DNA of 64,000 bases from Urechis unicinctus (taxonomy: Eukaryota > Annelida > Polychaeta > Xenopneusta > Urechidae), in NCBI GenBank assembly GCA_034190875.2, contig CM067349.1, positions 12,487,595-12,551,594 on the forward strand. The letters are read 5' to 3'. Position numbers and translations under genes: made by a program. Below the pieces are notes generated by a model. That model ran no database searches. It was not told where the DNA came from and saw only the letters and a program-made list of their open reading frames with translations. This document shows, piece after piece, positions 1 to 64,000 of this stretch; the stretch's first letter is position 1, and every line of letters starts with the position of its first letter.

Positions 1-1436
1 ATGCATATATTAACAAGTAAACCAACAAATTACCAAATTTTCGATCGGCCAAGGATAAAGTCAATACAAAGTGTTGTAATCACCATATGCATATTAAAAG
101 AGGCAACAATGTGGTTATGTTCCAGGCACACTAATGCGGTTATGTCGATTACACTAGCTGCATAAGCAGGGCAAACTCGTTCTGTGTTATGTAATGTGCA
201 ACATGCTACTCGGCCAGTTAATTGTTGTCCGTTTCTTTAAATACATCCTTTTGTCAGGTATTTCCAGCTACATTGGGAAGTACACAACTATACTTCATGT
301 GCAGTGGCGCTTAAGCCACTTAACATGTGCTAGACTTTGGAGTGTTATGCACTGTTCATGGACGCTCTCTGTTCGGCAAAGGGCAACAGTATCACATCAT
401 TATTAACAGTTGCTAAACGGCCATAATTCCGAATGGATACTTTTAGCAACCATCGTCTTTCGTCAAATAGCCATACGTAACTCGGTGCCGTCCGGATGAC
501 GGTATTATCGCGGATCAGTATTCAGCCATGTTTTTCATCATAATTGAAATGTATCCATAAGTCAATGGAATCATAGACTTGCAGGTAAACAGCACTCGTG
601 TTATAGGGAATGGTTGTCCGCAGAATGACATGCTTTATGTGATTAGTGCAATGAGTATAATACTAAGCCAGACCAAAGTCAAACACGAATTTAAGTCGAG
701 GGAATGACCTATGATACTTGTGCAGTAAACAACAAAGCATATGGGTGGTTTTGTACATTAAATTCCGTGTCATTGTATGCGTATACGTTAATAAGGACGG
801 TTTGTCGATTGATAATTACCTCGGCCATAGACCCCATGTAGGGGAGTATGCTTTATATAATCTCACATAATTAACTTCCTCAATTGAAATTCAAACCAAA
901 GCTAAGCGTATGCTATTGCACAAACATTCTCTGCATCACAAAGCATTAGCATGCATCAATATGATCTGGATCAATGCATGGTATTATCGCTTTGTACCAT
1001 AACTAACTCCATGCAAATTGAACCAAATCATTGCTACCTTACCGTCATCGAACCCACTCGTATAAGAAAGCCTGACTAGTAACCAATCGACGTCGTATTT
1101 TCAATCCCTCACCTGGTACCGACTACTAACCACGAAAGCTGCCTCAGCTGTGCCTATAACCTTGTATGGTCTTTAAGCAACCATTTCCCGATAACGGGCG
1201 TCGGCGATAGTTTAAGAGCAATAAGATGCTGTAAAATGTAACATTAAATTCTATTTTTTACAAATTTGCGAAGATAAACTACTTACAATAGGCGAATCCA
1301 CTTGTTCTGAGCGAGGCTGAATGCACGGCAATGTTTATCCAGTCCTTGAACTAAGATCAATTCATAACAGTAAGTGGCGTTGTTAGGACATATATACTAC
1401 TGAGTTAAGGTGCAGATCGTATAGTAATATGGTGTA

Positions 1437-1496
<60 letters not shown>

Positions 1497-1853
1497 TATA
1501 TATATATATATATATAGATAGTATACATACATGTATATAAGTATATATATATATATTATATATATAAGAGATATATATTTATCTATGTATATATATTTAT
1601 CTATGGAGGGATATAGATATATATATCTCTATATTTACTATATATACAGATAGATATATATATATCTTTATATAGAGGATCTGAGATAGATATCTCTATA
1701 TATTCTCTAGGATATATATATCTCTCTATCTCTATCTATATATATTCTCTATCTCTATATCTCTCTCTCTATATCTCTATCTCTCTCTATATCTCTCTCT
1801 ATATATATATATATATATATCTATCTCTATATATATATATATATATTATATAC
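1437..1853. repeat. AT-rich microsatellite (TA)n with (TC)n interruptions
   Basis: Nearly pure TA dinucleotides at the left, grading into mixed TATC and TCTC motifs to the right. It occupies the same position in copy A as the array at 40,070-40,436 does in copy B, so the seed was present before the duplication. Internal order differs strongly between copies, as expected for replication slippage. Confidence 0.95.
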
Positions 1854-4774
1854 TTAGGTGACACACTCACTGAGCTGAGTGAACTAAGGAATTATGTGAC
1901 AACTCCCCCGAACTGACATTCGGCCTTGGATGCTGCAAGGTGTCACAAATGTATTCAGTGATTTGTTTGATTGCTTCTGGCAAGTAATAGGTTGCAATTT
2001 AATTCTGCTGCATGATGAATAAGCAGCTGTATGGATATACTTGGTTGGTTGTATGGCCGCAAGTGTTGTTTTGCTTACTTTAGTTATGTTACAAACACTC
2101 TTAAGTAGGTTACAACATGATATATTCAGATTTGACAGTAATTAGCATTGTGTATAGATATATTTCGGCTTGCTTTATTCTGCAGGTATCAAAAGAATAA
2201 TGTTCACCACATTTGTAAGCGTGTTTAGTTCCCCTTTAATTTCTAACCGTTGTATTGTGGCGGTATTGTGGCGGTAAATGGCGGTAATTGGTGAATTCAA
2301 TCATTTAAATAGTCAACATAATATATGTGATTACGACTGATGCAATAGTTAACAATCGTCTTATCCCTGAACAATTACGCTAGCAGTGTTGTTTAACGTT
2401 AGAGGGCTCTGGTAGAAGTCATCATAATGCTGCCTACGTCAACACTATCAACACATTAGAGAATATCATCGCAACCACTTAAGTTGCAGGTTGGGGGCTT
2501 GACATTATGTATGAATTAGTATGTGGCTTATGTAAAAGGGATATTAACCCGCATGTGGCTTCCTCGACGTGTGGTTATTGATGGCCGAATGCATGATGCA
2601 CGCGGTATACGAGCATACACCAGGATATCATAGCGTTAGTATGCACGTAATGACGATGGCAAGACCTCAGGTGTGCATGGTACAATTGTTCCTGCTAGCA
2701 GATTATAAGAGGCTCTCAGTTGGTTGGGATCGTGGCGAGCTACGAGTCATATCAACAGAATAGGCATCGATATCTGATAGTGTGATGGGATTATCCATGT
2801 CCTGTATTGAATGGTAAAAACCGGAATCGAAACACGAGTACTATCTATCTAAATGCAATCCTAATTGCAAGGGCATCATACGGCTAGTAGGATGAAACTA
2901 ATTAGTCTAGACGGCAACAAAGGGATACCACAGACCGACGGATCTGTGAAACACAAGTCGGCTTATGAAGATCGATCAATTGTTGAAGGATCAGTGTTTG
3001 TACTTGTACACCAAAGATGTTCGTCGACAAACGTCTCTATTGCTTATTAACATGCACCGGGATATAGAGAATATATAGCGGGTAAAATATCTGATGGTCG
3101 ATAGTTCTCAATGATGCAAAGTTTCCGTGAAGCCATATCATGTTCAGTAAGACACGACATGGTTTGCACGCATCGGGCTGCATTATAGACTAAGTAGTTC
3201 CTTGATATACTTAACTGCCCTAAATATATTATAATAGCCCAGAACCCATTTAAACTGCATTTGCATATTCCCGATGTTTTGTCACCTCACTACGACATTT
3301 TTTGACGACACTGAGCCAGTTTCCACCCTTGTAACCCTCACTAAGCACAACCACCATAGCCACCGACAAAAGAGCTTCATTCAACTAACAGCATCAATCC
3401 TCGAACACTTCAAACAACCTCTATGTAATTCCCCAGCTTTTAGCTGCACTTCAACACCATTCAAAGTAAACCTATAAAAGACATCTAAGGCGAATCAGAA
3501 ATAAAGAACCACTGTTGTTGAAAGTGTTGTCTTTGCTTCCACTAAAGAAAAATGCAACTATGTAAAGAAAAGAAAATGACTGATATTCTAAAATGGGCCC
3601 GTCAAAGTGAATTACACCTCTTACGCATACTTTGGTGTTGAGAGGGTTATTTCCGATTCAACACCATCTGATATCATACATACACAGTAGTGGTCATTAA
3701 AGTTACCAAACCATTATTTCGTCATCATCTCTGACTGGCAAGTGAATTTCTTCGGTTTAAAAAACTATTTATCTCTGTAGAATGAATGCAGTTCCATTTA
3801 ACCACAAGAGTGAGGTAAATGCCAAGTTACTTCTGCAGAGCGACTCAAACCTTGAGGTGATTGATATCAAATAAATGAAAGTCATTAATATGCAATACAA
3901 GCCGAATGTTATGCTATGTAAATTACAACTCCAGGTGTAAATGGACTGCACGAGCTGAGCTCAGGCAGCGCGTCGCTAGTGTCGATAACATCAAGTGGAT
4001 CCGACGTAAATGCAATTTGGTGGCTCTCACTACATGGGGCCGTTGCTACATTTACGCAATTCACTGATCCAGGCCGCTGAATGGATGTGAGGAGAGACGT
4101 AAAATCACCTGTAAAAAAGGACATGCACAGCATTCACTTAAGTGTTTGATTTATTTCTGAATGCTTTTAGTAGGAGTGCAGTGTAGGCGTTAAATGGAAT
4201 ATTTAACTTCTTGTCGGCATTAGGCATTGACAGATCGCCGCGTGTGACCTGTTCCCGACAATGACAACCACTAACCGGGCTGAGAATTGCTTTTAGAGAA
4301 GGAGACGAATGGCGGTAGTGCCATTGAGTCAGCTGACAAAGTGGGTGAGTTACATACAAATTAGGAGGGTGGTTCATATATAGCCGTGATGGAGGTCGAC
4401 AACCCTGTCCATATTATCCATACACCTCGTACGCGTATCCACGTAAAGTCTCTCATGGCAGCTGCACCAGCTGTCAGTGGGCCTATATCTATCATCTCTT
4501 ATCTTAATAACCCCTACGACGACCAGCATATTAACGGCATGAGGTGAGCATGTCGTGGCAATAGGTAAAATTCGTATGGTGGGTCGCAGCGGAGGACAAC
4601 ACCCGAGTACTTTCAATAAAAATGCTATGTTGTACATGAAGGGGTGTATAACGAGGAAAATTGAGCCACCTGTCAAGAGTACAACACCATCCGGACCAGC
4701 TCTGTCTTAACCAATGAAAAGACGTATGTGGGCTTTGTGTTTAAATTGCCATTGCGCACGAGAAAGCCCCGTGA

Positions 4775-6385
4775 CGGCATAATTCAGTACTTGTATATCA
4801 GTTGACATGATTTAAGACCCCTGTTAAATTATTGTCTGAAGCTGGATTCCACAAGCACAAAAAGACATTCGATGTGGCATTTCAGGAAAAATTGTTGCGT
4901 ATGTCTAAGGGATGTTATCTGACTATTGCACTAAGTTGCCAGGACAGGAGTGCCAGGTGAGACCACTGGAGCATGATGTGTTAGCACAGACTCTCTTCTA
5001 TAACCATGGCGCTATTCAGCGATTGTCTCTGTTCATTGCTTCCTCGGGGGCAACATAACTTTTCTACAGCTTAAAGGTTCCCAGCAAATGGGAGCGCTTT
5101 GATGTTGCCTGTTTTTTCCTCTGTAATCGATTGGCCAAAGCTGCCTGTTTAGATCTGCCTTAACTGCCTGTCAGACAGATTGTTACGAGACTGACAATAT
5201 GATAGAGAAGGTATATTGTGTTTTTATTTTGTGCATTTCTGCATGCATGTGTACCACGTTTAATGCCAAACTGGCCACACACTGTAAGTGCAGCAGGAAG
5301 CATTGGTTGACTGTGTCTTTATCCTTTTGTTACTTATTAGCCACATGTGGCTCCCAGGATGTTCTGGTCATGCATACGGAATGGACAAGGCTTTAACATG
5401 ATTACAATATAACTGAACAATAAGCGATTAATGTACATGGAGCATTACTATTCCGAAATCAACCTTGACCCTAGCAAACGAGTGTACATCTAGTGTAAAC
5501 TAGTTCAACAGGAGCATATTAATATGATTGGCAGAACACATGTGGCAACAAACACAAATACTCAAACAATCGACAAGAGAATTATGATCTGTAAACGACA
5601 CTTATTACCATGCAAAAGTTGAAAAAGAGTATAACCCTGCATGGTAAACACCGGACTGACGAATATGTGTGCGCTGTTATGGTCATGGCAAAAGCTGTTG
5701 TAACATACCAAGTATATGAAGACACTGTTTGCCAACGACATTGATGTCAAATATAGCTATAGCGTAATCCAACACAATGACGCAATCTACGTTGATGCTA
5801 GAAACCTAAGCAGTCGACTTCCATTCATGCAAATTGCCGTACATTGCAGAACAAGTTACGGCTAATTGTCAAAACCACCATATATACGGAATTGCTATTT
5901 TGGTTTGACTTTGTTCGTTTGTCTGGGTAATGTATAAGAAATGTAACGGGATATGTAGCCCAGGTCATTCAGTAGAATCTTACAATGGAGATGTTGTTGC
6001 TTTCTATACTATTTATGAGGCAAGCGCAGAACCTATATGTAGCCCTGACTTGAGAGTGGCGATGTCAGGTGGAAGTCAATTCATGGCTTCAACCTTGCCT
6101 TCTCTGTGCTGCCCATTTGAACCAATGGCAGTGCCATGAGCATAGCTGCGTTCAACGAAGTATTACTAAATTGTGCCCTATATAAATCGTTGAACATATG
6201 AAAATAACGGACAAGGGAATACCACATTTGCCGGCCTGAATAACCAATGAGAAATTAACTACACGTTCATTCTTACACCTCAATAGTCACCCACTCGAAT
6301 ACTCACTCACATCTCCTCCTTTTATTTCCCTTTTTTTTGGGGGGGGAAAAAGTTAAAGACAACTTATGTTATTGTACGGAGTGTC
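4775..6385. other. Block private to copy A, content unrecognised
   Basis: Copy A matches copy C (55,440-55,490) up to about 4,775 and resumes matching at about 6,385 (C 56,127). Between these points A has about 1.6 kb where C has about 0.6 kb of unrelated sequence. I see no long frame, no terminal inverted repeat and no recognisable protein. Near its right end are a weak CTCA-like stretch (about 6,285-6,315) and a T8-G8-A5 homopolymer run at 6,331-6,351. It may be a decayed insertion or a remnant lost from the other copies. Confidence 0.5.
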
Positions 6386-6825
6386 CACAATATCGTCTAC
6401 CGGCAAATGTCACTTAACGTGACACAGTTGATAATATCCTGTTCGGACGATTATCAAGGCTGTCAACATCCAATGCACAAATCTATCCAAGCTCCACCGT
6501 CGTATTATTGGTAAATATGATTTCTAAGTATGGCCTAAGTCTTACTTCACGCCCTTATGGCTCTCAGGCAAGTCACGTTTGAGGTTTGACTTGCGCCACC
6601 AACCGTTAAAGGCGGCGTTTTGCCTGTTAACGAGCAAGCCTCCATTACATTATACACAAGCAAACATTTTGTAATTTCAATCGTGGACCTCGTTTGGATA
6701 CATTGATTGGCCCATTGTATGGGCTATTGGCAAACTGCTACCAATTATATTACATAAATCCTTATTTTGAGTGTTGTCCTATACAAGCGCCATTTCAAAG
6801 CACCTTCATCAGTTTGAGAGTATCA

Positions 6826-7221
6826 TTTGAATGCTGGTTAGGTAATGTTAGCCGATTGCTGTTTTTTTCTTATTAGACGATTGCTGGTTCGGTCATATTA
6901 GCCGAATGCTGGTTTGGTCACGTCAGCTGATCGCTGGTTAGGTCATGTTAGCTGATTGCGTGTTAAGTCATGTTAGCTTATCGCTGGTTTGGTCATGTTA
7001 GCCTTTTGCTGGTTAGCTAATGTAAGCTCATGGCTGGCTTAGTCATTTAAGATGGTAAGGTCATGTAAGGTGATTGCTGGTTACGTCACGCTGGCCGATT
7101 GCTTATTAGGTCATGTCAGCCGATTGCTGATTAGCCCATGTTTGCCGATCGGTGGTTTGTTCGTATTAGCCGATTTCTCGTTAGGTCATGCTTGTCGATT
7201 GCTAGTTTGGTCATATAAGCC
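6826..7221. repeat. 25-bp minisatellite, about 16 units
   Basis: Units read in register every 25 bases from about 6,851, with consensus close to GCCGATTGCTGGTTAGGTCA plus TGTTA. Starts are at 6,851, 6,876, 6,901, 6,926, 6,951, 6,976, 7,001, 7,026, a short unit near 7,051, then 7,070, 7,094, 7,119, 7,144, 7,169 and 7,194. Units differ from one another by several substitutions, so the array is not recent. Copy C keeps only about one and a half units (56,405-56,443), and copy B lacks the surrounding segment. Confidence 0.9.
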
Positions 7222-8034
7222 ACACGTTGCCTACGCATTGCAGATTAACACTGCAGAAGCCAATTTATCTGCGATCATATTCTTCCTTGATACGTTAAGA
7301 ACGCAATCAAATCATAAGGTTCTGACGTAAGGTAATTGGATCATAACGTTCGGATAATAAGCAATTGAAATATATATAAGGGCAATGTGCTGCTGATGTT
7401 TAGGTTTAAACTTCTTAAAACAGTTCAATGTAGACATTTAATTTAGGCAATCATACTGCTACAAAGATGATAGTTGCCGTCTTCACATAATCAAACAAAT
7501 AAAATCTCGAGCACTGTTAGCTGACATAAACTCGGTCCACTCACGATCAGTAAATCACACTTAGTGAACCAACTGACGTATTATTTAACTACTCTTTGTT
7601 ATGTACGGGATTTCCATTAGCTAGCCCAGTGTTGAAGGATCATTTTATCATGTGGGGGACTCTTCATTATAACCGGGCACCCATTTTAAAGCTTTAAACC
7701 ATGTATGTCTGCTTTTAAACCGATGGTTGCAAAATGATTTCTGAAAAAAAGTACGCACACTATCAATGGAGCCTGCACTATCTGCATGATTATTTGAGGC
7801 ATGCTTGCGCTGCAGCTGTGGGTAGCGTAGTCACTCTCGTACTAAGGCTTCATGGTTATTATCTACCTGATGCCGCGTGCTCCATAGACCGAGTGATGGA
7901 AAGGGAAGTGTGGTTCGGCATTAATTCCTCATTATCGATAATCAACTGATTGGCAATTCCTATGTCAGAGAAAAACGTGTAAACGAAATTCACATGCACT
8001 AGCAAAAACAACAACTTCTTTGCTCTCAATCACC

Positions 8035-8165
8035 CACTCACTCAATCACTCACTTACACACTCACAAACTTACTCAATCACTAACTCACTCACTCATTCA
8101 CTCACTCACTCACTCACTCACACACTCACTCACTCACTCACTAACTTACCTACTTGCTCACTAAC
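8035..8165. repeat. CTCA tetranucleotide array (copy A)
   Basis: Imperfect CACT/CTCA repeats flanked by the same sequence as the arrays at 44,715-45,010 (B) and 57,535-57,660 (C), so they are orthologous positions of the duplicated unit. Confidence 0.9.
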
Positions 8166-8459
8166 TAACCCAAGTACTTAATCATTCTTTCAGTATATCG
8201 ATTGGTTGTCATTTATGTCAAGTAAAGGGTTGCAAGGAAATCTTAACAGATGTTGTCTTTGTCCTACGATTGTGAGAAAGTTTAAAAAATTATTTTATGA
8301 ATTCGATACCATTCGCGCTAACTGGAAGGAAAAGTACCTCATTTTCAATGATCAGTTTGTAGTGCGATTCCAAACACATATAGACATGCACTCGTTGCGT
8401 TTTCTTTCATCAGTTTGCAGGAGTATATTACCATCGTCGTGATATTGCGTGGACATGCT

Positions 8460-8900
8460 GTTCAATTAACCATCAACAGTTGTTTGACACACGGGGCAAT
8501 CAAATGACTCTTATCGTCATGAGCGAAATATCTATGGCTTACCGCAGCTCTATTTATCATGTTGAAAATATGAGCCATTACAAATGACAACCCCCGATGA
8601 ATTTCAATCACCAGCAAGCAGCAGAAGCAGCATAGAATGTGCCAACCTACGACATAAAGGAACAGCAATAGCAATTTACAGCGCTGAGTTATTCTTTTTA
8701 GCAATCGGGATAAGTAATTCTTGGAGCAGGCCGAGTAGCCGCCATATTGGATTTAAGATGGCCGAATTCGTATGCAATTCTATTGGGACATCGCGAAGAG
8801 GACTGCAATTACGAACCCGATATCAATGTCGCTTTTTATCTACAAAAGCAATTTCAGCCCTACATAGCCAAGCGAGTATGAAATCCCATTCCTCTAGTAA
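8460..8900 (-). repeat. Region with an old paralogue at 18,690-19,200
   Basis: Read on the minus strand, this part of copy A (and its equivalents near 45,330-45,600 and 58,080-58,400) aligns with the open frame at 18,687-19,199. Shared short words include GTAGGTTG, ACACATC and CTGTAAATT in the same order. Translated pieces also match: VGW, then VIEIH here against VIDVH there. The frame is interrupted in copies A, B and C. Either the older sequence was coding and decayed here, or it is an untranslated repeat whose 18.7-kb member happens to be open. Confidence 0.55.
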
Positions 8901-11900
8901 TAGTAGTTCGAGTAAAAATTATACTATCTGTGATTGATGACAAATACATAATTAAAAACACCCCACTCGTTCATCATCTTTTAAAGCTTGGTCTTAAGTA
9001 AAGCTGTCAATCAATTCTGTGAATCTCTACAGTTAAATTCACGGCCGGTTGATAACTTGCAGACAACCCTTGCTAATCTGAACATTTATTCCAGCAAGTA
9101 ATATAGTGTAGCTATATAATGATCATGTGAGAATTAAATGAAGGTTTTGCAAGGGCATAATTTCAACTGGACGAGGTTCGATTGGTTACGTCTGTGAAGG
9201 CGTATTAGCCGATTAGCTGCATGTCTTCCTGTATGTTAAGTGATGTAAACTCCAATACTAAACACCAGACGTTGAAGATATTGTTTTAACAATGTACTCA
9301 CAATCATATCCCAGAAGACTCATATTGTTTTAAGCGTATGCTAGGCGGGATATCTTGTGTTATACTAAAAACCGTGCAGTGTAATAGAGCTTGAATTACA
9401 GCTCAACCGTAGTGACGACACTGACTATAACAGTGTTTGATTTATTAATATAGCGGAGTGAAATATCACATTGTTGCAAGTGTGCTTACGACAGCAAATT
9501 GCCGCAAGTAATCAACAAATCAGACACATTCTAATTAAGGACTGTAATGCACAGTGAGCTGTCTATTGCGTGACAATGATTTGTTTATCAAGCAAAGAAA
9601 GATTCAACATTGAAAAATTCATGTGATTATCTGAATATTGGTTTCTAAGCCACATCGTTCCGTACAGCATATACATGACTTTCAGAGTTCATGGAAAGGA
9701 ATTACAATATTTGTCCAAAGATATTACTGTTTCTTTCATTCAAATATATATGATTCATCAATTCGAACAAATGATCCAGATGATGATTACATTAATGGTC
9801 GAACATATGAAATCAAGTACCGGTGCAAACATTTAGCGTGGGTATGGTTTTTCGTGTCCATTACGGATACAATATGAACTTAAAACTGCGGTCATGCATC
9901 ATGTTCTGAGGTTGAATACCTTCGTAACCAGTAAGACGTTTGCAGTACAAACGTTCAAGAGGAATCATGCAATAGCTAGGATCATGAATGATATGTTTTC
10001 AAATCACATCAACTTGTAATGTAATTCCTAGCTGCGGGCTATGGCAACATACATTGCACCACCGTCGGTATTGGCATAGTGCATTTCTCGTTAAGGTTAA
10101 TAAGTTATTAACCTAGCTATTGTCGAAGGAACGTTTGCTATTAACGGCCAAGAAAGGCTCGTTCCGCACTATATCGACTGATCGTGTGTGAAATCCACGA
10201 GCCGACGCCTGCTGATTGTCTCTTTTCGTAATTTAAACTTTTAATATAGATAAGTGTTCTTCGGGCTACCTAAGGCGTTTGGCACGAATGCCCCTCATCG
10301 ACGAGTTGCTGTGAGCGCCAGTTACTTCATGCTTTACGTCATTCGTCGTCGTCAAATGATCTGATACGATAACTCTCATGCAACTACAAATGTTTAGCAT
10401 AATTTGCTGTTGTTATTCATCAAATTGAACCAAACCTTGATGTAAATGTAACATTGCCGCTATATATGAATTCATATGATATTGGGAAGCCACAGCAATG
10501 TGATGTGACAACCTCGATGATTTAGGAGATTGCTAAATGCAGGGTTAGCGGTAAGCCTGCTGTTTAACTACATTCTAGCGCAGACAGAGGTGCTTATAGG
10601 AATTTTCCCCCTGTGTTATTTCTCTTATATGATCCATGCACTATTAAGCTCATTTTGATTGGTTGCAAATAAGTTAGAATGATTCAGTGCAACAAGGGAT
10701 CAGAAACTTACAGAATTAGTGGTCTTTAATGATTTGTTAAAGCCTTGGAAATTAGGAGTGAATACCTCACTCAACTGTGAAGTCATAAATTCTCCTAAAT
10801 CACTCGTAATCTTATTATCGATGCTGTCGCGAACATAATATCAGCTCCTTCTTTGAGGTAATTCAAATAATTAAAATTGATTGAATAGCTATTCACGGTC
10901 GTGGGCCTGTACCGTGTGCCCTACGTTCGGTCTTATTTTGAAAGGAATATTCTGTTCAGGAATATGACGGTAGCTACTGAAGTGTAACAGGCAATTACCG
11001 TACATTTGAGCTAGGGAGAACGTTATTTGTGTTGGTCTTCGCGTTATTCTACGCCAGGTTATCACAATGTTTCTGCAATAGATCTGATGTCCGATGAGGT
11101 AATAATTAATGACTTGACAAAGTGCAAATAAATCACTTGGATATTTCCATTTAACATTTAGATTCTGTCGGATTGCAGTTGTTATATTTACACGACTCCA
11201 CTTGCAGTACAAGTGTATTATGCGCCTCTTAATGTCCAGTGTATCATAGTTTTGCAACATTTGCGACCCATTTTCCAAAGAGACCGTGACCAAACTGCTT
11301 GTGAACGCAGAACCAAGGTATTACCCAACCACTCCCCCTTAAATAGCTCAGCCTCAAGTGTTTGTCCACGTGGGGTCGTATGCAAATGCATGATAAAGAG
11401 CTCTGTATGCGAGTACAAGCAGGTTTTCCGCAATACTTCTGCTTCGTCAGATGGCCGAAAACCCCACACTCTGTAGCGCGGATCAATCTACAACGTATTA
11501 TATGATCGGGCGGTCACAAATGTTTTCGTTTCAAGCCATCTCTTGATAACATTATATAAGTAAGCAATTACGCAGTTAGCACCACATTATATGTCAGTGC
11601 CGTAACACCCGTAAACTTGTAACTGCAAAAACAGCAACATAAATGGCTCATAAATTAAATTGACGCAATCTTCGTCGAACATAACAAACGTCCTGAATTT
11701 CCTTGCTTTGAATGCCCAGTAACGTCATTGGATGGGGCTAAGCGTTCAATCGGGTACTAACGAACTGTATGTGCTAACAGTCATTTTAACTACACCATCT
11801 GTGATCATTAACGAAATAAATCGACGTGGCTGGTGCAAGTATCTCTTAATGGAAATATCGTGCGCGATATGTGTCCACTAAACATATAATGTTGCTCCCA

Positions 11901-12539
11901 TCTATTGTTTGCTATTTAGGAAGTGTGTGGTGGCATGTTACAATGATCGATTGGGAGATAGGGAGAATGAGTGAATCAACCTACACATTACGTTCATTGC
12001 ATAAATTACCTGCCAAATATGTCGCGTTGTGGTTTAATGATCATATCGCATCTTCTTTATTCATAATTTCTTGGAATACTACCTCTTTGTCAAATGGTGC
12101 AAAAACAGAGCGCAATGTGAGATGAATGCAATCAACGATAAAAGCGAAGAATTAATGATACTTTTCAACTCGAAATCGCTGGTAACAACCCTCTACCGGG
12201 CAGGCAATGTAATTTTGTCTTATGCTGCAATCTTTTTCTGACCTCCTGTTACCCAATATTGATGGGTACACCAAGTTATAGTTGGGAACATATTCCCACT
12301 CAGAACAGTCATATATGATGTAGCTGTCTCAGGTTATCTTAAGTAGCTCTTGATATCGCAAATGAGTTCAATGAGAGTTCAGGTGAGTTCAACAAAATAG
12401 CTAAACAATCGACATTTTGTTTATTCATTTGCATACTGCACGGTTGCACATAAAATACAGATGTGCAGAGCATAATAGATTATGGTTGTGCAGTCATTGA
12501 ACCCCAGAAATATGCATTAATCAACAAAATATTTGCATT

Positions 12540-12890
12540 GAAGAATGTCATATAGAATTTGTCAGTAAAATTAAATTGCTTGGTGGATTAATAGACAACA
12601 AATTATCAAGTTTAGATCACATAAAGAATATAAAGTGTCCAAAGTGAGAGATATCGTAAATGGGCAATCACTAGTCGATTCTTACTTCACTCTTGTTTAT
12701 CCTTTTTTGTCTTATTGCAGTATCATATGGGGATCAGCTGCAAATCAACATTTGATGAGATTATATGTTCTAAAAAAATAGATTGTTCGAATTATTTGTG
12801 GACCATATTAGTTAGCGTATACCACACCTCTTTTGAATCGATGTAACATTCTATATAACGGCATAGACATCTTGGCCTATGGTCACTTTA
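12540..12890 (+). pseudogene. Non-LTR (LINE) reverse transcriptase, C-terminal fragment, decayed
   Basis: Translated pieces match the region after the RT catalytic core of CR1/jockey-type LINEs. A first piece in one frame reads FVSKIKLLGGLID followed by DHIKNIK (the usual form is KFLGV-ID...HI). After a frameshift, about 12,695-12,790 reads YPFLSYCSIIWGS, then a stop, then IVRIICG. A further piece reads YTTPLLNRCNIL. The order is that of the family, but at least one frameshift and several stops are present, so it is inactive. The 5' edge coincides with the point where copy A stops matching copies B and C. The clade is only approximate. Confidence 0.85.
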
Positions 12891-12894
12891 GTTT

Positions 12895-13092
12895 GCCGTC
12901 GGCCCCGTTGGGGGTCGGGCCCGCCCTGTTATTGCTTATGAGCCGCGTAGCCCTATTGGGGGTCACATCAGAGAACAACAATAGCGAGCAGGTAAAAAAA
13001 TTGAAAACGCTGAATAGACTGTAAATAGTGGTGCACTGTAAATGAGTAGGGGTGCGCACCACTAGGTATACTACTCATATATATGTAATTTG
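12895..13092. other. GC-rich patch between LINE fragment and TATG array
   Basis: Base composition jumps to strongly GC-rich at about 12,895-12,965. A 14-bp word is repeated with two differences at 12,903-12,916 and 12,951-12,964 (both end TTGGGGGTC). It may be part of the LINE 3' untranslated region; nothing else was recognised. Confidence 0.4.
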
Positions 13093-13124
<32 letters not shown>

Positions 13125-13665
13125 TGTATGTATGTATGTATGTATGTATGTATGTATGTATGTATGTATGTATGTATGTATGTATGTATGTATGTATGTA
13201 TGTATGTATGTATGTATGTATGTATGTATGTATGTATGTATGTATGTATGTATGTATGTATGTATGTATGTATGTATGTATGTATGTATGTATGTATGTA
13301 TGTATGTATGTATGTATGTATGTATGTATGATGTATGTATGTATGTATGTATGTATGTCTGTATGTATGTATGTATGTATGTATTGTTTGTGTATGTATG
13401 TATGTATGTGTATGTATGTATGTATGTATGTATGTATGTATGTATGTATGTATGTATGTCTGTATGTATGTATGTATGTATGTATGTATGTCTGTCTGTA
13501 TGTATGTATGTCTGTATGTATGTATGTATGTATGTATGTCTGTATGTATGTATGTATGTATGTATGTATGTCTGTATGTATGTATGTATGTATGTATGTC
13601 TGTATGTATGTATGTATGTCTGTATGTATGTATGTATGTATGTATGTATGTCTGTATGTATGTCT
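13093..13665. repeat. (TATG)n microsatellite, about 570 bp
   Basis: Almost pure TATG/GTAT for about 240 bp. After that come interruptions (a one-base phase slip near 13,330, a TTGTTTG break near 13,384) and many TCTG variants to the right. The long open frames through it encode only Met-Tyr-Val-Cys and are an artefact of the four-base repeat. It begins about 200 bp after the last recognisable LINE codon. Confidence 0.98.
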
Positions 13666-13669
13666 GCTG

Positions 13670-15814
13670 CGTACTTTTTTAATATTAGTATATCAATAAG
13701 TACTCAACTATTTCATTTTGAGGGTATGACACACTCATTTGATCTGTCGTTGGGTTTTGTAGCAGAGTACGCCCGTGGTCTGGGTTCTATGTTCATGGTG
13801 GGATGGGGATGATGGATAACCAGGTCGACACTATCGTTGCATTGTCCCTCGTTCCTGTATAACCCGACGCCTAATCTTGATTTCCTTGTCGAATTGATTA
13901 TACCGATTAATGATATGTGGCCTGGGGCAATTCCAGGGTAAAATAACCCCGTCTACCACACTAAATCGCTAGTGGTTGAGCAATGCTTGCCGGAAATACA
14001 GCTTCCACCATTCGCCTCCGAGAACCTGTAGGAGAGGGTTATTTGTCAAGAAAATAACATACAGCCAGTAGTTATTAAACGTCACCACATTTCAGCACAA
14101 TGGTTTTCTCACATTAGCCCGCTGCTAATGTATGATATAAATTGATACCCATGGTATTCACATCGGCAGGGTGTCGATATCGGGGTAGTTTACAAATGCA
14201 GTTGTTACACACGTTAGCTACACTATTATTGTCTACTATTAATGTCTTTTCTTATTGAGATGGACGATTCTACGGCTAAGACTACAAACATATGACGGGA
14301 TAAAATGCACTCCGACACGTTGCTATTGTAACCTCAGGCATTCCATGAGGGTGAATAGTAGGGGGCTGACTTTTCGCCATTATTTACAGCTCTTGTCGGT
14401 GGACAGGACACTTTGGCGGTGGCAATGCTCGTTTAGCAGGAATAAGTAGTACACTTGAACAATGCACAGATATATAGCGCTTTGGCCGGTTATGTCGCGT
14501 TCGAGATAATCGCCAAGTTGTATGGTCCGCCTTTATTTAACATAAGATAAACGAGAGTGTTGTGGTTTTGTAACAGTTATACAGATCAGCAGTTGGTTAC
14601 TGCTGATTTAACTCCAAACTTGACCCAGCCGAATGCCACTTTGGGAGTACGATTGTACGTTGATTAAGAGGAAAAATGAAAAAAAATATTTCCATGATGT
14701 ACAGCTAGCAATTAAGAATGTTTGTTCGAGGCTTTTTACTATTAAAGCGTGATAGTAATTTGTATAGTTTTATATGTTTTTGCCTTATCATTGCAGTTCC
14801 ACCGTTTTAAGAGAAAGTTTTATCGATTCGTCCATGAACAACTCTTCTTCTACTTTTAGGAAGGCGTTGGCTGAATTGTTGACCGTGAATGCTAGTATCC
14901 TCACCTAATCGTGTAGTTAATATCGGCATGCTACTGAAGGAAGTTGCAAGAAACAAGGTGGGTACTCACCCAAGTGGTTACCACCCACCGTGGAATGAAT
15001 ACATGTTTACAGTAAATCCGTTGAAGGATAATTAATGTGACAGGTTATTATAAAAAGCACTTGCTATTGGCCCTTCACACGTATTCATCGTGGAATCGTA
15101 AAAGAGTCTCATATTGCAATAAATATATTTCGCATCTTGCAGTTACCGAAAACTGAATCCAGGCTTACCACCTAAGAGAATATATCATTGCTATAAACAA
15201 GTCTATAAAATGCAGAGTTCAATCAGTTTTATTACATGAAATCTATGGTATTGCTGTCTGAAGACAGATAGACAAGTGAAATGAGTTACGATGCAAGGCC
15301 AGCAAACCATACCTCGTGGTGTACAGCAATATTGCGCTTCATTACAATGAAAATAAATTTTTGATGGCCGTTAGCCGTATATGCTGTACGTATAATTCCT
15401 GAGGCAAGCTCAACTGAGGCAAGTCAGTGCTCTGAATAGGACTCTACGATTTGGTACCAGACCACAACTCATCTTGATTATCAACATCAATCATTCCCTG
15501 GGCCTAGAAAGTTTTGCACTGAGATTAGAGCATATTGGAGCTACGACATACTCATTTTACTAAGTAAGGCAAGGTGTCTAACAATGAAAAGAACCTAATT
15601 CAAACATTCTTATTATTCGTGATGTCGGTTTGATAATATAACTTTCAGTTTCCCTGAGGTCTATATAAGTTTCCGAATAATAGTTGACTAAACCAGCATG
15701 TAATTAAATCTTCTTGTGCTCTTGTACTTTAGCATGCCCTGTCCAATTTGACTTATGCTGTTATTTATTCAGCACGAATCTAAGTATGTGTAGCACGCCC
15801 GGCCTCTTAAGAAG
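13670..15814. other. No feature recognised
   Basis: AT-rich sequence with no frame above about 65 codons, no clear repeat and no similarity noticed to the duplicated unit. Confidence 0.5.
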
Positions 15815-16180
15815 CAGCGAAATGGCAAAGAGTGAGTTGATTTACACAGTGTGCTTCCTGCTTTGTGAAGCAGCATAAAATATACTCAGACCAAAGCTGA
15901 ATATTAATCAGCAACGAACAATGACGCTGGCAATGAATGTGTCGGCATTAACTTCGAGAATAATGGAAATAACAATTCGCAATGTATTGTCATTTCTCAC
16001 AGAGCTACAGAAGCGTAGCATAAGATTCATTCGGGGTTCTATTGACGTGATGTTTAAACATTTATTATTCATGTTAACATAGCAGTTGTTTTCAAAGTAC
16101 ACGTGCATGAAATGTGAGTGACGTCTGCATTGTGCGCTTTGATAGCCGTTATCGACCGCATTGGTCTCAAGAAGAAGGAT
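15815..16180. repeat. Old paralogue of 36,255-36,620
   Basis: Collinear diverged similarity: GCTGAATAT-AATC, GGCAATGAATG-GTC, CATAGAGCTACAG (CACAGAGCTACAG here) and a GATAGCC block occur in the same order and spacing in both places. The similarity may extend weakly to about 16,500 and 36,870. It indicates a duplication older than copies A to C. Confidence 0.65.
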
Positions 16181-17696
16181 GAATATATTTGCCGCGAACG
16201 AAATTCATTGATATTTGCTGCTTTAATGAAAACTAATGTTGCATGAAGCACAAAATTAAAATGAAAGCACTATTTTTATAATCTAACATGTGATAACATT
16301 GAAGCGTGGTTACGACATTTGCAGTGGTTATTGTCCATGATTTGCAATGATGTCCCATTCAGTTGATGCAGCAACCGCAATGCAATTAAGAGTTTACTGA
16401 AACGTAAACATGTAAGCGCCAAGTCCTATTGGCATAAGCGGATGTCATGAAAATGTAAAACCTGATTGAGCAATATTGATAACAATCCGTGCAAAAAAGA
16501 TTTGGCGCATCCTAACGAAAGCTACACGTGTTACATACGTCACAGAAAACGGCCCGTTAGCTTCCGATAAAGTGCACTGAACCGTTAGCCAATAAAACCT
16601 GCGATTCATTCGTTTGGTTCATTTGTAGCGTTTCTGCACTCGCTCAATGTTGATTTGATTCCTTTCTCACGTACAGAATCATAGAAATATATTCAGGTTT
16701 GCAAGTTCCACTTGTCTGACACTCTGTTCATTAATAATTGCAAGTGAATCATGGCACGTGCGAAATAGCGGGCAGATGTATAAATATCAATCCGCGATAA
16801 GCAGCCTCAAATAAAACAATACCCCGACGAAAATGCTCCAGAGCGATGGTATTGCAGCAATGGGGCATATTAGGAGTATGTGGACAGGGTGTGATAGTAT
16901 CAAAAACCAGCTTAACACTGCATAAGCCGTTGATACGCTGTTTCAACGGAGAAGTATTAAACCCAAAGTACCGAGACTTTACAAACAAAGTGAGCATTGG
17001 AAAATGTCGGCATAGGATTGCGAACGCAGAATGTGTTGGGTTCGTTTTCTATTACAATCAGAGCAGAAGCAGATGTTATCTCCATAGCAATTCGAATAGC
17101 AGCTTTCATTTGCAGAAAGGCGCACATCAACGTTAAATGACTCATTTGGCTAGCAACGCTGGAGTTTTTGCGGAGTGCAATGTGCGTGTCAGGACAGTGG
17201 AGCCTGACTTGCTAAGCGGCTTTTGTCTATTCTATCACATGCTTTTAAGATTATGTAATCCTAACCGTTACACTCATTGCACGCTTAGTTGCACACTGAA
17301 TTCCAATTGAAATGACAAGCTATTAATTTGAGTATATCATCAAAACGAGAACAGCAGAACACAACATGAACGAAATATAGGTGGCAAAACAAGATGGCAC
17401 GAACACGTCGTCCACTTCAATGCTTCTGCAATCCGCACCAGAAAGCTGGACTGTACTGTCTCTATTCAGAATAAGTAATTCATCCATATAAGGGAGCTTT
17501 TACTGATTCGTACTAAGTACCACATTACCTATGGTATTGCCAACTTTGTTGGAACGTCTATTGACCGGAATGCAATTAACGATTACATGCTCGACTGATC
17601 ATCCACAGCGTTTTCCTACGTACTGGGAGCTATTTAGTATTGTTACCGATCAGGGTTTATTATGCATGAAAATCCAGGAATACGATTTATCTAGCA
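16181..17696. other. No feature recognised
   Basis: Short frames on both strands (for example 16,749-17,136) resemble no protein I know and overlap one another antisense. No RNA gene or repeat was seen. Confidence 0.4.
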
Positions 17697-18135
17697 ATGC
17701 CCTCCCTCCCTCCCTCCCTCCCTCCCTCCCTCCCTCCCCCCCTCCCCTCCCTCCCTCCCTCCCTCCCTCCCTCCCTCCCTCCCTCCCTCCCTCCTCCCTC
17801 CCTCCCTCCCTCCCTCCCTCCCTCCCTCCCTCCCTCCCTCCCTCCCTCCCTCTCCCTCCCTCCCTCCCTCCCTCCTCCCTCCACTCACTCCCTCCCTCAC
17901 TCACTCACTCACTCACTCACTCACTCCCTCACTCCTCACTCCCTCACTCCCTCACTCCCTCCCTCACTCACTCACTCACTCACTCACTCACTCACTCACT
18001 CACTCACTCACTCACTCACTCACCCACTCACTCACTCACTCCTCACTCACTCACTCACGCACTCACTCACTCACTCACTCACTCTCTCACTCATTTACTC
18101 ACTCACTCTCTCACACAATCTTTCATTCTCTAATT
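17697..18135. repeat. Compound (CCCT)n-(CACT)n array
   Basis: CCCT repeats at 17,697-17,885 change by a single-base motif switch into CACT/CTCA repeats to about 18,135, with small phase slips. The long Leu-Pro-Ser/Thr-His frames on the plus strand and Gly-Arg-Glu frames on the minus strand are artefacts of the repeat. The CACT half has the same motif as the arrays inside copies A, B and C. Confidence 0.97.
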
Positions 18136-18686
18136 CACTCACGCACGCCCTCACTTGTTAACAAACTGGTTAACTGGTTAACTCGAAGGTTCGCTCAGTC
18201 TCTCGTGAGCTCATATGTTATTCGCTTAATAATCACGTCAGCTATTTCGATCACTAATCAGCAGGAAAACCTATTCATTCCATGAATTTCACACCCACCA
18301 GCTCGGAAAGTCAGTATTCTACAAGCCTAGAATAGGATCCTACATACCGAGCGCATGTAGAAGAATGTTCCTTTAACCAAAGGCAAATGTAATCATCGAA
18401 TAATTATTTGCTGACGGAGATCATATTCATTGCTGTGGAATTTCGATAGGCTAAATATAACATTGTCAAGGAGGCGTCCGTCGGTTATAACAATGAGTGC
18501 AATAACACAAAAACCTTAAATGTTGGATCTGGTGTTATACATCAAATCGGCCAGGGGTTAACTGAATTGAGCAAAGCGTGTGGCAGTTATCGAATTAGCG
18601 GCTGAACGTTTATGATTATGCAATCAATACGATGGCTTACTAGCCAACAGAAATGAGTAAAATGCTGGAATAGTGATGTTAAAGAC
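18136..18686. other. No feature recognised
   Basis: AT-rich sequence without a notable frame or repeat. Confidence 0.4.
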
Positions 18687-19199
18687 TCATATTTCATTTC
18701 CCACGTAGCTGAATTTAATTTTACCATTGATATTGTCATCGCTGAAATATTGCGTCAGATTTGCTTCGCGCAAAATTTGTTGTAATATGGGGCACTCACA
18801 TGAATTTTTCTGTCTTGGGTGAAATCCGTTGAATGAGGGCAATTCAATTAACGAGGTTTGAATGGGGGAGCCCCAATGAACATCAATCACAGACGAACGC
18901 CTGTGACGGCGGTAAAAGGGCCAACCTACGATAAAAACGAATGGCAGTAAGAATTTACAGTGATGTGTTGTTCCACTCGGGAACGAGAACAAGTAATTCC
19001 CCTTGTTGTCCCATTTCACAACGGCAGTGTTCGTATGGTTTTCAAACAATGAGATCGGACCGTAAAACTTTGCATCAAAATATGAACCGTTTGCGAACGC
19101 AGGCGGGTTTTTGTGGACGATCATCGTGGGTTTTAATCGATTTCGGTTAACCATTCCTAACATAAGTTCGGCGGTTTTCGGAAACCGTCGGGGAGTCAC
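18687..19199 (-). CDS. Unrecognised open frame, paralogous to broken sequence at 8.5 kb
   Basis: A 170-codon open frame on the minus strand whose first codon is GTG. The first ATG is at residue 14, leaving about 157 residues. I do not recognise the product. The middle contains a hydrophobic stretch with the words FLLPFVFIVGW and VIDVHWGS; a CECP motif lies near residue 136. The same region, with stops, occurs in copies A, B and C (about 8,460-8,900, 45,330-45,600, 58,080-58,400). It could be one exon of a decayed gene, the open survivor of a repeat family, or a chance frame. It lies just upstream of the retrotransposon and has the opposite orientation. Confidence 0.25.
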   Translation of the reverse strand: MTPRRFPKTAELMLGMVNRNRLKPTMIVHKNPPAFANGSYFDAKFYGPISLFENHTNTAVVKWDNKGNYLFSFPSGTTHHCKFLLPFVFIVGWPFYRRHRRSSVIDVHWGSPIQTSLIELPSFNGFHPRQKNSCECPILQQILREANLTQYFSDDNINGKIKFSYVGNEI

Positions 19200-19398
19200 A
19201 CCTTTGTCACGTGACCTCCTAGGCCGATCGACTTCCGTCTTGCCTGTTGCAAAACAATTCTCGGCGCCTCAGGTTCTTAAAAAGTTATCCGGCATTAGTT
19301 ATTTAAAAACGCATTTTTCACCTACTCTTGAAGTTTATACCGCGCAGACTTACTTCTCCACAGGTCGTATATTTCGTTTTTCTTCTCTACGTTTCACC

Positions 19399-19994
19399 AT
19401 GCCACCAGTAGGCATGATCATCGGCCACTCTTTTGTCTCCGGTTTACAGCATTCCCTCGCCAATAACAATGGCGGCTTTCCTTTGTCTCCCACTCAAGCC
19501 GCAAACACGCTAAAAGTTCATCATCACGTCCCTCAACTGCATTTAGCCGGCAAAAGAGGTGGCACAGTACACGATTGCATTCCTTTTCGGCTCCTTTTGT
19601 CATTCTCGACATAGGATCCTACGATCTTGTTCAAAACATAGATCCTCTTGTGCTAGCTTCACACATAATCGATCTCGCAAAGACGTTAATCGCCCATCAT
19701 GGCGTTCGACACGTCACCGTTTGCTCTGTGCTCTACAGAGGTGCCAATCTGAAACATCTTACAGTGCAAGAATTTTCAGCCAAAGTAAATTCGTGCAACA
19801 CCTTCATGAAAAACTTTGCAGAGGTAGAACCACACATCTCTTATCATACCCACAGAGGTTTTTGGACATGTCCAATCACTCAGTGGTCCAAGGATTCAAT
19901 TCACCCCAATTCTCCACTCGGCAGGAAGAAGTATTGCACTTCCATCACCAAAGCAGTGCGCAATTTTTCCAAACAAAAACTTATCTATGGCTAA
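19399..19994 (+). pseudogene. SGNH hydrolase-like ORF, one frameshift
   Basis: The ATG at 19,399 sits in a good context (CACCATG). The first frame reads GMIIGHSFVSGL, in which G-H-S matches the block I nucleophile region of SGNH/GDSL hydrolases (Ser at residue 11). About 60 codons in, near 19,560-19,610, the frame must change. The new frame carries FVILDIGSYDL (block III, where the usual Asn of G-x-N is Tyr) and later DSIHPNSPLGRKKY, the block V Asp-x-x-His with its usual following residues. The joined length of about 200 residues fits the family. Such ORFs are known as accessory genes of some Ngaro elements; their role is unclear. The frameshift plus the Asn-to-Tyr change suggests an inactive copy. 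An intron is a less likely explanation. Confidence 0.75.
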
Positions 19995-20140
19995 ATGTCT
20001 GTATAACTCCTCCCACACCTCACCATCATTTGGCTTCACTACCTTGCCCTAATGCCGCTCCACTTCAATTTCATTGGCAAGATTTCATTGCATTCATTAC
20101 CACATAACAACCTCCACATTTTCCTATCATATCAGTTTAC

Positions 20141-20605
20141 CTCGCGACAGCCTTGACATATTTTCTTGTCAGAATTGCATTTGCTACTATAGGCACCATT
20201 CTTTTACAACTCGCGACAACCTTGACATGACATACCATTCTTGTCAGAATTGTTGCTGCTTTTGCCATTTAATGTTACAACTCGCGACAGCCTTGACATA
20301 TCATTCTTGTCAGAATTGTTGCTGCTTTTGGCACTTACTTTACACTCGCGACAGCCTTGACATATCATTCTTGTCAGAATTGTTGCTGCTTTTGCCATTT
20401 AATGTTACAACTCGCGACAGCCTTGACATATCATTCTTGTCAGAATTGTTGCTGCTTTTGGCACTTACTTTACACTCGCGACAGCCTTGACATATCATTC
20501 TTGTCAGAATTGTTGCTGCTTTTGCCATTTAATGTTACAACTCGCGACAGCCTTGACATATCATTCTTTTCAGAATTGTTGCTGCTTTTGCCACTTACTT
20601 TACAC
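20141..20605. repeat. 64-66-bp tandem repeats in element leader
   Basis: Seven units start with CTCGCGACA at 20,141, 20,210, 20,281, 20,345, 20,411, 20,475 and 20,541. The core contains CAGCCTTGACATATCATTC and a GAATTGTTGCTGCTTTTG block. From 20,281 units alternate two tails (ending TTTACA or TGTTACAA), and the 130-bp dimers 20,281-20,410 and 20,411-20,540 look identical, so dimer units were copied recently. Located between the hydrolase ORF and Gag, they may hold promoter or packaging signals. Short frames running through them are not genes. Confidence 0.95.
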
Positions 20606-20942
20606 TACTTTACTATTCCTCTGGTCACACTCGCTTGCTGCTATCTCCATTGCATCCATTGTGGTTGTTTCTCTAACACATTGTGGTTGTTTCCTAACAC
20701 ACAACTATCCACACCTTGATCAGTATATAAATTTTCAAACAGCCTTGACATTTCTTCCATGCCACACAATTTAACTACATTTGGCAACAGCCTGGTCATA
20801 TTTTACTTGTCAAATTTGTCGCAGCTATCGTTAAAAGTTTTGCATCTCACAATCAGTGTTTCTAGGCACAGCCTGTACATCTTTCTGGCCTGTTGTTGTT
20901 CAATATCTTCCGGACGGACTCTTGATTTTTGTTACAGCAGAT
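20606..20942 (+). promoter_or_regulatory. Gag leader with degenerate repeat remnants
   Basis: Decayed versions of the leader repeat (AACAGCCTTGACATTTC near 20,739; CAGCCTGGTCATATTTTACT near 20,788; CAGCCTGTACATCTT near 20,870) continue up to the Gag start. A 15-bp word, TTGTGGTTGTTTC, is repeated near 20,660 and 20,682. No promoter element can be named. Confidence 0.4.
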
Positions 20943-22217
20943 ATGTCTGGAAAAGGTGTAAAACGGCCTTCGAACGCATCCCAGCCACCTAGGAAGTCCA
21001 ACAGACCAAAACGCCCTTCTGTTAGGCTACCCGTGGCTGCTTCAACCGCCTCCACGTCAGTTGCCACTCCACTCGACCATGACCAACCCATCACCACACA
21101 TCAGTTGTCGTCCCCACCTGCCACAACGCAGCCAGACAATCCAGCAGACACAGTCAGCCAGCTCTTTTTTCGGGTTGACCAGCTTCAATCAACAGTGGCT
21201 TCACTCACCAACATTGTGAGCGATATGGTGAAGACACAATCTGCTCAGGGCTCATCTCAACCCAAAGCCCAGGTCCCATCATTGGCTCAGCCAGAGCAAA
21301 TTAATGTGGAAGACACTACTCTTCAGCCTCCTGTCGAAATTAACTATGGTGAGAACAATTTGTCCTTTCTGTCGGCCACCTCTCAGCGCCCTGTTCTACT
21401 CTCCAGTGGAGTCAGGGCTGGCCACCATCTACCAGACAAAATCAAAATCAAAATAGCCACTGATAAGTACGTGGACTTTCACAACATCGTTCACCCAGAC
21501 GCTGACCAGTCATACTCCATGAGCCTGGCCGGTCCCTCGGATGTGCCTGTTCTGAATTTTGCCCCCAAAAAACGCCGCCCCCTCACGGAGACCGAGTGGT
21601 GTGCAGCATGGGACGACTTTCTTTCCATTTATTCCGAGGCACATCCACATGAACTGTCAGACCTTATCACCTATGGGAAGTCCATCAAAAACCTCATTAC
21701 CCGCCAGCAAAATTGGCGTCTTTACGACGAGCAATTTAGGAAAGACCGGGAGCTAACCCTTTGCTCGTGGGCTTCGATGAGGCTCGACTTGCAAATCCTC
21801 TGCTCCCAAACAACACCTGCTCCCAACCCTCCTACCAATGCCCAAACCACTTCTTTTCGTCCCCAAGAAAACTTCACCACCCATGTCCCGAAAGGGTTCT
21901 GTTTTCGGTTCCATTCCGCAGGCTCCAGGTGCCCTTCACAAAACTGCACATTCAAACACACTTGCCCTAAATGTGCAAAACACCACCCAATCTTCTTGTG
22001 CCAAGGCAACACCTTCAACACCACCAAAACCAACTTCTACAAGCAAACAAACCCCTCACAGCCTCGAACTGCCCCCGTGCCAAACAACAAAGCCAATAAC
22101 TGCTCCAGGGTTACTCAAAGCAGCAGTTCATTGTCGATGGGTTCCGGAAAGGGTTCTTCATTGAATTTTCAGGCAACAATAGCCCCCTTCTTTCAAACAA
22201 CTCCCAATCAGCCATAA
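20943..22217 (+). CDS. Retrotransposon Gag-like protein with CCCH finger
   Basis: The frame stays open upstream to 20,856 but only from a GTG. The first ATG, at 20,943 (MSGKGVKRP, G at -3), gives 424 residues. The N-terminus is basic and proline-rich. A short amphipathic helix around residues 72-98 (FFRVDQLQSTVASLTNIV) could form a coiled coil for oligomerisation. Near the C-terminus, residues about 320-353 carry Cys-x9-Cys-x4-Cys-x3-His followed by Cys-x2-Cys, His and Cys, the nucleic-acid-binding cluster usual in Gag of DIRS-order elements. It would bind the element RNA and form the particle in which reverse transcription occurs. Its stop codon overlaps the next start as TAATG. No internal break was seen. 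Confidence 0.85.
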   Translation: MSGKGVKRPSNASQPPRKSNRPKRPSVRLPVAASTASTSVATPLDHDQPITTHQLSSPPATTQPDNPADTVSQLFFRVDQLQSTVASLTNIVSDMVKTQSAQGSSQPKAQVPSLAQPEQINVEDTTLQPPVEINYGENNLSFLSATSQRPVLLSSGVRAGHHLPDKIKIKIATDKYVDFHNIVHPDADQSYSMSLAGPSDVPVLNFAPKKRRPLTETEWCAAWDDFLSIYSEAHPHELSDLITYGKSIKNLITRQQNWRLYDEQFRKDRELTLCSWASMRLDLQILCSQTTPAPNPPTNAQTTSFRPQENFTTHVPKGFCFRFHSAGSRCPSQNCTFKHTCPKCAKHHPIFLCQGNTFNTTKTNFYKQTNPSQPRTAPVPNNKANNCSRVTQSSSSLSMGSGKGSSLNFQATIAPFFQTTPNQP

Positions 22218-23635
22218 TGCAACCGCATATTGTGCAAGAAAACATACTCAATGAAAAGAAACTAGGTAGAATTCATGGCCCGTTTGTTACACCCCCCTTT
22301 CCCAATTTCAAATCCTCTCCCCTTGCAATAAGAGAAAAGTCCCAACTAGGAAAGTTTAGGCTGTTACATAACCTCTCTTACCCCTATGATAGCTCTTCAG
22401 TCAATTTCAATATCCCTAAATCTGCCTCCTCCACACATTACTCATCCATCCAAGACGTCTTTGTCTTAATACAGCAGGCGGGGCCCAAACCTTACCTCGC
22501 AAAGTGTGACATTGCGGAAGCTTTCCGTATAGTTCCTTTACATCCCTCACAGTATAACCTTACTGGTTTTTATTGGGGGGGTTACTATTATGACAGTTGC
22601 TTACCCATGGGATGCAGTAGCAGTTGTGCTATTTTTGAGGAGGTCTCTTCCGCCATCCTCTGGATTTTAGAAAACAAAAAGGGCATCCACACCATAGTTA
22701 AAGTGCTTGACGACTTTCTGTTCGTTGCCCCCTCCCAAGCACAATGTCAGCGCATGTTAGACATTTTCACCCAACTATGCATTCACATCGGGGTCCCCCT
22801 AGCTCCTCATAAAACTGTCAACCCTACCACTGTCCTCACATTCCTTGGAATAGAACTTGACACCATTGGCATGGAGGCCAGATTGCCACTTGACAAACTA
22901 CACAAGTATTCAGGTCAAATTCAAGATGCAATTCAGCTTAATAAAATCACCTTGCGACACCTCAAATCTCTCATCGGCATGCTTCAATTTGCATGTACAA
23001 TCATTACACCAGGAAGACCATTCCTTAGGCGGCTGCACGACTTGCCTATACACACACACAAACCCTTCCATTACATACGCTTAACTGCTCACACTAAAAA
23101 AGACCTTAGCACTTGGCTGCAATTCCTATCACATTTCAACGGCAAAACTATCATGCGTCAGATACATTCTGCCGACTCCCCATCTCTCCACATGTTCTCT
23201 GACGCATCTAAATGGGGCTTTGCAGCCACTTATGGTTCAAACTGGCTTCAAGGGGCCTGGCCGGCCTCATGGACCAATTTTGATATTACCGTTTTGGAGC
23301 TCTATCCTATCTTCCTTCTCATAAGTGTCTTTGCTGATAAAATTTGCAACTCCCATATTATATTACACTGTGACAACCAGGCAGTCGTCCATATCCTCAA
23401 TAAACAGACAGCCAAGCACCAGGTGGTTATGTCCATTATCCGTTCACTAGTCCTCGTCCTCCTTCAACATAATATCCGCCTATCTGCTGTGCACATTCCA
23501 GGTATCGACAATACTGTGTGTGATTTTCTGTCCCGTCAGCCGGCTACCCCACAAGCATTGGCTCGATTTGGGATGAAGTTGTGCCCGACATCCATCCCAG
23601 TACACCTGCTACCAGCCTACTTTGTCGGGACTTAA
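22217..23635 (+). CDS. Reverse transcriptase-RNase H polyprotein
   Basis: 472 residues from the ATG at 22,217, which shares its A with the Gag stop. RT: an N-terminal GPFVTPPFPNF block, SPLAIREK, FRLLHNLSYP, the motif A aspartate D98 in KCDIAEAFR, LPMGCSSSCAIFE (motif B, about 129-141), and catalytic D165-D166 in VLDDFLFV. RNase H: D329 in MFSDAS, E361 in LELYP, D386 in HCDNQ and D436 in CDFLSR, a full DEDD set. No protease, integrase or methyltransferase is present. The product copies the element RNA and removes the RNA strand. The frame is uninterrupted and all catalytic residues are retained, so the enzyme may be functional. Confidence 0.95.
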   Translation: MQPHIVQENILNEKKLGRIHGPFVTPPFPNFKSSPLAIREKSQLGKFRLLHNLSYPYDSSSVNFNIPKSASSTHYSSIQDVFVLIQQAGPKPYLAKCDIAEAFRIVPLHPSQYNLTGFYWGGYYYDSCLPMGCSSSCAIFEEVSSAILWILENKKGIHTIVKVLDDFLFVAPSQAQCQRMLDIFTQLCIHIGVPLAPHKTVNPTTVLTFLGIELDTIGMEARLPLDKLHKYSGQIQDAIQLNKITLRHLKSLIGMLQFACTIITPGRPFLRRLHDLPIHTHKPFHYIRLTAHTKKDLSTWLQFLSHFNGKTIMRQIHSADSPSLHMFSDASKWGFAATYGSNWLQGAWPASWTNFDITVLELYPIFLLISVFADKICNSHIILHCDNQAVVHILNKQTAKHQVVMSIIRSLVLVLLQHNIRLSAVHIPGIDNTVCDFLSRQPATPQALARFGMKLCPTSIPVHLLPAYFVGT

Positions 23636-24534
23636 AGAATCTTTTGGGCTCATCTGTCAAAAAGGCCACTTCAGACACTTATTTTCACCATTGGAGATTG
23701 TTTCTGCATTTCCTATCTTCCCACTCCATTCCAAACAAAATGCCCCCTTCATCTTATACTTTAGCTTTGTTCGTCACCTACCTCCGGAACCAAGGCCTTA
23801 AACACACCACCATCCGCACGTACCTCTCTGCCGTCAACTTTGTGCTCAGCCTTAAAGGATGCTCCGACATCACCAACTCTGTGCTCGTCAGCAAAGCCCT
23901 CCAAGCAATTCAACAGCAGGGCATGCAGGGGCAGGAAGGATTGCTTCCTATCACACGCACACTGTTGCACAAACTAATAGACAAAATTCCGATCATTACC
24001 AACAGTTTCTACAACCAAATCCTGTTCAAGGCTCTCTTTCTGCTTACGTTCTATGCCTGCATGCGGGCTGGTGAGGTGGTTTTGTCGTCCGATTCTCAAC
24101 ATGTGCTAAAAATCCAAAACCTCAAGTCCGTCAGCCTTGGATCCAGCCGAGGTTATGAAATCAATTTTGATACTTTCAAACACAGTAAATCTCAGGTCAA
24201 AACTGTACTGCAAAAAGGATCTTCACCTCTCTATTGCCCAGTTCTTGCCTTGGATGCCTTTCTCGCTGTAAGGCCTCCCCACGATGACCAGGTGTTTGTC
24301 CTTCACTGCAAACAGCCTGTCACCCGCAATATTTTCGCTAACATCCTTAAGCGAAGCGTTGAACTGTCAGGTCTGGACCCTATTCGATTCAACACCCATT
24401 CGTTCCGAATAGGGAGAGCAACGCAGCTGGCACTGGACCAAACCCCACATGCTACCATCCAATCAGTGGGCAGATGGAAAAGCGCAGCCTACCTTCAGTA
24501 CATCCGGCCTGCACACGTCGCGCTCCCACCATAA
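23524..24534 (+). CDS. Tyrosine recombinase (retrotransposon integrase)
   Basis: The frame opens after a stop at 23,521-23,523, overlaps the RT-RNase H frame by 112 bases in the -1 phase, and ends at 24,534. No ATG precedes the core: codon 23,581 is GTG and the first ATG (23,740) would remove part of the N-terminal binding domain, so recoding or reinitiation is likely. Numbering from 23,581 (317 residues), a core-binding domain with VTYLRNQGLKHTTIRTYLSAV precedes the catalytic domain: R162 in CMRAGEV, H273 and R276 in HSFRIGRAT, W299 in GRWKS, and nucleophile Y307 in YLQYIRP. All catalytic residues are present. It would insert the circular DNA copy by site-specific recombination, so no target-site duplication is expected. 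Confidence 0.93.
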   Translation, partial: FSVPSAGYPTSIGSIWDEVVPDIHPSTPATSLLCRDLKNLLGSSVKKATSDTYFHHWRLFLHFLSSHSIPNKMPPSSYTLALFVTYLRNQGLKHTTIRTYLSAVNFVLSLKGCSDITNSVLVSKALQAIQQQGMQGQEGLLPITRTLLHKLIDKIPIITNSFYNQILFKALFLLTFYACMRAGEVVLSSDSQHVLKIQNLKSVSLGSSRGYEINFDTFKHSKSQVKTVLQKGSSPLYCPVLALDAFLAVRPPHDDQVFVLHCKQPVTRNIFANILKRSVELSGLDPIRFNTHSFRIGRATQLALDQTPHATIQSVGRWKSAAYLQYIRPAHVALPP

Positions 24535-24611
24535 CGGTTCAAAGCATCTCCGGCACATCGACAGCACCTACCGCTTGTGTGTTAATAGTACAGCTCTGAT
24601 AGCAACTGGGG

Positions 24612-24765
24612 GCAGGGCCAGCTTCTGCTGACTGCCCCTTGAGGCTTGAAGTCTGTACTCACTTCCATTACCCTCTAGGTCAGGGCCAGCTTCTGCTGTC
24701 TGCACCTTGAGGGGTCAAACCTATTGGCCAGTGTCAGCTTCTGCTGACTGCTTCTTTAGGTTTGT
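24612..24765. repeat. Three short tandem repeats after the recombinase
   Basis: A unit of roughly 55-70 bp appears three times with the shared word CAGCTTCTGCTG (near 24,618, 24,687 and 24,733), followed by CTGC and CTTGAGG or CTTTAGG. In Ngaro-type elements the 3' region carries the B1-A2-B2 direct repeats; these could be part of it, but I did not find their matching A1 copy at the left end. Confidence 0.7.
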
Positions 24766-24814
24766 TTGTTTTTTCGTTAGGTAGCTACAAGTTGTGCGAG
24801 CAGGGGGAGTTCCT

Positions 24815-24871
24815 TATGGGAGCCAGACATGGCCTCGGCCCTGTCTTATGGCGGTTTCACTGGCTCCCATA
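24815..24871. other. Inverted repeat able to form a hairpin
   Basis: TATGGGAGCCA at 24,815-24,825 is the exact reverse complement of TGGCTCCCATA at 24,861-24,871. GACA directly inside the left arm can also pair with a TGTC in the loop. It lies in the 3' non-coding region of the retrotransposon; a structural or terminal role is inferred only. Confidence 0.75.
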
Positions 24872-25155
24872 CCTTCATACATGTTATTCAACGCTAATAT
24901 TTACAGCTGGGTATACCTCACTTTTAGTAGTACCTAATTTCACATCACCATGGGGGGTTTTGTCATCAATTTGAATAACTTTGGTGGGGGGGGGGGTTTT
25001 TACAATGGTTTATAACAAATAACTTGTATTAATATGTCTGTTGTTAAGCATGCTTCATAACATGCTATTTGTATATTGTACACATTTACTGTTTAGTTGC
25101 ACTGCATTATTTTATCTGCAATTTGTACTTCATGAAACGGTAGCTGTTTTAATTA

Positions 25156-25161
25156 AATAAA
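25156..25161 (+). terminator. Polyadenylation signal AATAAA
   Basis: AATAAA in the context TTAAATAAACATC, about 620 bp after the recombinase stop and close to where base composition returns to that of the flank. It probably ends the element transcript. Confidence 0.6.
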
Positions 25162-25175
25162 CATCTTATTAAACC

Positions 25176-25987
25176 CACAATATGTCTTGATGATTGGTTC
25201 ACAAAAATATAGCTATTCTATCAGCAATATTTCTGCCCATTTTAAAAAACATTTAGGTCTTATTTTTTTAAGTCACGTGTCCATTGATTAAGTCAATAAA
25301 GTGGCCCTTTGCGCAATGCCGCATACCATTCTAGCAGCATATTGGCCAAGCAGGCGTTTGCCGTGGACATCACTGAAAAACAGCAACAAAACACGTTTCA
25401 AAAATCGACACGCCTTGCACGCGTAATTTCCTAAGGGTGGCCTACTACCCTCGTCAGCCCGAGAAATAGGCGGCACAGATTTATGATTACAGATTTTGTG
25501 TACACCAAATTACAGTTAAACGACGAACTAAATGCTTGTTGCTGGCCCTGAGTCGGGTATGTAGAAAACTTTGCGCCTTTGAGCAGTGTAGGGTGCATTG
25601 GTCATGTATTCCGAAAGGTATTACGATTTCGACCCATTGCCGTAGACGTGTGCAGATCGGACGAGCTCACAGAGAAAAGGCTAGGACACGACGGCCTGCT
25701 TCCAAGGCAGCATGCCAGGCGACGGCGAGGCAGCTCCCAACTCCATGCTATTCGGCAAACCCATCCACCGTATGGCGCGGGCAGCTATCAAATGCCCACT
25801 AGCTTTTTACATCAGTCCAGGATTTGCAGAAGTCCAGGAATTGGAGCTCATGGGAGTTACCCACCCAGTTCTCCTGGCCTGGTTTGGCCAGCACATCCCC
25901 AAGCAGGGTTGGGCCCCCACTTTGCTACTGACCTACTAAGTCGAATCAGGTCTCCGTGCGTACCTGCAGGTGTGCGTGGCTATTGTC
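25176..25987. other. Less AT-rich stretch, overlapping open frames, unrecognised
   Basis: Between about 25,540 and 25,970 base composition is more balanced and two plus-strand frames overlap (about 25,579-26,007 and 25,712-25,939; the latter begins with ATG and contains PLAFYISPGF and HIPKQGWAP). This is typical of former coding sequence, but no family was recognised and the correct strand is uncertain. Confidence 0.3.
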
Positions 25988-27280
25988 TCATTTGGCAAAG
26001 AACATGAAATGTAGCTTCCACCAGACCATGAACATGGCTGTAGCATCATCGGCGATGTCACGCAATTTAGGAAAGCAGACACCAAAAGTCCCGTCCGTAG
26101 ACGTGTGACGAACTAAGGCTATCCCGAATACCTGGTCATAGATACCAGGCCGAGTGACACCCTGTACGGCGTTGATCATTCTCCAGATGGAAGCTTTAAC
26201 TCCATGGCATGCAAGTGTCTGCAATAGTGTGATTAAAGTGTTCCAGAATAGCCTAGTCTAGATGGACATCCACAAGGCCATGCTTGACGGAGACCCAATG
26301 CGCCCATGCACTCCCGCTCTGTGCCAAACTGGAGCCCCTGCAACATTGTTCGTAGACGGCTCTGTCGCTTTTTAGCATGAGGTTTCGTCCACTACTGTGA
26401 GGGCATATCCGGCGTTTCAAGCTGTTATAAGGAGAACAGGAGATTAGCATTGTGAACCGCATTAGGCATAGACACATCAACGTTTGGCAGAAGAATGTTG
26501 CGGGGATGAGGAGGTCCATCTGCCAGCGAGCCTGTGGCTTAAGCAAACCCCAGGAATCTTCCTCAGAAACCCGCTGCTGTAAGGTTTTTGATGACAGCCA
26601 AACTCATATCAAGCCACAAGCGTACACGCTGATTATGGACTCTCCTAGATTCATCCGCCAAGACTAATTGCTTTGCAGTCAATGCCCCGCTTTAGTCACG
26701 TCGGCTTCTTGCGGCAATGACCGTCTTCGTTTCATTCCATTGCTGGTAGACACGCATACCCTGATCAAACAGCTGGTAGGGGACACTCCAATGGTGAGCT
26801 CGACCTTTGTAATCATTGGGGTGTAGAACGACTCTTTAAGGGGCAGATTATTGTAATAATGACTGTAAGGTGAGAAATGTAGCAGCTGCTAGAGGGAGAT
26901 AATTAACGCTTTTTGGAGAACCAATCTGCACTACTGTATCAGGCAAGTGTACAATAAATCAGCAGGTAAAATTGGCTGGAGCAATCATTCATTCGGATAG
27001 CTTGTAGTGGTGATAAACGACCACTCAGCTATGGCGTATTTGCAGTTCCATAGCATAAAGCCAAAACATACATGAACTGGCTGTCTCGTCCTCTCCTTAT
27101 TCCTCTTGTCTGATGTCGATACGTTGTATGGTGCACAGCTTGCACAGGTACTTGGAGCGTTCTCCGAGCTATCTCAGATCGTAGCAGAGGCTGCATATGC
27201 CATACATTGGACAGTTGAGGCCGGAAGTGACACAGACGACATTTCACCTCCCTTCCGAGAGGACTAAAAGGTGCCATCTA
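25988..27280 (-). pseudogene. Decayed coding sequence, family unrecognised
   Basis: The minus strand gives a series of protein-like pieces separated by stops and frame changes. A cysteine-rich piece comes first (about 27,130-27,270; C-x2-C and YLCKLC). Next is 26,692-26,829 with HHWSVPYQLFDQGMRVYQQW, then about 26,560-26,690 with RLWLDMSLAVIKNL, then 26,253-26,546, and then 25,988-26,224 with YDQVFGIALVRH and TDGTFGVC. Composition and codon-like texture suggest one or more old transposase or host genes. I could not match these to a named family. TDGTF is reminiscent of MULE-type transposases, but that alone is weak. Confidence 0.35.
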
Positions 27281-29430
27281 GACCCTGCGTGGCAAGCAGG
27301 ATCTTCCGGATGCTCTGTGACCTTCTAGCCCTGCATAGCAAGCCAAAGCGTCAATAGGCCTATGGTAATTCTGCCTGAGATTAAAGCGGTTTGTTCATAT
27401 TTGTGCAGGCCCAGATCCTGTGTCTCGTTGGTTTCAAAGCTTCCTTCATGGGATGGCACAGTCACGATGACATCTGGGTTTATGCCAACCTGCTGTTGCT
27501 AATACTCGATGGTAATCAGGTTGCTGTACCTAACGACTCGGCCTACCTGGAAAGCCATGCCGCTTGGCACCATGAAGAGGCCAAGACCAAATGCATATCC
27601 ACCCTGCAAACTGCAAGACGTCTTGATATCTCTTCTAAGATGGTAGGTCAACGGCACTTGCAGTCGCGTCCTCAACGTTAGTCAAGTCTACTTCAGGTTG
27701 ATTAACCCAGCAGTTCCTGATGGCACTATGAGCCTTACGTATGGAGTGTTGAATATGTCTTGATTATTGCCCCTGTAGACAGTGGGTGATATCAGGTAAT
27801 TACAAGAGAGGTGGGTCGATTGACTTTGTCACTTTGGATACATTACATGTCCACCTCACGAAAGTACCACGCACGTCATGTTTTACGGGGCTCCCATTTT
27901 GCTTCTTGCTTCTTAGATGGGGGTACGCACCAATATCCAAATTCCTGCCTTAAATTCTTATCTTTGGGGTCCTGTGCATGAGTTGAATGATCAGTTACAG
28001 GATGATAAATGCAGGCGATTGGAAAACTACAACCTTTCTTGTAGCGTTTTTCATGAATTTACTAGATTCCAATTAAAGCGAGTATCTAATGACCCAGACC
28101 TAAATTGGAGAGCGACCATTTCGACCTCGCCAGTAGGCAAACCATAGGAGCTATGTTGATGAGCGATACAATCCGAAAGACACGAACACTACCTCATTAA
28201 AGCCCCTCATTGTCATTTGGTCGTGATAAAAGGGACATGGCTAATCGAGAGTAATCACAGTGGACACTGTGTTGGTAATTGTTAGTTATTGTTGGTATGT
28301 GCTTTGGAGCAGGTGACATCTGTGTAATGACTGTACGCGCATGACTGTACTTTTACCATATAACACTAGTAAGTATGTTTTAAGGTATATTGACAATATC
28401 AATCAACGATGAGGCCTATATAGCATTGAACGCACCCGTTCAGATACCACACACCCGGAAATCAGCTAATTCCTAAAACACGTCCTTGGTCTATGGGCTG
28501 GTCCAACCCTACTACCACATTGTTTACAAATTAAAAAGAAGCTCTCGTAGTGTATACTCATAGCGCTAGACATACAGATGCACTGGCGATTTTGCAGATC
28601 GCCCTTTAACCGCAATTACAGGTTGCATTACATGTATAGGGGCCCTACGGAGGAATGAGAGCCCTATACGGGTTTGACGAGGCCCACCATTGATCCTATG
28701 GGCAGCACGGTGTGGGCTTGAGGAGGCGCTAGTACCTGTGAATGCGTAAGGATAGAGGGGCCATTGGGGATGGGCGACCTGGTTTAGCCGCTTTCGTACC
28801 TGTAATACTTATTGGATGTTGAGACTGCAGATGGGATTATTTCCCTATAAGTTCCTGATGGGACTATGCGCATGGCAGCTGAAGGGTTTGGTCATGATAA
28901 CGGATCGGATGGAGAGTGGATAACTTATACAGATGACGGCCCTTCAACTTTTAAAATATACAACCCACTTTATGTCTACCTCGATCAAGTAAGTACCAAA
29001 ACTCCACAGATGGAACCGTCACTCCGCTTGTTGGGCCCTTGCATTTTAAAGAGCGTTCATTACTAAGTAGCTGCTAAATTTGCCACACCTAAGATCTGCC
29101 GCCACAGTCCTGCATTTGCAATAACCCGAAGAAGCATAAGACGAGTAAGGAATCCACGTGGTGACAGACATAGCTTTCAAGTGGCACGGCAGCGAGATGT
29201 CACAGCCTTTTAATGACAATATATTATATATCAATGACACAGGCTAAGTGCTCAAATGGCTGCATATCGATGATTAGTACTCACCCTCTGACACGATAAA
29301 ATGACGAAGTCATTTTTAAGGGCAATCTCAAGCACATAAACTTAGCTAAGTGGTGAACGTTGATTTACCATGTCCGTTTCCCACAAAATGTGCCCATCAA
29401 TAATCAAATGTGCGCTTTCATCGAACTTAC
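27281..29430. other. Unrecognised, partly coding-like
   Basis: Frames at 27,391-27,681 (plus, with HSHDDIWVYANLLLLILDG) and 27,917-28,147 (plus) are open but unrecognised. The antisense frame over the first also reads as protein-like, so strand is unclear. From about 28,150 to 29,430 nothing is seen beyond a locally GC-richer stretch near 28,620-28,800. Confidence 0.3.
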
Positions 29431-29433
29431 GCG

Positions 29434-30003
<570 letters not shown>

Positions 30004-30009
30004 GAATAC

Positions 30010-33000
30010 ACATATATATTTGGTTTAATTTTACTGCACACAATATGTTCCCTGGATTGATTGTTCCTTGGAAAATCACAATGTCCCATCTATAACTAAT
30101 GCATCACAAATAATGATGTGCTACACAAGCAATATGCCGTCAAAGACGAGATACATGTAGCGCGAGCACATACACATAAATGCGGTACAGATATGTATTA
30201 TACACTGAGGCGTCAAAAAGTACATATGTTACATCGTATGAAATAATGGAAGAATAAGGCGATTATGTTCATATGCGATGCGTAAAAGCCACAACGATGG
30301 CGTTGAGTACTGCCTGTATGCGGGTTAAGACAATTCTTACAGATACGATGGACACGGTGCGCCCGGAATATCTGCGGATGGATGCGATTTTAAGTATCGA
30401 AGCTTTGCATGTTTTTGATAAATACTGCTAGAGCAAAATTTACGACATGTGAAATGTTACAAAAGACTAAAGCATTCATAATAACAGGCAACATATGCTA
30501 GCTTCAGTAGTCAAGCACAACCCACAAGCATGACCCGCAACTGTAACGTCAATGTCTCTTCCTTTATGAGGATTTAACAATCAAATGAAAATTGTTATTT
30601 CTTTTATGCTTCTTGTTGTTCATGCAGTGACAATTTCGCTATTGATATGAGGTCCTTTGTTCTGCTTTGCAAAGAAAACATTCCCAGTCGAAATGCACTC
30701 GACGCAGGGTCTGTTCGATGAGAACGTAAAATAGCGTTCACCAAAGGGCTGATGTTGCAGGCTGGCTGATAACATATCTCACGGAGCTACGAAGTACGGC
30801 GCTGCCAATTAGTTTGTCAATATATCAAATCGAATCGTAGTAGTTGCAGAATTAAGTTCATATTTCTCATACGTTTCCCGTCTACGATGTAATGCAGTAA
30901 AAATTCCCAGACTGTATACAAATGAAGGAGTTTGCATGTGGTGATATATTAGAGTCAAAAAGAGATCAATGATAATTATAAAGCATAAAACTCACCACAC
31001 CTCACACATACTGCTACACTAACTGATTCTACTGGTGCAACATTTCTCCAAAAATGCTTCATAATGGGTTTTTAGCGGGATATAACATGATTCATATTGA
31101 CTGAATTATGGCACGTTTTATACAGCAATTCGCTGTCAGACATTTAATTGATGCTGAAAGCTGTTTTCACAGAGCTCTGTGACATTTAAAGAAAAATAAA
31201 GTAATTTTGTTCCCTAGTTATGATGCATTAACCTGATCTCATCTTAGCTTCCAAGCGTTACTATGGGGCAGCTAATACTTTGTCACTATCGCCAGGAACT
31301 TCAAACGCTCATTCACAGAGATGAGAAGGTATAGACCTAAAGTTTTATTGGGATGCTGTATAGATTCACTTGAGGAACTTGCAAGAGTTAAAACTCAAAC
31401 AGTTTGTAAATGGATAAGGATGTGAGTAAATGAAACACTGAGACAGGTTATTGTGGCTATCAAACTAAGCAATTGGCGACTAGCGTAGGGTTAACATTGT
31501 GTCGGCTTATAATAACACTCGAACAACACATAAGAATTTTCATATCCATAGGATAATAAGCACCTCTTAATTCTGCTACAACACATTCAAGGGGAACTTG
31601 TCAAGCTATTGTGAGGGAGAAGGAATGGGCGCGGACTAAAAACACTGGCATTGAACACCGGCCAATTAAATATGTTGACCTTTTTTAAGATTTGTGCTTC
31701 GCGAATTCCGAAGTAATAGGTGGGTGACAATTGCAAAGCTGGAAGCTGGGTTTACCGTCGCATTCTTCTTGTCTTACCGCCAACTCATTGAAAAGCCATG
31801 CTGAATTGATCATAGCACAATCAAGTGGCGTTAAGAGAGAACATAAGCAAGAATATATCCGCAAATACCGTCCTATAGAACTGGAAGTGCTTCATGGCAA
31901 GTGATACCTGAATCGTTCTTACTTTTGATGCAGAGGGCATTTATGTAAATTTATGGCGGGAACAAAAGACGCTATTGACATATCATTGAAGTTTATCTGA
32001 AACATGAAATATTCATTATCAATCGTCAGCAACAACAACTGCAGAACCGAATGGATTTACAAAAGGCAGTAAAAACCGACACATGACTACCAAACGCATG
32101 GTTCATCGCTGATTAACATTCATTCCGGTCGGAAGCTCCGTCTGTCTGACACAGAAGGGAAACAGATGAGCCAATAATCAATAAGGTTGCAGTTGCTCAA
32201 TAAATAATTGATAAAAAGAAAACCGAATTATTTTACAGACCGTTATAATAATGATAAGACAATAAGCATTGTGCTTATTATTGTGTCTATGAAACCGTGG
32301 CAACAGCTCAACCCTTTAAGAACAAGCCTTTCTTATCTTGCCGCTCTCAGGTCATGACAGTCTTTAAGGTCATATATAATTTGTTACCTTTCATGAATAA
32401 GTTTCGGGGAAGCAATACAAATCAATTGTTTCTATGAAGTGCGGAGCCGGAGGAACAGACCCTACCCGGAATTAAGCCGATATGGTGGATGCATCTACAA
32501 TTGGTGTTCGTGTTATTGACCTTCATAAAAATACGTGCAAAGATGCACATCATAATCCGTAAACCACAAAGTAATCGGAAAAACACAAAGCAGGACCTTC
32601 ACTCTGTGGTTATGAACGGCTTTGCATCGGGAAAGTAAAAACATCCACCAGGGAGCCAGCTCACGCGGAAATTGTATACGAGATGCCGCTTGCTGTTGTG
32701 ATGACGATATTTGTTTGTCTGGCCAAGTTTCAGCCCTTGTGATTCCCATTACGTGATGTAGACGTGCAATCGCTGTAGCACGCTATGACTAAATAGAACG
32801 GTTGTCTTTATCAGATCTGTAAGTAATGCACCCGTCCAATCATTCTGAAATGAGATTTGCGCCGCGATAACTGCCTCTAAACATTGTTCACCAATTTCAA
32901 TAGTGTCCTTGCCGAATATCAACGCATGTGCAATTCAAGTATACTGTGGTATTGTTATTTTCTGTCTTTGATGTGACCATAAAGCCCTGTGAAACACGAC

Positions 33001-33485
33001 CATGATTCGTCATAACTTTGTTTGTTGATTGTGCAGTTCGCTCGCTTTTCTTTCAGCATTTGTGACATTGTATTGGCAGTGGCTGCGCACATTATATGAC
33101 TCAGGGCTTGTAACCTATGTGTCATTTGTGATCAACAAGTCTGTCTATTAGTGCATTGGAATTACTCTCTGTTGCGGTATATAGTCGATTATTAGCCGCA
33201 ATATAGACATTCACAGTCATTGCTCGCATTGAGGAAATGTATTTGATGGTTTAATTGTTTTGCCAATCGTTCTCTTATTATGGACTTATATCAATAACTA
33301 ATGTATCCACAGCGACGCCTATTGCCACACTACATGACAAGGTATTAGAAGACGGCAATTGTGTCAAAGTTATTCACACACTCCTGTTTCCACATGACAT
33401 GCATCTGAATCCTATAGTTAGCCAATTTGAAAATGATACCATATCAGAGTTTTTGTGTGTCAAGATAGGCTAGCAAATAGAACAA
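30010..33485. other. About 3.5 kb with no recognised feature
   Basis: AT-rich DNA with no long frame, no transposon motif and no match noticed to the duplicated unit. A small imperfect inverted repeat (ACAATAAGCA against TGCTTATTATTGT) lies at about 32,259-32,284. Confidence 0.4.
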
Positions 33486-33488
33486 TAA

Positions 33489-33511
33489 AACACACGCACA
33501 CACGCACACAC

Positions 33512-33590
<79 letters not shown>
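33489..33590. repeat. (CA)n microsatellite
   Basis: CA repeats with a few CG interruptions at the left and AC-rich decay to about 33,630 on the right. Confidence 0.97.
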
Positions 33591-33591
<1 letters not shown>

Positions 33592-33692
33592 AACACAAAC
33601 GCCGATACACAAACACACACGTAAGCACGCGCTTACACAAATTTACATTAAGGCATACCTACCATTGCATTAAAATTATCGTCTTTGCAGAT

Positions 33693-34008
33693 AAGGTTAA
33701 TCCATGGAATTTACTAACCTTTTCTCCACTAGCGACACGATTATTACCTTATAGTATTGACAACGGCGCTGCAAGCGTTCTCGTTTACTATGATCTGTCG
33801 GCAATATGGGTTTTGGATCTTTTTGGTTGGCTTATTCATTTACATCCGAAATCCTCATTGGTTTGAAGGTTAATCCATGGGTTAGCGACACGAATATTAC
33901 CTTATAGTATTTGCAAGCGTTCTCGTTTGCACTATGATCTGTCGGCAATATGGGTTTTGGATCTTTTTGGTTGGCTTATTACATCCGTGTACAGCCGAAA
34001 TGTCATTG
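33693..34008. repeat. Tandem duplication, units of about 173 and 143 bp
   Basis: Unit 1 (33,693-33,865) and unit 2 (33,866-34,008) both start AAGGTTAATCCATGG and share the blocks TTACCTTATAGTATT, GCAAGCGTTCTCGTTT, ATGATCTGTCGGCAATATGG and TTTTTGGTTGGCTTATT in order. Unit 2 lacks about 30 bp near its start. The near identity of the shared blocks implies a recent event. Confidence 0.95.
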
Positions 34009-34349
34009 GGAGGCGTTGAATGGATTGATTAAAGTTTGAACATTGCGTGTTCGTGTCTTGTATATTGACGCTCGAGGATATTCCATCACAATACTGCTCC
34101 CATCATGCGGCTCTAACTACATTTCAACTACCAACATACTGCCCTATTAACAATATGAAGAGAAGATAGAGTTGTGGTTGACGTCACACGTCAGAGACTG
34201 ACACATGAATGTCTTGGTAGCACCACTATTGGCAGGTGCTGTGTTCAACTGCCGGCCCGCGCACGCAATCTCGATAAGGGTCACCTTTGACACGCGAACT
34301 GTGTTCTGTGAACGAGCAATTTTCACAAGACACGCATAGGACGGATCTC

Positions 34350-34580
34350 AACATCAAAAAGGGATATCAAAATTGGGCGAATCTGTGAAATGCAAGTCTG
34401 CTCATGGAAAGAGATCGATTACAGAAGGATTGTGTTCAATGTCTTGTAGTATTTTTTTTTGAAACAAAGGTGCTTTTTGTAAAACCTCGCTATTGTCTAA
34501 TAACATGTAATAACTCTTTGTCGGATCGTTCAGGATATTTGGAATATGTAGTTACAAGAGCAGCGATTGCTAACACAATG
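34350..34580. repeat. Old paralogue of the 2.91-3.1 kb segment
   Basis: AAAGGGATA, ATCTGTGAAA, CAAGTC-GCT and GAAGGAT occur in the same order as in copy A 2,910-3,000 and its equivalents at 41,490 and 53,570, followed by a matching ATTAACATG/ATAACATG region. It is much more diverged than A, B and C are from each other. A 113-codon plus-strand frame runs over it (34,404-34,745) but has no support as a gene. Confidence 0.65.
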
Positions 34581-36254
34581 ATAATGACGGAATACGACCA
34601 AGGACGACTGATCATATCTGACAACCATCGGGATGAGGCGCCAAGCAGAACCAAACGCAATGCACGGATTGGCAATGCAGCCCGTGGTGTCTGTCAGTTT
34701 TGTGTTAGCAGGGCCAAGCAACCAAAAATGGAGTTGAATTTTTGAAAGTAATCAGAACATTGAAAGTGCGCTTTATATTACTTGAATTAATCATCTCACC
34801 AATATAAGAAATAAAGATATCTCACACAGGTGTCACTTGATGACGCAACAATACAAGAGATAAGTAACTGTTGGCATTAACGTCATTTGCATGATCATTA
34901 TTTTACCTCAATGATTAACGGGACTTCTCACTCGTCTTATTATGGCTGATGCAAGGATAAATCCCGCAACGTTATACGCATCGTGCCTTTACATGTAGCG
35001 CCGCCTACAAAGGGTCCAATAAGTAACGGTTGCAGTCTATCGATTATAGGGTGATAAATGATGGGCGCTTTTTAAACAAGCTCATTTATTCACTGCACGT
35101 CCCACCATCAAACAGCCCCTTTGCAAGCTACTATAGGAGCTGAGATTTGGAATGTTTGCTGATCGGAAATCAACCATAGAGATTTTGATGGACGATGGAC
35201 GTGTCAGTATACAATAGGTACGCAATAATAGTTATTTGTTCATCTCATTGTAATTCTACCTGATAACATCCTGCTTAAGGGTGATGACAACTGTACCATG
35301 TCGCAGATAAACGTCCGTGTTCTAGACTAGTCAGTGCATCGTATTGAATGAGCTCCTTGCGAACGCCGATGATAATTTAAACCTAATAATTTCGGGATGT
35401 GAAACAATGAAATGATTAATTGAGGTATGTTCGCTGAAGCAAAGTTCTGTTATTTGTGCAAAATGGCTTTAGCTGGAACGTTTAGAGTTCTGCGTCTTCA
35501 AAAGGTTACACACCTTTGATCTGAACCCTTACTATCGATCTGACAAGAGAAGCTTATGCCCAGTGGCCAGTAAGTAAGGAATGCAATGAACAGCTGGAAA
35601 ATTGTTATTTACCGTAGCTATTGATCCCTTGTTATCGATCTGTTAGACAGTATATTCGATATATTTTCATATATCGATTGGATCCAAGGCTAATCATATG
35701 TTATAATATAAGCATGCTTGTCATGATTCTGTCAGCTGCAACATGATATCGATCGTTGCAAGTGATTCCCATTTTTGTCTTTGATTTGGCCAAGTTTCTG
35801 GTAGTACCCTTAAGTTTGATTTGGAGTACGAATGAGAACATTAAGGCAGATAAATAGGGCGAACGATAGTTCATGTGCCAGATTTCGTCTAAAATTATTC
35901 TCGTGGCGCGATGCTCCAATACAACCATGTGTCGAATATAAATCGCATTATAATGTTGGGGTACGGCTTATCGAAATCATGAATACACACCCATCACGCA
36001 AATTTAGAATAATATCATGCCGAGGGCGTGGCAGGAAATGGGCAATGCGATGCAAATGGCCTATGATGAAACAACTGCTGTAACAGTAAATGCTTTGTTG
36101 ATAGCAAGAACCTGCAGAACCTGGAGGCATTGATTAGTTGCCCGCTGAATCATGACATGAACTAATATGTCATGTGTCGCTTACACTTCAACATGATCCG
36201 TGAACTGGAATAACTATGCTCAGTTGTGAGCGATGGTAAAACATTTTGCCTCTC
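34581..36254. other. No feature recognised
   Basis: AT-rich sequence. It may continue the diverged duplicate that starts at 34,350, but I could not follow the similarity by eye. Confidence 0.3.
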
Positions 36255-36620
36255 GAAATGGCTGTCAGTATTTATTCACGGTGTTTTCTACGTTCTTGAC
36301 ACAACAGCACACATGATACGCAAACCAGAGCTGAATATCAATCTACGCTGAGCAATGATGTCGGCAATGAATGCGTCATCCTCCCAAAAAAGGTCATAAC
36401 ATTTACAATATGCAGCATATTATTTTTCCTCATAGAGCTACAGAGCAGCAATAGAGGTTCCAGTTAAAAGTATCTTGACGCCGTGTGTATAAACTGTTAC
36501 TCATCAATTTGCTCTGGTCAGTCCGAGGGTGTCCCGATTAGGCAATACAACAACCACAGTACAATACACACTTGCTTCAACGTCATTTCATTGATAGCCT
36601 GACATGATGCGATCGATATT
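36255..36620. repeat. Old paralogue of 15,815-16,180
   Basis: Partner of the plus-strand segment at 15.8 kb, in the same orientation, with the shared blocks in the same order. It lies about 1.1 kb left of copy B. Confidence 0.65.
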
Positions 36621-37684
36621 GCAGTTTAGATCTTGCAGAAATAATTGCCACTTCTGCAGAAATGCTTCGGTGCTACCCTAATACACAAGATGCATCATAT
36701 AAATCGCAGGGTACGGTCTGTTAGCGTACAATCAATGGAAGAATCGTCAGGTTAATCGCTGTGTACCGTGCAGCAATGCGTTTGATGCCTGAAACATCTT
36801 CAAATATGCTTTGGGATATCGCTAATAGCATGAGCGTTGTCATATATTCATTATCAATTATTCATCGCGCAAAGAAGTAATATCACGAATCATTAGCATT
36901 TTTATGAGATAATTGGTTTTACAGTTTGGTTGAAAATTTCCACGTATTCCTGTTGCAGCATTGTTAAACGTATCATGGACTCGTGGGAAGGTCGTGCTAT
37001 CCTGCCCGCTGCTTTATTAGTTTTATTACAAACAATGGTGCCCAAGTGGAGCATTATCGTTCGTTATTGATCTCATATGTTTAATTTGTACATCAGCCAC
37101 TTATTTCCGACTTTGATAATTTTGCATTACTTAATATATTCACATACAAACCATTTAGGCAACTTTTCTCATATTTGTCCTCTGGGTTTTGCCCGTTGAC
37201 GTTATGTCTCGTGGACGCGTTACCACTGTGATGCGCACCTTGGAAAAAACGACAAAAGCTTGGTTGAAATATGCGACTTTGTAAGATATAATCTTCAGTA
37301 TGGTCTTTTCATTACTAAAATTTGTATATATCTTTGAATTAGTTATTCCTGAGACAACAAAGAGAAAACGCTGGTAGAATTTGATTAAATAAATCGACTG
37401 CAAATAGTTAACGCTGTTATAAATCGGATCTTTAGGGAAAAATTCACAAGGTTAATTCTCAGACCGCTAAGAAAGAGCCGAAAACAACTTACTTTGCGCT
37501 AGTGCCAAACAGCATATCTTAGTAGACAACACATGCAATGTGTCAAAATGGTTGCAACTTCATGCTTTCCATATTGACTGAGCATGTCAGTTTTACTTTA
37601 AGAACGGGCCACCTCGTATTTGGCACGTAGTATCAATAGTACAGTGTAATAAAACTGAGGATAAGGCCATTAAAATCGTGGAAA
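36621..37684. other. No feature recognised
   Basis: AT-rich sequence leading into copy B. It may itself belong to the duplicated unit, since copy A is cut by the window edge at the corresponding point. Confidence 0.4.
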
Positions 37685-38959
37685 ATGTATATATTAACAA
37701 GTAAACCAACAAATTATTAAATTTTCGATCAACCAAAGATAAAGTCAATGCAAAGTGTTGCGATCGGCATATGCATATTAACAGAGGCAACAATGTGGTT
37801 GTGTCATAGGCACACTAATGCGGTTATGTCGATTAAACTAGCTGCATAAGCAGCGCAAACTCGTGCTCTGTTATGTAATGTGCAACATGCTACTCAGCCA
37901 GTTAATTGTAGCCCGTTTCTTTAAATACATCCTTTGTCAGTTATTTCCAGCTACATTGGGAAGTACACAACTATACTCCATGTGCAGTGGCGCTTAAGCC
38001 ACTTAACATGTGCTAGACTTAAGTGTGTTATGCAATGCTCATGGACCCTCTCTGTTGGACAAAGTGCAACAGCATCACGGCATTATTATAGTTGCTGAAC
38101 GGCCATAATTCTGAATGGATACTTTTAGCAACCATCGTCTTTCGTCAAATAGCCATACGTAACTCGGTGCCGTACAAATGACGGCATTCTCGCGGATCAG
38201 TATTCATCCATGTTTTTCATCATAATGGAAATGTATCCATAAGTCAATGGAATCATAGACGTTCAGTTAAACAGCACTCGTGTTATAGGGAATGGTTGTC
38301 CGCAGAATGGCATGCTTTATGTGGTTAGTGCAATGAGTATATACTAAGCCAGACCCCAACCATACAGCATATATGGCGAGGGAATGACCTTTGGTATTAT
38401 GTAGTAAACAAAACAACAAATTCCGCGTCATTGTATGCGTATACGTTAATAAGGACGGTTTGTCGATTGATAATTACCTCGGCCATAGACCCCATGTAGG
38501 CTAGTACGCTTTTGATAATCTCACATAATTAACTTCCTCAATTGAAATTCCACCCAGAACTAAGCGTATGCCATTGCACAAGCATGCTCTGCATCACAAA
38601 GCCTTTGCAGGCATCAATATGCTCTGGATCAATGGTTCTATCGTTTTGTCCCATAACTAACTCCATGCAAATTGTTCAGTCACTCACCTGGTACCGACTA
38701 CTAACCACGAAGGCTGCCTCAGCCGTACTTATAACCATGTATGTTCCTTAAACGACCACTTCCCGATAACGGGCGACGGCGATAGTTTAATGGGCAATAA
38801 GCTGCGGTAAAAATGTAACATAGAATTCTCTTACAAATTTGCAAAAATTAACTATTTACAATAAGCGAATTCACTTGTTCTGAGCGAGGCTAAATGCACA
38901 GCAATGTTTATCCAGTTCTTCAACTAAGATAAAATTGATAACATATATTATTGAGTTAA

Positions 38960-40069
38960 AAGCGGCGTTGTTAGTTGATTCATAAACCAAACGTGAGAAA
39001 GCGTGCACTAAAGCAAATTATTTACTGAGTTAATGGAGATATGAGAGAGCAAATGGCAGGGGTCATCAATCACGAAACCGCAGTGTTCAACGAACCGCTG
39101 GTCTAGTCGGTCCAGTTATAGAGTGGCGTTTATGCTGGCGGCACAATCCGATATTTACTAGCGAGTGAAAAGGCATCACTCTGTAATTGGTGAGCAGCAG
39201 GAAGGAAGTGTCACACACCTGTCAGTAGCTACATTTTGACTGTAAAGTAAACACTGGAGTGCTATACCTTCACTGGGAACCAAATCTAAGGTATTTGACA
39301 ATGCATAGTTGCACCATCAATAACGCTGCAGTAATATGCTTCTGCACGGATCTCACGTATCACCATTGTCACAACGTTATAATACCAAATGAGACATGAC
39401 TTTGGCGTCGGCTTCAAACAGGCAGGCAATGCCGCCAACACACGCACGAGAACCGATTTACATAAAGGAAACAGTTGTTGGATTTTACCTCTAGTTAAAC
39501 ATCACATCGCCGAAGAGAAGATACCGAGGCCATTTATCAATCGGAGAGGAAATAAAATACTAATCTTATCCACTTTCTTGCCTGAAATGGTTATATCTAC
39601 AACCAATACCTCTGCAGCTAGGTCTATGATAGACTGTAGGCACACTCTATATGGCGTTGTAGCTGTAGACGACAATACAATGGGATTTATGGATTGTCGG
39701 ATTCTGTGTAATGAGAGCCTCGTTAAATTTCCTCGGAGCTTTGCTGAACGCTTTTGGGCTGTTATCTTTCAAAACTGGAAATTATATTAATACCAACCAC
39801 CTGCATCAACATATCACGCTATTTAATGCAAATTCAATTGTAGTAACACTGGACGCACGAGAATAGGCTAATATCTTGTTGTATAGTGCTATAGCTTCCA
39901 TTTGATGGCAAGGTAACACCTTGGAGTTTAAAGCTCGCCTTTGATGACACATGAATAACTTACATGCATATTTGGAGGAAACGAATAGAGCTTGATCAAA
40001 TAGCTGATTGGCGGGTACGATTATGTGTTTTTCTAGAATTTGCATTAAATAACATGTATACATATACAT
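38960..40069. other. Segment private to copy B, one unrecognised 133-codon frame
   Basis: About 1.1 kb with no counterpart in copy A, which passes directly into its AT array. It contains a plus-strand ATG frame at 39,389-39,790 (133 codons) with no recognised motif. Whether it was inserted in B or deleted from A is unknown. Confidence 0.5.
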
Positions 40070-40385
40070 ATAAATAAATATATATATATATATATATCAT
40101 TATATATATAGAGAGATATATAATTACATAGAGATATATATGTATATATATATATATTTATAGATATATATATATATATATGATATATATATATATTATA
40201 TATGTATATATATATATTATACATATGTATATAAGTATATATATATATATATATATATCTATATATATATATCTCTATATATATATCTATATATATATAT
40301 ATATATATATATCTATATATATCTCTATATATATCTCTATATCTATATATCTATCTATATATCTATATCTATATATATATATATA

Positions 40386-40436
<51 letters not shown>
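40070..40436. repeat. AT-rich microsatellite (copy B)
   Basis: TA and TATC repeats at the position equivalent to 1,437-1,853; ends in about 55 bp of pure TA. Confidence 0.95.
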
Positions 40437-40437
<1 letters not shown>

Positions 40438-43400
40438 TATGTGCCACACACAGTGAGCTGAGTGAACTAAGGAACTATGTGACACCTCCACCGACCTCAC
40501 ATTCGGCCTTGGATGCTGCAAGGTGTCACAAATATATTCAGATATTTGTTTGATTGCTTCTGGCAAGTACAAAGATTGCAATTTATTCCTGCTGCATGAT
40601 GAATAAGCAGCTGTATGGGCATACTCAGTGGGTCGTATGGCCACAAGGGATCAGCGTGTGTTGTTTTGCTTACTTTACTTATGTTTCAAACACTCTTAAG
40701 GAGGATACAACTTGATATATGTTATTTGACAGTACTTAGCATTTAATCCAGATATATTTCGCCTTGCTTTATGCTTCAGGTATCAAAAAGAATAATGTTC
40801 ACCACATTTGAAAGCGTGTTTAGTTCCCTTTTAATTTCTAACCGTTGTACATTGCCGGTATTGTGGCGGTAAATGGTGCATTCAAACATTTAAATAGTCA
40901 ACACAAGATGTGATTACGACTGATTCAATAGTTAGCAAGCGTCTTATCCCTGAACAATTACGCTTGCAGTATTTTTAACGTTAGAGGGCTCTGGTAGAAG
41001 TCATCATAATGCCGCCTATGTCAACACTATCAACACATTAGAGAATATCATCGCACCCACTTAAGTTGCAGGTTGGGGGCTTGACATCCGTATTATGTAT
41101 GAATTAGTATGTGGCTTATGTTAAAGGGATATTAACCCGCATGTGGCTTCCTCGTCGTGTGGTTATTGATGGCCGAATGCATGATACACGCGGTATACGA
41201 GCATACATAAGGATATCATAGCGTTAGAATGCACGTAATGACGATAGCAATACCTCACGAGTGCATGTTACCATTTTTCCTGCTGGCAGATTATAAGAGG
41301 CTCTCAGTTGGTTGGGATCGCGGAGACCTAAGAGTCATATCAACAGAATAGGCATCGATATTCGATAGTCGGATGTGATGCTCCATGTCCTACATTGAAC
41401 GGTCAAAACCGGAGTACTATCTATCTAAATGACATCCTAATTGCAGGCGCATCATACGGCTAGTAAGATGAAACAAATTAGTCTAGACGGCAACAAAGGA
41501 TACCACAGACCGACGGATCTGTGAAACACAAGTCGGCTTATGAAGATAGATCAATTGTACAAGGATTAGTGTTGGAAATCTTGCAGAATGTTTTGTGCCC
41601 TAAAGATGCTCATCGACAAATGTCTCTATTGCTTATTAACATGCAGTAACGTGACTCGTTTTTAATAGACCGGGATATAGAGAATATGTAACGGGTACAA
41701 TATCTGATGGTCTATAGTTCTATGATGTAAAGTTTCCGTAAAGCCATATCATGTTCAGTAAGACACGACATGGTTTGCACGCATCGGACTGCATTATTCC
41801 TTGATATACTTAACTGCACTAAATATATGATAATAGCCCATACTGCATTTGGATATTCCGGATGTTTTGTCACCTCACTACAATATATTCTGACAACACT
41901 GAGCCAGTTTCTACCCTTGCAACCCTCACTAAGCACAACCACCATAGCCACCGACAAAGGAGCTTCATTCAAATAACAGCATCAATCCTCGAACACTTCA
42001 AACAACCTCTATGTAATTCCCCAGCTTTTAGCAGACCCATTACAGCACTTCAACACCTTTCAAAGTAAACCTATAAAAGACATCTAAGGAGAATCAGAAA
42101 TAAAGAACTACTGATGTTGAAAGTGTCGTCTTCGCTTCCACTAACAAAAAATGCAACCATATTAAATAAAATCATTCAGCAAAACTGAAATTCTAAATGG
42201 GCCTGCCAAGTAGTTTGCACCTCCTACACTTACTTTGGTGTTGAGAGGGTTATTTCCGACTCAACACCCTCTTATATCAACTGAGGCACACATGCGCAGT
42301 ACTGATCATCATAGTTACTCAACCATTATTGCGTCCTCATCGCTGACTGGCGAGTGAGTTTCAAAATCTGTATATCGCTGTAGAATTAATGCAGTTTCGA
42401 TTTCAACCACAAGAGCGAGGTAAATGCCAAGTTACTTCTGCAGTGCGACTCAAACTCGGAGGTAATTGATATCAAATAAATGAAAGTAATTAATAAGCAA
42501 TAAAAGCCGACTGTTATGGTATGTAAATTACAACGTCAGAAGTAAATGGACAGCACGATCTAAGCTCAGGCAGCGCGTTGTTAGTATTGATAACATCAAG
42601 GGCATTTTAGTGGCTCTCACTACATGGGGCCGTTACGATGTTTGCGCAATTCACTGATCCAGGCCGCTGAACGGACGTGACGGGTACAGCATTCACTTTA
42701 GCGTTTGATTTATTTATGAATAAGAGTGAAGTGTAGGCGTTAAATGGACTAGATTTAACTGCTGGTCGTCATTAGGCATTGACAGATCGCCGCATGTGGC
42801 CCGTTCCCGACAATGACAACCACTAACTGGGCTGAGAATTGCTTTTAGAGACGGAGACAAATGGCCGTAGTGCCAATGTGGGCTACGTATGGTTGCTGGA
42901 GTGGGTGAGTTATTTACAAGTGAGGAGGGTAGTTCATATATAGCCATGATGGAGGTAGGTCGACAACCCTGTCCATATTATCCATGCACCGTGTATCCAC
43001 ATGGAATATCTCATGGTAGCCGCACCGCCATCAGAGGGCCAATATCCATCATCTCTTATCTTAATCACTCCTAAGAAAACTAGCATATTAACGGCACCAG
43101 GTGAGCAGGCCGTGGCAATAGGTAACATTCGTCTGGTGGGTCGAGGCGGAGTGCCAAATAACAAATATCACAGTTTGAGAAACCCGATTGTTTCACTCAT
43201 CTCATTGCGAGCTCATTTTATTCGTTGGGCAAGCTGTAGAATGTAAGGGGGACCAAATGTGTTCAACGCTGTGTTTCACACGCAAATTGCATTGTATAGC
43301 TCTTGCAAAAAGGCATTTCTTTTATCAATGGAAACAAACCGTCATGGACAAAGTGATATAAGTATAGACAAAGTGCGGTAAGCAGGTCGCTTTGAAAATG

Positions 43401-43486
43401 TCATCATAAACATTTATAGTTTTGTTTTATAAAATGAAAATGACTTTTTTTTTTGCTCTTGCACGAAGTGGTCATATAAACAGCCA

Positions 43487-44250
43487 TTACATATACAGAT
43501 CAGTGAAATTTTTTCGTTGATGTCGACGGAGCTTTCCTTCTGACACCAGTCGGACTTTAATGGAAAACCATATGGGCTTCTTCTTCATCCAGCCCTTGAG
43601 TTCACCCTGTGTGCCATCCTTCGACTTCGTTGTTTGTCCTGATGGAACGTCTAAACATTCCAACTGGCGGTATCCCAGGTAGTTGATGTGAGCCAGGTGG
43701 TCGAGAGGTAGACGTAGAGCTCCAGAAGCCATGCACACTCAGCTGTTGGGTGAATGGATGTCGAACGATTTTGAAGGTGGGGTCGACATACCATGTCTTG
43801 GCTCAGGACATGATAGCCAGCTAGTGCGGTGACGGGAAGAGCAAATGCCTCTTGCCAATCACGCGGACATCTCTGCAAGCTAAACACAAGAACACATACA
43901 GTATTTGTGAGCATAATTAGAACCAACTGCCCATGCTATTAGGCATCACTGACAATCACTGTGTACACTTAGTAATAATTACATAGTCATCCAGTACCTC
44001 GAATATGAGATCCGTAGGATTCGTAGAGCGTGTGGCCTGTCGGGTGTGTTTGGCCATCCTTAGAGGTTGTCAGGATTGGGTAGATTATTGGCAGACGCAG
44101 GAGCACTATTCGCGTATTCACAAGCACAAGGCATAGTTAATGTGATGACATAACATCATTTGATATGAAATCTAGGGTGGACGGAAGCTGTAACAGATTA
44201 GCACAGAAAAGCAGCATCCGCGACTTTTCACTCCATATAGCAAAAGTGCC
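43487..44250 (-). pseudogene. MULE-type transposase remnant
   Basis: The minus strand encodes SIRTNNEVEGWH at 43,611-43,646, the strongly conserved C-terminal motif of MULE-like transposases of animals. It is preceded by VDPTFKIVRHPF and followed, after a frameshift, by HRVNSRAG and then SPYGFPL, matching the usual RLN-RAG and PFYLL continuation. Further upstream are DWQEAFALPVTALAGY, bounded by TTGCAG and GTATGT that resemble splice sites, and near 44,000-44,080 MAKHTRQATRSTNPTDLIF. Stops and frame changes make it inactive. It is absent from copies A and C, so it entered (or survived) only in copy B. No terminal inverted repeats were identified. Confidence 0.7.
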
Positions 44251-44714
44251 GCGGAAAAGTTCGTCAAATGCATGTTTATTTGCGTAGCATTTAAAGTAAA
44301 AAAACCCGCCAACTACTCTCTGTTATATACGTAGTTACGGCATTTCCATTAGCTAGATTATCCCATTTGCTTTGCCCAGTGTTCTAGGATAATGTTATCA
44401 CGTGGGGAACTCACCCATCTTAAAGCTTTAAAACAGTTAAGCAATGTTTGCTTGATTCTAAACCGATGGTTGCAAAATGATTTCTGACAACAAGAACCCC
44501 CACTACCAATGCAGCTTGCATTACCTGTAGGATTGTTTGAGCCATGCTTGCGCTACATCTGTGAAAATGTGTAAAGCAGTCACTCTCGTACTAACGCGAC
44601 ATGATCAATATCTACCTCATGCCTCATTATCGAACATCAATTGATTGGCAATTCCTGAGTCAGAGAAAAACGTACAACCGAAATATAAATGCACCAGCAA
44701 AAACTACCAATTCT

Positions 44715-45010
44715 TTGTTCTCACTCACCCACTCAATCTCTCACTAACACACTAACTCAATTACTCACTGACTCAATCGCTCACTCAGTCGCTCACTTAC
44801 TCACCCACTCACGCACTCATGCACTCGCTAACTCACTTAATCACTCCCCGGGTCTCTCGCTCACTCTCTCACACATTAACTCGCTCACTCACACTCACTC
44901 ACTAACATATGCACCCATTCACTCATTAACTCACTCACCCACTTGCACACTAACTAATACGTTTACTAACTCACTTGCCCACTTGCTTACCTGCATTCTC
45001 ACTAACTAAC
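44715..45010. repeat. CTCA tetranucleotide array (copy B), degenerate
   Basis: Same flanks as the arrays in copies A and C but longer and with many substitutions (CTAA, CTCG, CACG), so it is the oldest-looking of the three. Confidence 0.9.
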
Positions 45011-48000
45011 CCAAGTACATTCTTTACGTATATTGATTGGTTATCATTTCTGTCAAGTAAAGGGTTGTAAGGGAATCTCATTAGGTGTTGTCCTTGTCCT
45101 CAGATTGTGAGAAAGTTTAAAAAAATATTTTGTTATGAATTCGATATCACTCGTGCTAACAGGAAGAGAATGTACCGCATTTTCAACGGTCAGTTTGTAA
45201 TGCCATTCCAAAAAATAATCGTCGTGTTTTCTTCCATTCGTTTTCAGGTTAATATTACCATCGTTGTGATATCACGTCATACTGTTTTTCAATAAACCAT
45301 CAACATGGCTTATCGCAGCTAATTTTATCATGTTGGAAATATTAGCCAAACCCTGAAGAATATCAATCATCTACAAGCAGCCAAAACAGCATAAAGGAAT
45401 AGCAATAGCTATTTACAGCGATGTGTTATTCCTTCAAGCTATCGGGAATAGTAATTCCTTGAGCTGGCCTAGTAGCCACCATCTTGGATTTAAGATGGCC
45501 GAATTCGTAAGGAATTCTATTGGGACATCGCAAAGAGGACTGAAATTACGACCCTGATATCATTGTTCGCCTTATCTACAATAACAATTTCAACCATACA
45601 TAACCAAGCAAGAATGAAATCACTTCTCTATAGTAATAGGAGCTGTCGAGTAAAAGCTATACTATCTCTGATGGATGACAAATACATAATTAATAACATC
45701 CCCTCGTTCATCGTCATATAGAGCTTGGTCTAAAGTGTAGCTGTCAATCACTTCTGTTAATCTCTACAGTTAAATTCACGTCCGTGTGATAACTTGCATA
45801 CTACACTTGTTAATCCGAACATTTATTCCAGCAAGTTTATTCCTGTGTAGCTATATAATTATCATGTGAGAATGGAATGAAGGTTTTACAATGGATTGGT
45901 TACGCCTGTGAAGACGTATTAGCCGATTCGCTGCATGTCTCCATGTATGTTAGTGAGTGATCCCAATGCTAAGGTCAAGACGTTAAAGATATCATTTAAA
46001 AAATGAACTCACAATCATATCCCCGAAGATATTGTTTCACGCGTATGCTAAGCGTGAAAACTAAAATCCGTGCACTGTTACAGAGCTTGAATTACAGATC
46101 GACCGTAGGAACGACACTGACTATAACAGTGTTTGATTTATTAATATAGCGGAGTGAAATATCACATTGTTGCAAGTGTGCTTATTGCCGCAAGTAATCG
46201 ACACATCAGACACAGTCCAATCAAGGATTGTAATGCACAGTGAGCCGTCTATTGCATTAAAATCATCTGTTTTTCGAGCAAAGAATGATTCAACATTGCA
46301 AAATTCATGTTATTATCTGAATATGGGTTTCTGTGCACCAGCGTACAATACAGAATATACATGAAAGGAATTACAATATTTGTCCAAATATATTACTAAA
46401 ATCACATTAAAATATATATAAATTCAGCAATTCGAACAAATCGTCCAGATTATGATTACAATAAAGGTCGAACATATGTAATCAAGTACCGGTTGCAAAC
46501 ATTTAGCGTGGGTACGGTTTACCAGTTATTCGTGTCCATTACGGATACAATATGAAAATAAAACTGCGGTCATGCATCATTTTCTGGGGTTGAATACCTT
46601 CGTAACCAGTAAGACGTTTGCAGTACAAACCTTCAAGAGGAATGATGCAATAGCTAGGATCATGAATGATATGTTTTCAAATCACATCAACTTGTAATGT
46701 AATTCCTAGCTGCGGGTTATGGCCACATACATTGCACCACCGTCGATATTGGCATAATGTATTTCGCATGAAGGTTAATATGCTATTAACCTCGCTATTG
46801 CTGAAGGCACGTTTACTATTAACGGCCGACGCTTAGTCCTTTTTCGCAATTTAAACTTTTTATGTAGATGGGTATTTCTTAGGCTACCTACAGCGTTTGG
46901 CACGATCCCCCTCATTGACGAGTTGCCGTGAGCGCAAGTTACTTCATCCCTTACGTCATTCGTCGTCGTCAAATGATCTGATACGATAACTGTCATGCAA
47001 CTACAAATGTTTAGCATAATTTTGTTGTTGTTATTCATGTAATATTGCAGCTATATATGCATTCATATGATATGAGGCAGCCACAGTAACTCGAAGTGAC
47101 AACCTCGATGATTTAAGAGATTGCTAGATGCAGGGTTAGTGGTTAGTGTAACATTTGCGGTGTAGTGTTGGTCGAACAACGAAGCAATTGGATCTCGTCA
47201 AGCCTGCTGTTGTACGACATTCTAGCGCACACAAAAGTGCTTATAGGAATTTCCCCCCTGCGTTATTTCTTTTATTTGATCCATGCACTGTTAAGCTCCT
47301 TGCGAAATCCTAAAGCCTAGGAAATTAGGAGTGGATACCTCGCTCAACTGCAAAATCATAAACTCTCCAAAATTACTCGTAATCTTATTATTGATGCTGC
47401 CGCGGACATAATATCAGGCCGTAAGTTCCAATAATTAAAATAAGCCTGAAGCATACATGCATGGATTGATATTCACGGTCGTGGACCTGTACGAGGCGTC
47501 CTACGTTCGGTCTTTGTTTGAATGAATTCGTTTACTTATTAGCACTATGACGGTAGCTACTGAAGTGTAACAGACGATTACCGTATATTTGAGCTAGGTG
47601 GAACGTTATTTGTGTTTGTCTTTGCGGTTACGCGACCTTGATCGGCCATCTAAAAATATTACTGCATTCTTTTTCTACGCCAGGTTATCATAATGTTCCG
47701 TTTTGAGTAGAGGTTCTCTTCTTCTGCAAAAGTTCTGCAGTCGGATGAGGAAATCATTGATGACTTGATAAAGCGCAAACTAATCACTTGGATATTTCCA
47801 TTTAACGATTACATGCTGTCTGATTTCAGTTGTATATATACACGGCTCCTCTTGCTGTGTGCAGTACCAAGTGTATTATGCGCCTCTTAATGTTCATTGT
47901 ATCATGGTTGTACAACATTTGCGACCCATTGTTCTATAGCTATTCCAGAGAGACAGTGTCCACATTGGTTGTCAGCGCAGAACCAAAGTGCTACCCAATC

Positions 48001-50616
48001 CCTCCCCCTTAAATAGCTTGGCCCCAAGGGTTTGTCTACGTGAGGACGTATGTAAATGCATGATAAAGAGCTCTGTATGAGAGTACAGGTAGCTTTTCCG
48101 CAGTCCTTTACTACGTCAGACGCCCGAAAACCATATACACTGTAGCGCGGATCAATCGGCAACGTATTATATGTTCGGGCGGTCACAAATGTTTTCGTTT
48201 TCATCTCTTGATAACAATCTATAAATAAGTAATTACGCAGTTAGCACCACATTATATGTCAGTGCCGTATCACCCGTAAACTTGCAAATGCAAAAAAAAG
48301 CAACATATATGGCTCATAAATTAAATTTACGTGATCTTTGTCGAACATAACAAACGTCCTGGATTTACATGCTTGGAATGCCCAGTAACGTCATTGTGTG
48401 GAGCTAAGCATTCAATCGGGTACTAATTAACGGTATGTGCTAACAGTCATTTTAACTAACATATCTCTGATCATTAACGAAATCAATCGGCGTGGCTGGT
48501 GCAAGTATCTCTTAATGGAATTATCTTGCCCGAGTTTGACCCTAATAAAACAGCCTTTGAAGTGTTTCCGATATGTGTCCACTAAACATATATTGTTGCA
48601 ACCATCTAGTGTTTGCTTTTTGGGAAGTGTGTTGGCATGTTACAATGATCGATTGGGAGCTAGGGAGAACGAGTGAATCAACCAACACATTACGTTCATT
48701 GCATAAATTACCTGCCAAATATGTCACGTTGAGGTTAAATGATCACCTCGCATCTTACATATTCATAATATCTGTAACTTGAAGGTTGAGGGCAATTTCT
48801 TGGAAAACTACCTCTTTGTCAAACGACGCAAAAACAGAGCGCATTGTGAGATGAATGCAATCAACGATGAAGAGCGAAGAATTAATGATTCTTTTCATCT
48901 ACCAAATCGCTGGAAACAAACCTCAACTGGGCAGGCAATATAATTTGGTCCTGTTACCCAATATTGATGAGAACACCAAGTTAAAGGTGAAAGTTGGGAA
49001 CATATACCCACTCAGAACAGTCATATACTATGTTGCTGTCTCAGGTTATCTTAATAGCTCTTGATATCGCAAAAAAGTTCAATGAGACTTTAGGCGAGTT
49101 CAACAAAGTAGCTAAGCAATTGACAATTTGTTTATTCATCTACACACAGCACGGTTGCTACATATATTACAAATGTGCAGAGCATAATATGGTTGTGCGG
49201 TCATTTGACCCCCAGAAATATGCATTAATCAGCAAAATATAGAATTCAAATTGACACTTTGAACAGATAAATCTGATGTCAGAATATATCATTACGAAAC
49301 TTGAAAGTTTGTGCTGTAATTGAAAAGAATTAATGTTAATGTTGGAATTCGACACTTGCTTATCGGACAATGAGCATCCCCGTGGGTGAACGCTGCATAC
49401 ATGCTGCTTTACTGAACGGTTGGACCATTGATGATAACACTTCGTTATACCGTCGATGTGTGGCTTCACTTCAAACAAATGGTTTCACTCGGGATCATCT
49501 AAAGTATATTATGACTGGAGGAACACAAGAACCCCATGGCTGATTGGTGCTTCACGTGAAAATGTAGTAGCAGCTTTGCGTCTTTAAATTGTTCGAAGTA
49601 AGCGGAACGTTATTCAGATCACGTCAATAGGTAATTTTACTCTTAACTGCGGGTCCTAGCCAGGAACAATGTGCTACGTTCGTTATCGGCTCATTGCATT
49701 TCCTAACTAAGGTTAATGGGTTATTAACCGAGCTCTTTTGCAGAATGAGTTGGCTTGTAGGGCAACAAAATTGAATTTCGACGGGTAGAATGCGACATAT
49801 TTGTAGTGTGATAGACGGTCGCACTTTACTATGAGTAACCACTAGGAATAAAAATAAATATATTTATATTATTAACAAATACCAGCGTGGCGATTTGGCC
49901 TTCCATCTATGCCGTTGTGAGCCGCTTTCAGTATCAACTCGTTTTCAATTCTAATACCATTGCTGAAATTGTCCACAGAAAAGGCAAAACATGTGTACTT
50001 TTCACCTTACTTTCCATGCAGACATCATAACATGTACTGCACAACAAGACTAATACATAGGACAAGTAAAACATCCAGCTGGACGCAAACAATCTACACG
50101 TTCAGCTCAAATGTACACAAGTCGCATATTTTCCTGTTCTCAGTTTTATATAGCTCTGATGACGACCAACTACAGGGCTCGTCTCAAAAACCTTCTACAT
50201 TATTTGCAAAGTTGATAAACACTTGCCAACAATTATGGCCAAACTGCTTGAAATAATTGACTTCAACAGGACATTTTCTCCATTACATGAAGATATATTG
50301 TATGCAAAATATCGTATTATTTGCATTGGAGAAAACAAGAGACGGCAATTGATTAACTAACCCTAGCTCCGGTTGTTATTGTCGGAGGAATAGTATATGG
50401 CAAAAAACTAAGAACTTGATCTACACCACCTCCAGTTCCTATGATTCTTAATTGTGCTGTGTTATTAAGCTTAGATGACTCTATTGCTATAACTAAGTCT
50501 TTTATCATGGTTGTTTTGAATCCATGCTGAATGGTAGTATAACATCCCATATTCCTCGTATATGAAGCGTTGAGATCAATGCTACTAAAATTTGCACCAA
50601 ACCTCAGCTCATCCAC

Positions 50617-50643
50617 TCCATCCCCCCACCCCCCACTCCCCAC
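50617..50643 (-). other. G-rich run with G-quadruplex potential
   Basis: On the minus strand runs of 4, 6 and 6 G are separated by AGT and T. The equivalent place in copy C (about 63,737-63,752) has only one run of five. The G runs lie within a 106-codon minus-strand frame (50,353-50,673) that has an early stop in copy C and is probably not a gene. Confidence 0.5.
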
Positions 50644-50920
50644 CAAAAACCCATCTATAGTGCATGCACCCATAATTGGCCGCGATTACCTTGGCATGAG
50701 ATCATGAAGCCAGGAATGGAAGATTCTAACAACACGGTGCTTTCTGTATTTCGTTAATTCGAAGTCGTGACTTACTCGAGTCATGGGTTCAATGTGTTGG
50801 CTATCTGTCAAGATCACACCTAACCTACAACAGTAGTCTTCACACCATAGTGTCATAAATATGTCGTTTACTCTCTTGTAAATCAGTTCTGCAAATTATC
50901 ATTCACCAAAGAAGTGGCCA

Positions 50921-53539
50921 AAGAGTGATGGACTGCGATAAAACTTTATCAATATAATGTTTTCCCTTGGTGTACCTTCGTTGTTTAATTGACTTAGGCG
51001 TCGTTCTCAGGAAAACATAACTTCCAGCAGAAGTATATATTCATGATTCTGTAAAGTTCTCGAGATACATGCATTTGTCACCACAAGGAAATGCGAATTG
51101 GTGTTTCGTTGTTGTCATTTAAATCAGGTGGATATTTGCATTATTTGTTGCCGACAGAGAGGGACAAAGCGATTTCTGATCACCAGGTGCGAGGCCTCAG
51201 CATACAGCATAGTACAGGCTCACCCGTCGCGTTACGTTTAGCGTCATGGTATTCTTCCATGCGCACACATTCGCTATAAGACCATACTTGACTGCACAAA
51301 GAAGCTCATATCATCCTGGTGCTGACACATTGGCCACACAGCTATGTTGCTGTTTTGGATTTCATTTGATTAACGTCCAGCCTGATCACGACTACCAAAG
51401 CTGAGACTCTGTGACAATTGAAATATGAACTCCGGGAATATGATCAGTAATTTTTTGAATTTTGTAGGGTTGCAAGCCAACACTGACATTCCCTTAAGCC
51501 AAACCATTAGTTTCGAGCTGGTATGCACCTAAGTTGCAAAGCTGTTACTCGAAGTGAGACAAGATACCGCATACGCCGACCTCTAAGTCATCTGTTTAAG
51601 CGTCACAGCGAATTCGATATTACCAAGCTAAGACTAAGGGTAAGCAGCTGCTATTGATTGCACGACTCAAGTTGGAGTTACAGTAATATGAGTGCGAATA
51701 ATTTATTTTTTGGCATGATAACTAGTCCATAAAAACGATGATGGTTTGGCAGCTGTCAAACCTGCAGAAAGGATAATCAGCTTTGATTGCTAGAAATGTT
51801 AATGGAAATTTCAAAGGCGTGTATCAATTACTATCAATTCTATCATGAGTGCATGGGTGCGTATTTACATCCGATAGAGCCTCCTGTGACATCAAGACTA
51901 TTGGATGTATATTGCAATACCTCTGTTCTCTTGGAAGCATTGCATTGTTATTTATTTTTCCCTCGGCATCAAGGTTAATAACAGTTTATTTTTCGGGCCT
52001 TATATTCAACTTGCAGCATACTTGCATAGATTTGTTGATACAATATAAATCGTCCACCAGTATGGAGCATTCGATGAATGCCACTGTTGTGTTTTGCGAA
52101 GTTTGCAATCCGCTATGTGAGAAACCGGAGCAGTTTTATGGCCGATACTTCCGTGGTCACTATAATTTATGGGACAACGCGGAACAGCCTCCTGCAGAAT
52201 TTGCGCTGTTATCAACGACGAACAGTAGCAGGGCAGGGTATATGTCAGCCTCATATACGACAGAAATAAGACAAGTAACTGCTAGCGTAAAGTCGTTTCT
52301 TTCCACATAATGACGTATTTATTAGCCATTGCATTGTATAGCAAAAGCCTACTAGGCATTAATTTGACTACAGTAAATAGCCATTCGCACTTAGGAACTT
52401 TACCATTGATTTAACGACAACAGCCATCCACTGTTATACTTATGCTGAGACTGCGAAAGAAACATATATGAGCTACCAAAAGTAAATGTGGTGCAGGACC
52501 CACAAAATGGCGGTCGTTGTATTAGCGCGCCTTGTAGGAGATGTGATGAGTGCTAATAAGCGATGAGAAGTTTATGATGAATGTATCAGGAACATCATGT
52601 TGAGCAATGATGGTATTATTGTTCTGCCTCGGTAGCAGATGGTCACTGTAACCTCCTTCTACTATTCCACCTCGAAAACTGGTGAGTGATGAGGAACGTA
52701 TCATGCTACTGACTCTACGACTTACGACTTGCTAGTATGATTAACACCTTATGCTGATTAGCGTGCTTACCTAAAGGATTTATATACAAGCCGAACACGT
52801 TTAAGCATGCACTAATGTACCTTTGTAAGATTGCACTGTGTTATAAGGGCGAAGCGTCCGCACAGGATTATGTAAGAGACATAATTCGATATGCAGATGC
52901 TATTCTAAATTTTATCTAAAAGCCTCTTTACATAACCAACATTTATGCATTTGATATGTCAGATAACTGCAACCACTAACTGATATGTGACAGTAATGGG
53001 AGCCCAACACCAGCTTTAAGGGAGCACGTTATGATTGCTTCCTATTGGTCGCCGCTGGAACATCACTAGTATCCTGCTCGCTGGTTTATTGCTTTCTATT
53101 TCAGAAAACGTTTGCCACAAATACGTCAGGACATTCTAGTTAGTGACTGCATTCTGTTACATGATAGCCATTTCATAAGGATAAATCTCCTGCTATGACA
53201 CCTGCAAAGCGTCAAGGATATTTCGTTTTATTACCAATAAATATTTTGGCTGAGAGGGCAACAGAAGCAATAAGCAATGTTGGCCGTAGCATTACGTAAC
53301 GCTTGGTGGGAATAAAGGGGTAAGTTGGCTGGTGATATTGTGGGCTGTGGGAGATGTTTTGACTGCTGCTATGAAGTTTTGCGGGAAAGAGGTGTCTACC
53401 ATCAGGCAAACAAGCGTTGCATAAACGAATCACTGATTAAGCACTATGAGGGTATCCTGTAAGATGAAATCCTCGTACATTACTTTTCATATCATGTATA
53501 ATGTAAACTACCTTATTTATGACAGCGCCAAGATATTAC
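50921..53539. other. Sequence between copies B and C, unrecognised
   Basis: No transposon motif or reliable gene. A plus-strand frame at 51,849-52,310 begins with GTG and is unrecognised. A short stretch near 53,060-53,090 resembles 36,990-37,020 (ATCCTG-CCGCTG-TTTATT), hinting that part of this interval is an old relative of the DNA left of copy B. Confidence 0.4.
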
Positions 53540-56500
53540 AAGTAGGAGGAAACCAATTAGTCTAGATGGCAACAAAGGGATACCACAGACCGACGGATCT
53601 GTGAAACACAAGTCGGCTTATGAAGATAGATCAATTGTTGAAGGATCAGTGTTTGAAATCTCGTTGCATCTTTTGTGCACCAAATATGCTCGTCGGCAAA
53701 TGTCGCTTTTGCCTATTAACATGCAGTAGCGTGACTCGATTTTTATAGACTGGGACACAGAGAATATATAGCGGGTAAAATATTTGACGGTGGATAGTTT
53801 TCAATGATGTAAAGTTTCCGTGAAGCCATATCGTGTTTAGTAAGACACGACATGGTTTGCACGCATCGGGCTGCATTATAGACTAAGTATTCCCTGATAT
53901 ACTTAACTGCACTAAATATATGATAATAGCCAAGAAGTTCAACCCATTTTACTGCATTTGCATATTCCGAATGTTTGTTCACCTCACTACGATATGGTTT
54001 GACGACACTGAGCCAGCTTCTACCCGTGTAACCCACACTAAGCACAACAACCATAGCCACCAACATAGAAGCTTCAGTCAAATAACAACATCAATCCTCG
54101 AACACTTCAAACAACCTCTATGCATTTTCCCAGTTTTTAGCATTGCACACATTTCAACACCTTTCAAAGCGAACCTATGAAAGACATCCGAGGCGAATCA
54201 GAAATAAAGAACGACTGATGTTGAAAGTGTCGTTTTTGCTTCTACTCCAAAAAAATGCAATTGTATTAAATAAAATCACTCTGAAAAACTAAAATTCGAA
54301 ATGGGCCCGTCAAAGTAGATTGCACTTTCTACGCTTACTTTGGTGTTAAGAGGGTTACGTCCGATTCAACGCCCCCTGATATCATCTGAGGCACACATGC
54401 GCAGTAGTGGTCATTGAAGTTGCTAAACCTTTATTTCGTCCTCACCACCGACTGTCGAATGAATTTCTCCATTTTCAAAAATTGTATATCTCTATAGAAT
54501 TAATGCAGTTCGGTAAATGCCTAGTTACTTCTGCAGTGCGACTCAAACTTTGAGGTAATTGATATCAAATAAATGAAAGTGACTGATATGCAATATAGGC
54601 CGACTATAATGGTATGTAAATCACAGCTTCCGAAGTAAACGGATGCCACGATCTAAGCAGAGACAGCGCGTCGTTAGTGTCGATAACATCAAGTCCATTT
54701 GGGTGGCACCCACTACATGGGCCGTTACGATGTCTGCGCAATTCACTGATCCAGGCCGCTGTATGGACGTGAGGTAAAAAAGACATGCACAGCATTCACT
54801 TAAGCATTTGATTTATTTCTGGATGCTTTTAACAATAGTGAATTGTAGGCGTTAAATTAACTGGTCTTAACTGCAGCTCGACATAAGACATTGACAGATC
54901 GCCGCGTGTGGCCCGTTCCCGACAATGACAACCATTAACCTGTATGAGAATTGCTTTTAGAGACGTGGACGAATGACGTTAGTGCCATTGTGTCAGCTGA
55001 CACAGTGGGCTGCGTATAGTTGCCGGAACGGTTGAGTTATTTACAAGTGAGGAGTGTGTTTCATATAACGCCCTGATGGAGGTAGGTCGACAACTCTGTC
55101 CATAATATACATACACCGTGTATCCACATAAAATATCTCATGGCAGCCTCACCAGCTGTCAGAGGGCCAATATCTATCATCTCTTATCTTAATAACCCTT
55201 CTGACGACCAGCATATTATCGACACCAGGTGAGCAGGTCGTGGCAATAGGTAAAAGTTGTCTGGTGGGTCGCGGCGGAGGAAAACACGCGAGTACATTTA
55301 ATAAAAATGCCATGTTTTACATGACAGGTCATATACCGAGGGAAATTTAGCAACCTGTCAATAGTACAACACCTTCTCGACCAGGAGTGGGAACCCAACA
55401 CCCCCGCGATGCTGGCACTCTTGGCTCTGTCTTAACCAATGACACATGTAGGCTTTGTGTTTTAATTGCTATTGCGCACGAAAAAGAGTCGTGCCGAATA
55501 ACAAATATCACAGTTTGAGAAAACCGATTGTTTCACTCCTCTCATTGCGAGCTTATCAACTGCATTGTCTGAATGTCCGTTGGGCAATCTGGAGAATGTG
55601 AGGGGGACCAAATGCGTTCAACACTGTGTTTCACACAAAAATTGCATTGTATAGCTCTTGCTACAAGGCATCGATAAGTATCATGGACAAAGTGATATAA
55701 GTATGGACAAAGTGCTGTAAGCAGGTCCCTTTGAAAATGCAATAAAAATATTTGTCGTTGTGTCACTTTATAAGCACACTCTACGTGATAAAGTTCTCTA
55801 AAGACGGCAATAAATTTGAAATTTTTTTGTATCAACAATAAATTTTCCAATGCTTTGCTGAGCGCTAACGTAATCCTAATTGGACAGCCAACACTGGATA
55901 TGATATCAAAGCTAACCATCGGTGTCACGATGACGTTCTCATGAACGTTAACACAACATATGCGAGTCGCTCTACACGAGCAATCGGAATAAGTTATCCT
56001 CAGGCGAAAATGCTACAGCCACAACTTGATAGCCAGGTAGATCCGTGGGGTAGCTTGCTCGCATCTTACTAGGAAATGATGGAAGCATGATTTATATGTT
56101 CATCGGAAATATACTGAAGCCAAGATCGCCTATCCGCGAATGTCGCTTCACGTGATACAGTTTATAATATCTTGTTCGGACGATTATTAAGGCTGTTTAT
56201 ATCCAAGACACAAATCTATCCAAGCTCCACCGTCTCGCAATATTGGTAAAGTATGGCCTAAGCATCCCGGTACGCTAATATGACTCACAGGCAAGGCACG
56301 TTTGAGGCTTGACTCGCAGAACAAACCGCGTTTTGCCTGTTAACGAGCACGCCTCCATTACATTACACACAAGCAAACATATTGTAATGTTAATCGCGGC
56401 CCGTTAGATCATGTTTGCCGATTACTTGTTAGGTCATATAAGCCATACGTTGCTTACGCATTGCAGAATAAGCCAATTTATCGTCGATCATATTCTCCCA

Positions 56501-57534
56501 TAATATGTAAAGAACGCTATCAAATCATAAGGTTCTGGCGTAATGCAATCGAATCATAACGATCGGATGATAAGCAATTGAAATATATATAAGGGCAATG
56601 TGCTGCTGATGTTTAGGTTTATACTGTTTAAAACAGTTCAGTACGATTTCATACGGTGGTGGCGTATAGTTTTCTTACATATATTCAATGTAGTTATTTA
56701 TTTTATGCAATCATTCTGCTACAAAGATGATAGTTGCCGTCTTCACCTAAGCAAACAAATAAAATCTTGAGCAATGTTAGCTGACAGAAACTCTGTCCAC
56801 TGACGATCAGTAAAACACTCTTAGTAAACCAACTGACGGATTATTTAACACGTTTACGGTATTACAAAATAGTGCACTGACATGGTGTTCACCAGTCCGT
56901 TTGCTGTATAGCATTGGCGCACTGGCCAACGGAAGCTGCGTGGAATAAGGAAGACATGGCCGTTATATGTGCTGTTCGAAGTAATCGGGCTGGCAGTCGA
57001 TTGCATGAATTAAAAAGAGGCTACAATGCATGTTTTTTTTTTGCGTAGCATTTGAAGTAAAATAAACGCCAGCAACTCTTTGTTATGTACGTAGTTACGG
57101 GATTTCCTTTATCTAGCTCAGTGTTCTAGGATCTTGTTATCACGTGGGGGAGTCCTCATTATAAGAGAGCACACATTGTAAAGCTTTAAAACACTTGAAT
57201 AATGTTTGCCTACTTCTAAACCGATGGTTGTAAAATGATTTCCGACAAACAGAACACACACTACCAATGGAGCCTGCATTACCTGTATGATTATTTGAGC
57301 CATGCTTGCGCTACAGCTGTTAAAATGTGTAGCACAGTCACTCCCGTACTAACGCTTCGTGGTTATTATCTACCTGATGCCGCGTGCTCCATAGACCGAG
57401 TGATGGAAAGGGAAGTCTGGTTCGGCATGAATTCCTCATCGAGAATCAACTGATTGGCAATGCCTATGCCAGAGAAAAACGTGTAAACGAAATTCAAATG
57501 CACTAGCAAAAACAACAACTTCTTTTCTCTCAAT

Positions 57535-57660
57535 CACCCACTCACTCACTAAATCACTAACACACTCACTAACCTACTCATTCATTAACTCACTCACTCA
57601 TTCGCTTACTCACTCACACACTTGCTCACTCACTCACTTACCTACTAGATCACTAACTAA
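57535..57660. repeat. CTCA tetranucleotide array (copy C)
   Basis: Same position and flanks as 8,035-8,165 and 44,715-45,010. Confidence 0.9.
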
Positions 57661-59801
57661 CCCAAGCACTTAATCATTCTTTCAGTATATCGATTGGTTA
57701 CATTTCTGTCAATTAAATGGTTGCAAGGGAATCTTTTTAGGTTTTGTTTTTTTCTTATGATTGTGAGAAAGTTAAAAAAAATTATTTTATGAATTCGATA
57801 CCATTCGCGCTAACAGGAAGGAAAGGTACCTCATTTTCAATGATCAGTTTGTAGTGCGATTCCAAACACATATAGACATGCACTCGTTGTGTTTTCTTTC
57901 ATCAGTTTGCAGGAGTATATTACCATCGTCGTGATATTGCGTGGACATGCTGTTCAATTAACCATCAACAGTTGTTTGACACACGGGGCAATCAAATGAC
58001 TCTTATCGTCATGAGTGAAATATCTATGGCTTACCGCAGCTCTATTTATCATGTTGGAAATATGAGCCATTACAAATGACAACCCCCGATGAATTTCAAT
58101 CACCAACAAGCAGCAAAAACAGCAAAGAATGTGTCAACCTACGACATAAAGGAACAGCAATAGCAATTTACAGCGATGTGTTATTCCTTTTAGCAATCGG
58201 GAAAAGTAATTCCTTGAGCAGGCCTCGTAGCCGCCATCTTGGATTAAAGATGACCGAATTCGTATGGAATTCTATTGAGACATCGCGAAGAGGACTGCAA
58301 TATCATTGTCGCTTTTTATCTACAAAAACAATATCAGCCCTACATAGCCAAGCAAGTATGAAATCACATTCTTCGAGTAATAGTAGCTGTCGAGTAAAAA
58401 TTATACTATCTGTGATTGATGACAAACAGTAATTAACACCACCCAACTCGTTCATCATCATATAGAGCTTAGTCTTAAGCATAGCTGTAAGTCATTTCTG
58501 TAAATCTCTACAGCTAAATTCACGGCCGGTTGATAACTTGCAGACGACACTTGCTAATCCGAACTTTTATTCCAGCAAGAAATCTAGTGTAGCTATATCA
58601 TGATCATATGAGAATGGAATGAAGGTGTTGCAATGGTAAAATTTCAACTGGACGAGGTTCGATTGGTTACGTCTGTGAAGGCGTATTAGCCGATTAGCTG
58701 CATGTCTTCCTGTATGTTAAGTGATGTAAACTCCAATACTAAACACCAGACGTTGAAGATATTGTTTTAACAATGTACTCACAATCATATCCCGGAGGAC
58801 TCATATTGTTTTACGCGTATGCTAGATGGGATCACTTGTGTTATACTAATAACCGTGCAGTGTAATAGAGCTTGAATTACAGCTCAACCGTAGTAACGAC
58901 ACTGGCTATAACAGTGTTTGATTCATTAATATAGCAGGGTGAAATATCACATTGTTGTAAGTGTGCTTATGACAGCAAATTGCTGCAAGTAATCGACACA
59001 TCAGACACAGTCCAATCAAGGCATGTAATGCACAGTGAGCCATCTATTGCATTACAATGATCTGTTCATCAAGCAAAGAACGATTCAACATTGAAAAATT
59101 CATGTGATTATCTAAATATGTGTTTCTAAGCCACAGCGTATAATTCGGCATATACGTGACTTTCATCGAAAGGAATTACAATATTTGTCCAAAGATATTA
59201 CTATAATTACATTCAAATATATTTATATTCAGCAATTCGAACAAATATTCCAGATGATGATCACAATAATGACCGACCATATGTAATAAAGTACCGGCGC
59301 AAACATTTAGCGTGGGTACGGTTTACCAGTTATTCGTGTCCATTACGGATACAATATGAACATAAAACTGCGGTCATGCATCATGTTCTGAGGTTGAATA
59401 CCTTCGTAACCAGTAAGACGTTTGCAGTACATACCTTCAAGAGGAATTATGCAATAGCTAGGATCATGAATGATATGTTTTCAAATCACGTCAACTTGTA
59501 ATGTAATTCCTAGCTGCGGGCTATGGCCACATACATTGCACCACCGTCGATATTGGCATAGTGCATTTCTCGTTAAGGTTAATAAGCTATTAACCTGGCT
59601 ATTGTCGAAGGAACGTTTGCTATTAACGGCCAAGAAAGGCTCGTACCGCACTATATCGACCGATCGTGTTGGATATACACCAGTCGACGCCTGCTGATTG
59701 TCTCTTTTCGCAATTTAAACTTGTTATGAAATTGAGTGTTTCTTAGGGCTACCTTAGGCGTTTGGAACGAATGCCTCTTATCGACGAGTTGCCGTGAGCG
59801 C

Positions 59802-60149
59802 AAGTTGCTTCATGCTCCACGTCATTCTGATACGATAAACTCTCATGCAACTAGAAATGTTAAGCATAATTTGTTGCTGTTATTCATCAAAATGAACAAA
59901 ACCTTGATGTAAATGTAATATTGCAGCTATATATGCATTCATATGATATTGGGAAGCCACAGTAACTCGAAGTGACAACCAAGTTACTTCATCCCTTACG
60001 TCATTCGTCGTCGTCAAATGATCTGATACGATAACTGTCATGCAACTACAAATGTTTAGCATAATGTTGTTGTTGTTATTCATGTAATATTGCAGCTATA
60101 TATGCATTCATATGATATGAGGCAGCCACAGTAACGCGAAGTGACAACC
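59802..60149. repeat. Tandem duplication at a recombination junction
   Basis: Unit 1 (59,802-59,980) and unit 2 (59,981-60,149) both run from AAGTT-CTTCAT to GAAGTGACAACC. Unit 1 has the copy A form: the extra CAAAACCTTGATGTAAATG block, ATATTGGGAAGCC, AACTCTCATGC. Unit 2 has the copy B form: no such block, ATATGAGGCAGCC, AACTGTCATGC. Copies A and B each have a single unit here (A 10,320-10,520; B 46,932-47,102). Confidence 0.93.
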
Positions 60150-63100
60150 TCGATGATTTAGGAGATTGCTAGATGCAGGGTTAGTGGTTAGTGTAACATT
60201 TGCGGTGTAGTGTTGGTCGAACAACGAAGCAATTGGATCTCTTCAAGCCTGCTGATTTAAGACTTTCTAGCGCAGACAAAGGTGCTTATAGGAATGATCC
60301 CCCTGCGTTATTTCTCTTATATGATCCATGCAATGTTAAGCTCCTTGTGATTGGCCGCGAATACGTGAGAATGATTCAGTGCAACTTACAGAATTAGTGG
60401 TCTTTCGTCATTTGTTAAAGCCTAGGAAATTAGGAGTAAATACCTCATTCAACTGCGAAGTCATGGATTCTCGTATCCTATAATTGATACTGCCGCGGAC
60501 ATAATATCAGGCCGTTAATCTCCCGCCTTAAGATAATTCCAATAATCAGAATTAGCCGGAAGTATACATGCATGGGTTACTATTCACGGTCGTGGACCTG
60601 TACCGTGTGTTCTACGTTCGGTCTTTTTATGGAATGAATTCATCTTCATATCAGCACTATGGCAGTAGCTACTGGAGTGTAACAGGCAATTACCGTACAT
60701 TTGAGCTAGGGAGAATGCTATTCGTGTTGATCTTCGCGTTTACGCGACCTAGATCTGCCTTCTAAAATATTACTGCATTCTTATTCTATGCCAGGTTATC
60801 ATAATGTTCCGTTTTGAGTAGAGTTTCTCGTCTTCTGCAATAGTCCTGCAGTCGGATGAGAAAATCACTTGGATATTTCCATTTAACGATTACATGCTGT
60901 CTGATATCAGTTCTCATATTTACAGTGCACCAACTGCTTCGTGCAGTACAAGTGTATTGTGCGCCACTTAATGTTCATTATATAATGGTTTTGCAACATT
61001 TGCGACCCATTTTTCTATAGCTATACCAAAGAGACAGTGTCCACATTGGTTGTCAGCGCAGAACCTAGGTGTTATCCAGCCCTTCCCCCTTGCATATCAC
61101 AGCCCTAAGGGTTTGTCCACGTGGGGACGTTTGCAAATGCATGCTACAGAGCTGTGTATGAGAGTACAAGCAAGTTTTTTGCAATACTTCTGCTTTGTCA
61201 GACGGCCGAAAATCCCACACACTGTAGCGCTGATCAATCGACAACGTATTATATGTACGGGCGTTCTCCAATGTTTTTTATTCAAGCCATCTCTTAATAA
61301 CAATCTATAAATTAGCAATTACATATTTAACACCACATAATATGTCTGCGTGGTGACACCCGTTAACTTGTAACTGCAAAAACAACTACATATATGGCTA
61401 AAACAAGACATTGACGCAATCTCCGTCGAACATAACAAGCGTCCTGGATTGCCTTGCTTAGAATGCGTAGTATCGTCATTGTGTGGAGCTAAGCTTTCAA
61501 TCGGGTACTAATGAACTGCATGTGCTAACAGTCAGTTTTACTAAAATAACGATTATTGGAATCAAATGGCGAGACTGGTGCAATTATCTCTGAATGGAAA
61601 TATCTTGCGTGAGTTTGACCCTATTAAAAAGCAGCCTCTGAAGTGTAACGATATGTAATAATGTGTAAGTTTGTGGTGGCATGTTACAATGATTGATTGG
61701 GAGGTAGGGAGAATCAACCAACAAATTATGTTCATTGCAAAATTTATTTGCCAAAATATAACGCTGTGAGATTAAATCATCATCTCGCATCTTAGATATT
61801 CGTAATATCTGTAATTTGAAAGTTGAAGCCAATTTCTTGGAAACCAACCTCTTTGTCAACTGGTGCCAAAAAACAGAGCGCGTCCTGAGATGAATGCAAT
61901 CAACGATGAAAAGCGATGAATGATTGATACGTTTCAACTACAAAATCAATGGAAACAACCCTCTACTGGGCAGTCAATGTTACAGAAGAAAGCTGGGAAT
62001 ATATTCGCACTCAGAACAATCTAGAATATGTTCTGGCTGTCCCAGGTTACCTTAAGTAGCTCTTAATATTGCTAGTGAGTTCGATGAGAGTTCAAGTGAG
62101 AGTTCAACAAAATAGCCAAGCATTAGACAATTTGCTTATTCATCTGAATACAGCACGGTTGCTACATATCATACAGATGTGCAGAACGTAATAGATTATG
62201 GTTGTGCGCTCCTTGAACCCCCAGAAATAAGTATTAATCAGCAAAATATCGAATTCCAGTGGACATTTCGAACAGATAAATCTGACATCAGAGTATATTG
62301 TTACGAAATTTGAACGTAATTGTTATAATTGGAAAGAATTAATGTTAAAGTTAGGATTCGACACTTGCTTGTCAAACAATGAACACCCCCTTAAGTGAAC
62401 GTTGCATTAATGCTGCTTTACTAATTGGTCGAATTCTGCAAGCGAGCTGTATACTTCCTAACAACGTTTTATAAGTTCTGCGTGGCTCTCTGCATGCCAA
62501 GAATGCTTGGTATTGTAATGACGCAAAGTATGTTATTGACTATTGCCCTATCTTACATGGATCATTGATGAAAACACGTCGGCCGCTTCGTCATATTGTC
62601 GATGTGTCGCTTCACTTCAAACAAATGGTTTCACTCGGGATTATCTAAAGTATATTACGGCTGGAGGAACACAAGAACCCCGTAGCTAATAGTGCTTCGT
62701 GTGTAAATGTAGCAGCCACTTTGCGTCTTAAAAAGTAAGATGAACGTTATTCAGATCACGTCAATAGATAATTTAATTATTAACTGCGTGTCCTAGCCAG
62801 GAACAATGAGCTACGTTCGTTTTCGTCTCATTGCATATCTAACGAACCTGGGCTTTTTGCAGAGTTAGTTGGCTTGTAGGACAGCAAAATTGCATTTCGC
62901 CGGGTAGACTGCGACATATTTGAGAAAGACGGTCGCACTTAACTATGAGTAACCACTTTTATTAATAAATACCAGCGTGGCAATTTGGCCTTCTATCTGT
63001 GCCGTTGCGGGCCGCTTTCAGTATTAACTCGTTTTTAGTTCTAATGCCATTTCTGAAATTGTCGACAGAAAAGGCAAACCATGTGGGCTTTACATCTTAC

Positions 63101-64000
63101 TTTCTACGCAGACAGAACATGTACTGTATAACAAGACTTATGCATAGGACAAGTATAACATCCAGCGGACGCAAACAATCTACAGGGCCAGCTCAAATCT
63201 ACACAGGTCGCATATTTTCCTGTTCTCAGTTTCATATAGCTCATATGACGACCAACTACAGGGCTCGTCGCAAAAGCATCCTTCTGTATTGTTTCACGGT
63301 GATCTGGGCCTATTTGCAGAGTTGATAATTACTTGCCAACTATTATGGCCAAACTACTTGAAATAATTGACATCAACGGGATATTTTCTCCATTACATGA
63401 AGATAAATTGTATGCAAAATACCGTATCATTGGCATTGGAGAAAACAAGAGGCGGATAATTAATCAACTACCCTTGGCTCCAGCGATTATTGTCGTAGGA
63501 ATAGTGTTTGGCAATAAACTAAGAATGTGATCTGCACCGCCTCCAGTTTCTATGATTCTTAACTGTGCTGTGTTATCAAACTTAAGTGACTGTTGCTATA
63601 ACTAAGTCTTTAATCATGGTTATTTTGAATCCATACAAAAGTGCTGAATGGTAGTATAACATATCCCATATCCCTTGTATATGAAGCGTGGAGACCAATA
63701 CTACATAGCATTTGCATTGGATTTCAGCTCAACCACTCCATCCCCCTACCGAAAACCCATCTATAGTGCAGGCACCCACAATTGGCCGCGATTGCCTTGG
63801 CATGAGATAATGAAATCAGGAATGGAAGATTCTAACAACACGGTGCTTTCTGTATTTCGTTAATTTGTAGTCCCGAGTTCAATGTGTTGGTTATCTGCCG
63901 GGATCTAACCTACCCTACAACAGTAGTCTTCACACCATAGTGCCATAGATATGTCGTTCACTCTCTTGTAAATCAGTTCTGCAAATTATCATTAACTAAA

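Follow-up and report, generated by a model that had tools for sequence, protein, structure and literature searches.

The closest described systems for the locus analyzed here are unequal crossing-over (NAHR), microhomology-mediated template switching (MMBIR/FoSTeS) and interlocus, or ectopic, gene conversion. Local duplication typically yields adjacent head-to-tail units whose break shows almost no homology. Published conversion tracts between paralogues cluster towards 50-200 nucleotides in Caenorhabditis, with a mean of 223 bp and a range of 136-361 bp in C. remanei (PMC3966223).

The DNA examined is a stretch of 64,000 nucleotides (C8:12487595-12551594, hereafter the window) from an assembly of 1.19 Gb. 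It sits within a cluster of large duplications, comprising the copies A, B and C together with partial and far copies (Table 1). Copy C carries two adjacent versions of a unit that is single elsewhere, and a short patch of B-like sequence begins at about their junction. Our data make it very probable that this patch results from a recent, short and non-reciprocal copying of B, or one of its close relatives, into C, from ~59981 to ~60250.

Table 1. Copies of the duplicated cluster and features of the unit pair (positions in the window unless indicated otherwise; + before a number, right of the window).
Feature	Position	Strand	Remark
Copy A	from ~15.8 kb left of the window to 12.5k		
Copy B	14.5k-52.5k		
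Copy C	53.5k to ~65.9k		
Copies D and E	near +122-127k and +138-141k		inverted, partial
Copy F	near C8:1.06M		far copy
Single unit of copy A, counterpart of the pair in C	10320-10513	+	
Unit 1 of C	59803-59980 (178 bp)	+	C's own version, apparently distantly A-allied
Unit 2 of C	59981-60149 (169 bp)	+	B-derived version
Tandem junction	59980/59981	unspecified	1 bp common to both joined places
B-like tract in C	59981-60250	+	98.5% to B over 270 sites
Counterpart in copy B, single-unit stretch	46936-47205	+	likely donor, or sister of donor
A-like tract in C	57780-58105	+	98.5% to A, 82.5% to B; 0/1000 permutations
A-like tract in C	58636-58894	+	96.1% to A, 81.7% to B; 0/1000 permutations
A-like tract in C	59561-59704	+	93.1% to A, 77.4% to B; permutation p 0.002

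The duplicated cluster and the unit pair

Outside the patches, the mutual identity of copies A, B, C and F is mostly 80-88%. At 58895-59560 identity among the copies A, B and C reaches 91-92%, yet only ~82-83% to F, and we regard this segment as a patch common to the three, via older exchange or constraint. To the right of the window, D and E share a 500-bp stretch (+127262 to +127761 and +136722 to +137221) that is 98.6% identical, exceeding the rest of D versus E (88-93%); a third match to this stretch, of ~93.5%, is located at +93941 to +94444.

No gene was recognized in copy C using Pfam, Rfam, ARAGORN and reading of the frames by eye. Frames of at least 45 codons in 53000-66500 were compared with the other copies by eye, without a formal test; for most of them the matched stretches contain stops, or the protein identity is below the DNA identity. 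Some short frames are free of stops in the matched stretches (e.g., 65410-65544) and might represent a small exon. Pfam identified no family at E <= 0.1 for four frames of C (55545-56012, 59160-59498, 58019-58429, and 62969-63322) and two of B (39383-39787 and 51849-52307), and neither Rfam at the gathering threshold nor ARAGORN (bacterial code) returned anything in the window.

Three overlapping open frames of a retroelement, which we take to be DIRS-like, are found at 20835-24531, with Pfam matches to a reverse transcriptase (RVT_1, E 6.3e-10) and a tyrosine recombinase (Phage_integrase, E 2.4e-7). The first of the frames has no Pfam family above the cut-off, and this stretch of B has no match of at least 200 bp in A. 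Just left of the frames lies a tandem array with a 66-bp unit, also listed with a period of 130 (20141-20606). Other repeats include a long, imperfect and at once palindromic (TA)n tract (29473-30019) and a 25/50-bp tandem array in A (6832-7221), situated mostly where the blastn match to C breaks (6690-7178).

The adjacent head-to-tail units that the preliminary description claimed for C are real, with unit 1 followed directly by unit 2. Using the B unit and the A unit as blastn queries, against C and a 1.4-1.9 kb stretch of each of the five other copies, we found two places in C and one each in A, B, D, E, and F, where the match to D and E starts only at unit position 33-35. As the unit is single in all five other copies examined, the two-unit state is derived in C. 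The 26-base sequence spanning the junction occurs once in the assembly at up to two mismatches, and unit 1 has a private deletion of ~17 bp. The junction also places a 7-bp inverted repeat, from the two ends of the unit, within 14 nt (59961-59988); the DNA there shows nothing unusual in its folding (z -0.30).

Ancestry of the units and extent of the B-like patch

Unit 2 differs from the unit of B at 2 of 169 positions (98.8% identity). Both carry a derived 27-bp deletion and share the bases at 59993 and 59995, none of which is present in A, unit 1, D, E, or F. Unit 2 can firmly be assigned as B-type or B-derived. The 27-bp segment itself was considered as an A-type marker and rejected, as the stretch kept by unit 1 and A is the ancestral state.

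Unit 1 had been described as A-type, which raw identity does not bear out: it is 90.3% identical to the unit of A (17/176 mismatches) and 92.0% to that of B (12/150), the A and B units being 91.0% identical to each other (15/166). At the sites where A and B differ by substitution, unit 1 matches A at six and B at nine. Its identity to unit 2 (91.3%; 13/150) even narrowly exceeds that to A, one of the findings that the preliminary description named as refuting its reading, and here the tree points in the opposite direction. In the maximum likelihood tree of the seven units, unit 1 groups with A (support 85/88) and unit 2 with B (83/82), which is moderate support for both; a sister pairing of units 1 and 2 is rejected (p-AU 0.009), and a grouping of unit 1 with B and unit 2 is only just rejected (p-AU 0.049). 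Four derived bases are common to unit 1 and A (59842, 59950, 59951, and 59954), the last three so close together that they may represent one event. Judged by these sites and the tree, and not by raw identity, unit 1 appears to be allied to A.

A plain local tandem duplication of the unit of C, followed by divergence and with no exchange between copies, would account for head-to-tail adjacency and for a break with almost no homology. It is nevertheless scarcely credible, with the two units rejected as sisters and with unit 2 carrying the derived deletion of B at near identity to B.

Between the last derived base of A type (59954) and the first one derived in unit 2 and B (59993) lies a stretch of 38 bp (59955-59992) that holds the junction. 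The predicted change of affinity at the junction is upheld in so far as ancestry switches within this stretch; unit 1 as a whole is not B-derived. One derived base, at 59967, is common to unit 1 and B. Its value as a B-type marker is ambiguous because the matching base of unit 2 (60136) is ancestral, B and unit 1 sharing another. Were 59967 B-derived, ancestry would change 14-26 bp before the junction is reached from the left, and B would be the source of the sequence on either side of the join.

The identity between C and B is 98.5% over 59981-60250, where 4 of 270 sites differ, and 86.9% over the next 100 bp. Three-way alignments cover C at 53541-55279 and 57020-62250 and provide 6074 ungapped columns with 1314 polymorphic characters. 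In a fragment test on these columns (mismatch penalty 2, 1000 site permutations), the sole significant C-B fragment was 59963-60189, with none of the 1000 permutations as good. A three-state HMM, run with two switch rates and hand-set emission values, recovered the same four tracts in C as the permutation test, and the rest was neutral, including 59711-59954 and 60255-62250. The three longest exact matches between C and B in 53500-64000 (86, 69, and 80 bp, in a ranking that left out matches without one of the four letters) lie on one diagonal at 59980-60241, an agreement that does not depend on any alignment. For the query 59700-60300, B is the best of the seven matches listed besides the query itself, and on that listing B, or a sister of B, is the likely donor of the patch.

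Within the tract, 60161 is a base common to C and A, against B, D, E, and F. Slow evolution was considered as the source of the 98.5% and rejected, since the identities of B to F (86.5%) and of C to F (86.1%) in the tract are ordinary. The tree of 59981-60250 for the six copies does not resolve the fork of C, A and B, although C and B sit on short branches in it (0.008 and 0.007) and A on a long one (0.098). A stretch of ~56 bp to the right of the unit is present in B and C and missing in A; it was discarded as a derived marker of B and C, as D and F have it and E has it in part, indicating the ancestral state. The right end of the tract is in register, and its left end lies within 59955-59992, together with the out-of-register junction. 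A piece of B misjoined into C by the assembler, which tandem repeats can mislead, is barely plausible given the four differences from B in the tract and a window without any N; the sole N run in the 204 kb looked at is at +98501 to +103500.

The other three tracts in C are A-like (Table 1), and in the tree of the tract at 57780-58105, C groups with A (95/92); in that of 60351-62250, C, A and B are not resolved. Their number, with lengths of 144-326 bp, indicates that patch transfer recurs in this copy. Two A-B fragments are also below 0.05, at 61649-61761 (0.003) and 61323-61355 (0.02).

Proposed crossover, probable copying and the number of steps

The preliminary description explained the pair by a crossover between misaligned units, with C tracking A left of the junction and B right of it. 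Exchange between copies did shape the pair and unit 2 is B-derived, but a crossover is unsupported and the B-like sequence is a patch of ~270 bp. C tracks A on the left in three separate patches and B on the right over that same short distance, whereas the flanks of the tract are neutral between A and B on both sides: 15 sites with C=A and 15 with C=B at 59705-59980, and 106 and 96 at 60251-62250. A sliding comparison of identity, expected to favor A left of about 59,980 and B to its right, fails in the 276 bp that border the junction on its left and past ~60250.

A reciprocal unequal crossover in which an A-like copy exchanged with a B-like one, leaving a left arm of A and a right arm of B, is consistent with an ancestry switch at the junction, and over the left block as a whole (57020-59980) C=A at 247 sites versus C=B at 108. 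However, it predicts a B-like right arm for kilobases, and the B-like patch spans ~270 bp. Past 60250 the affinity to B is gone, and C and B are 81-84% identical in the pieces that match between 62558 and 65754. Moreover, as the joined places share just 1 bp, the break is not one of homologous crossing-over between misaligned units. The divergence of unit 2 from B is far below that of unit 1 from A (2/169 versus 17/176; Fisher p = 0.0006), thus the two halves of the pair have no common date. The 270-bp limit contradicts a crossover, save for the case of a second exchange that brought back the former right arm, and we consider this origin very unlikely.

Non-reciprocal copying of a short piece of B accounts for the patch as well as for its age and neutral flanks. 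In our best reading the process was interlocus gene conversion or a template switch, with the left end at the tandem junction or creating it. We infer that the direction was from B to C. The reverse, in which the second unit of C overwrote the single unit of B, would be compatible with the pattern in that identity alone has no direction and the shared derived states could have arisen first in C. It would presumably require that the duplication had happened, and that unit 2 of C had acquired the shared derived changes, before the transfer, with unit 1 staying unlike it, and is highly improbable. Counting against copying of B into C, conversion alone leaves the nearly homology-free left end unexplained; there are also the conflicting bases at 60161 and 60136/59967, the moderate tree supports, and the one tree in which the fork of C, A and B is not resolved.

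The number of steps and the enzymology are likewise matters of inference. Copying of B may have occurred as one event, which we put forward tentatively, at somewhat less than even prospects: the tandem unit would have been duplicated and given the neighbor's version at once, through an out-of-register entry and an in-register exit. Repair synthesis would start from an end in C at the close of its unit, switch with nearly no homology to the start of the corresponding unit of B, copy ~270 bp, and return in register, leaving a duplicated unit and a B patch. Alternatively, and with a lesser though appreciable likelihood, a local duplication of the unit of C came first, and B then served as donor for an ordinary in-register conversion of the second unit, which would halt where homology ends, at the junction. 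This two-step history also expects the tract edge to coincide with the junction, and the present data fit both histories; we have a slight preference for one event, since no second step at the same place is then needed.

The locus provides a well-resolved example of copies in a tandem cluster that swap patches of ~140-330 bp while the remainder of each drifts, and in which an apparent crossover point may mark no more than where a conversion patch ends. Had a single event produced both the duplication and the conversion, the tandem duplication would have been born already diverged, and dating of tandem duplicates by unit divergence would mislead. If this is general, young tandem duplicates with old-looking units would be common in duplicated clusters.

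Comparison with known systems

Similar to unequal crossing-over, the locus shows misaligned copies and a hybrid head-to-tail structure in C. In contrast to NAHR, the distal arm is not exchanged in C, as the affinity to B ends near 60250, and homology at the break is absent. In joining out of register, with 1 bp shared and a nearby copy as template, the locus resembles MMBIR/FoSTeS. A microhomology of a few bp is expected at such a switch, and the 1 bp seen here is a length that chance often gives. The other end of the patch, unlike in these processes, returns in register in homologous sequence, as in conversion.

The short near-identical patch on a diverged background, non-reciprocal and with a size inside the published range (PMC3966223), is like interlocus gene conversion between tandem paralogues. 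The tract stands above its flanks against site permutation (59963-60189), in agreement with the HMM, and the flanks keep their own ancestry (15 to 15, and 106 to 96). The left edge of the patch differs from such conversion in coinciding with a tandem junction that has almost no homology. Overall, we consider the patch in C a clear case of a known process, interlocus gene conversion, with an unusual left edge.
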